Shown piece after piece: positions 1 to 42,792 of a DNA stretch of 42,792 nucleotides. Made by a program: the position numbers and the translations under genes. Origin of the DNA: a virus. The DNA lies in the IMG/VR virus record IMGVR_UViG_3300044675_004455, positions 1 through 42,792 of that record; one strand, written 5' to 3'. Under the pieces are notes generated by a model, which had not been told where the DNA came from, made no database searches, and was given only the letters and a program-made list of their open reading frames with translations. Each line of letters begins with the position of its first letter. The stretch's first letter is position 1.

Positions 1-567
1 TAGTTTATGTTGGTTTAAATAACTAGAAAAAAATTCAATGTTTTGTTCATTAAGTTTTATCTCATTTTTTAAATTTAAAGTTTGTTTAAAAAATTCTAAA
101 AATAGTGGTTCATATTTTTTTAAATCATTAGACATTTTTTTAGTTTCATATCCATATGAATTTGCTAAATATACCATATCTTTTAGTGTTAACGTATCAA
201 AATTAAACCAATAATTTGAAACTATATAATCATTAATAGGATTAAACCAAAATTCACGTCTGCCTAACCCTGCATATTCAATTATAAAAATATGTTCATC
301 TTTATTAAAATTTTTATCATTAACTAATTCATATATCTTTCTAAATGTCCTATCGTTGCCATAACCATTTTTGGCATAATTAGTAACTTTGATATTTTCA
401 TTTAATACTTTGTTTAGTTGGCCTGGATATGAAAAATTAAATTGAGTCAATGGGGATTCTAAACCACTATATAAATTATTCAATGGATTTTTATCCCCAT
501 CAAATTCAAACCCACCACCTGCGGTGTATGATGTACCGAAACAATTAATATATTTAATTTTTGACAT
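1..567 (-). CDS. SGNH/GDSL-hydrolase-like protein, cut by window edge
   Basis: Reading frame opens at an ATG at 567 and stays open for 189 codons to the left edge, so the C-terminus is missing. The first residues contain INCFGTSYTAGGG, the block I (G-x-S) nucleophile region of SGNH hydrolases. It is nearly the same as ICIGTSYTEGGG in the gene at 1173-1964. A second shared block is FIIEYAGLGRREFW (FILEYSGWGRTELW in the paralogue), and NYAKNGYGND matches the paralogue's NLGKCGSGID. The C-terminal D-x-x-H block would lie outside the window. The start overlaps the end of the DUF2061 gene by 14 bases. Substrate is unknown; esterase or deacetylase activity on a surface glycan is possible given the nearby sugar genes. 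Confidence 0.75.
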   Translation of the reverse strand, partial: MSKIKYINCFGTSYTAGGGFEFDGDKNPLNNLYSGLESPLTQFNFSYPGQLNKVLNENIKVTNYAKNGYGNDRTFRKIYELVNDKNFNKDEHIFIIEYAGLGRREFWFNPINDYIVSNYWFNFDTLTLKDMVYLANSYGYETKKMSNDLKKYEPLFLEFFKQTLNLKNEIKLNEQNIEFFSSYLNQHKL

Positions 568-778
568 TGTTCTTTTTTAATCCGTATTTAATCCAACGAT
601 ACCATATTCTTTCGTGTATATAATACTGAATAGGTTTATAAATCAATTCTGCCACTCCAAATGCAGTTCCAACTTTAATTGAACCACTTATCCACCACAT
701 CAATAAGAATCCGATTAAGGTACTTAAAATTCGATATGAGATGGTTTTAGCAATGTGTCTTCTTTTATCTACGGTCAT
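554..778 (-). CDS. DUF2061 small membrane protein
   Basis: The 74-residue protein matches the DUF2061 pattern: basic start, RHIAKTISYRILST, a hydrophobic segment LIGFLLMWWISGS, then GTAFGVAELIYKPIQYYIHERIWYR in the second half. It probably has two short membrane segments. In bacteria this family often sits beside or fused to sulfate-activation genes. Here an APS-kinase-like gene lies two genes upstream, so the pairing is preserved in a phage. The start overlaps the stop of the nucleotidyltransferase gene by 4 bases (ATGA), indicating translational coupling. The molecular role of DUF2061 is not established. Confidence 0.8.
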   Translation of the reverse strand: MTVDKRRHIAKTISYRILSTLIGFLLMWWISGSIKVGTAFGVAELIYKPIQYYIHERIWYRWIKYGLKKNNVKN

Positions 779-1173
779 AACTTACCATCTGTTTTCAATT
801 GTTCTCTGATAGCAGTTGCAGATATTTCCTTTATCTCATCCGGAGGACAATGTTCTATCACATCATATCCAACTCCTCTGCCAATATTGATTGATTCAAT
901 ATCAGGTATGATAATAATTTTAACTTTACCTTCTTGAATTATATCTAATAATTCATGTGTAAGATTTTGCAATACTTCTAATGGAGTCCACGGGTTTTTC
1001 TCATCTGGTTCTACATCTCTAATACAAATTAGAACTTTCTTACCCTCATTCAATCTTTGGTCGATTAACCAACGATGGCCTTCATGCCAGGGTTGCCATC
1101 TTCCAATATACATTGAATACTTTACATCATTTGATGATGATTTGAATGCTGCCTGTGCTAGATACTTTTTCAT
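775..1173 (-). CDS. HxGH-type nucleotidyltransferase (cytidylyltransferase-like)
   Basis: 132 residues. The nucleotide-binding signature MYIGRWQPWHEGH is at about residues 21-33 (H30-x-x-H33), and a C-terminal ISATAIRE at 117-124 matches the ISSTxIR motif of the cytidylyltransferase/NMN-adenylyltransferase superfamily. It should transfer a nucleotidyl group to a small phosphorylated or carboxylated acceptor. It is far too short for a complete ATP sulfurylase, although that enzyme belongs to the same superfamily. Its start overlaps the SGNH stop by one base (TAATG). The neighbouring APS-kinase-like gene suggests the two act in one activation pathway. Acceptor and nucleotide cannot be told from sequence. 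Confidence 0.75.
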   Translation of the reverse strand: MKKYLAQAAFKSSSNDVKYSMYIGRWQPWHEGHRWLIDQRLNEGKKVLICIRDVEPDEKNPWTPLEVLQNLTHELLDIIQEGKVKIIIIPDIESINIGRGVGYDVIEHCPPDEIKEISATAIREQLKTDGKL

Positions 1174-1964
1174 TATAACTTATTTTTTATTTTATTATAT
1201 ATTTCTAATGCTATTGATTCGTGTCCTTTTATATTCGGATGATAATCGTTTGTCTCTTTAAGTATATCTATTATTCTTTCTAGTTTATCTGATATAAACG
1301 CTGCTAATCCATGTGATGTAACATACTCAACTTTCGTATTATCCATTGTCATAAAAATTGAATTATCAATAATAATTTGGTCATCATAAAATTTTTTCCA
1401 AAAACAATTTTCAAGATAAACTACTACAAAATTAATTTTTTTAGATACTAATTTATACAACAAGTTAATAAATTGCTTATCTCTATTGATTAAAAACTCC
1501 ATTTCATTAAAATGTTTATCTAAAAATGTTTCCCACAACTTAAATTCTTCTGGTTCTAACTGCATACCATAGGTGTAATCAGTTGTCATCATTGTAGAAT
1601 ATCCTTCATTCTTTGGGTCTTTTCCATCTCTTGCTCCCCAATTGGTAATGATGTATTGATTTCTAGTTGAATCCCATAGTTCGGTTCTACCCCAACCGGA
1701 ATATTCTAATATGAATAATTTATTAGAAGTATTTTCATTCTCAATAATTTCTTCAACATTGCGAATTAGATAATCAATACCACTTCCACACTTACCTAAG
1801 TTTCTAACTTTTGTCTTTGATAATTTACTTAAATGTGATGGCCAAGATACTTCAGATTGTTTATCATATATTATATTTTGTTTTTTATAATATTCTTTTA
1901 CAATTGGTTCATATAATCCACCACCCTCAGTATATGATGTACCTATACAAATAATTTCCTTCAT
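1173..1964 (-). CDS. SGNH/GDSL-hydrolase-like protein
   Basis: 263 residues without a signal peptide, so the protein is cytoplasmic or virion-borne. Block I is ICIGTSYTEGGG near residue 5. A Gly-rich NLGKCGSGID segment near residue 55 resembles block II. The C-terminal DYHPNIKGHESIA near residue 240 carries the D-x-x-H pair expected of block V in SGNH hydrolases. The middle contains FILEYSGWGRTELW, shared with the truncated paralogue at 1-567. Family members remove acyl groups from lipids or glycans. The gap to the upstream APS-kinase-like gene is 10 bases. The catalytic assignment rests on motifs read by eye. Confidence 0.7.
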   Translation of the reverse strand: MKEIICIGTSYTEGGGLYEPIVKEYYKKQNIIYDKQSEVSWPSHLSKLSKTKVRNLGKCGSGIDYLIRNVEEIIENENTSNKLFILEYSGWGRTELWDSTRNQYIITNWGARDGKDPKNEGYSTMMTTDYTYGMQLEPEEFKLWETFLDKHFNEMEFLINRDKQFINLLYKLVSKKINFVVVYLENCFWKKFYDDQIIIDNSIFMTMDNTKVEYVTSHGLAAFISDKLERIIDILKETNDYHPNIKGHESIALEIYNKIKNKL

Positions 1965-1974
1965 TACAATTAAA

Positions 1975-2445
1975 TTATAATTTATTAATCTTATTGAGAT
2001 TATTTATTAATTTTGAAAACGAAGTATCCGGTGAATCCTTTGTAGTGTTAATATCAATAAAGTTCACTTGCGGTTGTTCGTAGTTAGAAACGTGAAAATG
2101 GTCTCTTTCTCTTGCTTCGGTAGTATGTACAAATATTTCAACAATATCGTTACCGATTTTATCTTTGAATTCTTCTCTTAAATCTAAATATGGAGCTACT
2201 AATGATACTACCACATCACATTCGCATGTATGTAAGTATTCTACTAATGCTTGTGCGTTTTTTATGTTAGTACGTCTACCTTGTTCTGAATAATCTTTGT
2301 TTTGGTAGATTTCTCTTAAATGGTCACCATCTACATGGAAAACTGATTTTCTCCAATTTCGTTTTTCAGTTTGTAAAAACTTATGCAACTTACTACCTAA
2401 AACTGTTTTTCCTGCTGCAGGCTGACCTGTAAACCAATATATCAT
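1975..2445 (-). CDS. cysC-like: Adenylylsulfate-kinase-like P-loop kinase
   Basis: 156 residues. Walker A GQPAAGKT is at 7-14, a DGDHLR motif (39-44) matches the DGDxxR of APS kinase, and DYSEQGRRTNI (51-61) matches its YSxxGR region. True APS kinases phosphorylate adenylylsulfate to PAPS. Here the usual substrate loop (RDPKGLYKKAR type) is replaced by ARERDHFHVSNYEQP, so the acceptor may differ. Homologues of this fold also phosphorylate other nucleotide-activated groups, for example in capsule phosphoramidate synthesis in Campylobacter. The start overlaps the methyltransferase stop by 4 bases (ATGA). Fold confidence is high, substrate confidence low. Confidence 0.8.
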   Translation of the reverse strand: MIYWFTGQPAAGKTVLGSKLHKFLQTEKRNWRKSVFHVDGDHLREIYQNKDYSEQGRRTNIKNAQALVEYLHTCECDVVVSLVAPYLDLREEFKDKIGNDIVEIFVHTTEARERDHFHVSNYEQPQVNFIDINTTKDSPDTSFSKLINNLNKINKL

Positions 2446-3233
2446 AACGTATTATCTCTTTTTATTTTATATCCTTTTATGTGATATGCTTTATCATGTG
2501 ATTCACACACAATATAATTACCATTAAGGAATTCATGTACTGCTTTAACAACACCAACGTGAATTTTAGTATCACCAAAGGAATAAGTATCGTTTTTTAA
2601 CATTTCTTCAGTTGTATTTTTTATATCATATTTTTCATATGCATCTCTACCACCACTAAAATCATCAAAAACCATTATCCCACCATCTTTTAATTTATTA
2701 TATCCGTTTTCTACATCAGATTTAACAATATCATATTCGTGGCCACCATCAATGAATACAATATCATAATAATTACTTTTAACATTATGTATTTGTTCTC
2801 TTGAATCACCTTCAAATACTGTAATAATATCATCTACTTTGAATTTTTTTGCTTCTGACCATAGATGTGCTTTCCATGTTTCTGGATTACTTTCATCATA
2901 TGCCCATTCTTCATCTTTATCTATTGTGAGATTACCTTTAAACCAATCTATAATATGTAGTTCACCATTTATGTATGGTAATTTTAAAATTTTAGCATTT
3001 TCAACTGCATCCCATCCCTGTGCACAACCTATTTGTAAGACACGTGGTCTTTCCTTTATACTGCTTGGGTTATCACCATATCCCCAAAAGTTTCCATTAA
3101 TATGTGTAAATATAAACATGGATATCCACGGTAGTGGCATATTCCAATCATTTGGATGAAAAGTTTCCTTTTCAGATTTTTTAACAAAATACTCACTCAT
3201 ATCTAATGGTGATATTTTTTTAAATCTTGACAT
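2442..3233 (-). CDS. Class I SAM-dependent methyltransferase
   Basis: 263 residues. The SAM-binding motif I is VLQIGCAQGWDA near residue 65. An acidic strand end follows (LHIIDWF). The stretch YDIVFIDGGHEYDIVKSD near 158-175 and GGIMVFDDF near 185-193 fit the Methyltransf_24-like class, which often modifies sugars or small metabolites. The N-terminus has no membrane or signal segment. It is the first gene after the endolysin and is coupled to the APS-kinase-like gene by an ATGA overlap, so it probably belongs to the same modification cassette. The target is unknown; O-methylation of a glycan is a guess from context. Confidence 0.8.
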   Translation of the reverse strand: MSRFKKISPLDMSEYFVKKSEKETFHPNDWNMPLPWISMFIFTHINGNFWGYGDNPSSIKERPRVLQIGCAQGWDAVENAKILKLPYINGELHIIDWFKGNLTIDKDEEWAYDESNPETWKAHLWSEAKKFKVDDIITVFEGDSREQIHNVKSNYYDIVFIDGGHEYDIVKSDVENGYNKLKDGGIMVFDDFSGGRDAYEKYDIKNTTEEMLKNDTYSFGDTKIHVGVVKAVHEFLNGNYIVCESHDKAYHIKGYKIKRDNTL

Positions 3234-3249
3234 AACTTATTTTATTTAT

Positions 3250-4098
3250 CTATGATAATAAAGAATAATATTCTTTAAAGTGTTTTATTCTATCCGGTAA
3301 TCCAATTGTTCCACCATTTACTCTTTTAGTAATTTTTGTTACTACTGCATCACTAGCCCCTTCATCTGCAATCTTATGTAATCCATTTTTAGAAAAGAAC
3401 CATGCTGCCGATGCAAGTGCATATTGTGATGCTACTAACTCTGGATTAGCACATACATCTACTCCGATTGATTTACCAAATGCAGTATAGTTTTCTTTTC
3501 CTGTTAATTGAATGTATCCTCTACCACAAAACTTTGCACCTTCACCACTTGCTTCAGTTCCATTACCCATTCTATTTGAGTAAACTTTGTTTGCAATCTT
3601 TGCAGGTTGTCTTTCGTATGCTTTAGCTAGGGCTTCAGTTGGGAAATACTTTTTGAATATACCCATTAATCCCTTTGCAGAATAGTTTAGATTTTCTTTT
3701 GTTAAACGGAATCCACCGCTCTCATGTCCACATTGTGCAAGAAAGTGTGCTACTCTTAATGGAGTATTAATACTAAACTTAGTTGCCACTTCTGGAATTG
3801 AATCAATTACTGATTGAGGAACGTGTCCTTTAAGTTTATCTAATTTCAATCCACTTGTAGATGGAGTTGATATCGGAGTTGATACTACTGGTTTTGGTGT
3901 TACTTCAACACTCTCACCCATAATCATTTTCCATGTCTTATCACCAACTATACCATCGGGTGTCAATCCATTTTTTGTTTGAAATGCTTTTACTGCCTCT
4001 TCGGTTTTAGGACCAAAATTGGTAACTGCTGGAGATATCCCCAACTTTTCTTGCATTAATTTTACATTTTCGTTATTGTCACCTTTTTTTAATAACAT
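3250..4098 (-). CDS. Endolysin: peptidoglycan-binding domain plus GH19-type lytic domain
   Basis: 282 residues. Residues 1-60 form a PG_binding_1 domain (GDNNENVKLMQEKLG, VKAFQTKNGLTPDGIVG). A Pro/Ser/Thr-rich linker follows at about 66-82, then a chitinase-class-I/GH19-like lysozyme domain from about 90 to 282. The probable catalytic glutamate is E126 in AHFLAQCGHESGGF, and GRGYIQLTG (192-200) is the conserved substrate-site block. The enzyme should cleave host peptidoglycan at lysis. No signal peptide is visible, so release needs a holin or other route. An AGGAG ribosome site lies 6 bases before the start, stronger than at most genes here. Confidence 0.92.
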   Translation of the reverse strand: MLLKKGDNNENVKLMQEKLGISPAVTNFGPKTEEAVKAFQTKNGLTPDGIVGDKTWKMIMGESVEVTPKPVVSTPISTPSTSGLKLDKLKGHVPQSVIDSIPEVATKFSINTPLRVAHFLAQCGHESGGFRLTKENLNYSAKGLMGIFKKYFPTEALAKAYERQPAKIANKVYSNRMGNGTEASGEGAKFCGRGYIQLTGKENYTAFGKSIGVDVCANPELVASQYALASAAWFFSKNGLHKIADEGASDAVVTKITKRVNGGTIGLPDRIKHFKEYYSLLS

Positions 4099-4104
4099 AC
4101 ATAT

Positions 4105-4109
4105 CTCCT
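4105..4109 (-). promoter_or_regulatory. Shine-Dalgarno AGGAG for endolysin
   Basis: On the coding strand AGGAG stands 6 bases before the endolysin ATG, an optimal spacing. Most genes in the window lack such a site, as is usual for Bacteroidota translation. Confidence 0.6.
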
Positions 4110-4114
4110 ATTCT

Positions 4115-4630
4115 TTAATCTAAGTTTGATTTTAATTTACTACTAATTCTACCTAATTCCATTTTATCAATACCCAATCCATCAATTATTTTTGCCAATA
4201 ATTTAATTTTTTGATTATAAGATAATTCTTTACCATTCATTAATTCTAATGCTTTCTCAAATTTTATTTTGATTGCTGCCGGAATTACTGCTGTGTTTAT
4301 TTCATCAGCACCTTCCATAATTTTTTTTAGTTTCATAATTTTACTTTCTCCATATTGTTCATCTTCATCATCTAACCCCATAGCAACGGCTGCAGGTTGT
4401 ACATGATGGTTTGGTAACATTAAACCATATTCGGTTTTTAATTTATTAAGAATTTCTTTTTTAATATGATTTGGTAACCCTTTATGCGATGTGGATGCAA
4501 AATCCTTAGCATCTTTATCAGTCATATCCTTTGCCACCTTTGCAACTTCCGGACTTGCAGGTTTCTCGCCTTTTTGTGTAGCGTGAACCATACCCATAAA
4601 TCGTTGTTGTGCTTTAGATACTGATGGCAT
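4115..4630 (-). CDS. DUF3008-like protein with an internal capsid-tag-like segment
   Basis: 171 residues in two parts. Residues 1-65 (PSVSKAQQRFMGMVHA..., GLPNHIKKE) match the DUF3008-type phage protein pattern. Residues 98-107 read IMKLKKIMEG, resembling the MIKLKNILKE tag at the N-terminus of the protein at 12969-13763, and I-M-E/G fits the (L/I)-x-E cleavage rule of T4 prohead protease. The C-terminal 65 residues are charged and helical. The gene may therefore be a fusion of two cargo units separated by a processing site. No enzymatic motif is seen. A weak ribosome site (AAGGAAG) precedes the start. Confidence 0.65.
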   Translation of the reverse strand: MPSVSKAQQRFMGMVHATQKGEKPASPEVAKVAKDMTDKDAKDFASTSHKGLPNHIKKEILNKLKTEYGLMLPNHHVQPAAVAMGLDDEDEQYGESKIMKLKKIMEGADEINTAVIPAAIKIKFEKALELMNGKELSYNQKIKLLAKIIDGLGIDKMELGRISSKLKSNLD

Positions 4631-4647
4631 ATTTCTTCCTTATTTAG

Positions 4648-4655
4648 TATAAATA
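4648..4655 (-). promoter_or_regulatory. TATTTATA box before start
   Basis: Coding strand TATTTATA lies 17 bases before the ATG at 4630. The same octamer recurs before the starts at 5190, 10855, 12292, 16570 and 38936. It is the reverse complement of the T4 late promoter box, so its function is unclear. Confidence 0.3.
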
Positions 4656-4662
4656 TAGAATT

Positions 4663-5190
4663 TTAATGTTTTATATGTTGAACTCTCCACTTAACGTTCT
4701 TAGTTCTCAACATTTGTTTTGCTGCTGATACGTTTTTCTCCGAATCATCTACAAAATAAATATCATCATACCCTTCTTTATCAATCATATTTTCAATCCA
4801 ATCTGCTTTATCTTTTGGATTATTGGATGCAAGTGCAACCACATAAATTTTTTTAGAATTTATACCTATATCACTTAAATATTTTTTGATTGGTTGGTAT
4901 GATGCTCGTGCTGTAAGGATATACACCACCTCTTTACTTTTTTGAACGATACCTCTAAGGATTTTAGTTATCTTTTGTATCTCTTGTGGTTCTTTTACCT
5001 GTTCAAAATCTTTAAAATCATAAACATCACCAGGTTTTTCAGTATACACTGCATATTGGCCGGGTGTCAGTTTACTCTTCATTCCATTATTATGGGTGAC
5101 GTAGATATAAGAGTTTGTTTTGACAAGAGTATCATCAAAATCAAATATTCGTAAATTTTTACTTTCAGTAAATAAATTTCTTGAAATCAT
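4663..5190 (-). CDS. HAD-superfamily phosphatase
   Basis: 175 residues. Motif I is RIFDFDDTLVKTN (nucleophile D in DFDDT, residues 14-26). Motif II is the threonine in YILTARAS, motif III is probably the lysine in PKDKADWIE, and motif IV is IYFVDDSEKN. The body also contains a LTPGQYAVY segment, followed by KPGDVYDFKDF. The family hydrolyses phosphate esters; the substrate may be a nucleotide, sugar phosphate or nucleic-acid end. The N-terminus MISRNLFTE/S ends in a possible prohead-protease site, so it might also be virion cargo. The strong promoter at 5226-5257 reads into this gene. Confidence 0.8.
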   Translation of the reverse strand: MISRNLFTESKNLRIFDFDDTLVKTNSYIYVTHNNGMKSKLTPGQYAVYTEKPGDVYDFKDFEQVKEPQEIQKITKILRGIVQKSKEVVYILTARASYQPIKKYLSDIGINSKKIYVVALASNNPKDKADWIENMIDKEGYDDIYFVDDSEKNVSAAKQMLRTKNVKWRVQHIKH

Positions 5191-5197
5191 AGATGTA

Positions 5198-5205
5198 TAT
5201 AAATA
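5198..5205 (-). promoter_or_regulatory. TATTTATA box before start
   Basis: Coding strand TATTTATA ends 7 bases before the ATG at 5190. It is part of the recurring set described at 4648-4655; the function is unknown. Confidence 0.3.
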
Positions 5206-5225
5206 TTACTAACCTTTTTAATGAG

Positions 5226-5257
5226 TAAAGATACGAAAAAAAGCTTAGATTTCCAAA
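5226..5257 (-). promoter_or_regulatory. Bacteroidota-type promoter P1
   Basis: Coding strand shows TTTG (5257-5254), a 20-base spacer and TATCTTTA (5233-5226), close to the Bacteroidota housekeeping consensus TTTG-N19-21-TAnnTTTG. The spacer ends in TTTCG, as at the other two sites of this set (39880-39911 and 42466-42497). It lies in the 77-base intergenic gap and points into the HAD phosphatase, DUF3008-like and endolysin genes. A TATAAATA (5267-5260, T4-late-like) directly precedes it. Confidence 0.7.
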
Positions 5258-5267
5258 TTTATTTATA

Positions 5268-5888
5268 CTAACTATTTAAGAAATTGGATAAGAAACCAGA
5301 TAAACGATTAGCCCTTTCCATAAAGAACCCCTTCTCTTCGTTTGTAAGTTTTTTTGGTTTGATATAATCAATTCCAACTATACCAATACATGCTTCAGTT
5401 TTTATATCAAAAAGTGCTATACAATAAGCTGCTTTTGTACCACCTACTTCTGCTCCTGGTTTTAATCCGAATGTTGCGATGGTTGGGTCATCAAAATTAG
5501 GAATAAAAATATAACCAGTTTTAAGTATTTCATCGATTGATTTTGCAAATAGGGAAAGGGGTATATTTGTAAATGTGTGTGCTATTTTAGCAATTCCTAC
5601 TCTCTCTACTTCATGTACTATTGAAAATTTCTGAATGGATTTATTTGTATGTAAGTAATGACCTCCGTTATGGAACATTGATATCCAAACTCTATCACCA
5701 TTAAGTTCTTCGCGAATACTTTCGATTTCTTCTTCAATAACAAGTCCTTGTTGACATCCTTTTTTAATAGGGTCTTCTTTGTCTTTCTTAGATAATTTAA
5801 TCTTAACCCATTCTAATACGATTGGACCGATTACTGCTGTTATCAAAGCAATAAGAATTGTGGCAAATATTTCCATTTGGTGTGACAT
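5268..5888 (-). CDS. Membrane-anchored GAF-like protein
   Basis: 206 residues. Residues 5-30 form one hydrophobic N-terminal helix (IFATILIALITAVIGPIVLEWV), followed by a Lys/Asp-rich cytoplasmic stretch. From about 65 to 205 the sequence resembles a GAF-type sensor fold: DRVWISMFHNGGHYLHT, IFIPNFDDP, AYCIALFDIKTEACIGIVGIDY. GAF domains bind small ligands or serve as dimer modules. No output domain such as a kinase or cyclase is attached, so the signalling partner is unknown. The gene is the last of the run that starts at 12292. Domain call is from pattern only. Confidence 0.55.
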   Translation of the reverse strand: MSHQMEIFATILIALITAVIGPIVLEWVKIKLSKKDKEDPIKKGCQQGLVIEEEIESIREELNGDRVWISMFHNGGHYLHTNKSIQKFSIVHEVERVGIAKIAHTFTNIPLSLFAKSIDEILKTGYIFIPNFDDPTIATFGLKPGAEVGGTKAAYCIALFDIKTEACIGIVGIDYIKPKKLTNEEKGFFMERANRLSGFLSNFLNS

Positions 5889-5894
5889 TACTTT

Positions 5895-6191
5895 TTAAAC
5901 CTTTAGTTTATGATAGCCAGTGTTTGCTTGTTCTATATAATTTTCAGAATTTGTTATATGGTCTTGTATCCAACCAGGTAGGTTTATTTCGGATTCTCCA
6001 ATTTTTGTTTTTAATTCTGTTGCATTTTTTATAATGGAATCTAATTGATTTTGAGCCATAGATACTTCGTGGTCTTCACCCTCTTTAAGAGGTTTAAATG
6101 CATTTGCGTAAGGATTACTATACACCTTACCCAACTCCACCTTACGACCGTTCCAGTCCATTCCAGTCATTATATTTTTTAAACTTATCAT
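5895..6191 (-). CDS. Small conserved phage protein of unknown function
   Basis: 98 residues. The N-terminus MISLKNIMTG resembles the MIKLKNILKE tag of other proteins here but lacks the cleavable glutamate. The rest is helical: EDHEVSMAQNQLDSIIKNA and LPGWIQDHITNSENYIEQAN, a form common among small T4-like phage virion proteins of unknown role. No catalytic or metal-binding motif is visible. It lies 6 bases after the GAF-like gene in genome coordinates and 4 bases from the large cargo-like gene upstream, suggesting co-expression with that virion protein. Confidence 0.6.
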   Translation of the reverse strand: MISLKNIMTGMDWNGRKVELGKVYSNPYANAFKPLKEGEDHEVSMAQNQLDSIIKNATELKTKIGESEINLPGWIQDHITNSENYIEQANTGYHKLKV

Positions 6192-6195
6192 ATGA

Positions 6196-7782
6196 TTATC
6201 CTATATAGCAGTTTAATTCGTATTTGGTTTTCATACCATATACTTGGATATGTAATTGTTTTCTTTGTACTTTACCATCTTTTGATAATTCAATACTGAA
6301 TTTATTAGTCTTTCCTTCAGATGGTTTTTTCGGACCCATTCCTATTTTTGTAAAAGAATCATCATCGTTAATAGTGTATCCTTTTTTTTCCGCATATGCT
6401 TTAGCAGTATTAATTGCTGATGTATATGAATCATGATATACTTCGTAATCAGATTTTGCTTCTTTAATTACTACAATTCCATTTTCATCACCTCTTTTAG
6501 CAGTTTTGATACCACCTTCGATTGAATCTAATTTATGTCTAACTTTGGTTGAACCTTTTGTATTACCAATTTTATCGGATGGAATTAATGTTGCAGAATA
6601 ATCATCCATTGCCACAATTTTGTAATATTTTCCATCTTCAATTCCTTTTAACATTGTAAATCCCTGTCCTAAAATTACCGAACCTACTTTTAAATCAGTT
6701 GGATATTTTGCTTCCGTTACCGATTCACTAAATGCTTTGATAATACCTTGTGCAAATTTATTATTAGCTTTACCTACAATTGCAGTTGAAATATCCATTC
6801 TATTGCTTAATGTATGTGGACCTTTCATTTTAAGAAATGCAAATAATTTTCTAGCATGAATATTATTATCATCAATAAACTTTTGAACCGCATCTCCTCT
6901 AAGACCTGTTAGTGCTGCAATTCCCATTGCTTCCACACTTGCTGCTTCGTTTACTGATTCCGTTTGAGCTTTTCTTATATTGGAAAGGGATTGTAAAGCG
7001 TTCTTTAATGTATTTTGAAATTTAGATTTTTGTTCTGAACTCTTAGTTGCAGATATTTTATCTTTTAATGCTTTAATTCTATTATTAAGATTTTGTATTT
7101 TATCACCTTGTACTGATTCAGCTATTTGTAATTCATCTTGATATTGGGTGATTTCGTTATAATCTGAATCTAACAATTGTTCTTCAATATCACGTCTTGA
7201 TGCTTTGGGATTTTTACATACAACTACTGCAACTTTCTTTTTTGTGAATGAACCACCTCTATCATACATTTTCATTATTTCTTTAAAATGTACATCGTTT
7301 TTACTCATTTCATTTACTGATTCACCAAACTCACCTCTACCATCTTTTTCTGCTGCTCTCATTGCACTACTACTATTTCTCATATCAGGAGATGCGTTTT
7401 TAAGATATTTAATAACTTGAATTTGTTTTGCTAATAAATCCTTATATATTTTAGCATATTCTTCTTTAGAAACTAAACCATTTTTTAATAAGAATAATAT
7501 AAGTGCAGGTTGTTTACCCCTAGTCTTTACATCTGATTGGGTAGTACCGGTTAATTTAGCTAAATCATTTGCTACATATATTCTATGTCCTAACGTTTTA
7601 CCTACTAATTTTGTTATGGGTTCGTTTACATATGCCATTGCTAAATCCAAAATTTCAGTTGGTGTCATATTTTTATCGGTATATTGTTTTTTACCGAAAT
7701 CATATGTTGCTTCTGATAACGATTGGTGAAAATTTTCACGAATCAATTTTGCAATTACCTTTTTTAAATCATCCATTCTCAT
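6196..7782 (-). CDS. Putative capsid-cargo polyprotein with repeated ESVNE/A junctions
   Basis: 528 residues made of dissimilar modules joined by short similar sequences: SLSE/A (21-25), ESVNE/M (154-159), ESVNE/A (275-280), ESVTE/A (353-358) and VIKE/A (438-442). All four-to-six-residue joints end in Glu followed by a small or hydrophobic residue, like T4 prohead protease sites, though the residue two before Glu is mostly V rather than L/I. The modules are a helical N-terminal unit (25-154), a basic unit, a coiled coil (220-272), a helical unit ending GIIKAF, a beta-rich unit (359-438) and a C-terminal SDYEVYH...FSIEL...HIQVYG unit. No enzyme motif is seen. ATG codons at 7782 and 7776 are both possible starts. 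Confidence 0.7.
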   Translation of the reverse strand: MRMDDLKKVIAKLIRENFHQSLSEATYDFGKKQYTDKNMTPTEILDLAMAYVNEPITKLVGKTLGHRIYVANDLAKLTGTTQSDVKTRGKQPALILFLLKNGLVSKEEYAKIYKDLLAKQIQVIKYLKNASPDMRNSSSAMRAAEKDGRGEFGESVNEMSKNDVHFKEIMKMYDRGGSFTKKKVAVVVCKNPKASRRDIEEQLLDSDYNEITQYQDELQIAESVQGDKIQNLNNRIKALKDKISATKSSEQKSKFQNTLKNALQSLSNIRKAQTESVNEAASVEAMGIAALTGLRGDAVQKFIDDNNIHARKLFAFLKMKGPHTLSNRMDISTAIVGKANNKFAQGIIKAFSESVTEAKYPTDLKVGSVILGQGFTMLKGIEDGKYYKIVAMDDYSATLIPSDKIGNTKGSTKVRHKLDSIEGGIKTAKRGDENGIVVIKEAKSDYEVYHDSYTSAINTAKAYAEKKGYTINDDDSFTKIGMGPKKPSEGKTNKFSIELSKDGKVQRKQLHIQVYGMKTKYELNCYIG

Positions 7783-7817
7783 ACTATTATTATTTTAATA
7801 TATCAATAAATATTGAA

Positions 7818-8465
7818 TTATTTTTTTAATCGGATTTTCCAATAAACTCCTGCAGCAACATATGGTTTAAATTGACCATTTACTCCATCGATTGTTGTGT
7901 TTGTAACTCCTAAATTAACTTGATATATCTTATCTTTTTTAGTTTTTAATATCACTCCAGTACTAAGACCATTAATAAAATCAGCCTTATTGAATTGACC
8001 ACCAAATCCAAAATAAACTTGATTCTTAGGTAATTCTTTTACTATTGTAGTTTCTTTTATAGTTCTTTGTTTAACATTTGCGTTAAAAGTTCTACCAAAT
8101 ATTTTGTTTTGTGAAATCGTATCGGTTACTGCAACTGTTCCTAATGAATCAGGTAACACTAATACGTCTTTATATAATACCTTTGTATAGTATTCTTTTA
8201 GGATTGCATTAGTATCTACGTTTGCAGGTACTATAACTTCTTTTTCTACGATTGTTTCATGGTAAATATCTTCACCCTTTTTAGTTACTACTTTTGTCTT
8301 AACTACTTCAATTGTATCAATTTCATGTTTAATAAGTTCATACTTTTTACCATCTACTTTTACAATTTCACCCGTTCCTTTTTTGTTTCCACCACATTGT
8401 TGGAATACAACAATTGCAATTAATAATAATAATGCAATGTTTTTGATGTTTAATAATTTTTTCAT
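7818..8465 (-). CDS. Membrane-anchored envelope protein with C-terminal beta strands
   Basis: 215 residues. The N-terminus (KNIALLLLIAIVVFQQCGG) is a hydrophobic signal-anchor; the Cys is not in a good lipobox, so lipidation is uncertain. Residues 40-90 are Val/Thr/Lys-rich strands, and the C-terminal 80 residues alternate polar and hydrophobic residues (QVYFGFGGQF, YVAAGVYWKIRLKK), resembling a small beta-barrel or barrel part. It lies in a row of three envelope-type genes (to 10855). A role in host surface change or as a spanin-like lysis protein are both possible; nothing decides between them. Confidence 0.55.
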   Translation of the reverse strand: MKKLLNIKNIALLLLIAIVVFQQCGGNKKGTGEIVKVDGKKYELIKHEIDTIEVVKTKVVTKKGEDIYHETIVEKEVIVPANVDTNAILKEYYTKVLYKDVLVLPDSLGTVAVTDTISQNKIFGRTFNANVKQRTIKETTIVKELPKNQVYFGFGGQFNKADFINGLSTGVILKTKKDKIYQVNLGVTNTTIDGVNGQFKPYVAAGVYWKIRLKK

Positions 8466-8495
8466 AAAATTTTGTTGTTTGTATTACTATAAGTA

Positions 8496-10037
8496 TTAGA
8501 ATGTCATTTTAGAACCAATTTGGAAATTATGTAACAAACTGAATTCGGGTTCAAAACCTATATTTGCTTTATATGCAAAGTTAAATCCAAATCTTTTACT
8601 AATTCTATAATCAATAGCAGTTCCTAATAATGCACCCGGTGTTCTACTTACAGCAGTTCCACCCGTTACTGTGTTATATGCAATGGGTGCTGACATTAGA
8701 AACACCTGTGGTGAAATTGTAAGTTTTTTTGAGTATTGATATGGTTTAGTCCAAAATACCACTACTGAGGTTGATAGTGATGTGTTATATTTCATTTCAG
8801 TACCTTGCATCATTAAAGTAATTACACCTAAGTTATATCCAAACGTACCTAACGTTGGGTGTGGTTTAATCCAAGTATATCCCAGTAACCCCATCAACGT
8901 ACCTTTAAGATATGCAGTGGTGAATGAGTAACTATTAAGTGCTGTTAATTTACCATCCTCAATTACCATTTTAGTAACTCCTGTTGATAATGCGAATTGG
9001 TCAAATGTAGACCATATCAACGCAGATGTGGAATACGATTTATCACCCATTAGGGATGATTTAGATACACCTACTGACATCATTACTGCATATTCACCCT
9101 CTGCGGATTCAGTTCCTGCTAAATCAGATGATAGTATCATTGGGTTTGTAATTGCAGCTTTTTTCTTTTCCTTCTTTTCCTCTTTCTTCTCTTCCTTTTT
9201 TTCCTCTTTCTTTTCCTCTTTGGACTCTTCTTTCTTTTCCTCTTTCTTTTCTTCTTTACTTTCGGATTTACTTTCCTCTTTCTTTTCCTCTGATTTAGTT
9301 TCGGTTTTCTTTTCTTCAGTTTTTGATTCCGTTTTACTTTCCGTTTTGGTTTCGGTCTTACTTTCCGTAGATGAAGACGATGAACTACTTGAAGATGAAG
9401 ATGACGAACTACTACTTGAAGATGATGATGATGAACTACTTGCAGGTGGAGGTGTTGAACTACTACTTGCAGGTGGAGGGGTTGATGCCGGTGGTGGAGT
9501 TGCTACCGATGAAGTTGCTGCTGTTGCAGATGAACTTGCGGCGGATGATGCGGATGAACTTGCTACCGAAGAAGCGGATGATGATGCTGCACTACTAGCG
9601 GATGAACTTGCTGCTTTTGCTGCTGCTTCTGCTGCTGCTTTCGCTGCGGCATCCGATGCTGCCTTTGCTGCTGCATCTGCTGCTGCTTGTGCGGCGGCAG
9701 ATGCTGCTGCGGCTGCTGCTTGTGCTGCAGCTTGACTTACTGCTTGTTGGACCGTTTGTTGAACTACTATATTAGTTGGACACGCTAATGTGGAATATGC
9801 TAAATGGGTAGTTTGTAACCATGCATTTAATATACCACTTTGTACTTCAATGGGAGTAAATGTTCGAACTTGATTATAAAATGAAACTACTGCATTACCT
9901 CTTACATAAGTTGTAGTTGCAATTTTTATTTCACCGGTACATTTATCTACAAATGATTGTGTGAATACTTGACCATTTACTTTTTGTGCAAATAGAAAAA
10001 TACAAATTATTATAAAGTTTACTATCCATTTTTTCAT
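8496..10037 (-). CDS. Secreted outer-membrane beta-barrel protein with Ala/Ser and Lys/Glu repeats
   Basis: 513 residues. A signal peptide ends near residue 22 (FLFAQKVNG/Q). Residues 93-180 are Ala/Ser-rich with Ala-Ala-x patterns, followed by Pro-rich PPPAS repeats, a serine run of roughly 25 residues and a KEEKKEES-type stretch to about 295. Residues 300-513 look like an outer-membrane beta-barrel ending in aromatic F. The barrel shares ISPQVFLMS and DYRISKRF with ISPQIFAMS and DWKITKRF in the protein at 18634-19533, indicating paralogy. The low-complexity arm may be a periplasmic spacer reaching peptidoglycan or a surface stalk. The serine run uses mixed codons. Confidence 0.75.
   Translation of the reverse strand: MKKWIVNFIIICIFLFAQKVNGQVFTQSFVDKCTGEIKIATTTYVRGNAVVSFYNQVRTFTPIEVQSGILNAWLQTTHLAYSTLACPTNIVVQQTVQQAVSQAAAQAAAAAASAAAQAAADAAAKAASDAAAKAAAEAAAKAASSSASSAASSSASSVASSSASSAASSSATAATSSVATPPPASTPPPASSSSTPPPASSSSSSSSSSSSSSSSSSSSSSSSTESKTETKTESKTESKTEEKKTETKSEEKKEESKSESKEEKKEEKKEESKEEKKEEKKEEKKEEKKEKKKAAITNPMILSSDLAGTESAEGEYAVMMSVGVSKSSLMGDKSYSTSALIWSTFDQFALSTGVTKMVIEDGKLTALNSYSFTTAYLKGTLMGLLGYTWIKPHPTLGTFGYNLGVITLMMQGTEMKYNTSLSTSVVVFWTKPYQYSKKLTISPQVFLMSAPIAYNTVTGGTAVSRTPGALLGTAIDYRISKRFGFNFAYKANIGFEPEFSLLHNFQIGSKMTF
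9160..9730. repeat. Low-complexity coding repeat (Lys/Glu, Ser and Ala tracts)
   Basis: The plus strand shows long runs of CTTTTCTTCTTT-like units, then GATGAAGATGA-like units, then GCTGCTGC units, which encode the Lys/Glu, Ser and Ala tracts of the protein at 8496-10037. Codons vary within each tract, which suggests selection on the amino acids rather than pure slippage. Confidence 0.85.
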
Positions 10038-10855
10038 TACTTATTATTCAATCCGATTGAAATTTGAGAATACCCTCTAATTGGGTCAGTATCTACTTTT
10101 AATGTAACGAATTTGAAATCTCTTATTATTCCGATTTTGTATGTGGTGAATGATGTTTTTGATTTTGGAAATGAGATACCACCTATTGCATCTTTACCTT
10201 GCCATCTGATAACTTCATTACCAAATCCTATCATACCATGTATACCTATTTTACCAATTCGTTTACCACCACCTACATATAAAGTTGATTCTTTTTTCCA
10301 ATCTTCTTTACTAAGTGGAAAGTCAACATTATTAATTTGACCATATGGATAGTATTGGTTTTGGTCTATTGCATAAGTCATTACATAATCCATAATGAAA
10401 TATGATTTTTTACCACCAACGATTCCCCAAAATGCTGCTTGTTTATTAGTAGTATGCCCAAATCCAAATGAGGTATAAACTCTTTCTTTTCTAATAGTAT
10501 CTCTTTTACCACTTTCGTATACATGAATTACACTTCTTTGTCTCCATCCGTAATCATCATACCAAATGTAAGGCATTGGTTGATACCATCCCCAATTATT
10601 CCATTGCCAACCCCAATTATTACCACCCCATCGCCAATTGTTTGGTCGTGCAATTATATTATAGTTTGGTCTAGATGTTTCTGGTGGATTGTTTCTCCAA
10701 CTACTAACATTATTTTGTTGTGGTACGGATTGTTGAACTCTTTGTGTTGATTGAGATATTTGCGATGAACTACTTCCACCAGTTTGTCTCCAAGTTGATA
10801 CTTGTGAAAATGCTAACGTTGGTAATAATACCAATAGGATTATTATACTTTTCAT
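10037..10855 (-). CDS. Secreted Trp/Asn-rich envelope protein
   Basis: 272 residues from the ATG at 10855, chosen because a clean signal peptide (MKSIIILLVLLPTLAFSQ) begins there and it lies 4 bases after the phosphoesterase stop. A longer frame to 10909 adds a non-signal stretch. Residues 20-70 are Ser/Gln-rich, and 70-105 are rich in Trp, Asn, Gly and Tyr (NNWRWGGNNWGWQW). The last 150 residues look like beta strands (YTSFGFGHTT, TLYVGGGKRIGKIGIHG), perhaps an outer-membrane barrel. The stop overlaps the next gene's start by one base (TAATG). Function unknown; glycan binding by the Trp-rich part is conceivable. Confidence 0.65.
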   Translation of the reverse strand: MKSIIILLVLLPTLAFSQVSTWRQTGGSSSSQISQSTQRVQQSVPQQNNVSSWRNNPPETSRPNYNIIARPNNWRWGGNNWGWQWNNWGWYQPMPYIWYDDYGWRQRSVIHVYESGKRDTIRKERVYTSFGFGHTTNKQAAFWGIVGGKKSYFIMDYVMTYAIDQNQYYPYGQINNVDFPLSKEDWKKESTLYVGGGKRIGKIGIHGMIGFGNEVIRWQGKDAIGGISFPKSKTSFTTYKIGIIRDFKFVTLKVDTDPIRGYSQISIGLNNK

Positions 10856-10859
10856 AGGA

Positions 10860-11576
10860 CTATCTTTTATATAAATATAACATTCCATTTGCATCAACAC
10901 AAATTGCACTCATATTCTCAATCCAATCACCACTATTTAAATATCTCTTATCGTTTATCATTCTGTCTTCTGGTTGATGGATATGTCCACATATAACTCC
11001 ATCACATCCTTTTTTAGTTGCCATTGATAATGCGGTGGTTTCAAAATCATTTACATAATTTGTTGCAACCTTAACTGAATTTTTAATCTTTTGTGAGATG
11101 GATATGTAAGGTAAGTTTCTCCACTTACGATAGGTGTTGTAAACTCTATTTAACCAAAGTGCAAAATCATATCCAACTGCCCCTATCTTTGATAGCCATT
11201 TATACTTTGTAATGAATACATCTATCACATCTCCATGAAAACAATAGTATTTTTTTTCGTTCACATTTAGGATATAGTCCTCTCTTATTTCAATTGACCC
11301 GATATGATTATTCATAAATTCTTGAATAAATTCATCGTGGTTTCCTCTAATCCAAATGATTCGGGTTTTATTAGAAATCTTTAATAACTTACTGATTACT
11401 TTGGTATGACATTTTCTCCATTTAGAACCTCTATTCAATGCCCAACCATCAATTATATCTCCATTTAGGATTAAGAGGTCAGTTGGATGTTGTTCTATAA
11501 ATTCTATGAATTCATCAGTTTTAGAATCTTTTATACCTAAGTGTAAATCCGATACTATGATTGCTTGATATTTCAT
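10860..11576 (-). CDS. LpxH-like metallophosphoesterase
   Basis: 238 residues from the ATG at 11576, which overlaps the GT2 stop as ATGA; the frame upstream opens only with TTG. Calcineurin-type motifs are complete: SDLHLG (D10, H12), LNGDIIDGW (D40), IRGNHDEF (N79-H80-D81), FHGDVID and GHIHQPE. The pattern fits UDP-2,3-diacylglucosamine diphosphatases of Bacteroidota (LpxH type), which make lipid X for lipid A. No membrane helix is obvious. With the adjacent glycosyltransferase it suggests that the phage changes host lipopolysaccharide or uses related lipid substrates. Other phosphodiester substrates remain possible. Confidence 0.8.
   Translation of the reverse strand: MKYQAIIVSDLHLGIKDSKTDEFIEFIEQHPTDLLILNGDIIDGWALNRGSKWRKCHTKVISKLLKISNKTRIIWIRGNHDEFIQEFMNNHIGSIEIREDYILNVNEKKYYCFHGDVIDVFITKYKWLSKIGAVGYDFALWLNRVYNTYRKWRNLPYISISQKIKNSVKVATNYVNDFETTALSMATKKGCDGVICGHIHQPEDRMINDKRYLNSGDWIENMSAICVDANGMLYLYKR
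10870..10877 (-). promoter_or_regulatory. TATTTATA box (inside upstream gene end)
   Basis: Coding strand TATTTATA lies 14 bases before the ATG at 10855, inside the 3' end of the phosphoesterase gene. One of six such boxes; it may be coincidental here because it is coding sequence. Confidence 0.2.
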
Positions 11577-12292
11577 GTCCAATAATTATGGTGGTGTTTA
11601 AAGAAGTTAGGATTATTTCGGTTTATATAACTTAGTATCATTATCTTAAACATCCATAATACTCCTTTATTTTTAAATCTCCTTGCAGATGTCCACACTC
11701 CCCTTGTTTTATGAATCCAAAATTTCTTTGGATTTATTTTAGATGAAAGTGAATAATCTTCTGCAAATAATTCTTCAGGATTATATCCACCAATTTCCCA
11801 ATAGGTTTTAGTACTGAATATTTGAAAACCTCCTACTGCAAATGGTGTACCTAATAGTGTACTTAATCTTTGAAATTTATCAAAGACACGGAAAACCCAA
11901 TTCCATCCCTTTTCTGTCTGAAATGGTGTGGTTACTAAATCTACTTCATAGTATGCCAGTGAAGTTTCCCATATGTTTTTTAATAGATTTTTGCTTCTTA
12001 ACATCACATCTGCATCTAAGAATAGAACGTATGGTGTTTTTACCAATTGTGAACCATTTAGACGGGCTTTAGCAGGATATCCACCATTGATGGTATGAAT
12101 TACTATGGAGAACCCAAAATCGATTCTTGCCCTGCTTAACCAATAAAGTGAATCCGCCTCATCAGAACTATCTGCAATTACTACATTAGTTCCTTCTATA
12201 TCAGATTGTTTACAAATTAAACCTAAACAATCGTAAATGTTAATACCTTCATTTTTACAAGGTATAACGATAGTAAGTATTTCTTTTAGCAT
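11573..12292 (-). CDS. Glycosyltransferase family 2
   Basis: 239 residues with a GT-A fold: ILTIVIPCKNEG start, VVIADSSDE nucleotide region, and the DxD metal site in YVLFLDADVML. A GGYNPEELFAEDYSLSSK segment holds the acidic catalytic residues (ED). It transfers a sugar from a nucleotide donor. A stretch near the C-terminus (GVLWMFKIMILSYIN) may touch the membrane. It is the first gene after the terminator at 12311-12330 and is coupled by an ATGA overlap to the LpxH-like gene, a pair that looks host-derived and aimed at a lipid-linked acceptor. Confidence 0.85.
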   Translation of the reverse strand: MLKEILTIVIPCKNEGINIYDCLGLICKQSDIEGTNVVIADSSDEADSLYWLSRARIDFGFSIVIHTINGGYPAKARLNGSQLVKTPYVLFLDADVMLRSKNLLKNIWETSLAYYEVDLVTTPFQTEKGWNWVFRVFDKFQRLSTLLGTPFAVGGFQIFSTKTYWEIGGYNPEELFAEDYSLSSKINPKKFWIHKTRGVWTSARRFKNKGVLWMFKIMILSYINRNNPNFFKHHHNYWT

Positions 12293-12297
12293 ATAGG

Positions 12298-12305
12298 TAT
12301 AAATA
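12298..12305 (-). promoter_or_regulatory. TATTTATA box before start
   Basis: Coding strand TATTTATA ends 5 bases before the ATG at 12292 and directly follows the T-tract of the terminator. One of the recurring boxes described at 4648-4655. Confidence 0.3.
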
Positions 12306-12331
12306 AAAAATCCCCATTTTTATTGGGGGAC
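12306..12331 (-). terminator. Rho-independent terminator
   Basis: Coding strand has CCCCA, a loop of ATAAAAA, TGGGG, then ATTTTTTATTT. It follows the basic cargo-like gene (stop at 12365) and precedes the GT2 start at 12292, so it ends the transcript from 16570. Confidence 0.75.
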
Positions 12332-12364
12332 TTGTATGTTATTAAATTATTATTAAGTGCAATA

Positions 12365-12967
12365 TTATTTAGCAGTTTTCCAACCACCACCTTTTGCTTT
12401 ATAGTTTTTTGCTGCCCAACCATTTGCATATGCAGATGGGTAAACATCAAATTTTCTTTTTGCTGCTGCTTTAGATGCTGCCCACTTTGCTGGGTCAGTT
12501 GGTACATTCTTTTCTAAGAAAAGTTCCAACTTTTGTTCTACTGTCAGTTTCATTGTATTTTCGTTTTTCTTTTTTCCAGCACAATGTGCTTTTTGTGAGA
12601 AACCTTTTGGGTTACTACAATCAATTGATTTTTTATATTTTTGAGACCAATCTTCTTTTACATTTTCACTTGCCCCAGTCTTTACTAATGTAGGTTTTTG
12701 GCCTTTTTTTTGTTCTCCACCTTTCTTTGAATCACCTGCTTTAGATTGTGCTGCTCTTTTTCTTTTTACAAATGATGCTCTACCATCTTTTCCTAATTTA
12801 GAAGCTTTTGCATTTGATAAACAGGCTGCGTATGCTGAACCCTTTTCACTATCACCACATTTTCCTGCTTTTTCACCTTTAGAATTATATCTATCCCATC
12901 CACCAGTTGGTCCACTTCCAAACCACTTACGAAGGTCTTCATTTAATATGTTAGATAATTTTATCAT
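12365..12967 (-). CDS. Basic capsid-cargo-like protein with N-terminal tag
   Basis: 200 residues from the ATG at 12967, one base after the upstream stop. A longer frame to 13024 would run into the upstream gene and is rejected. It begins MIKLSNILNE/D, almost the same as the tag of the next protein. Modules: a Lys/Gly-rich DUF5872-like unit (11-100; RKWFGSGPTGGWDRYNSKG, CGDSEKGSAYAACL), joint ENVKE/D (101-106), a SIDCSNPKGFSQKAHCAGKK unit (114-134) and a C-terminal FDVYPSAYANGWAAKNYK unit. It is very basic, so binding of packaged DNA is likely. No enzyme motif is visible. Confidence 0.7.
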   Translation of the reverse strand: MIKLSNILNEDLRKWFGSGPTGGWDRYNSKGEKAGKCGDSEKGSAYAACLSNAKASKLGKDGRASFVKRKRAAQSKAGDSKKGGEQKKGQKPTLVKTGASENVKEDWSQKYKKSIDCSNPKGFSQKAHCAGKKKNENTMKLTVEQKLELFLEKNVPTDPAKWAASKAAAKRKFDVYPSAYANGWAAKNYKAKGGGWKTAK

Positions 12968-12968
12968 A

Positions 12969-13763
12969 TTACCACTTTCTACAAGACCAATAGTTTGCTT
13001 TTGTTCTTGGACCAGGGTTATCACAATTCATCCTTGCTCTAAAAGATTTTCTAGCAGCAGGATTATCTTTCTTAATTACCATTCCCTTTTGTCCGAAGTT
13101 TACCTTAATAACTTTACCAGTCTTAGGATTCTTTACATATACCTTAAACTTCTTAACATCACCTTGCATTGGTTTACCCAACTTAACTTCCCTACCTTTG
13201 TATTCCGCTTCAAAAACACAATTGCAATTTGCTTCGTTTAATTCAGTTGTATATCCTTTTAAATAATTTAAAAAATCTTCTTCGTCATCATCCTCTACAT
13301 CTAATTCATCGTACTCATCTGAATTATCATATCCACATTTATGACAAGTATATGGGGCTTCTCCACCATCTTCTAAATCCCAACTCCATCCACATTCAGC
13401 ACATTCTATTTCACCAGTATTTTCTTCGTTGATAGGAACACAGTTAGGAACTTGTCTTCCACCTTTATCTTTCGTACCTACTTGTTTGTATCCTTCCCAA
13501 CAAGCTTCATTTAGTGATTCTTCTTTAATACTTCTTTTTTGTTGAATTAATTGTTGTATGTCTGAGAATATGTCTGCAATATCTTTATTTAACTTTTTTT
13601 CATCTGCACTCATTGGTGATTCTATATCAACATTAGAATACAATTTTTTCTTTTTAGCAATTAAGACATCTACTTTTTTAATTAAATCGTTTCTTACTTT
13701 ATCTAAATCTTTTATTATATCAGATGTAGTTGCCTCTTTTAATATATTTTTTAACTTTATCAT
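12969..13763 (-). CDS. Multi-module capsid-cargo-like protein with zinc ribbon
   Basis: 264 residues from the ATG at 13763; the longer frame to 13781 opens with TTG. It begins MIKLKNILKE/A. Joints resembling prohead-protease sites follow: ESLNE/A (82-87), PINE/E (110-114) and ELNE/A (174-178). Between them are a coiled coil (11-80), a CWEGYKQVGTKDKGGRQVP unit (88-106), a zinc ribbon with C121-x2-C124 and C140-x2-C143 followed by an acidic tail, and a basic C-terminal unit (GREVKLGKPMQGDVKKFKV... RARMNCDNPGPR). This layout suggests a packaged polyprotein. It starts 20 bases after the CsgG-like gene. Confidence 0.72.
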   Translation of the reverse strand: MIKLKNILKEATTSDIIKDLDKVRNDLIKKVDVLIAKKKKLYSNVDIESPMSADEKKLNKDIADIFSDIQQLIQQKRSIKEESLNEACWEGYKQVGTKDKGGRQVPNCVPINEENTGEIECAECGWSWDLEDGGEAPYTCHKCGYDNSDEYDELDVEDDDEEDFLNYLKGYTTELNEANCNCVFEAEYKGREVKLGKPMQGDVKKFKVYVKNPKTGKVIKVNFGQKGMVIKKDNPAARKSFRARMNCDNPGPRTKANYWSCRKW

Positions 13764-13783
13764 ACTATTAAATATTATCAATT

Positions 13784-14503
13784 TTATTTTTCGAACACAC
13801 CCTTTTTAATCATTCTACCTAATATTCTTGCACATGCTATATCCAATGCTTTCTTTGTAGATGTTCCAATGGTTGATTGATTAAATTTAACCTCATCCAC
13901 AGTTGCATCTGAAAGAAGTGATAATTCTCTTGTTGTAATCGCTTCACCCAATCCACTTGCTGCTATGATTTCACCTGTCTCTGCATTTGTAAAACGAACT
14001 TGTAAACCTAAACGAGTTACTACTTTATTCTTAACACCATTACTTAAATTTACTGTCTCATCTTCGGATACTGAAAAATCATACACTTCAATTTCTACAA
14101 AATAATGTGCTAATCTAATCTTTCCTCTACCATCTAACTTATCTTGTGAAATACCAGATTGAGAAGCTTGAAACTGCTTCACCATACGATTTTTAATTTC
14201 TGTCTTATCCTCCGTAAACGTAAACCTGTTAAGATTCTCCAAATATTCCATCGTGATATTAGCCACACCCAAACCCACTTTCTTTTCTTTGAGTTCAGGA
14301 TATTGCTCATAAACTTCATCACCAATACCACATTTGAGAATCTGTATTGGGATTTGTTTACCTTCATAATCTAAGAATTGACTAATGTCTACTTTTGTTT
14401 CGAATGAAGCTTTGTAATTTTCTGTCTTTGTTGTTCCCACAGTTTGGGCAATGGCAACATTGCTTAGTAAAACACCAAGCAAAAATACTAATAATTGTTT
14501 CAT
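13784..14503 (-). CDS. csgG-like: CsgG-like secreted protein
   Basis: 239 residues. A signal peptide MKQLLVFLLGVLLSNVAIAQ/T has no lipobox Cys, unlike the lipoprotein CsgG of enteric curli systems. The mature part follows the CsgG/HfaB pattern: VGLGVANITMEYL, VEIEVYDFSVSE, VTRLGLQVRFTNAETGEIIAASGLGEA, then a helix KKALDIACARILGRMI. CsgG forms a ring-shaped outer-membrane pore that exports curli subunits. Phage copies of unknown role exist. The VKFNQSTIGTSTKKA segment resembles GKFNQQSLSNAIKKA in the protein at 23796-24452, indicating a distant paralogue. No curlin-type repeat substrate was recognised. Confidence 0.78.
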   Translation of the reverse strand: MKQLLVFLLGVLLSNVAIAQTVGTTKTENYKASFETKVDISQFLDYEGKQIPIQILKCGIGDEVYEQYPELKEKKVGLGVANITMEYLENLNRFTFTEDKTEIKNRMVKQFQASQSGISQDKLDGRGKIRLAHYFVEIEVYDFSVSEDETVNLSNGVKNKVVTRLGLQVRFTNAETGEIIAASGLGEAITTRELSLLSDATVDEVKFNQSTIGTSTKKALDIACARILGRMIKKGVFEK

Positions 14504-14512
14504 ATATTTTTT

Positions 14513-15256
14513 TTATGGATTCCATTTATTTAATGCACTTATATAATTACTTGTCATATGGTCTTTAACTGTCTGGCCAGTGAAAACTGCTTTAAGGTAA
14601 TCACCTACTCTTTGCCAATCAATCATCCATTTTTTAATATTACCCTCATCATCAATTCGTAATTCGGTATTAACATGATGATATCCAATATTTGGTGCAC
14701 GAGTAACAACATCTAAATTATGAACTATTCTTAGGGATTCTATCGGTGATTTATCAAAGTTTTGTTTAAATATTTTATTTCCAACTCTTGGACTACCAAT
14801 GGTACAGCATATAATTTTATTTGATTTGTAAATCGAATAAATCTCATATGCAGATAAGGTTGAAACTGCAGCACCCAAACTATGACCACACACAATAATA
14901 TTATCTATTGAATGTTCTTGACCTAAGTTTTTAAGTGCAACATCTAACGCCTGATATGTTTTATCTTTAACTGCTTCCCACGATGATTTGAATCCAATAT
15001 GAACCTTTTCACCTTCTTCAATGAAAGGAACTTTATCAATTGATGCATCATTTTGGAAATCCTTTTTAGATGAACTGCCTCTCCAAACAATATAAATTGA
15101 TTTATCTTTTGTTGCAACGAATCCCTGAGTATCGGATTTTTTATCCTCAATCCACTTAACTAATTTTAAACCCAATGATTTAAAATCGATGTCTTTTTGT
15201 TCGGAATAAACTTTTTCAGTTAAACCAACATTGTATAATATTTCTTCTTTTGTCAT
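14513..15256 (-). CDS. Class 3 lipase (alpha/beta hydrolase)
   Basis: 247 residues from the ATG at 15256, chosen because it avoids the overlap created by the longer frame. The Lipase_3 pattern is intact: IYIVWRGSSS oxyanion region (55-63), VCGHSLGAA with S126, the acidic residue in NLDVVTRAP (D182) and H233 in KDHMTSNYI. It should hydrolyse acylglycerols or phospholipids. There is no signal peptide. It follows the tail-collar gene by 4 bases, so virion association or intracellular lipid attack at lysis are both possible. Confidence 0.85.
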   Translation of the reverse strand: MTKEEILYNVGLTEKVYSEQKDIDFKSLGLKLVKWIEDKKSDTQGFVATKDKSIYIVWRGSSSKKDFQNDASIDKVPFIEEGEKVHIGFKSSWEAVKDKTYQALDVALKNLGQEHSIDNIIVCGHSLGAAVSTLSAYEIYSIYKSNKIICCTIGSPRVGNKIFKQNFDKSPIESLRIVHNLDVVTRAPNIGYHHVNTELRIDDEGNIKKWMIDWQRVGDYLKAVFTGQTVKDHMTSNYISALNKWNP

Positions 15257-15260
15257 AGTA

Positions 15261-15500
15261 TTATTGTCTTGATGGGTATACACCTTCCACACACATAATA
15301 TATTTCATATTCTCATTGGGAGGGGTTAATTTAGGTAAAGCAAATGTCATTGATTGATAATTACCACCATATGTATTATCAAGTATTGAATACAATGCTT
15401 GATATTGATTTATTGGTAATAACTGTCCATTACATTCCATATATCCTTGTGGAGTAAAGTTTCCACCGAATAATTTAATAATTCCTATTAATTCGTCCAT
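15261..15500 (-). CDS. Tail-collar domain protein
   Basis: 79 residues matching the phage tail collar/microcystin-dependent protein family: MDELIGIIKLFGGNFTPQGY, ECNGQLLPINQYQALYSILDNTYGG and MTFALPKL, then a short tail. Complete proteins of this kind are usually 150-180 residues; this one holds the N-terminal collar unit and little else, so it is a compact version. It probably sits on a tail fibre or baseplate. The preceding gene is 2 bases away and the lipase follows within 4 bases. Confidence 0.82.
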   Translation of the reverse strand: MDELIGIIKLFGGNFTPQGYMECNGQLLPINQYQALYSILDNTYGGNYQSMTFALPKLTPPNENMKYIMCVEGVYPSRQ

Positions 15501-15502
15501 CT

Positions 15503-16570
15503 TTATTTTGTTTTAGGTTGTTTACTTTTCTTTAAAAATATATCCAAAATTGTTTTGGGACAATATTCTACAAGTAATATTAAACCCTTTCTCAATGTGG
15601 GGTTTTTTACTACGTGATTTAAAATTTCTTTAATAACCTCTTTAATAGCGAAATTTTTAGTGTCAAAATATGTTCCATCAAAATATCTTGGACTTGTTCC
15701 CTCACCATCTGGAGAACCATGATGAGCGTTTATAGAAGTACGCCAATAATCAGCGTGATTTTGCCATTCAGGGACTGAAACTAATTCAGGTGAATCAAAA
15801 AATAAGTTCCACGATAATACATTACCCTTTTGTAGCATATTACCAGTAGCTAAGTTAAAAATATCTAAAAAATATTGATTGAACTTATCTAGTTTGGTAT
15901 CGTTTGTAGGAACTATTCCTCCTATTTCTACATTGATATGTCCTGTTGTAAATGCTTCTTCTTTTATAGCAAATTGTGGATTTTTAAATCTTGGAGATAA
16001 ACCTTTTCCAAGTTGGAATATTGGTTCTTTAGGATTTCCTGGTAGATGTGTTGAAACACGAATTGCGTTTTCTTTGTCAATAGGGTATTTATGAGCACTA
16101 TATTTTAATAATGGCCATATTGCTTTTAAATGACTACCTTGATGTTCACTTGGTGTTAGCCAAATTTTTCCCTCAACCATCATATCTGCAGCTATTTCTT
16201 TTGTAGTTTCATTTACCCACCCTCTTTGTCCAGTAACTGTTACCTCAACATTGATACAAATTTCATCGCCAACCCACATCCCCTGCTGAGGACAGATTAT
16301 AGAATAAATTCTACCTTCATTAGTATATCCTATTCTAGAAATATAAGGAGCAAATTGTACATAACAACGTTTTGGGTCTTTTTTCCCATTTAGGGTATTC
16401 CAACTAAACATTGGCCATTTAACACCCCATTGTCTTTGTAGTAAATTAATGTTATCCATATTACCCAACATAGGTAATGAAGTTAAATCCGTAGTAGGAT
16501 ATAACATTTGCTTTTGATTTTTAGATGGAAACCCACCTTGCCAACCTGCAGGAATTTGTTCTTTTGTCAT
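15503..16570 (-). CDS. Unknown 355-residue protein upstream of tail collar
   Basis: I do not recognise the family. The protein has no signal peptide or membrane segment. It is mixed alpha/beta and Trp-rich (FPSKNQKQMLYP, CYVQFAPYISRIGYTNEGR, WQNHADYWRTSINAHHGSP, then a basic KKSKQPKTK end). Two neighbouring His residues (NAHHGS) and the Asp/Glu-rich surrounding could form a metal or catalytic site, but nothing confirms it. It starts the operon just after the terminator at 16591-16614 and is followed 2 bases later by the tail-collar gene, so a virion or tail role is the simplest guess. Confidence 0.6.
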   Translation of the reverse strand: MTKEQIPAGWQGGFPSKNQKQMLYPTTDLTSLPMLGNMDNINLLQRQWGVKWPMFSWNTLNGKKDPKRCYVQFAPYISRIGYTNEGRIYSIICPQQGMWVGDEICINVEVTVTGQRGWVNETTKEIAADMMVEGKIWLTPSEHQGSHLKAIWPLLKYSAHKYPIDKENAIRVSTHLPGNPKEPIFQLGKGLSPRFKNPQFAIKEEAFTTGHINVEIGGIVPTNDTKLDKFNQYFLDIFNLATGNMLQKGNVLSWNLFFDSPELVSVPEWQNHADYWRTSINAHHGSPDGEGTSPRYFDGTYFDTKNFAIKEVIKEILNHVVKNPTLRKGLILLVEYCPKTILDIFLKKSKQPKTK

Positions 16571-16580
16571 AATATTTTTA

Positions 16581-16588
16581 TATAAATA
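16581..16588 (-). promoter_or_regulatory. TATTTATA box before start
   Basis: Coding strand TATTTATA ends 10 bases before the ATG at 16570, right after the terminator T-tract. Same arrangement as at 12298-12305. Confidence 0.3.
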
Positions 16589-16590
16589 TA

Positions 16591-16614
16591 AAAAAGGGAG
16601 AAAATCTCCCTTTT
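16591..16614 (-). terminator. Rho-independent terminator
   Basis: Coding strand AAAAGGGAGA, loop TTT, TCTCCCTTTT forms a perfect 10-base stem followed by a T/A-rich run. It lies in the 45-base gap after the gene ending at 16616 and ends the surface-protein operon. Confidence 0.9.
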
Positions 16615-16615
16615 A

Positions 16616-16897
16616 TTAACCCAATTCTTCTTCGAATGGTTCTTCTTTTGGTTGTTGTTTTGGTTCTTCTTTTTTACTACTAAACATTTTACCTACTTCG
16701 GCAATACCAAAAGCACCTAATGTTATGTACATAAATGAATTGTAAATAAATTCATTTACAAGTAATTCTTTTCCTAAATACCCAGTTACCAAATCAGTAA
16801 CTGCAAATGCTGTCATTACAATAAATGATGCAAACCCTACGATTGTTTTCTCATTCAAATCATTTGAATCTTTGAAAATATCAGTAAATTTAGCCAT
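16616..16897 (-). CDS. Small two-helix membrane protein (holin-like candidate)
   Basis: 93 residues with two hydrophobic segments, TIVGFASFIVMTAFAVTDL (about 18-37) and FMYITLGAFGIAEVGKMF (about 54-72), and a charged Lys/Glu/Pro-rich tail ending EEPFEEELG. Size and topology fit a class II holin, but the endolysin lies far away and many phage membrane proteins look the same. It is the last gene of the surface operon before the terminator. Confidence 0.55.
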   Translation of the reverse strand: MAKFTDIFKDSNDLNEKTIVGFASFIVMTAFAVTDLVTGYLGKELLVNEFIYNSFMYITLGAFGIAEVGKMFSSKKEEPKQQPKEEPFEEELG

Positions 16898-16943
16898 AGT
16901 CTTTTTTCCTTTTTTTTAATTATGAAACTATGTAACCTTTATT

Positions 16944-17567
16944 TTATCCTACTTGTTCGGCATCTTCATCTCTGATTTTGCCACATTTTAAACATTCTTC
17001 TTCACCGTCACCATCTAAATCTCCCCATACGTGCTCACATTGTCTATGTGCGAAGTACATATCAATTTTACCATCACCATCAAAATCTATACCATCCATT
17101 ATACCATCACCATCTTCATCAACTTCAATACCAATTCTCGGTTGAACATTTGGTACTTGTTCAAATGTATCGTTTACCTTTTCTATTTTTGAGTTTTCAA
17201 TAGCGGTTTGAAACGCCTCAGGTATTATTGGCGTGTTGTTTGGCGGAGTTACAGGCATATCAGCAGTGTTACTCATCGATGTACCATCTTCCTCATCCAT
17301 CTTTTGAACTAACATCTTATCCTTATCGGTATCACTAAACCAATAGTCAATGATTTTACCATAAGAACCAATGAATGCTCCTAATAACAATAATAAAAGT
17401 TCTTTCCACTCTCCTTCTATTGATGATTTACTTAATATAGCGAAGAACATTCCCCCTACAATAAACATAAAACCACCCAATACCAATGCGGTGATGTACC
17501 ATCTTCTGGCCATCATATTACTTAATAAATCTTTAAAACCACTTGGTGTTTCTTTATTTTCTGACAT
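16944..17567 (-). CDS. Membrane protein with EF-hand-like and zinc-ribbon-like tail
   Basis: 207 residues. Two membrane segments lie near 22-45 and 54-72 (ITALVLGGFMFIVGGMFFAIL, LLLLLLGAFIGSYGKI), followed by a linker. Residues 147-170 carry calcium-loop patterns DEDGDGIMDGID and DFDGDGKIDMYF. The tail CEHVWGDLDGDGEEECLKCGK has a third acidic loop placed within a C-x-H and C-x-x-C frame, a possible zinc ribbon. The N-terminal half resembles holin-like phage membrane proteins. The soluble half probably binds metal ions; its partner is unknown. Confidence 0.6.
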   Translation of the reverse strand: MSENKETPSGFKDLLSNMMARRWYITALVLGGFMFIVGGMFFAILSKSSIEGEWKELLLLLLGAFIGSYGKIIDYWFSDTDKDKMLVQKMDEEDGTSMSNTADMPVTPPNNTPIIPEAFQTAIENSKIEKVNDTFEQVPNVQPRIGIEVDEDGDGIMDGIDFDGDGKIDMYFAHRQCEHVWGDLDGDGEEECLKCGKIRDEDAEQVG

Positions 17568-17592
17568 TTTTAATTATTTTTTATATTTTAAA

Positions 17593-17895
17593 TTACCACT
17601 TAGGGGCTTCTTCTTTGAATTCATCACCTTCTTTTTTCTTTGGTTTTGGTGTCGGTGCTGGTTTAGCACTACCATCTCCACCTTTGTTGATGATTATAGT
17701 CTTACCTGATGCTTGTTGTGGTGCAGCTTGATTAATATTGATTATTGGTGCTGCTTGTTGAACCGGTGCTTCATCTTTTTCACCCGTAATAATTTTTGTT
17801 ACATATGCTGCAATACCTAATGATATTGTACTTACAACTGTGATTAGAATACCTTTAAAAGATTTTCCTGTTGATTCCTCTTGTTCTTCTGCCAT
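17593..17895 (-). CDS. Single-pass membrane protein with Pro/Ala-rich tail
   Basis: 100 residues. One hydrophobic helix, GILITVVSTISLGIAAYVTKII (about 14-35), follows an acidic N-terminus. The rest is Gln/Ala/Pro-rich (APIININQAAPQQ), with IIINKGGDGSAKPAP and a Lys/Glu-rich end. No enzymatic motif. An AGGAG site lies 8 bases before the start. It is placed between a lipoprotein gene and the EF-hand-like membrane protein and may bridge the inner membrane to a periplasmic partner. Confidence 0.6.
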   Translation of the reverse strand: MAEEQEESTGKSFKGILITVVSTISLGIAAYVTKIITGEKDEAPVQQAAPIININQAAPQQASGKTIIINKGGDGSAKPAPTPKPKKKEGDEFKEEAPKW

Positions 17896-17903
17896 TGTTA
17901 ATT

Positions 17904-17908
17904 CTCCT
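17904..17908 (-). promoter_or_regulatory. Shine-Dalgarno AGGAG
   Basis: AGGAG lies 8 bases before the ATG at 17895. A TATAAATA on the coding strand (17915-17908) directly precedes it, overlapping the upstream stop codon. Confidence 0.5.
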
Positions 17909-17910
17909 AT

Positions 17911-18282
17911 TTATAGTTTGTTAAAATCCGTTATTCCTAATTGGTTGCCCTTTGCATCAAATAATCCTACTCTATATGCAGATGATGGTAAAGCAGTTGT
18001 ATATACTTTTAATATATTATCACCAACTTTTACATCACTTGTTGATTTAGATACTACTCTATTAGCAATATCAAAAATCTTTATAGTTACAGTTTGTGCT
18101 ACATCACTTTTTACATTCATAGATACTTCCGATGTTACGAATGGTGATTGTAATTTAATACCAACCGCATTAGCTATTTTTAAATTATCAGTAGCCTCAG
18201 GTCTGATTGGTTCTATTAAATCATCCTTATAACAACCTGTTAATAATACTGATAATGCAATTATTGAAATTAATTTTTTCAT
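17911..18282 (-). CDS. Lipoprotein with FlgD/T9SS-tail-like domain
   Basis: 123 residues. The signal peptide ends in a good lipobox, LLTGC (Cys at residue 17). The C-terminal 70 residues (TVTIKIFDIANRVVSKS, GDNILKVYTTALPSSAYRVGLFDAKGN) follow the beta-sandwich pattern of type IX secretion sorting tails and FlgD-Ig domains. A lipid anchor plus a sorting-tail-like domain is unusual, since the tail normally ends a longer cargo. The next gene (18293-18634) has the same plan, so they appear to be tandem duplicates. Confidence 0.7.
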   Translation of the reverse strand: MKKLISIIALSVLLTGCYKDDLIEPIRPEATDNLKIANAVGIKLQSPFVTSEVSMNVKSDVAQTVTIKIFDIANRVVSKSTSDVKVGDNILKVYTTALPSSAYRVGLFDAKGNQLGITDFNKL

Positions 18283-18292
18283 ATGGTTTCCC

Positions 18293-18634
18293 TTATTTGG
18301 TTATTATTGTTGTTTTACCTATTTCTTTTTTAGTAACATCTTCTAATAACAAATATAAATATTGAGATTGTATTGAATTCGTATAAATCTTCTTTATATT
18401 TTCACCACTTTGACCGGTGAATCGTTCCCTACTTACAACTTGTCCACTTTCTTTATCAATTAAAGTTAAAGTATACACTCCGGTTGATGGTAAATCAAAG
18501 TAAATAGATTGTCCGTTCACTACTCTACTTTCCTTTACACTAAATATTTTTTCAACGGGCATAATTGGGGTTGGTATATCTACCTTATTACACCCCCAAA
18601 ATAAAACCACTAATATAAATAATATCTTTTTCAT
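18293..18634 (-). CDS. Lipoprotein, tandem relative of the preceding protein
   Basis: 113 residues. The signal peptide MKKILFILVVLFWGC ends in a lipobox-like WGC (Cys at 15). The remainder repeats the neighbour's plan: STGVYTLTLIDKESGQVVS, GENIKKIYTNSIQSQYLYLLLED, IGKTTIITK, similar to type IX sorting tails. The two genes are separated by 10 bases. Function unknown; a surface adaptor is possible. The start overlaps the barrel gene's stop by one base. Confidence 0.65.
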   Translation of the reverse strand: MKKILFILVVLFWGCNKVDIPTPIMPVEKIFSVKESRVVNGQSIYFDLPSTGVYTLTLIDKESGQVVSRERFTGQSGENIKKIYTNSIQSQYLYLLLEDVTKKEIGKTTIITK

Positions 18635-19533
18635 TAAAATTGAAAGTTTGTTCCTATCATAAATAGGATTGGGTTACTCTTTTTATATCCAACTGATTCA
18701 CTTAATTTATCCCAAGTTGTATTATATCTGATATTAGTGTTCAATATAAATCTTTTGGTTATTTTCCAATCCATAGATGTACCATAATATAAGTCTAAAT
18801 TGAAATCATCTACATATGCTAAATCCGATACCGTTCCATCTTTGAATACTTTGTAGATATCACTCATTGCAAATATTTGTGGTGATATATTTACTCTTTT
18901 TGTTTTTAATGTATAGGTGTACATTGCCATACCTCTATAAGTCATTTCACTTGATGCCGGTATTTGTGGATATATTAAATCTTTAAAATCACCATTTGCA
19001 TCTACTGTATATTTTCCTTCCCACTCACCCTGATAAATTCCCCAAAATGATTTTGAAGCAATTAAACTATATCCAAATGTCCCAAATTTTTTAGTTCTGA
19101 ATACATCGATGAATGATAGTGTAATATCTTTTTGAAAATCAAAATCGGTTGAATAGAATGATTGTAATGTAGTAGTTCTTTTTTCAGTATTTTTACTTAA
19201 ACCATACCCCACACCATAATAGTTCCATATAGGATTTATTGATGCTGCGAATGTATGTCCCCACTGCCCATTCATAGATGATTTATTATAACCCAAATTA
19301 AGAGTAGTAGATACTTGCCTTCCGATTAGACCTATTGAAAGATTTGATGATGACAGAACATCTTTTGAAAAATTAACATAGGATTGTAATATACCCACAT
19401 CGTTCCAATCATCACTTTCTCCAAATAATTCTTTTGGTGATAGTTGTAATGTATCAGGTTTTGATGGAGTTTGAGAATATCCCCATATTTGTACCATGAG
19501 TATAAAAATAAGAGTAATTATAAACTTTTTCAT
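18634..19533 (-). CDS. Outer-membrane beta-barrel protein
   Basis: 299 residues. A signal peptide ends near residue 20 (MVQIWGYSQ/T). The mature protein is a series of amphipathic strands (LSIGLIGRQVSTTLNLGYN, FGTFGYSLIASKSFWG, ISPQIFAMSDIYKV, TNIRYNTTWD) ending in GTNFQF, where the C-terminal aromatic residue is typical of barrels inserted by the Bam machinery. It shares motifs with the barrel of the 513-residue protein at 8496-10037. It may be a pore or receptor-like surface protein. No plug domain or TonB box was seen. Confidence 0.75.
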   Translation of the reverse strand: MKKFIITLIFILMVQIWGYSQTPSKPDTLQLSPKELFGESDDWNDVGILQSYVNFSKDVLSSSNLSIGLIGRQVSTTLNLGYNKSSMNGQWGHTFAASINPIWNYYGVGYGLSKNTEKRTTTLQSFYSTDFDFQKDITLSFIDVFRTKKFGTFGYSLIASKSFWGIYQGEWEGKYTVDANGDFKDLIYPQIPASSEMTYRGMAMYTYTLKTKRVNISPQIFAMSDIYKVFKDGTVSDLAYVDDFNLDLYYGTSMDWKITKRFILNTNIRYNTTWDKLSESVGYKKSNPILFMIGTNFQF

Positions 19534-19537
19534 TATG

Positions 19538-19822
19538 TTACAAGTTTAATAGTTTATTTTTCATCTCTTTGTAAAAAGCCGATTCAATAGTTCTCCCCTG
19601 CAGATAATCTTTTCGTTTATATTCACCATTAAATAACCATTTTTCAGTTTCAATATCATCTATTAGGTAGGCCACTTCCATATCTACTTCTTCTTCCGTA
19701 TATCGGAAACCATTATACCAGTTACCAGGAACTTGGTTAAAACACTTAACATTTACGATTTTATATTTTCCACCTTTAATGATAAAATTTTTCATTTCAT
19801 CATATCCAAAATTAAATTCCAT
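19538..19822 (-). CDS. Small protein of unknown function
   Basis: 94 residues, without signal peptide or membrane helix, acidic and Tyr/Phe-rich (MEFNFGYDEMKNFIIKGG, NWYNGFRYTEEEVD, EKWLFNGEYKRKDYLQGR). I recognise no family. It is inserted between two secreted proteins yet appears cytoplasmic, so it could be a chaperone or regulator for them. AGGAG lies 6 bases before its start, one of the clearest ribosome sites in the window. Confidence 0.6.
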   Translation of the reverse strand: MEFNFGYDEMKNFIIKGGKYKIVNVKCFNQVPGNWYNGFRYTEEEVDMEVAYLIDDIETEKWLFNGEYKRKDYLQGRTIESAFYKEMKNKLLNL

Positions 19823-19828
19823 AATTTT

Positions 19829-19833
19829 CTCCT
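19829..19833 (-). promoter_or_regulatory. Shine-Dalgarno AGGAG
   Basis: AGGAG at optimal 6-base spacing from the ATG at 19822. Confidence 0.6.
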
Positions 19834-19835
19834 TT

Positions 19836-22130
19836 TTAGTTTATTTTTATTTTTAATGTTTTTCCATCTTTATTAACTGCATCGGTTGTTGATATTGAAG
19901 TCAATCCTAATATTCCAGTTAATCCAATTTTTGGTACAAACGTTATTTTATATTCCGTTGTTTTATCTAATAGAGTTGACCCATCGGTTATCAATGAACC
20001 TAATGTAATATAAGTACCTCTATCAGTTCCAAAATTGGTTGGGTTTCCCTTAGTTGTAAATTCCACCTTCTCAAAACTTAACGAGGTATTATCATAGTTT
20101 AATTGAAATTGTGTTCCCACCACTTCTTGTTGTAATGGGTCTAATGATATTGTAACTATAACTTTATTACCTACGTTTTCACCCATAATTAAAGCATTTA
20201 CTTCATTTGAAACTGAATTAGTACTCAAACTCATAGTTCTAATAGAATTACCTGCAACACCGGTTACGGTTTGTTGTGCAGAATGAGATAAGTTTACATC
20301 ACCTTTCCAAGTAACATTTACATTGTATGAATTATTAAGTGTACCTGTGTTTAAACTAAACGGAAATAAACTTCTTGTTGAATTGAATTTGGTATTCCAA
20401 TTAGATTTAGTAATTCCATCATAATCTGATTTACTATAAAGTTTCATCAGAAAGGTTAATAGTGGGTTTTGTGTAAGTGGTTGAACTCCTGTCAAATGTT
20501 GTAATAGTTTGTATGTATCCGCCTCATTAAATACACCATTGCCATCAACATCCGCGTTCATAAATTGAATACCATTCGTAAATTCATTTCCACTTTCATT
20601 CCCAAAGAGTCCACCATTTGATAATTCTTTGAATGCAATAAACACATCCGATACGGTCACAATACTATTATACAAAGTGTTTAAATCCGTTTGATTGGTG
20701 TATGTTAATTCAATCCCATGTTCTTTATATGACATTGTTGGTGAGAAAGTAAATTCGGCCCTAGTTCCATACCAACCATCTTGTAATCTTAATTGAGCTT
20801 GAAATGTTGATGAAGTTATTTTTGTTGTTAAATTACCGGGCATTATATATGTTTTCCAAAATCCACTTACATTACTAATGGTAACCGGTCCATCATATAT
20901 GTCAAATAATTTAATTGATGTTATATCGTTTGGAGATACTCCCGTTCCATCAAATTCTCTTTCATCTATTAACAATTGATGTCCACCTAAAGTTGCATTA
21001 TATGGATTTATTATTGCCCATTCAACTTGTCCGGCAGATGTTAATGCTTTATATCCATTACCACTTACTTTTGCGGTGTCCAAATCATTTGTAATATCAA
21101 CCTTACCTAATCCACTTATTGCTCTTGATGTATTGGTTGTTGTACTCCATAGATTATTTACATATCTATTTGCCTTTGTTGAAAATTTAGTTTCATCTAT
21201 ATTACTACCAAAATCAAAATTAAATTTAGCTGTTAAAACTTCACCATTTGAATGGGATACGCTATTGGTGTAAAATTCAGTAAATGTAGCATCATCAGGA
21301 TTAGTCCAAGTTCCATATTCAATTATGTATGGATTAGTCCAATTGTTTGATAAGTCATTCCATGTTGATTGTCCGTTCCAATTTGTTACCGCATAGTTTT
21401 CACTACCATTAACACCATTTGGTTCACCTTGTGCCCAGTTGTTATATACGCCGGCAATGTTTCCATTAAGTTGTCCGTTTTGGGTTTTCATTACCGTTCC
21501 CTTTTCAGGTCCCGCATCAATTACCCATCTACCATCAATTACTTCATCCGTTGCCGCAAACCATATATTAGCTTGAGGAACATTAACATATATAAACGCA
21601 TTTTCATCGGCAGAAGTAATTGTTACCAAATAACCTTTTTGTCCTTTGAATGTTGATAATAATGATGCTGCTCTAGCACCAGTATAAGTTGTACCTGCCG
21701 TTACGGGTTTATAAAAATGACCATTTACACCATTGTAATAAAATCCTGTTGGATTGATTGTTGCAGCAACTGATAATTTTACATTACCAACTACTGAACC
21801 TGTGTTTATTTTTAGAGAAGCTAATGCAGTATTGATACTTGACATTGTACCCGTTATTACTAAACGAGTTTTATTACCACTTAAAGTAAATCCACTTGCT
21901 GCAGTTAGACCCGTTGTTGTATTTAATACAAATGTTGTACCTGTTGGGAATTCTACTAAACTGATTGATGCTAATAGAGTTGCTGTAGAACCGAATCCAC
22001 TTAAAATAAAACCACTTGCATCTTGTGCAGTTGTGGATGGTAAAAAAGATTTAGAGTCCGGAGCAGATACACTCTGTCCGAACCCTAAAAATGAAATAAA
22101 TAATAATAAAATTGTAACTAATTGTTTCAT
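19836..22130 (-). CDS. Secreted C-type lectin / dockerin-like / cohesin-like protein
   Basis: 764 residues from the ATG at 22130, chosen because it gives a clean signal peptide (MKQLVTILLLFISFLGFGQ) and lies one base past the upstream stop; the longer frame opens with TTG. Residues 136-273 are a C-type lectin domain with EPN (236-238) and WND (257-259), the usual sugar and calcium-binding pair. Residues 526-548 (NADVDGNGVFNEADTYKLL) match a dockerin EF-hand loop. Residues 650-764 resemble a cohesin-like beta-sandwich (VTISLDPLQQEVVGTQFQL, LNYDNTSLSFEKVEF). The C-terminal half is paralogous to the protein at 22132-23799. It probably binds glycans at the cell surface. Confidence 0.8.
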   Translation of the reverse strand: MKQLVTILLLFISFLGFGQSVSAPDSKSFLPSTTAQDASGFILSGFGSTATLLASISLVEFPTGTTFVLNTTTGLTAASGFTLSGNKTRLVITGTMSSINTALASLKINTGSVVGNVKLSVAATINPTGFYYNGVNGHFYKPVTAGTTYTGARAASLLSTFKGQKGYLVTITSADENAFIYVNVPQANIWFAATDEVIDGRWVIDAGPEKGTVMKTQNGQLNGNIAGVYNNWAQGEPNGVNGSENYAVTNWNGQSTWNDLSNNWTNPYIIEYGTWTNPDDATFTEFYTNSVSHSNGEVLTAKFNFDFGSNIDETKFSTKANRYVNNLWSTTTNTSRAISGLGKVDITNDLDTAKVSGNGYKALTSAGQVEWAIINPYNATLGGHQLLIDEREFDGTGVSPNDITSIKLFDIYDGPVTISNVSGFWKTYIMPGNLTTKITSSTFQAQLRLQDGWYGTRAEFTFSPTMSYKEHGIELTYTNQTDLNTLYNSIVTVSDVFIAFKELSNGGLFGNESGNEFTNGIQFMNADVDGNGVFNEADTYKLLQHLTGVQPLTQNPLLTFLMKLYSKSDYDGITKSNWNTKFNSTRSLFPFSLNTGTLNNSYNVNVTWKGDVNLSHSAQQTVTGVAGNSIRTMSLSTNSVSNEVNALIMGENVGNKVIVTISLDPLQQEVVGTQFQLNYDNTSLSFEKVEFTTKGNPTNFGTDRGTYITLGSLITDGSTLLDKTTEYKITFVPKIGLTGILGLTSISTTDAVNKDGKTLKIKIN

Positions 22131-22131
22131 A

Positions 22132-23799
22132 TTATTCAACTATTAGGTTTATTTTTTTACCACTACCATCTACGGCATCTGATAATACAAAGTAAAATAA
22201 TCCTGCTGTATTTGTTAATGTTGTCTTAGGTGTAAATATTAATTTATATGGAGTACCTATTTTAATTCTTGCAGTTTTTATTTGGTCCATAGAACCAAAT
22301 GTTAATCTACCATTCTCATGTGTAGAAAAGTTGGTAATAGTTGAACCTGCATCGAATATTACATTATCTAAAGTTAATTTAGATTCATCATAATTCATAA
22401 TCACTTCTAATCCAGCTAATCCTTCTTTTGTTAAATTAGTTGTTAGTACCACCTTACCACCTTCCAATGTAGAGGATACACTTAATTTAGCGGTTTCCAA
22501 TACCGGTGGAGTATATGCCATTGATTTTATTGACATTGATTTATTAACTCCAACTTCACCATTAATTGAATTTGCGTAGTTACCAGTTGCGATTCTACTT
22601 GCAATTTCAGTTAGAGAAGATGAGTGAGAGAAATCCAAATCACCATTCCAAGCAAAAACCATATCTACTGCTTGAGTTGCCGATGTTACTGTTGTTATAT
22701 ACTTATTTGTGCCATCTAACCATCCTTGATTTAATAATGAACTACCATAACGAAGTGATGTTGCAGTAGATGATGGGATGAATGCTTTTGTACTCATATC
22801 AATACCCATTATATGTGAAAATAAATAATATGCATCGGTCTCATTATAAGTACCTGCACCTGCACCATCATCTTTAGATACATTAGCCATTAATAGTTCT
22901 CGATTATATTTAAAAAAGTTTTTTGTACCACTAATATCAGTTTGGGCAATACCTAAAAATACTTTATATGCATCAGACACTGTTATAACATTGTTCATCC
23001 ATGTTTTACCATTTGGCGGACTCACCATTAATCCAATCGTATCTCCTACTTTAACTTCGGTTGTAAATGTTGCTTCACCACTTGCATCTAATTGTTTAAA
23101 TGCTAATGGGGCTTTAGTCCAATCAACATCAGTTTTAGTTGCGTTTAATTGTAATAACGAAATCCCGTGGTCAGCAATCGTATATCCTTGTGGAAACAAT
23201 ACTCTCACCTTAAATGAAGAAGTACCACCTTTTACTGAACCTAATGATATTGTACCAGGATTTGTGGTGATTGGAGTAATACTTGCACTTGTAGCATCGA
23301 TTGAATACGCTAAATCTAATTTATGAATATTTGTATAATCAACTAAATCTTTGATTACATATTTTTGAGTTGCTATATCACCATTGATTGCGGCATCGGT
23401 TCTTTGTACCGTCAATTGTCCAACATTCCAATCTGCATTTACTGCATATGCCCACGGGGTTGCTAGATATTGTGCATATAAACTTGTAGCGGTAATACTA
23501 TTTGCGGTACTTGCTGTAAATTTATACCCTGTCCAACCTGTGTAAAATGTTTGTACCGATGTTCCTTGTGAAAATGTGGTTGAAACGTATGCAAGGGCTT
23601 TGTTATTATATTGGTATCTTAACCAAAAATAACGAGGTGTATTTGTATCTTTAATAACAGTATACTTCACCGAAAGAGTATCACCAACTTTTAAGTTTGT
23701 GGTGGGTGAAAACGATTGATTTACTGCCAATTGTCCGTTAGACGTAAATGCGATAGTAGATAGTATTAATATCCCTAAAAATGTTAATAGTTTTTTCAT
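22132..23799 (-). CDS. Secreted dockerin-like / cohesin-like protein
   Basis: 555 residues. Signal peptide MKKLLTFLGILILSTIAFTSNG/Q. The N-terminal half is beta-rich (VGDTLSVKYTV...). Around 305-335 a dockerin-like stretch includes GAGTYNETDAYYLFSHIMG, and the last 120 residues resemble a cohesin-like sandwich (GLAGLEVIMNYDESKLTLDNV). Shared landmarks with the neighbouring lectin protein include TVSDAYKVF / TVSDVFIAF, WNGDLDFSHS / WKGDVNLSHS and the closing AVDGSGKKINL / AVNKDGKTLKI. The pair may self-associate through dockerin-cohesin contacts. The start overlaps the upstream stop as ATGA. Confidence 0.75.
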   Translation of the reverse strand: MKKLLTFLGILILSTIAFTSNGQLAVNQSFSPTTNLKVGDTLSVKYTVIKDTNTPRYFWLRYQYNNKALAYVSTTFSQGTSVQTFYTGWTGYKFTASTANSITATSLYAQYLATPWAYAVNADWNVGQLTVQRTDAAINGDIATQKYVIKDLVDYTNIHKLDLAYSIDATSASITPITTNPGTISLGSVKGGTSSFKVRVLFPQGYTIADHGISLLQLNATKTDVDWTKAPLAFKQLDASGEATFTTEVKVGDTIGLMVSPPNGKTWMNNVITVSDAYKVFLGIAQTDISGTKNFFKYNRELLMANVSKDDGAGAGTYNETDAYYLFSHIMGIDMSTKAFIPSSTATSLRYGSSLLNQGWLDGTNKYITTVTSATQAVDMVFAWNGDLDFSHSSSLTEIASRIATGNYANSINGEVGVNKSMSIKSMAYTPPVLETAKLSVSSTLEGGKVVLTTNLTKEGLAGLEVIMNYDESKLTLDNVIFDAGSTITNFSTHENGRLTFGSMDQIKTARIKIGTPYKLIFTPKTTLTNTAGLFYFVLSDAVDGSGKKINLIVE

Positions 23800-24452
23800 T
23801 GTTGTTGCTTCTCAATTTGTTTTACTAATGATTCACATGCTTTTTTAATAGCATTACTTAAACTCTGTTGATTGAATTTACCACCCTCATCAACTATTAG
23901 TGTAGACATTGAGATTTCAGATGAACCCGCTTCTACTACAATATCTTTTCCTTTTTTACCTTCTTTGAAAAGATTTGCTTTTAAGCGAACAACAACTTCA
24001 TCTTCATTTTTATGAAATACCGAAATGTTTGTTTTAGTTGATAAGACATCTAAATAAACAATTTCAACTTTTAATCTATATTTGGCATCTTCAGATAACC
24101 CATATCCCTTTTCTTGTAAAAACTCTTCTAAGATATTTTTTACACCAAAAGCAAGATTACGATTTCCTGCTAACTTACCAATTTTAACCCGATTTTCTAC
24201 GGATTCAACAAAGATATGGTCTTCTGCAACATACCATATATTTTCCGGTGAGTTTTTGAATGTACCATCGATTCTCCAACTAATCCAATTTGTTACATCT
24301 CTTGCCATTTCATGTTTACCAGAAAATTCAAGATATACAAAAAATAATTGGAAACATAGAGCGAAAAAAATCCATGCACTTACTACGGTCAATAGTGCAT
24401 TTAATGCGTAACTATGTAAATTACGGCGTAAACTTTGAATTACCTGTTTCAT
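23796..24452 (-). CDS. Membrane-anchored CsgG-like protein
   Basis: 218 residues. One N-terminal hydrophobic helix at about 17-37 (ALNALLTVVSAWIFFALCFQLFF) anchors it, with a basic N-terminus inside. The C-terminal 120 residues follow the CsgG/YajG-like plan: YRLKVEIVYLDVL, DEVVVRLKANLF, VEAGSSEISM, KFNQQSLSNAIKKACESLV. KFNQ and the following helix match the CsgG-like protein at 13784-14503. It is the first gene of the surface operon, so it may be an inner-membrane partner of that system. The CsgG relationship is tentative. Confidence 0.6.
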   Translation of the reverse strand: MKQVIQSLRRNLHSYALNALLTVVSAWIFFALCFQLFFVYLEFSGKHEMARDVTNWISWRIDGTFKNSPENIWYVAEDHIFVESVENRVKIGKLAGNRNLAFGVKNILEEFLQEKGYGLSEDAKYRLKVEIVYLDVLSTKTNISVFHKNEDEVVVRLKANLFKEGKKGKDIVVEAGSSEISMSTLIVDEGGKFNQQSLSNAIKKACESLVKQIEKQQQ

Positions 24453-24496
24453 ATAATACCTTTTTTTTAATTAAAAACTAAAACTAAAAAATAACT

Positions 24497-24504
24497 TATT
24501 TATG
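24497..24504 (-). promoter_or_regulatory. Candidate T4-type late promoter CATAAATA
   Basis: Coding strand CATAAATA (followed by AG) lies 44 bases before the ATG at 24452, in a 101-base AT-rich gap between the terminator at 24541-24566 and the surface operon. T4-like late promoters carry TATAAATA-type -10 boxes, so this is the best candidate start of that operon. The remainder of the gap shows no other signal. Confidence 0.45.
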
Positions 24505-24540
24505 AAACGTGTTGTTGCTAATAAGTATTATTTAAAAACA

Positions 24541-24566
24541 AAAAACCTCATTGTTAAATGAGGTCT
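24541..24566 (-). terminator. Rho-independent terminator
   Basis: Coding strand ACCTCATT, loop TAAC, AATGAGGT, then TTTTTG. The stem overlaps the stop codon of the glycosyltransferase at 24554 and closes the 38936-24554 glycosyltransferase run. Confidence 0.9.
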
Positions 24567-25447
24567 TGTAATTCTTTATTAAAATTTTCTTCGGATATCT
24601 TTTTAAATTCATCTCGTTTATCAAAAGCACTAAGATGATTTAATAGATGTGAATTATTTCGGTATTTGTAATTTTCACAAATTACTAAATTTTTTATTTT
24701 AAATTGATGTATTTCCATATCAGTAGTTACCATCAGTTTTTCTGCAGCCCACATTATAAATGTATCTTCAAATCCGTAATGACTGAACGTTTCAGGTATT
24801 CTAATTCTTCGTAATAATTCGCCTGATATACAAGTGAACCACCCTCCTCCAAATTTAAATCTCGGTTGATTAGGTATAGTATTATTGACCACTTCTAATG
24901 TAACCTCTCCTTTAACTCCACAATCTATATACGGATTATTTGTAAGGTGATAATCTAATGGTTTTGTTAAATACTTTTCATTAACTAAACAATCCCAGCT
25001 GGAATCCCATACTCTGACAATCTCCGGTGTTATAATAGTATGTGGATATACTTCATTAATTGCTATTAGTGTTTCCTCTATATAAGATAGAGTTTTTTCT
25101 TCGAATATGATATCAGTATCTAACCAAATATAATAATTTGCAGTTGCTTGAGTTTCTAATGTATGTTTTCTATGAGATACACATCCCTTTATATCTTCAG
25201 ATGCAGTAAAATATTTTGCACACCAATCGGTATGTGCTGATAGTTTTAATAATTTATCAATAAAATAACTTTTTGGTAACGTAGACCGTTTCCAATCAAC
25301 CATATCATTTGCTATACACATACTTACATCCAACACCCATTCATGTGTTCCACTTAGGTATTTTGATGCACGTCTTAATTGAGTTAGTAGAATTTCTAAA
25401 TCATCAATTTCATGTGGTAAAGTAAATATTGATATTACTATCCTCAT
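24554..25447 (-). CDS. GT-A glycosyltransferase, first of a tandem pair
   Basis: 297 residues. The metal-binding DxD motif is YYIWLDTDIIFEE (about 104-116). The stretch FKFGGGWFTCISGELL and SHYGFEDTFIMWAAE with E-D residues form the acceptor/catalytic part. The gene at 25444-26343 shares VVMCV..., YYLWLDTDIIFDP, RQWDSTWDCLVNE and KFGGGWFALISKELM, so the two arose by duplication. Product and acceptor are unknown. Start overlaps the neighbour's stop as ATGA. Confidence 0.8.
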   Translation of the reverse strand: MRIVISIFTLPHEIDDLEILLTQLRRASKYLSGTHEWVLDVSMCIANDMVDWKRSTLPKSYFIDKLLKLSAHTDWCAKYFTASEDIKGCVSHRKHTLETQATANYYIWLDTDIIFEEKTLSYIEETLIAINEVYPHTIITPEIVRVWDSSWDCLVNEKYLTKPLDYHLTNNPYIDCGVKGEVTLEVVNNTIPNQPRFKFGGGWFTCISGELLRRIRIPETFSHYGFEDTFIMWAAEKLMVTTDMEIHQFKIKNLVICENYKYRNNSHLLNHLSAFDKRDEFKKISEENFNKELQDLI

Positions 25448-26343
25448 TTATTATTTAGTATATTTTGTAAACCTACGAAAAATAATTCTTCGTTATATTT
25501 TTTATACTCCTCACGTTTATCTATAAATTGTATCTGTCCTTTATAAGTAGTTATCCTATCAAAATAATTTTCACAAACAACTATATTTTTTAATTTGAAT
25601 TGTTTTATGGTAGGGTCTTGTAATATATTTGCACCCCACATTAAGTAGGTATCGTCTAATCCATAATGACCGTAGTTTTCTGGAAATGGGATTACCTTCA
25701 TTAATTCTTTTGATATCAATGCGAACCAACCTCCACCAAATTTCATATATGGTTGGTGAGGAACATTGTTTCTAACCTCTTCTAATTTTGGGTCAACCCC
25801 ATCACCAATAATGGTATCTATATGTGGATTATTCGTTGCTTGATATCCTATTGGTTTAGTTATAAATCTTTCATTAACTAAACAATCCCATGTGGAATCC
25901 CATTGTCTTACTATTTCTGGTATAGATACAAATTTAGTAAATCCTGCATACTCAATTACATCTATTGAATTGATTGAATGTGCTAGGGTTTGTGGGTCAA
26001 AGATTATATCGGTATCTAACCACAAATAATATTTTGAATCAGAATACCCTGCCAATCTTCGCATTGAGGTACATCCATTTATAGTAGTTGTAGTTTCAAA
26101 TGTACCATTAGATGCCCAATCCGTTAAGGGTTTTAATCCTAAAAACTTTTTCGTGCAATCTTCTTTGGTAACACTACTCTTACCCCAATTAATTATTTCA
26201 TCAGAGACACACATAACAATATTAAATTTAATATTATCACATTGTTCTTTTGTTAGATAATCCTTTCCAATATTTAATCGATTTAATGATTTTTCTAAAT
26301 CATCAATATCTGTTGGTGATATCCAAATTACAATTTCTATCAT
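25444..26343 (-). CDS. GT-A glycosyltransferase, second of a tandem pair
   Basis: 299 residues with the same plan as the gene at 24554-25447: DIDDLEKSLNRL start, DxD site YYLWLDTDIIFDP, WDSTWDCLVNERF block, KFGGGWFALIS and HYGLDDTYLMWGA. It transfers a sugar from a nucleotide-activated donor, probably as part of a glycan built by this island. The ATGA overlaps on both sides point to one transcript and linked translation. Divergence from its twin suggests different donors or acceptors. Confidence 0.8.
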   Translation of the reverse strand: MIEIVIWISPTDIDDLEKSLNRLNIGKDYLTKEQCDNIKFNIVMCVSDEIINWGKSSVTKEDCTKKFLGLKPLTDWASNGTFETTTTINGCTSMRRLAGYSDSKYYLWLDTDIIFDPQTLAHSINSIDVIEYAGFTKFVSIPEIVRQWDSTWDCLVNERFITKPIGYQATNNPHIDTIIGDGVDPKLEEVRNNVPHQPYMKFGGGWFALISKELMKVIPFPENYGHYGLDDTYLMWGANILQDPTIKQFKLKNIVVCENYFDRITTYKGQIQFIDKREEYKKYNEELFFVGLQNILNNK

Positions 26344-26831
26344 ACTAATTCTGCTACTTTTGCCATTTTACCAAATACACATATTGTATTCTGACCAACC
26401 AATGGTAAATTATCAGTTAACATAACCAATTGGTCTTTATCTATTATATATTTGTATTCATCTTTTATCTGCACTGATTCTCCTTTACTCTTTTTATTTT
26501 TAATATAATTGATAAAGGTATTAGGATTACTTCCCCATGTGATATTACCAATTCTAATAATGTTATAATTTTCAAAATTAGATTTAACTAATAACTCCAT
26601 TCTTAGCTTGTGTTGTAAGTATTTGTTACCTCCTACCTTTTGGACATCATCAACTGAAATAGAACTAAAATAGAATAAACACTTTGTTCTATCTTGTTTA
26701 TTTAATAATTCCATTTCACGCATAAATTCAGACTCTCTTATTTCATTACTATTAGAAACACCCGATGCAAAAAAGATTGTCCCCTCTCTATCATTTAAGA
26801 CAGATGCAATATCACCTTTACCTACAATCAT
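26340..26831 (-). CDS. Short SDR/epimerase-like protein
   Basis: 163 residues. The beginning (MIVGKGDIASVL, TIFFASGVSNS) and the middle (CLFYFSSISVDDVQ followed by YLQHKLRMELLV) resemble the NAD-binding core and Y-x-x-x-K pair of extended short-chain dehydrogenases/epimerases, with the later IIRIGNITWG block. Normal family members are about 300 residues, so this is a shortened form lacking most of the substrate domain, and the Rossmann GxxGxxG is poor. It may be a reduced enzyme or a binding protein. The sugar-nucleotide context supports an epimerase ancestry. Confidence 0.6.
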   Translation of the reverse strand: MIVGKGDIASVLNDREGTIFFASGVSNSNEIRESEFMREMELLNKQDRTKCLFYFSSISVDDVQKVGGNKYLQHKLRMELLVKSNFENYNIIRIGNITWGSNPNTFINYIKNKKSKGESVQIKDEYKYIIDKDQLVMLTDNLPLVGQNTICVFGKMAKVAELV

Positions 26832-27625
26832 TATTTATATAAATTTTTAATTTGATTTTTAAGATACGGGTCTCTATCGTATTGATGTACTATTACAAAC
26901 TCCTCTCCTTTTTGATTATAAAACTTACCATTTTTATATGTTGGAGTTGGTTCTAATAATGGAATTTCATTTTTCTTAATCCAAACTGTCCCCAATTGAG
27001 TTGCAAATCCTTCTTCTTGTGATACAAACTGAACTGAGTTTTTAAAATGTTCTAATTGGATTAAAACATTATATGCGGCTTGGTCTGAAAGTTGTTCTGG
27101 ATTTGCAGTTGTTTTACTCCATCTATATATTTCAATAAATAGGTCTCTAATTGCATTCCTTTTTCCAATAATAGTTCCTGCACAATAACTGATTTGGTTT
27201 TTCATTCCAAACTCCCACTCCATTGGAAACGTTGTTCCACTATTGATACAAGTCCACGATTCATTTTGCATTATCATACATTCTGAAAATGCTAATATAT
27301 TACCCTTCATCTGATTATTCAACCATTCCGTTGGGTCTTTTTGAAATATAACATCTTTTACATCGGTCCAAATGATTACATCTGTTTCATATGATTGTAA
27401 AAGTGAATACATATCCCTAAATCTTTGTAAGATAATGTGTTCTTGCAATTCCGATTGAAATAAAACCCAACCTTTCTTTGTAAGATATTCTATAACATTA
27501 TTAGATACTTCATAAAGTAACATTACTTTCTCGCCATTGAATCCGCTTTTCTCAATTGATTCAACGTATGGTCTAATATCATCTATTCCGTATTTGGTTA
27601 TACAACCTACTATTGTGTATTTCAT
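26831..27625 (-). CDS. GT-A-like glycosyltransferase
   Basis: 264 residues. Start YTIVGCITKYGIDDIRPYV; metal-site-like IIWTDVKDVIFQKDP at about 91-105; CINSGTTFP, GTIIGKR and a closing VHQYDRDPYLK, features seen in phage and bacterial glycosyltransferases that act on surface glycans. No membrane helix. TAATG overlaps at both ends couple it to its neighbours. The nucleotide-sugar donor is unknown. Confidence 0.7.
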   Translation of the reverse strand: MKYTIVGCITKYGIDDIRPYVESIEKSGFNGEKVMLLYEVSNNVIEYLTKKGWVLFQSELQEHIILQRFRDMYSLLQSYETDVIIWTDVKDVIFQKDPTEWLNNQMKGNILAFSECMIMQNESWTCINSGTTFPMEWEFGMKNQISYCAGTIIGKRNAIRDLFIEIYRWSKTTANPEQLSDQAAYNVLIQLEHFKNSVQFVSQEEGFATQLGTVWIKKNEIPLLEPTPTYKNGKFYNQKGEEFVIVHQYDRDPYLKNQIKNLYK

Positions 27626-28416
27626 TATAACTTTCTAATTTCTTCTATATCTTTTAAATAATCAACTATTTCATAATCTTTCCAATTGGTATAAGTTGGA
27701 TACAAATCAGGTCTTTCATTATACCAAGCTTGAACCATTTGTTGGTTTTGAACAACATCATATCCACCGGCCATAATAACAAATTGTGCCAACGAATCCG
27801 GCCAACCAATTAATTTATCAATTGGTGCAATGGTATCATAATTTAATTCTAATATCCGTCTAAACTTTTCCCAACTCCAAATCCATTTTTGACAATCTAT
27901 AATAAACCCACCACTAGCACCATATCCTTTGTTGCCAAATATATTTAATGGAACATTAGTATTACCCCCCACTTGTTCTATTATATTTAATATAGTTTCC
28001 GTTATTATATTTGCATTATATTCTAAAACTGATATTCCAAATTCTCTATTTTTAATAATACTGATTGGTTTAATGATAAAACTATCTTCTTCTAGGATAA
28101 TCATAAATTTAGAATCGGATTTTTTACAAGCCCAATATATGTTATCACACCAGAGTAATGCGTTATCCTTTGGCCAACACTCTCTATCATTTTTATGATT
28201 TCCAAAATTACCAGGATATCCTATTTGAAATGGATTTTTATAACATTCTGCATTATATTTTTCAGCTATTTTTGTATAATTTTCAAAATCACCATTATCA
28301 TCGACACTAATACAAATATCACCATCAGGATAAAACTCTTTAAATTTTCGGAAGGAATTATCAGCTGCTTCCCAATTTTTATAACCCCAAAGATATGCGT
28401 TTAATAATTTACTCAT
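27625..28416 (-). CDS. Glycosyltransferase-like protein
   Basis: 263 residues. A possible donor-binding region is YPDGDICISVDDNGDF, followed later by SKFMIILEEDSFIIKP, where EED replaces the DxD of classical GT-A enzymes. The second half has GYGASGGFIIDCQKWIW and WPDSLAQFVIMAGGYDV, typical of an acceptor region. The family is tentative. It overlaps its upstream neighbour by 8 bases and shares a TAATG junction with the next gene. Confidence 0.65.
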   Translation of the reverse strand: MSKLLNAYLWGYKNWEAADNSFRKFKEFYPDGDICISVDDNGDFENYTKIAEKYNAECYKNPFQIGYPGNFGNHKNDRECWPKDNALLWCDNIYWACKKSDSKFMIILEEDSFIIKPISIIKNREFGISVLEYNANIITETILNIIEQVGGNTNVPLNIFGNKGYGASGGFIIDCQKWIWSWEKFRRILELNYDTIAPIDKLIGWPDSLAQFVIMAGGYDVVQNQQMVQAWYNERPDLYPTYTNWKDYEIVDYLKDIEEIRKL

Positions 28417-29077
28417 GTCTTGTTAATGTATATAAGTCATTTATGTGACTTCTTTTAAATTCATCACAAACTATTTTTACATTATCTTTACCTACCTGAT
28501 TACACATTGGTATATAAATATTATGCATTGCAACTCCAACTCCATGTGGTGGATTGGTCTCCATTTCTATAATTGCATCTATTAAGTTTTTTGTCATAGA
28601 ATGTGGGAATACTATAAAGGTATCACTTACAATAGGGACATGGGTAAATTCAGGTTCTCTCCATAAATAATTACATTTATTGAAATCATATTCGTATTCT
28701 TTAAATGGATTTTTATTAAATGATATATCAAATCTTGTTGATATTACTAAATCTAAATCCTCATCAAGCAACTGATTTAAACTATTGATATATGTGATTG
28801 ATATTATTTTTATTCCGGTTTCAATTAAATCACCACCTCCTAATTTATTATAATTTGGGTCTAAAAATGTTGATTTTTTTGGATTGTATATTTTTACAAT
28901 ATCTTCTTTTTTTGGAGAGTCATATGTAAATAAGTAAAAAGATATTTCATGTCCTTCTTCTTTTAATGGATTTACAACATTACTCATAAACCCATCAATA
29001 GCATCTTCATAATTTCTATATCTACCAACCCCACCGTCATTGTATGAAACTCCTACTAAATTAATTCCAATTTTCAT
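28409..29077 (-). CDS. Glycosyltransferase-like protein (R-x-D type)
   Basis: 222 residues. The N-terminus MKIGINLVGVSYNDGG and the central DLDLVISTRFDISFNKNP recall the R-x-D family also seen at 29502-30197 (IIRSRYDMG) and 32913-33584 (VVIRARFDLLL). These share a short alpha/beta plan and probably bind a nucleotide sugar. The C-terminal half holds MTKNLIDAIIEME and NQVGKDNVKIVCDEF. Family assignment is by internal comparison only. Confidence 0.6.
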   Translation of the reverse strand: MKIGINLVGVSYNDGGVGRYRNYEDAIDGFMSNVVNPLKEEGHEISFYLFTYDSPKKEDIVKIYNPKKSTFLDPNYNKLGGGDLIETGIKIISITYINSLNQLLDEDLDLVISTRFDISFNKNPFKEYEYDFNKCNYLWREPEFTHVPIVSDTFIVFPHSMTKNLIDAIIEMETNPPHGVGVAMHNIYIPMCNQVGKDNVKIVCDEFKRSHINDLYTLTRHE

Positions 29078-29511
29078 TTTTTATATTTTTCTATGTAATC
29101 TGAACAAACTCCCATACATTCACTAATATCATCATTATAAATTTCAGGCATTACTGCTATACTTCCTTTAATTGGTTGTTTACCAGGATATACCCACATC
29201 CACCCATTTGAAGTTAAAGTCATAACATCATTTTCATGCCAAAAATAGTTAAATCCATCAAATGAATTAAACCATTCCATCGCTTCTATATTTTTACAAT
29301 GTATCCATAAACTATAATGTCTATCATTTAACCATTGTTGTGTTATACTATATTGAGGTTCATCATGACCTAATAATAGGACACCATCAACCATCCAAAT
29401 ATCGATTTCTACATTATAACCTGCATAAATAGCTTCATCAATATAATCTGGATGATTTTCGTTTTGTGGTATTTTACCATTTAAATTTCCTCTATGTGAT
29501 ATTAAAACCAT
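29074..29511 (-). CDS. GDPD-like phosphodiesterase
   Basis: 145 residues. The start LISHRGNLNGK and the following YNVEIDIWMVDGVLLLGHD match the catalytic region of glycerophosphodiester phosphodiesterases (HR..., E-x-D, GHD). It is much shorter than the usual 230-250 residues, but the catalytic N-terminal part is retained. Within a glycosyltransferase island it may remove glycerol-phosphate or a phosphodiester-linked group from a glycan. ATGA overlap with the next gene. Confidence 0.72.
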   Translation of the reverse strand: MVLISHRGNLNGKIPQNENHPDYIDEAIYAGYNVEIDIWMVDGVLLLGHDEPQYSITQQWLNDRHYSLWIHCKNIEAMEWFNSFDGFNYFWHENDVMTLTSNGWMWVYPGKQPIKGSIAVMPEIYNDDISECMGVCSDYIEKYKK

Positions 29512-30197
29512 ACTTTATCATCTCTTAATATTCTGAAATCAATATTATCTGTTTTTTCGCATATTTTTATTAAATTATTTCTTTTTAAGAAATTTGTAAA
29601 ATTATGTTCTGCCGAATCTATGTACCCAATTCCTTTATGATATTCTACAATATCGGTAAAAATATTACTAAACACTTTAGTTGCATTATCCATATTAGTT
29701 ATAAGAATATTATCATCGTGGATTCCACTACCGCGGTAGTGATAATTGCAGGTATATATTTTATTTAAATCTAATAAATCTAATTTTATAAATCCATTCC
29801 CCATATCATATCTACTACGAATTATACAATCGTATTTAACTCCAGATTCTAATACATGTTTATAGGTACTTTCCCAACTATAATACATTGGAAAACTTCT
29901 AAAATTACCATATACATCATATTCTGGTAATGGTCTTGATTTATCATTATTTGGATTATCAATACCTTCTCTATATTTTGTGAATTTAAAAGGAGGTTCT
30001 ATATATAAATATTTTGAGTTGGGGTATACTTCTTTTATAATATCACTATCCTCATTGTTTGTTATAGCATCACGTTTACTTTCCCATGCATGTAAATATA
30101 AATCACAATCATTGTTATCAATTATATCTTTCCAATAAGAATTATAACCTTCTTTCACTTTTCGTGGAAGACCGGTTAACATTAACGCAATTTTCAT
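29502..30197 (-). CDS. Glycosyltransferase-like protein (R-x-D type)
   Basis: 231 residues. It begins MKIALMLTGLPRKVKEGYN and has YDCIIRSRYDMGNGF near the middle. The closely similar plan of the gene at 32913-33584 (MKIALCISGKPRS, YDVVIRARFDLLL) shows a paralogous family scattered in the island. The R-x-D segment likely replaces DxD as the nucleotide-sugar or metal site. A further conserved-looking stretch is HAWESKRDA against HSWDECRAI. Acceptor unknown. Confidence 0.65.
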   Translation of the reverse strand: MKIALMLTGLPRKVKEGYNSYWKDIIDNNDCDLYLHAWESKRDAITNNEDSDIIKEVYPNSKYLYIEPPFKFTKYREGIDNPNNDKSRPLPEYDVYGNFRSFPMYYSWESTYKHVLESGVKYDCIIRSRYDMGNGFIKLDLLDLNKIYTCNYHYRGSGIHDDNILITNMDNATKVFSNIFTDIVEYHKGIGYIDSAEHNFTNFLKRNNLIKICEKTDNIDFRILRDDKVWF

Positions 30198-31564
30198 TAT
30201 TTATGATTTTCTAAATAATAATTTAAATCTTCCGGTGTACCCAATCCCCACATCTTCTCAATGTTAAATGTTTTAATCTTTTTACCATCCCCAATTGCTT
30301 CGTTAAAAGTAGGACAAGTGTAGAACTCATTATTTGTTCTAATATTCTTATCAATCATTTGTTCTGCATACTTCACATAATCAGAACCTTTAGCCCAATA
30401 GTAAATACCAACTGTTGCAATGTCTGAAATCGGATTCTTTTCTGCTACTTCGGTTACATATCCATACTCATCCACTTTAGCGAATGACCATTTTGGATGG
30501 GTTGCAGTGAATGTTAAGATACCTCCATCAACTTTTTGTTCAATCATCTTATACATAAACTCATTGGAATCCCATTCTACGAATTGGTCGGAGTTTGCCA
30601 TAACCAATGGGGCATCATTATCAATATGTTCTTTTGCTAATAGGGTGGTACACGCTGCACCATCAGTCAATCCATCTACTTCCACAATTTTACAATTAGG
30701 AGTGATTAAGTTTAATAGAGTATCTAAGTTATACTTCTCTCTATGTTCTTTTTGTACTACATAAATGTATGTAGCATCAATATTTAGATTGTCTACTACA
30801 ACCTGAATCATTGGTTTACCTTCCACATCAATTAGTGGTTTTGGAAACGTATAACCAGCTTGTTGAAATCTACTTCCTGCTCCAGCCATTGGGATGAGAA
30901 CGTTCATTTTACCACCTTGCCATTTTGGAATACTCATAATTTTATTTTTATTTAATTTATTTTCTATTTTTTCTAATGTCAAATCATATGGATTGTCTAC
31001 TCGTAAGACACTGGCTCTGCTTCTACTTGCTGCTAATAACCCGTGTGGGGAATCTTCTACAATTAGGGTTTCTTCTGGTAGACATCCCATCATACTCATT
31101 GCCTTCCAATACATTTCAGGATGTGGTTTAGAGTTCTTTACATCCTCATTAGAGATGATTAAGTCCATATACTCAATTATACCTATCTTTGCTAACATAA
31201 CCAATACAGACCTTCTAATTGAGTTTGAAGCACATGCTAACTTATACCCTCTATTTCTTAATTCCTTAAACAATTCAATCTTTTGTAAATCAGGTTGTAA
31301 CTCTGAAATAGCTTCAATGGTTAAATCTTGTTTTCTATTCCAAACAGTTTCATATGTATCTCGTTGTAATCCTTTGTTTCGAGTAAGCAGTTCTAACTTT
31401 TGATTTGTTTTTAACCCATCGTATATAGAAAGATGTTCTGCTTCTGAAATAATATATTTGTTACTCTGTGCTATTTCCCATAGGGCTTGATTTAAAGTTT
31501 TATAATGTATTTCTTTTGCTTCTACTAATACACCATCTAAGTCAAAGATAATTAATTTTGTCAT
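30197..31564 (-). CDS. HAD phosphatase fused to sugar nucleotidyltransferase
   Basis: 455 residues from the ATG at 31564, which overlaps the upstream stop by one base (TAATG); a longer frame to 31585 runs into that gene. Residues 1-200 are a beta-phosphoglucomutase-like HAD domain: IIFDLDGVLVEA, CASNSIRRS, SKPHPEMYW and IVEDSPHGL. Residues 220-455 are a nucleotidyltransferase domain: MNVLIPMAGAGSRFQQAG, KPLI and VMANSDQFVEW. The pair would remove a phosphate and activate a sugar phosphate with a nucleotide, supplying donors for the surrounding glycosyltransferases. It looks like one continuous fusion rather than a missed stop. Confidence 0.88.
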   Translation of the reverse strand: MTKLIIFDLDGVLVEAKEIHYKTLNQALWEIAQSNKYIISEAEHLSIYDGLKTNQKLELLTRNKGLQRDTYETVWNRKQDLTIEAISELQPDLQKIELFKELRNRGYKLACASNSIRRSVLVMLAKIGIIEYMDLIISNEDVKNSKPHPEMYWKAMSMMGCLPEETLIVEDSPHGLLAASRSRASVLRVDNPYDLTLEKIENKLNKNKIMSIPKWQGGKMNVLIPMAGAGSRFQQAGYTFPKPLIDVEGKPMIQVVVDNLNIDATYIYVVQKEHREKYNLDTLLNLITPNCKIVEVDGLTDGAACTTLLAKEHIDNDAPLVMANSDQFVEWDSNEFMYKMIEQKVDGGILTFTATHPKWSFAKVDEYGYVTEVAEKNPISDIATVGIYYWAKGSDYVKYAEQMIDKNIRTNNEFYTCPTFNEAIGDGKKIKTFNIEKMWGLGTPEDLNYYLENHK

Positions 31565-32304
31565 TATTTTCCGTATTTTTGCCAATCGTTGTGTTTAAAT
31601 AAACCTTCGCTATGCCCTACCTTATATTCTTGTTGTGCCCACCACTTACTAATATTTCCTTCTAATGCAATTCCTTCACCTGCAAATGGTTTAACCACAT
31701 CTAAATAAAATTGTTTCTTATAAAGACATGGGTTATTTGTCCAATTACCATAACGAGATGTTGTCCAAAATATATCTTCAGATTTGTTTATATATTGTGG
31801 AAATTCAGCTGCCGGGTCTAACCAATGTACCGAATCCAAAAGATGTGGTGAAGTACATTCAATTTCATCATCATAATAAGTAAGTTCTTTACCCATATGT
31901 TTAAATGAAAAATGTGGATTTCCTGGTTGTTGTCTATGTCTTAAACGAACCACATCCATTCCCATTTCAATTGCTTGATAACTTCTTTTTAATGTATCGT
32001 ATGTAGTTTGGTTATCCTCAATCAAATTCCAATCATGTTCTAATACTAAAACATAATCTTCCTTTGCATTTTCAGTTAAACGAATGAATGCCTGTCCTAT
32101 TCCAATATTCTTTTGTAAACCTATAAAATCCAATCCAAAGTGTCTTGCTATTTCCATGTCCTGTGGAGTTACCTCCTGAAATAGAATAGTAACATCGTTT
32201 ACCATATCGAATAAACCATTTTCATAATAAGTGGTCAATGTATCTACAAGTACTTGTCCACTATGCCATGCCAATATCCCTATACTGATTGGTAATTTAT
32301 TCAT
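31564..32304 (-). CDS. Glycosyltransferase family 2-like protein
   Basis: 246 residues. Begins PISIGILAWHSGQVLVDTLT; the metal-site-like YVLVLEHDWNLIED has E-H-D in place of DxD. The rest includes HWLDPAAEFPQYINKSEDIFW, with acidic residues in a possible catalytic pocket, and WWAQQEYKVGHSEGLF. It has no signal or membrane segment. It lies directly upstream of the HAD-nucleotidyltransferase fusion and shares a TAATG junction with it. Confidence 0.72.
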   Translation of the reverse strand: MNKLPISIGILAWHSGQVLVDTLTTYYENGLFDMVNDVTILFQEVTPQDMEIARHFGLDFIGLQKNIGIGQAFIRLTENAKEDYVLVLEHDWNLIEDNQTTYDTLKRSYQAIEMGMDVVRLRHRQQPGNPHFSFKHMGKELTYYDDEIECTSPHLLDSVHWLDPAAEFPQYINKSEDIFWTTSRYGNWTNNPCLYKKQFYLDVVKPFAGEGIALEGNISKWWAQQEYKVGHSEGLFKHNDWQKYGK

Positions 32305-32307
32305 AAC

Positions 32308-32910
32308 TTATATTTTTTTATAATGTATGTTTATTTCAGCCTCCACTTCATCATTAATAGTTTCTTTTACTATTTCAAATCCATTTGACTTTAAATACTC
32401 TCGAATATCCTCAGCTTTATTACTTGTATTTTTATATAATTCAACTGCATTTGATGCTTCAATTACACCTTCATTTACAAACGATATTTTATCTTTTAAA
32501 GATTTTAAAACATTAAAATCATTTCCTTGTGCATCTATATGTAAAAAATCGATAGTTTCAATTTTATATAATTCACAAAAATCATATAATGTAATGGTTG
32601 GTACAATATAAGAATGAGTATTACTAAAATCAACTCTACCTGGCCAAGTTTCATTTAAATTATCGGAAAATTCATATAAACTACTACAACCCCAATCCCA
32701 ATGACCTGCTATATTAAATTTTTTGAATGAGTTTTCAGAGTCTACTGCAAATGGTAAAATTCTAATATTTTTATTTTCATATGATAATGGCCAAAGATAC
32801 TTTACTAATAATTCATATGTCGGTTCGAATGCATATACAATAGAACCATCTGATGCTAATTCTTCGGTTTCCGTGCCTTTATTAGCCCCTACTTCAATTT
32901 TTATTTTCAT
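32308..32910 (-). CDS. FkbM-family methyltransferase
   Basis: 201 residues from the ATG at 32910, located 2 bases past the upstream stop; the longer frame to 32949 would overlap it. SAM-binding motif IEVGANKGTETE is at 4-15, followed by VYAFEPTYELL. The later LHIDAQGNDFNVLKSL block is diagnostic for FkbM-type enzymes, which O-methylate sugars of glycans and natural products. It is likely to cap or decorate the product of this island. Confidence 0.85.
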   Translation of the reverse strand: MKIKIEVGANKGTETEELASDGSIVYAFEPTYELLVKYLWPLSYENKNIRILPFAVDSENSFKKFNIAGHWDWGCSSLYEFSDNLNETWPGRVDFSNTHSYIVPTITLYDFCELYKIETIDFLHIDAQGNDFNVLKSLKDKISFVNEGVIEASNAVELYKNTSNKAEDIREYLKSNGFEIVKETINDEVEAEINIHYKKI

Positions 32911-32912
32911 TT

Positions 32913-33584
32913 TTATAAATTTAAGAATTTGTATGGATTTTCTGGCCAATGAGTTTCTACATTCACATTTCTAACCAATCTATAATCCCAATTTGTTTGA
33001 TGTACTTTTATATTATTATCTTTAAGTTGTTTCCCCAAAAATGTTTCAGGGTGCCATCTACCCAATTCATGTGCAAATATATTTAAATTCAAAAATGTAT
33101 CTGAATAAATTTTCATTGCATCATACGTTCCTATTGCTAGTTGGTCGTTATACCCACCCATATTAAATTCTTCAGTTGGTATATAGATATCATATTTTTT
33201 ATTACTTAAATCATTAATTATACTTTCAATATCAAATTTTGGTTGAAGTAGTAAATCAAATCTTGCTCTGATTACCACATCATACTCTCCTTCTATTAAA
33301 TCAAAACATTTCTTAATGGAATAATACATTAACACATTATTCTTAGTGTTTCCTTCTATTTTTATACCATTTAAATCTAACATTGGAATTAACGTATCCA
33401 ACGCCTCTTTATCTGAATTTATTTCTAATTTTTTTGGATTATATAAATCAATTGCTCTACACTCATCCCAACTATGTATAAATGTATCAACTTGATGTTC
33501 ATTATTTATAAACGCATCATAGATATATGGATAACAAAACATAGAACTTCTAGGTTTCCCAGATATACATAACGCAATTTTCAT
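32913..33584 (-). CDS. Glycosyltransferase-like protein (R-x-D type)
   Basis: 223 residues. MKIALCISGKPRS at the start and YDVVIRARFDLLLQ near the centre match the gene at 29502-30197. The second half has LGRWHPETFLGKQLKDN and an aromatic end NPYKFLNL. No transmembrane part. It overlaps the next GT-B gene as ATGA. Activity is inferred from the paralogue and the neighbourhood. Confidence 0.65.
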   Translation of the reverse strand: MKIALCISGKPRSSMFCYPYIYDAFINNEHQVDTFIHSWDECRAIDLYNPKKLEINSDKEALDTLIPMLDLNGIKIEGNTKNNVLMYYSIKKCFDLIEGEYDVVIRARFDLLLQPKFDIESIINDLSNKKYDIYIPTEEFNMGGYNDQLAIGTYDAMKIYSDTFLNLNIFAHELGRWHPETFLGKQLKDNNIKVHQTNWDYRLVRNVNVETHWPENPYKFLNL

Positions 33585-34462
33585 ATATTATGTGATTTAT
33601 ATTTTTCAATTATTTTATTTACCACTTGAATTTGAGTATAGTTATTCAGAACCTTATTCATTCCATTTAGGGCGATACGATTGAGTTCGTCTCTATTTTC
33701 ATTATAATAATTTATCTTTTTAATACAATCTAACATATTATCATAATAAACTATTTCTTCCCCCTCTATAAACATTTCAGAAAGGCCAGTTGATTCGGCT
33801 AACCTATCAGTTATAACCATCTTACCACACGCCATTCCTTCAAATAATCTACGAGTGATTTCTCCCCATCTACTATTCTGAATAACCATTAAACCGGAAT
33901 TCAAAAATTCAGTATGTTCTATAGCATCCATTCCATTTCGGTTTCCAATTAGACCTTCACCCCATTCTGTAAGGTAATCTAAAAATTCAGAACCACCTCT
34001 TCCTCTACTTGTCACCGCAACATATTGAGGTGTCTCATCCATTGGAAATTGAACTGCCGTATCTGCCCAATGGGGGACCCAATCAGCAGTTATACCTCTT
34101 TTTCTATATTCTTCTGCTGATACTTTATCTGGTGTAATTGTATAATGAAACCTACTTGCTTTTGGATAGTTTCTTACAAAGTTTTGAGGGTCATCTCCGC
34201 TTTCTTGTATCCAAAATGTATTTGGTTTTAATGATTTATCTAACCACTTAGAATCAATTCTACCCCAATCCATAAATAATACAATATCCGTTGGAATATC
34301 TTGTTGAATCCATAATTGTAATTGAGAATCATCGGTTGCAGTGATTGAAACTATTTCAGTTTCCCATCCTCTCTTTTGGAATTCATTTAATAATGATAAA
34401 GGAGTTGACCACGTTTCGTTTGGAGAGTGGTTATATACGAATGTTATCTTAGATGGTTTCAT
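33581..34462 (-). CDS. GT-B glycosyltransferase
   Basis: 293 residues with two Rossmann-like halves. The C-terminal half carries WGEITRRLFEGMACGKMVITDR, the donor-binding E-rich helix of Glyco_trans_1-type enzymes. The N-terminal half has ITFVYNHSPNETWSTPL and DIVLFMDWGRIDS. It resembles CgeB/GT1-2 proteins common in phages and Gram-positive spores. The sugar and acceptor are unknown. Its start overlaps the upstream gene by 14 bases. Confidence 0.78.
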   Translation of the reverse strand: MKPSKITFVYNHSPNETWSTPLSLLNEFQKRGWETEIVSITATDDSQLQLWIQQDIPTDIVLFMDWGRIDSKWLDKSLKPNTFWIQESGDDPQNFVRNYPKASRFHYTITPDKVSAEEYRKRGITADWVPHWADTAVQFPMDETPQYVAVTSRGRGGSEFLDYLTEWGEGLIGNRNGMDAIEHTEFLNSGLMVIQNSRWGEITRRLFEGMACGKMVITDRLAESTGLSEMFIEGEEIVYYDNMLDCIKKINYYNENRDELNRIALNGMNKVLNNYTQIQVVNKIIEKYKSHNI

Positions 34463-35075
34463 AGAAAGAGTTTTGTTTTTCCTGTCTTTCTATTTGTTTA
34501 TGGTGATATAAACAAAATTGCTCTTCTGCTGGGAAATTTGAGAATGTATTGTATCCTGTAATTCTTTCATGTACTTTACCCATCCATGTGACATCATCCG
34601 TATTCTTATATATTCTTGTCTGATAATCAGGGAAATTTACCCATTCCTTTTCGTTTACATTCCAACCCCACTTTTGAATATGAGATTGAGTTAAACCTTC
34701 GACCGTATTGATTCGCGGTACAAAAACAATATCTACATTATTACTATCCAACACCTCACCCAATATTTCTATTAGATATTCGTGTGGAATCTCATCGGCA
34801 TCTATTTGAAAAATATAATCCTTTGAACAATGAGATTTAAGATTATTTTTGAATGATGCAAAATCATTATTTAATGAAAATCCAACCACTTTGTGATTGG
34901 AATGCATTACATTGATTAAATTAAGATAATCTGCTACCTCTTTAGTAACTGATGCCTCATCATATTGAATGACAATCTCATCTTCTTCTCTGATATGTAA
35001 TTGTAAAAAATTAAGAAGTTGTGCCAACTCATCAATTTCATTGCAAACTGTAACTGCGTAACTTATACTAGCCAT
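34449..35075 (-). CDS. Glycosyltransferase family 2
   Basis: 208 residues. SISYAVTVCNEIDELAQLL is a typical GT2 start, and YIFQIDADEIPHEYL has the DxD metal site (DAD). WMGKVHERITGY and FCLYHHKQIER are similar to acceptor-side blocks of bacterial GT2 enzymes that act on lipopolysaccharide core sugars. No membrane helix. Coupled on both sides by short overlaps. Confidence 0.82.
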   Translation of the reverse strand: MASISYAVTVCNEIDELAQLLNFLQLHIREEDEIVIQYDEASVTKEVADYLNLINVMHSNHKVVGFSLNNDFASFKNNLKSHCSKDYIFQIDADEIPHEYLIEILGEVLDSNNVDIVFVPRINTVEGLTQSHIQKWGWNVNEKEWVNFPDYQTRIYKNTDDVTWMGKVHERITGYNTFSNFPAEEQFCLYHHKQIERQEKQNSFYETI

Positions 35076-35589
35076 CTTTTTCGTTTATTTCTTTTTTAAT
35101 GACTTCTCGTCTATCAGAAGCCGTATTTCCTTCTTGAAATATTTCTTGTAAAAATCCATCTTCAAATCGAATTTCCCAAACATTTTGAATTTTATCTAAA
35201 AAATAACTTCTATAATTGTCTAATTTATGTGAGTAGATTGTTCTATTTCTTTTCACATACGTTTCAAATAACTGCTGTCCATCTTTAGCCATTAGTTTAA
35301 GTAATTCGCTTAAGGGTTGGTCTTTTTCAATTGGTTTTGTTTTATCTCTAAGTTTATTTAAAAATGTAATAAAATTAGCAGGCAAGACGTGATTCAATAA
35401 AAGACAATGAATTTTGTTATCAATTTTACCAAGTACAAATACATATCTACTTTCCATCCCAACTTTTGTTGGTGGTATACCATCAACGTATGTAGAAATA
35501 CGATAAACGTTTCTAGGTAAAATTAGTGATTTACTAATTCTTCGTTCCGGTTTTAATATTTCTTTATATTGGTTGGTATAAAATTGCAT
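35068..35589 (-). CDS. Unknown protein within glycosyltransferase island
   Basis: 173 residues. I do not recognise a family. The first half has beta-like segments (NVYRISTYVDG, YVFVLGKIDNKIHCLLLNHVLP), the second half is helical and charged (FETYVKRNRTIY, ending REVIKKEINEKDG). There are no Cys/His clusters, nucleotide motifs, signal peptide or membrane helices. It sits between a GT4 and a GT2 gene with an 8-base overlap at its end, so it is probably co-expressed with them, though function need not be linked to glycans. Confidence 0.5.
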   Translation of the reverse strand: MQFYTNQYKEILKPERRISKSLILPRNVYRISTYVDGIPPTKVGMESRYVFVLGKIDNKIHCLLLNHVLPANFITFLNKLRDKTKPIEKDQPLSELLKLMAKDGQQLFETYVKRNRTIYSHKLDNYRSYFLDKIQNVWEIRFEDGFLQEIFQEGNTASDRREVIKKEINEKDG

Positions 35590-35590
35590 T

Positions 35591-36892
35591 TTATAATTTA
35601 GTTATCTTTGGTAAGTTTAACTGAGGTAATTTCAATTGAACATGACTTGCAACTTTAACATATTTGTTAAGTAAATTACCAAAAACTTCTGTCATTTTTC
35701 CTAATGAGAAATTATTTTTAATATTTGATTGTAATCCCTTTGAAGTATCTGAATATTTACTATAATTTTTAAATACATCCATTATTTTTTGTGCTGCAGT
35801 TGAATAATTTACGGAGAACCATTGTGATTCAGCCATTAGGAATTGATTTGCTGCTGATGGATGTACCTTTGTTAGTTCTCCATCTAAATAAATAGTATTG
35901 GATTCAGGTAAAAAATCAGTTAATCCACTCCATTTTGAAACTATAATCGGTTTACCCGTTGCAGCAAATTCTGCCAGAGGTCGACCATATCCTTCACCTT
36001 TAGTAAATGATATCATAGCCTTTACCTTTGGGTGATGATATAAATTTGCTATTTCGCTTGGTTTCATATCTCCAAATAATAAATAAATAGGTGGACAATT
36101 TTCACCATATTCTTTAGTTATGGTTTTAATTCTCTCACTAATATCCTCTCTATCAATAATACTAAATCCAGCCATAGATGTTTTTAATATCAAACCGGGT
36201 TGTTTATTTTTTGGAAGGGATTTAAAAATAGTACAAAATGTTTTAATTAACATTCCTACATCTTTTCTATCTTGTCCTAAATCTCCACTCAACCAATGAC
36301 CTACAAATAAGAAATTAAAATCAGTTTCTATTTTTTTATCTAATTTTTCAGTATTAGCAAGTACATCTGTCTCTTGATTAGTTCTATTTAAAAAAATATC
36401 TAAATCAACTCCTTCAAAAAGAACTTCAATTGGAGTTTGAACATTGATATCTCTAATTTTTTGATTTGTTGCTTTATCCACTTCAGCAAATGAAGTTTTT
36501 TGTAATACCTCTTTTGTAAATTTAGATGGTACTAAAACTAAATCCATTCGATTACAACCATCAATAAAATCCTTTGGTGCTAGGGTAGTTTCAACTCCGG
36601 CCGTGATGCCAATATTGTATTTACCCATTTTTTTAAATTCATTAGCAACTGTAACCTGAATATATACATCAGGTTCTTTATCTAACGTTGTAATAACACT
36701 ACTCAATACTTTTTTACTAAATTCACTCACACCATCAAGTTGATTTTGTGGTGTAGAACCCCAACGAGTTGGTACTACTTTCACATCATATTTATCTAAA
36801 TCAAATAAACTTTGAAGTAAATCTCTACTATGGTCACCATATCCACTCCTTGTAAAAACTGGTGCTTGAAATACTAATAATGGTTTGCTCAT
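35591..36892 (-). CDS. GT4-family glycosyltransferase
   Basis: 433 residues with a GT-B fold. The start LLVFQAPVFTRSGYGDHS and the motif SFTKGEGYGRPLAEFAATGKPII, containing the E-x7-E donor-binding pair of GT4 enzymes, define it. The middle has NFLFVGHWLSGDLGQDRKDV. It should transfer a hexose from a nucleotide donor with retention. Both this and the gene at 37330-38724 are GT4 but clearly different from each other. dUTPase lies between them. Confidence 0.85.
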   Translation of the reverse strand: MSKPLLVFQAPVFTRSGYGDHSRDLLQSLFDLDKYDVKVVPTRWGSTPQNQLDGVSEFSKKVLSSVITTLDKEPDVYIQVTVANEFKKMGKYNIGITAGVETTLAPKDFIDGCNRMDLVLVPSKFTKEVLQKTSFAEVDKATNQKIRDINVQTPIEVLFEGVDLDIFLNRTNQETDVLANTEKLDKKIETDFNFLFVGHWLSGDLGQDRKDVGMLIKTFCTIFKSLPKNKQPGLILKTSMAGFSIIDREDISERIKTITKEYGENCPPIYLLFGDMKPSEIANLYHHPKVKAMISFTKGEGYGRPLAEFAATGKPIIVSKWSGLTDFLPESNTIYLDGELTKVHPSAANQFLMAESQWFSVNYSTAAQKIMDVFKNYSKYSDTSKGLQSNIKNNFSLGKMTEVFGNLLNKYVKVASHVQLKLPQLNLPKITKL

Positions 36893-36902
36893 ATTTTATT
36901 TT

Positions 36903-37328
36903 TTATTTTCCTGTTGAACCGAACCCTCCGGTTCCTCTTTCAGTATTATTTAATTCATTTACTTCTGTCCATTCTACGATTGGATGTGGTACGATTATAA
37001 GTTGACAAACTCTATCTCCCACTTTATATGCTAGAGAATCAAGTCCATTTGATTTAACGAATGTTGCTTGAAGTTCTCCTCTATATCCAGCATCAACCAC
37101 TCCAACTGAATTACTTAAAATAAGTTCCATATTTCTAATAGATGAACGTGGAAATATTAAACCCATAAACCCATCTGGTATTTCTAATGCTATACCTAAT
37201 CCGTATGTTATTTGAAATGTAGTATTTTCTTTAATTGATGTTGCCACCAAATCCATACCCGCATCACTTTCCTTTGCGTAAAATGGGAGTATTGCGTTTT
37301 CATGTAACCTTTTTATGCTTACTTTCAT
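36903..37328 (-). CDS. dut: dUTP diphosphatase (dUTPase)
   Basis: 141 residues, the usual size of a trimeric dUTPase subunit. The five motifs are present: AKESDAGMDLVA (I), FPRSSIRNM (II), GVVDAGYRGEL (III), VGDRVCQLIIVP (IV) and the C-terminal RGTGGFGSTGK (V). It converts dUTP to dUMP and keeps uracil out of phage DNA. It is placed within the glycosyltransferase operon, 1 base from the upstream GT4 gene, although its job belongs to nucleotide metabolism. Confidence 0.97.
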   Translation of the reverse strand: MKVSIKRLHENAILPFYAKESDAGMDLVATSIKENTTFQITYGLGIALEIPDGFMGLIFPRSSIRNMELILSNSVGVVDAGYRGELQATFVKSNGLDSLAYKVGDRVCQLIIVPHPIVEWTEVNELNNTERGTGGFGSTGK

Positions 37329-37329
37329 A

Positions 37330-38724
37330 TTATTTTAATTTATATAATCCAAATCTTTCTTTAGGTCTCCAATTTTGGAAAGCCGTTTCCATACCATCAG
37401 AAAGAGTTTTACACATATTTGTATGATTTAACCCACCTTCGTTTAACATCCATTTCCTGCCTGCTAACGCCCTCTTTTTACGGTCTTTTCTAGAAATATC
37501 ATACCAATACCTAATTGCATCTGCAGTATCGTAAATATCCACCTTATCATCAATAATATAGGGTGTTGGAACTGAACCTACAAGTGTTTGAACTTTACTG
37601 AATACTGGTTTAACCCATTCTCCATGCCCTAACTTATCTGACCATACTCTCCAATCATGTACCGAACCGATTTTCACATAATCTTCTGCCGTTAATTCTT
37701 TACCATCTAATGTAAATCCACATTGGTCTTGTAATCCACCTGTAACATTTACAATAATAGGAGTTCCGGCCATTACTGATTCTGCAGTTGTTAATCCAAA
37801 TCCTTCATTACCTGCAATGTTAATGGTACAATCTGATAAGTTATAGTACCAATTTAATTCCTCTTGTGAAATTCTACTTTCTGAGAACTTAACTTCATAA
37901 TCAGGACAAATAGTTTCCTTTACTTTAAACAAATCTGTTCCATTTTGGTCAACCGCTTGGGTATGCATTATTAGACAAGTCTTATCCCTATCTTCAATTG
38001 GTAATCCATCTACGAAACGTTTATAAGCCCAAATGACATCAGATGGTTGTTTTCGTTTGATATTACGATTCATCCAAAATAGAATAAATTTGTAATCTTT
38101 ATCACCTAATACTCTTTTACGGAATTCATCAGGTACTTCAGCGGGTTTAAACGCAGTTGAGTTGATACCATGTGGTACATAGGATACTTGCCAATCTTCA
38201 AGGGGTTTGAATGTTGGTGAATCGGTTCGTTGTCCTACTCTTCGTACAATACCATATGTTTGTTTAGAAATACATCCTAACCAATCACAACTCTCATAGT
38301 AATCTCTATTGTATTGAGGGTCTGGTAAATCATCCCAAATATGATAAAAGAAAATAGGTACGTTTTCACGTAATTCTGCTTCCATATCATATAACCATCT
38401 CCAATAACGAGGGTCGGTAAAGTGTAGAATTGCATCAGGTTGATGTCTCATTATTAACTCGCGTAAAATATCAGCATCACCATAACCACTCCACGGAATG
38501 ATTTTAACTGAAGCATCAAATACACCACTAATTTTTCTAGCATCATCACCCAAATCAATTTCTTTACCTTTTTCAGGGTGTTCTATTGCTGCACCCAATT
38601 GTACCCAATCGTACTTATCTAATGTACCAAAAATTAATTCTTTTGATACAGTTGCTATACCAGAGGACATTCTAAAATCATCGGATAATAAAAGAATTTT
38701 CTTTTTCTTTCTTACTTCTGTCAT
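37330..38724 (-). CDS. GT4-family glycosyltransferase
   Basis: 464 residues. Start KKKILLLSDDFRMSSGIATVS is typical of the GT-B N-domain (donor-independent part). NEGFGLTTAESVMAGTPIIVNVTGG contains the E-x7-E motif. Also VSYVPHGINSTAF and ILFWMNRNIKRKQP, characteristic of GT4. It is the first glycosyltransferase of the island, 17 bases after the small RHH-like gene. The sugar is unknown. Confidence 0.87.
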   Translation of the reverse strand: MTEVRKKKKILLLSDDFRMSSGIATVSKELIFGTLDKYDWVQLGAAIEHPEKGKEIDLGDDARKISGVFDASVKIIPWSGYGDADILRELIMRHQPDAILHFTDPRYWRWLYDMEAELRENVPIFFYHIWDDLPDPQYNRDYYESCDWLGCISKQTYGIVRRVGQRTDSPTFKPLEDWQVSYVPHGINSTAFKPAEVPDEFRKRVLGDKDYKFILFWMNRNIKRKQPSDVIWAYKRFVDGLPIEDRDKTCLIMHTQAVDQNGTDLFKVKETICPDYEVKFSESRISQEELNWYYNLSDCTINIAGNEGFGLTTAESVMAGTPIIVNVTGGLQDQCGFTLDGKELTAEDYVKIGSVHDWRVWSDKLGHGEWVKPVFSKVQTLVGSVPTPYIIDDKVDIYDTADAIRYWYDISRKDRKKRALAGRKWMLNEGGLNHTNMCKTLSDGMETAFQNWRPKERFGLYKLK

Positions 38725-38741
38725 TTACTTAAAATTAAAAA

Positions 38742-38936
38742 TTAAAATTGTGAACCACTTGCCTGTAATTCTGAATACTCATTAATTTGAGTTCTAAAAG
38801 ATTCGTCTTCAATATATTTGTTTAAAGAACGATTAACTAATTTTTGTAATGTGATGTTTGATTCAAACGATATTTGTTTGAATTTTGAATAAACATCTTT
38901 TACGATTTTGACCGTAGTCAGTTTGGTGTTTGTCAT
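38742..38936 (-). CDS. Small ribbon-helix-helix-like protein
   Basis: 64 residues: a short beta-type start (NTKLTTVKIVKDVY), then helices KFKQISFESN and LQKLVNRSLNKYIED, which fits the size and order of an MetJ/Arc ribbon-helix-helix regulator; the C-terminal part is Ser/Gln-rich. It opens the 14 kb glycosyltransferase run and could regulate it or the P3 direct repeats. A strong AGGAG precedes the start. Function is inferred from size, pattern and place only. Confidence 0.6.
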   Translation of the reverse strand: MTNTKLTTVKIVKDVYSKFKQISFESNITLQKLVNRSLNKYIEDESFRTQINEYSELQASGSQF

Positions 38937-38942
38937 AACTCT

Positions 38943-38947
38943 CTCCT
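38943..38947 (-). promoter_or_regulatory. Shine-Dalgarno AGGAG
   Basis: AGGAG lies 6 bases before the ATG at 38936, inside AAAAGGAGAGAG on the coding strand; among the best ribosome sites in the window. Confidence 0.65.
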
Positions 38948-38967
38948 TTTATGTATTATTTATTATG

Positions 38968-38975
38968 TATAAATA
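38968..38975 (-). promoter_or_regulatory. TATTTATA box in AT-rich leader
   Basis: Coding strand TATTTATA lies 31 bases before the ATG at 38936, in a 66-base gap consisting almost only of A and T. It is one of six such boxes. The gap holds no hairpin. Confidence 0.25.
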
Positions 38976-39002
38976 TATAAAAATATATAAAAGAGAAAAA
39001 AA

Positions 39003-39860
39003 TTACTGCCAAATAGAACAAATTTTTCTGGATTTGAATTCGCACCAATCACAAGCTTTTGATTTATTGGTAGGAAAATCAACTTGTTTTACTGCACCTA
39101 CTTCATCATATACGGAATCAACAAACTCCATAAATCCCTTCCAAGCTGCATTGACTGATGGTTTCCCATTGGCAGGAACAAACTTAGATATACGTGGTAT
39201 TGTGAATTCAGTAGTATCTGATATCTTTCTTTTTAGAATTTGGTATTCAACCTCAATCTTATCTAATGGAACATTATATTTTTCTGAGTAAAACTTCTTA
39301 TACAAAAGCATTTGAGATGTTTTAACCTTATCTGCTTTTTGGTATTGATTCCAACCTCGTGTTGATGTTTTTAAATCAATGATAATAATTTTACCACTTG
39401 ATACTTCCTTCAATACGATATCAATAAAGCCAACAAAATTAACTCCTGGTCTTACTTCTGCATTTAGGGGTAACTCAATTGAAACTAATTCGAATCCACT
39501 TTTAGTATAAAGTTTATCTAACTTAGTTTTAAAATAATGTAGGATTTGTCTACCATCACCAAAGAATTCTTCTAATTCGATTTGAGTACATGGAGTACCT
39601 TCGGTCATTTTAGCCTTTTCAGTAGTAAAATGTTCTACTAACTTTTCCTTTAACATTCCCTCTACATCTAATAGAAGTGCCTGTTTTTTGGAAACTCCGT
39701 ACATAACGGAAAGAAAGTGTTGAATGGTTTCGTGCATTGCCGAACCAAAGATTGTATGGATATTTGCAGATGATTCACCTAACTTATCTATGTAACTCAG
39801 TTTGAATTGTTGTTGACAACCTGTCCACATTCCGTATTGACTATAACTTACTCTTGCCAT
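39003..39860 (-). CDS. PD-(D/E)XK nuclease, Cas4/RecB-like with Cys cluster
   Basis: 285 residues. Nuclease motifs: GSAMHETIQHFL (H and E of motif I), FVGFIDIVLKE (catalytic D) and IIIIDLKTSTRG (D-x-K of the core). A lone Cys near the start (MWTGCQQQF) and CDWCEFKSRKIC at the end give four cysteines in the Cas4/AddB pattern that binds an iron-sulfur cluster. The enzyme probably processes DNA ends or degrades host DNA. It is driven by P2 (39880-39911) and precedes the RHH-like gene. Confidence 0.83.
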   Translation of the reverse strand: MARVSYSQYGMWTGCQQQFKLSYIDKLGESSANIHTIFGSAMHETIQHFLSVMYGVSKKQALLLDVEGMLKEKLVEHFTTEKAKMTEGTPCTQIELEEFFGDGRQILHYFKTKLDKLYTKSGFELVSIELPLNAEVRPGVNFVGFIDIVLKEVSSGKIIIIDLKTSTRGWNQYQKADKVKTSQMLLYKKFYSEKYNVPLDKIEVEYQILKRKISDTTEFTIPRISKFVPANGKPSVNAAWKGFMEFVDSVYDEVGAVKQVDFPTNKSKACDWCEFKSRKICSIWQ

Positions 39861-39879
39861 TATTTCTTTTTTTATACTA

Positions 39880-39911
39880 TAAAGATACGAAAATTATTCG
39901 ATATTACCAAC
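39880..39911 (-). promoter_or_regulatory. Bacteroidota-type promoter P2
   Basis: Coding strand GTTG (39911-39908), a 20-base spacer ending in TTTCG, and TATCTTTA (39887-39880). It is nearly aligned base for base with P1 and P3. The -33 part lies inside the end of the radical SAM gene, and the ATG of the nuclease follows 19 bases after the -7 box. Confidence 0.72.
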
Positions 39912-41192
39912 TATTTGGGATGTTATTTCTAACTTAATTTTATTAAAATCTACACCATTTAATTTAGTAACATCGGTATTATTCATCTTATCCAGTTCAG
40001 TCGTATAATGATACATATCACCAATTGCATATTCAGAATGAGGTGATGAATCGATAAATTTAATCAAATCCCTTATTTCATTTATTGTTTTTGTAGAAAT
40101 ACTGGCATTACCTAATTTAGACATTTCCATATGAATTTCTCGTATACCATCATTTAAAAATTTAATTACCCTTTCTTTTTCGGATTTTGGTAAATTATTT
40201 AGAGATGCATAACTAGGATTCCAAGCATAATATAAATCAATTTGTTCTGATGTTTCTATAAAATTATTTTTTTGCATAAATTTTATAAAATCAAATATAT
40301 GATATACGTTCCATATAGTAGTGGTATATTGAAAATTATACATTAATCCAAGTCCACCAGCACCAGGAGTTTGGGGTCTAAAATATTTTTTTATTGTTTG
40401 TAAATTTTCAATAAATCTATCGTGTAAAAATCCCGTTCTTTGATATGTACCAACTTCTCCAACTCCATCACATGATATGGATAGGAATACTCTATCAAAT
40501 CCTTTCCATAATTCAATTAAACTATTTTCATCATATGTAATTACTGATAGGTTTGTATTATAGTGAATACTCAATGGTCGTTTTTTACCCCACGGCTGTT
40601 CTATTATTGGCATGGTATCATAAAGATATTTTAATACCTTATAATGTTCTGGCATGATTAGGGGTTCTCCACCAGCAAAATAGAAACTTTTAATATTACT
40701 TAAATGTGGAATTAGGTCTTCTACAATTGTATCCGAAACTTTCATTACTTTAGTTCGACCCGTAACGGAATCTGGACGCACTTTACTTGAATCTTCAAAC
40801 CAATTAGATGAAAAATCATGATTACACATTCTACATTTAAAATTACATAGATTTGAAAAACGTATATCTATATGTTGAAACTGTGAATCAACTGAATAAT
40901 CTTCTTTAATTTCAGGATATTTCCATAAATTATTTTTATTAAAATCAGTACGAGGTGAATGACCATTTAAATCTTCCTTTTTATAACAAACATCACATAC
41001 TTTATTGCGTTTACCATCTACCATATCTTTACGCAATTCTTTCATTTGAGGTGAATTGAATGCTTCTTCGATTGATAGTTTTTTTAAATTTAATGGGTCA
41101 TCAAACCCACCTGCAATACAGCAGGGTTTCATTTCACCCTTTGGTTCTGAGTATAAATGAACAAATGGTAATATACAAATAGTATCACTCAT
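39894..41192 (-). CDS. Twitch-type radical SAM protein
   Basis: 432 residues. The radical SAM cluster motif is SNLCNFKCRMCNHDF (C-x3-C-x2-C). AGGEPLI, the GGEP strand that binds SAM, is intact. Before it, PCCIAGG and KVCDVCYKKE give extra cysteines of the twitch/SPASM type that bind an auxiliary iron-sulfur cluster. Members modify peptides or proteins or make cofactors. The target here is unknown. It overlaps the gp62-like gene start by one base (TAATG), so it is expressed with replication genes. Confidence 0.88.
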   Translation of the reverse strand: MSDTICILPFVHLYSEPKGEMKPCCIAGGFDDPLNLKKLSIEEAFNSPQMKELRKDMVDGKRNKVCDVCYKKEDLNGHSPRTDFNKNNLWKYPEIKEDYSVDSQFQHIDIRFSNLCNFKCRMCNHDFSSNWFEDSSKVRPDSVTGRTKVMKVSDTIVEDLIPHLSNIKSFYFAGGEPLIMPEHYKVLKYLYDTMPIIEQPWGKKRPLSIHYNTNLSVITYDENSLIELWKGFDRVFLSISCDGVGEVGTYQRTGFLHDRFIENLQTIKKYFRPQTPGAGGLGLMYNFQYTTTIWNVYHIFDFIKFMQKNNFIETSEQIDLYYAWNPSYASLNNLPKSEKERVIKFLNDGIREIHMEMSKLGNASISTKTINEIRDLIKFIDSSPHSEYAIGDMYHYTTELDKMNNTDVTKLNGVDFNKIKLEITSQIVGNIE

Positions 41193-41644
41193 TATACTTT
41201 TAATTTTAATTTTGTGATTTCTTTGGATTCTATACCATACTTTTCACAGGTGTACTTAATATGTTCTCGACCTTCTTTTGTTGAATATAAGATTTCTAAA
41301 TACTCTTCAGCCTGTTTTGTAGAACATTGATAATCCTTCGCAACCAATTCAACCAACCATTTTTCATAGGTATCTTCTTTCTTACCTTTCACATATCTAA
41401 GGTAATATTTTCCTTTTGGGATAATACCAATTAGTGCTAGATATAATTGCTTGGGTTCTAATATTTCGGTATAAGGTTGTATCTCTGAAATAACCGATAT
41501 CCAATCTGGGTTCATTGAGATAAAACGATGTACCATATAATTAGACCAAGTCTTTTTATCTGCATCATCTAACTTATCCCAATACTTTGGGTCTTGTTCG
41601 GTTGTAATTGCTTTGATATGGTCGAATAGTGATTTGGTAGCCAT
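41192..41644 (-). CDS. 62: T4 gp62-like clamp-loader small subunit
   Basis: 150 residues. SLFDHIKAITTEQDPKYWD, the VHRFISMNPDWISVISEIQPYT block and IPKGKYYLRYVKGKK follow the pattern of gp62 of T4-like cyanophages, including the RFlSM and LPKgkyfxkY regions. With the gp44 ATPase it would load the sliding clamp onto DNA. gp44 is not in the window and should lie further upstream. TAATG overlaps tie it to the genes on both sides. Confidence 0.75.
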   Translation of the reverse strand: MATKSLFDHIKAITTEQDPKYWDKLDDADKKTWSNYMVHRFISMNPDWISVISEIQPYTEILEPKQLYLALIGIIPKGKYYLRYVKGKKEDTYEKWLVELVAKDYQCSTKQAEEYLEILYSTKEGREHIKYTCEKYGIESKEITKLKLKV

Positions 41645-41910
41645 TATTCTTGTTCTACTTTTAAACCGGGAGGTAATACTTCATTAAGAACTTCACCACA
41701 CTCACCACATAGAAATAATTCTACTGGTAGGACTTCATCCTTTGGTTTACCTGTTAATAACTTAGATATTTTTCTAAATCCAAATCCTTGTACAAAAACT
41801 TCACCACCACATTTGTTACAGGCGATTGATGTTGTTTTTTCTAATGGGATTTCAACTTCTTCATTTGGTCCACCAATTGGTTGACCACCTGCCCCTAAAA
41901 TTTGTGCCAT
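41644..41910 (-). CDS. Zinc-ribbon protein of unknown function
   Basis: 88 residues. Two C-x-x-C pairs, CNKCGG and CGECGE, separated by about 35 residues (VQGFGFRKISKLLTGKPKD...) form a zinc ribbon. The N-terminus AQILGAGGQPIGGPNEE is flexible. No additional domain. Between gp62 and GroES genes in an operon, it could be a transcription or replication accessory factor. The target is unknown. Confidence 0.65.
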   Translation of the reverse strand: MAQILGAGGQPIGGPNEEVEIPLEKTTSIACNKCGGEVFVQGFGFRKISKLLTGKPKDEVLPVELFLCGECGEVLNEVLPPGLKVEQE

Positions 41911-41916
41911 ATTATT

Positions 41917-42225
41917 TTATTTTATAACCATTAATAAATCCATTTCTCTACATAAGAAATATTCATTATCATCTAATTTAATTTTTTGAATATTCATTCC
42001 ACCATGCGGTAATAATACTTTATCACCTACTGATACTTCCATCGGAATTTTAGTTCCATTTTGAGTATAAATACCATTACCTACTGAAACAATTATACCA
42101 AATTTATTATCACCGGATTGAACAGTGTCTGGTATGATAATTCCACCAATCTTTTTTTCTCCTGATTCTACTTTGATTAGGACTCTATCTCCTAATGGTT
42201 TTGCTAATTGTACTTCTGTTGACAT
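41917..42225 (-). CDS. groES-like: GroES-like co-chaperonin
   Basis: 102 residues, matching GroES size. LAKPLGDRVLIKVE is the characteristic N-terminal block, KIGGIIIPDTVQSGDNKFGIIVSVGNG holds the mobile-loop IIIP motif, followed by EVSVGDKVLLPHGGMN and FLCREMDLLMVIK. It would cap host GroEL, as gp31 does in T4, to help the major capsid protein fold. Unlike gp31 the sequence is close to bacterial GroES. The gap to the next gene is 6 bases. Confidence 0.93.
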   Translation of the reverse strand: MSTEVQLAKPLGDRVLIKVESGEKKIGGIIIPDTVQSGDNKFGIIVSVGNGIYTQNGTKIPMEVSVGDKVLLPHGGMNIQKIKLDDNEYFLCREMDLLMVIK

Positions 42226-42237
42226 ATTTTTTTGTTT

Positions 42238-42447
42238 TTAATCGAACCATTGGGTTCTATTGGTTTTTACATTTTTTACTCCATTACGTTTTAAAATCTC
42301 ATGTCCCTTCTTTTTCCACGAAGATATCACCTTACTATCTCTTTTTTTGTGTAAGGCTAGTTGGTCTAAGTATGAAAAGAAGTCTTCCTCTGATAGTTTC
42401 TTTAAATCCTCATCAGTTAGGGGATTGTTTGGGTCGTATGTTATCAT
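42238..42447 (-). CDS. Small acidic/basic protein of unknown function
   Basis: 69 residues: acidic front (DPNNPLTDEDLKKLSEEDFFSYLDQLALH), basic back (KKRDSKVISSWKKKGHEILKRNG, ending TQWFD). It is predicted helical. No known domain. It is the first gene after promoter P3 and lies between two copies of an 11-base direct repeat and the GroES gene, so it is the first product of this transcript. Confidence 0.6.
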   Translation of the reverse strand: MITYDPNNPLTDEDLKKLSEEDFFSYLDQLALHKKRDSKVISSWKKKGHEILKRNGVKNVKTNRTQWFD

Positions 42448-42448
42448 T

Positions 42449-42491
42449 ATATCCGTATTTATCCTTAAATATACGAAATAATATCCGTATT
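42449..42491. repeat. Direct repeat ATATCCGTATT flanking the P3 -7 box
   Basis: Two exact copies of an 11-base sequence, at 42449-42459 and 42481-42491, start 32 bases apart (about three helical turns). One lies in the P3 spacer and the other between the transcription start region and the ATG. This placement suits a repressor operator. Confidence 0.55.
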
Positions 42492-42497
42492 ACCAAA
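42466..42497 (-). promoter_or_regulatory. Bacteroidota-type promoter P3
   Basis: Coding strand TTTG (42497-42494), 20-base spacer GTAATA...TTTCG, and TATATTTA (42473-42466). It begins exactly after the thioredoxin-like stop and reads into the small protein, GroES, zinc-ribbon, gp62 and radical SAM genes. Confidence 0.75.
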
Positions 42498-42792
42498 TTA
42501 TAAGGATACTAATTTGTTTAAATATTCTTCGATTTTTTCGGGTTTACTTCCTATTAGGGGTGTTTCTACTATATTCCCCTCAAAGACTCCTAGAAACGTA
42601 GGTATATTCGTTAAATTGATAATGCTCCTACTCTTTGGTGATTCATCTGCATTAATATGAACAAATGATATATTTTCATAATATGTAGATAAACTTTCAA
42701 AGTAAGGTTTTATCTTTGCACAATCAGGACACCAATCTGCATAGAACATTACGAAAACCTTTGAATTTTCTTTAATAATTTCACTAAGATTA
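42498..42792 (-). CDS. Thioredoxin-like protein, cut by window edge
   Basis: The frame is open to the right edge: before MFYADWC it reads NLSEIIKENSKVFV, the beta strand that normally precedes the active site, so the true start lies outside. Active site WCPDC (C-x-x-C), then a cis-proline region LTNIPTFLGVFEG. It would reduce or exchange disulfides, for example for ribonucleotide reductase. At least 97 residues are present. WCPDC differs from WCGPC of classical thioredoxin and is seen in glutaredoxin-like phage proteins. Confidence 0.87.
   Translation of the reverse strand, partial: NLSEIIKENSKVFVMFYADWCPDCAKIKPYFESLSTYYENISFVHINADESPKSRSIINLTNIPTFLGVFEGNIVETPLIGSKPEKIEEYLNKLVSL

Follow-up and report, generated by a model that had tools for sequence, protein, structure and literature searches.

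A modular protein of a T4-like phage, likely a gp21-processed capsid-cargo polyprotein, and the exchange of its modules at conserved joints

Architecture of the 528-aa protein

The 528-aa protein described here is likely (we put the probability at ca. 0.8) a modular internal-protein polyprotein of a T4-like phage, i.e., capsid cargo processed by a gp21-type protease; its cleavage, packaging, retention and injection are inferred. It is encoded in a 42.8-kb virus record, hereafter the window, by which we mean the whole stretch of DNA analysed. The initial annotation had marked 6196-7782 without giving a strand and had predicted five or six small proteins from it. The gene is real, but it lies on the minus strand (the plus-strand frame is packed with stops), and the count has to be corrected to six modules plus a leader. 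The architecture is modular, with all modules basic except B1:

6196..7782, minus strand: likely cargo polyprotein gene, 528 aa, ATG start (ORF and translation; module homologues in varied contexts)
7711..7782, minus strand: N-terminal leader, residues 1-24 (24 aa), ending SLSE/A, amphipathic start
7309..7710, minus strand: module A, residues 25-158, 134 aa, 14.9 kDa, pI 9.3
7117..7308, minus strand: module B1, residues 159-222, 64 aa, 7.5 kDa, pI 5.8
6946..7116, minus strand: module B2, residues 223-279, 57 aa, 6.4 kDa, pI 10.1
6712..6945, minus strand: module C, residues 280-357, 78 aa, 8.3 kDa, pI 9.6
6460..6711, minus strand: module D, residues 358-441, 84 aa, 9.1 kDa, pI 9.2
6199..6459, minus strand: module E, residues 442-528, 87 aa, 9.9 kDa, pI 9.1

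Whole-protein family searches gave no Pfam or PHROGs match, none of the modules has a known activity, and a full-length AlphaFold model made without an alignment reached only pLDDT 40 and was left unused. The modules meet at six joints, each ending in Glu:

7708..7722, minus strand: joint 1, SLSE24/A25; compare the gp23 site LLSE/A in contig G001
7309..7323, minus strand: joint 2, ESVNE158/M159; DNA GAATCAGTAAATGAA
7117..7125, minus strand: joint 3, IAE222/S223 (LQIAE222/S223); B1 homologues stop here and B2 homologues occur separately
6946..6960, minus strand: joint 4, ESVNE279/A280; DNA GAATCAGTAAACGAA
6712..6726, minus strand: joint 5, ESVTE357/A358; from the sequence
6460..6471, minus strand: joint 6, VIKE441/A442; from the sequence

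Five of them had been proposed from sequence alone (SLSE/A at 21-25, ESVNE/M at 154-159, ESVNE/A at 275-280, ESVTE/A at 353-358 and VIKE/A at 438-442) and all five held, with the residues correct. The remaining one, IAE222/S223, had been overlooked inside the third stretch of that first reading, and we count it as a joint because the two halves of this stretch have separate homologues.

One objection is that the joints are a chance or compositional artefact of a Glu-rich protein. ESV[NT]E occurs three times in the 528 residues, and among 20,000 residue shuffles only 20 contained one copy and none more, but the word was picked post hoc. In a blind test that accepted any five-letter word with one mismatch and at least three copies, 21 of 60 shuffles had an equally large word family, and the loose rule [LIV]xE[AGS] is met ca. 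3 times per 1000 residues in all proteins. Repetition within this one protein is therefore only modest evidence. The chance explanation is nevertheless all but excluded, contradicted as it is by the breakpoint tests, the leader equivalence and the database-wide word scan described below; on the comparative data from relatives, the joints are far beyond chance.

Modules are exchanged at the joints

A scan of viral contigs with the 528-aa protein retrieved 13 loci in which the matches end at or near joints. Module A has an 80% identical copy in L002, flanked there by ESVNE/A and ESVNE/V; a protein in L118 carries another, the third, at its C-terminus. B1 has homologues in different contexts in L160, L201, L123, L178 and L165, and B2 is found without B1 in L114, L003, L077 and L108. 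Module C was recovered from 82 loci in an IMG/VR scan, lying in L010 amid many other modules and in L003 in one ORF, with D and E in another. An 88% identical copy of D is present in L123, where the order B1-D-C is the reverse of the C-D seen here; D also precedes C in L004 and L005, and further copies are found in L006 and L165. Finally, module E was recovered from at least 399 viral loci in a contig scan.

Among 205 loci there were 69 non-identical ORFs with two or more ESV..E joints, up to a maximum of nine in 1192 aa. A non-redundant set of 40 multi-joint proteins gave 763 homology breakpoints, of which 158 lay within 3 aa of a joint, about four times what is expected by chance (40 +/- 8 when the joint positions were rotated, with a maximum of 71 in 500 rotations). 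A breakpoint was found within 3 aa of 67% of the joint Glu residues vs 33% of the other Glu. Modules are thus reordered, gained and lost between phages exactly at the joints, as shown by sequence comparison. The initial annotation had proposed looking for homologues with shuffled modules and kept joints; this comparison was run and came out positive.

Module E is predicted by AlphaFold to be a compact helix-helix-three-strand domain (pLDDT 85, pTM 0.75). A fold search at E <= 0.001 returned nothing from the PDB, and the fold therefore gives no clue to function. A GTDB scan with this module returned a single locus and no host signal for the T4-like carriers. This locus, on a Hydrogenedentes MAG contig (L329, 2359-4665), encodes a 768-aa protein in which module E is an internal domain; it lies directly downstream of a portal-like protein and has no ESVNE, an arrangement that recalls polyvalent proteins.

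Leaders and joints are equivalent

The 24-residue leader resembles those of other multi-joint proteins, e.g., MKEQLRKIVREI...ESVNE/A in L063-L065, and a capsid-targeting role for it is inferred. It is longer than the leaders of ca. 10 residues of the capsid-targeting sequence (CTS) type, which are present in two neighbouring window proteins. In the 10-residue CTS of T4 IPIII, residues 4 and 7 serve targeting, and residues 8 and 10 processing, which is blocked in T4 by Asp at position 10 (PMC9026906). Modules of the family are also found alone after a 10-residue leader, MIKLKxLLxE/, in this same T4 register. Among 134 candidate proteins with hydrophobic residues at 4, 7 and 8, 60 have Glu at position 10 (the register M..h..hh.E10), against a background of 10%.

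The same module can follow either element. Module E stands alone after the leaders MIKLKGLIKE/AKSDYEVYHK and MISLVRLITE/AKSDYEVYHK, and elsewhere follows many different modules via ESVTE/A, ESIKE/A, KVVSE/A or NPIKE/A; module C appears both as MNLKKLITE/SASKEAMGIA, after a leader, and as ESVNE/AASKEAMGIA, after a joint. Whether a leader or one of the varied upstream modules precedes them, C and E are nearly always reached across [V/I/L/M]xE. Joints and N-terminal leaders are, in effect, interchangeable before the same module. In L003 a leader, MIKLRDILNE/, is embedded between modules D and E, and a regular expression found three such internal relics in the locus set vs 0.35 expected after shuffling. 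It is possible that neighbouring cargo genes have fused by loss of a stop codon, for which these data are suggestive only.

Head protease and cut sites

A gp21-like protease elsewhere in the genome had been another of the proposed checks. The window, a fragment, contains neither gp21 nor gp23, and no head genes were identified in the region of the 528-aa gene, but the protease is present in longer related contigs: Peptidase_S77 (the gp21-type prohead protease) was detected in five of them, and Gp23 likewise in five. The protease of the relatives is homologous to the crystal structure of T4 gp21 (5jbl, E 3e-15), and their capsid protein aligns to T4 gp23 from a few residues past LLDE61/A62. Two isolates come nearest by capsid protein (ca. 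50-52% identity), Microcystis phage Mel-JY01 and Flavobacterium phage immuto; the latter (vB_FspM_immuto, laboratory host Flavobacterium sp. LMO8), which is among the nearest cultured kin of the relatives, also has the gp21-type protease and an ESVNE protein, YP_010114604, in which GRVLKGL follows ESVNE and DDYLQP follows ESLNE. In 42 fetched loci containing gp21 plus gp22 or gp23, joint-bearing genes lie around these, typically in the gp21-gp22 interval, and many of the relatives' polyprotein genes sit within the gp20-gp21-gp22-gp23 cluster. The association with the protease and the head cluster is a plain observation in the relatives.

The cut sites of the clade's own head proteins were inferred by alignment, without N-terminal sequencing. 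They are LLDE/A, LLSE/A, QIVSE/A (immuto) and QLISE/A (Mel-JY01) for gp23; ITE/G, VKE/S, LTE/S and VSE/G for gp22; and VNE/S, MNE/S and LQE/S for the C-terminal site of gp21. Over 160 joint contexts the P3 residue was V in 118, I in 25 and L in 4, and P1' was A in 55, G in 32, S in 17 and D in 16. This P3-P1-P1' usage matches the inferred gp21, gp22 and gp23 sites of the same phages. The (L/I)-x-E rule of the T4 protease, which the initial annotation had invoked, held only in part, as the clade uses [V/I/L/M]-x-E, mostly V-N-E. Since the T4 rule is L/I-x-E, Val at P3 would be a feature of this clade, for which there is no biochemical proof.

Several points speak against the processed polyprotein: no ESVNE protein has yielded a cleavage product or a virion peptide, gp21 and gp23 are missing from the window fragment, most joints have Val at P3 instead of the Leu or Ile of the T4 rule, and the joints, in the ESVNE word and in codon choice, are more conserved than an L/I-x-E protease would require. 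An alternative would be an uncut multidomain virion protein, similar to the polyvalent proteins, in which the chain stays whole and ESVNE is a flexible linker or a scaffold-docking motif. The conservation of ESVNE beyond the minimal gp21 site favors it, as does the single occurrence of module E inside a large Hydrogenedentes MAG protein without ESVNE. However, joints and N-terminal leaders replace one another before the same module, and the residues around the joint Glu fit the inferred head-protein sites, so that we consider the uncut chain unlikely and prefer the processed polyprotein.

The joint is also a DNA word

The conservation of the joint extends to its codons. The exact 15-mer GAATCAGTAAACGAA is common to 35 of 80 context-distinct ESVNE joints vs ca. 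6.5% expected from the product of control codon-pair frequencies; GTA is used in 94% of ESVNE joints vs about 62% in the control, and AAC in 74% vs about 40%. A 17-bp extension of the word was searched in IMG/VR and recovered from at least 120 stretches. Each of its 140 occurrences there reads ESVNEA in frame within an open frame, and 109 lie in multi-joint ORFs. When two loci share the downstream module but differ in the upstream one (185 pairs), DNA identity rises from ca. 0.3 to ca. 1.0 on reaching the word's first base, and when they share the upstream module (97 pairs) it drops after base 15-16. Selecting the pairs partly anchors these profiles, and some loci of the set had been selected by the word. 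An unanchored blastn comparison, restricted to loci not selected in this way, agrees: of its 738 alignment starts, 125 lie no more than 3 nt from the base at which the word begins (11.7 in the null, at most 23), and of its 784 alignment ends, 124 lie no more than 3 nt from the word's last base (10.9 in the null, at most 26). Sequence comparison shows, then, that the joint word is a boundary of exchange at the DNA level, although recombination and the descent of copied joints are not separated by these data.

It could be argued that the joint is primarily a DNA element, such as a recombination hotspot or a short exchange homology, and resembles a protease site only incidentally. The codon-level conservation, with one exact 15-mer in so many joints, and the switch of identity at the word's edges are in line with this. 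Against it, the reading frame was kept in every one of the 140 occurrences, the joints with other wording (ESINE, ESVTE, VIKE, VVSE) are still hydrophobic-x-Glu, and the leaders follow the hydrophobic-x-Glu rule without the word. We regard this explanation as very unlikely. A bolder reading gives the joint both roles: the head protease would cut at ESVNE/A, and GAATCAGTAAACGAA would be the module-exchange boundary, in a shuffle-and-cut cassette for combining injected proteins; we would not lean either way on it. With the joint DNA word conserved, any module could be swapped in with its cut site attached.

Cargo nature and comparison with known systems

The inter-joint modules (n=135) have a median size of 77 aa and a median pI of 9.3. 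T4 internal proteins are basic too. The modules differ in this from the gp22-like scaffold, which is acidic and encoded by a separate gene. Among 67 cargo proteins the known domains were mainly DUF3008, and a Zeta/AAA_33-type kinase with the leader MIRLSDLLNE/ was also found. The annotated virion proteins of cyanophage S-SCSM1, a phage whose virion proteins were identified by MS on CsCl-purified particles, include one with DUF3008, an NMNAT whose leader is MKSFLQFLKE/A, and the modular ORF92. These detections concern homologues of other cargo and not of the 528-aa protein, and the literature searched contained no MS data on the immuto group. By both sequence-level tests, i.e., the shuffling and the protease search, the capsid-cargo polyprotein proposed by the initial annotation is supported; packaging and cutting remain inferred, without virion peptide data.

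The closest rival is a polyprotein of the prohead core or scaffold, with modules like T4 gp67, gp68 and gp22 that are cut by gp21 and whose fragments mostly leave before DNA packaging. In its favor, the genes of many relatives are within the gp20-gp21-gp22-gp23 cluster, and gp21 cuts T4 gp22, gp67 and gp68 into multiple fragments (PMC9026906). But the modules are basic and of internal-protein size, their composition and order vary among phages, unlike a conserved core, a distinct acidic gp22-like scaffold gene exists, and some of the cargo that bears T4-type leaders is enzyme-like (Zeta/AAA kinase, HAD, NMNAT). Overall we find the core reading unlikely. As a counterpoint, T4 core-protein fragments mostly exit the head, so it remains possible that the modules are core peptides and not cargo.

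If the protein is capsid cargo, as we prefer, the chain would be made late and its N-terminal leader would bring it to the prohead core, and during head maturation the gp21-type serine protease would cut after the Glu of each joint, as inferred from site identity and gene context. The six small, mostly basic modules would then stay with the head DNA and be ejected like T4 IPI-III and Alt. The swapping of modules at joints is shown by sequence comparison, and the recombination mechanism behind it is inferred.

This would be similar to what happens with IPI, IPII, IPIII and Alt of T4, which have a CTS leader, are cleaved by gp21 and are ejected with the DNA. Here too there are leaders in the cargo family that are hydrophobic at positions 4, 7 and 8 and have Glu as residue 10, a gp21-type protease, and small, basic, variable proteins encoded in or near a T4-like head cluster. 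The T4 proteins, however, are single cargo (with an additional C-terminal cut in Alt), whereas here many modules lie on one chain and are shuffled at joints. T4 gp22, gp67 and gp68 also have several gp21-type sites and, like the genes of many relatives, belong to the head-core gene cluster (cutting in our case being inferred), but they are scaffold or core proteins whose fragments mostly exit the head, and they have not been reported as exchangeable mosaics. In phiKZ, 201phi2-1 and SPN3US a large set of head proteins, the inner-body or ejection proteins, is processed following Glu by a protease related to gp21, at 29 sites in 201phi2-1. They differ in having another specificity and, in the literature read, mostly N-terminal propeptides, without any account there of modules shuffled at a standard joint.

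Polyvalent proteins are multidomain phage proteins, thought to be co-injected, that are domain-shuffled and have been likened to viral polyproteins (Iyer et al. 2017, PMC5512222). Embedded in them are metallopeptidase or other known effector domains, while the modules of the 528-aa chain are small and unassigned. Pfam-type searches found no peptidase match in this protein or in the 67 cargo proteins, and, unlike in polyvalent proteins, any cutting would have to come in trans, from the protease of the head. None of the T4 internal, T4 core or polyvalent proteins is described as a standard-joint cargo polyprotein in the literature found. The initial annotation knew of no multi-domain cargo polyprotein, and the literature we searched yielded none either, nor any account of ESVNEA or EEVELDE, of prohead-protease cargo polyproteins or of module shuffling in internal proteins.

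Along similar lines, modular proteins of Kyanoviridae (S-SCSM1 ORF92, Bellamy gp171, Melnitz QZI94751 and QZI94753) share modules with this family (E; CWxGYKQVG; KGxxVxLxKP; DUF3008) and have joint-like EEVELDE/ or LTFGQFDE/ stretches. They differ in the wording of the joints and in their fewer and longer pieces, and are not called polyproteins in the literature found. Related modules with such stretches occur in proteins of Melnitz, HTVC008M, C48C1, Bellamy, S-P4 and S-ShM2. In five Kyanoviridae loci (L040, L330-L333) the joints EEVELDE/, EELELDE/ and LTFGQFDE/ lie just before a shared RTRYAKETGKD module. A parallel cyanophage cargo system with its own joint wording seems likely.

If the polyprotein reading is correct, a phage would deliver multiple effectors as a single chain of many small cargo proteins that share a uniform cut site, and that site would also mark where modules swap. 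A large pool of unassigned phage ORFs could then be listed as candidate injected proteins whose boundaries are defined, and ESVNE joints together with MIKLKxLLxE leaders would be a simple signature for finding cargo.

Neighbouring genes and minor observations

Several other genes of the window have cargo-like features:

5895..6191, minus strand: cargo-type gene, 98 aa, adjoining the polyprotein gene
4115..4630, minus strand: DUF3008 (KAQQRFMG) module plus a second module (Pfam DUF3008)
4663..5190, minus strand: HAD-type phosphatase (Pfam HAD_2) with a possible leader, MISRNLFTE/S, seen by eye; cargo status inferred
12365..12967, minus strand: CTS-type leader protein, MIKLSNILNE/D; weak DUF5872-like C-terminal match
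12969..13763, minus strand: CTS-type leader protein, MIKLKNILKE/A; internal ESLNE/A and TELNE/A

The 98-aa protein is 68% identical over 78 aa to a module of L077 that is fused through ESVNE/G to module C in the gp21-gp22 interval. The two modules at 4115..4630 are joined via an embedded Met in a leader-like IMKLKKIME/GADEI, and both are also present in the L160 polyprotein with other modules in between; the embedded leaders here and in L003 look as if neighbouring cargo genes had fused, which is a possibility only. The 12969..13763 protein has two modules in common with Melnitz QZI94751.

HAD-type or deoxyribonucleotidase-like proteins with leader-like N-termini lie beside cargo genes in the window (4663-5190), in L206 (18320-18919) and in L040 (7178-7690), and might be injected nucleotide enzymes. 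In Mel-JY01 the gp21-gp22 interval, where relatives have polyproteins, encodes a 388-aa protein (L335:10430-11596); an Alt-like ADP-ribosyltransferase C-terminus suggested by eye was not confirmed by Pfam or PDB searches and is not used here. Just upstream of gp21 in L015 (1999-2763), two near-identical dockerin-like repeats (QQKIDLNKNGKVDGxDLxKLRAG) are followed by a cargo module shared with the end of the L005 polyprotein.

Elsewhere in the window there is a long run of glycosyltransferase-, methyltransferase- and sugar-nucleotide-like genes (24554-38724, mostly by eye) and a radical SAM/SPASM protein (39894-41192). Signal-peptide-like proteins, unusual for a phage, are encoded at 8496-10037 and 19836-23799, one with long Ala/Ser/Glu-Lys low-complexity tracts and two that are large and secreted-looking.
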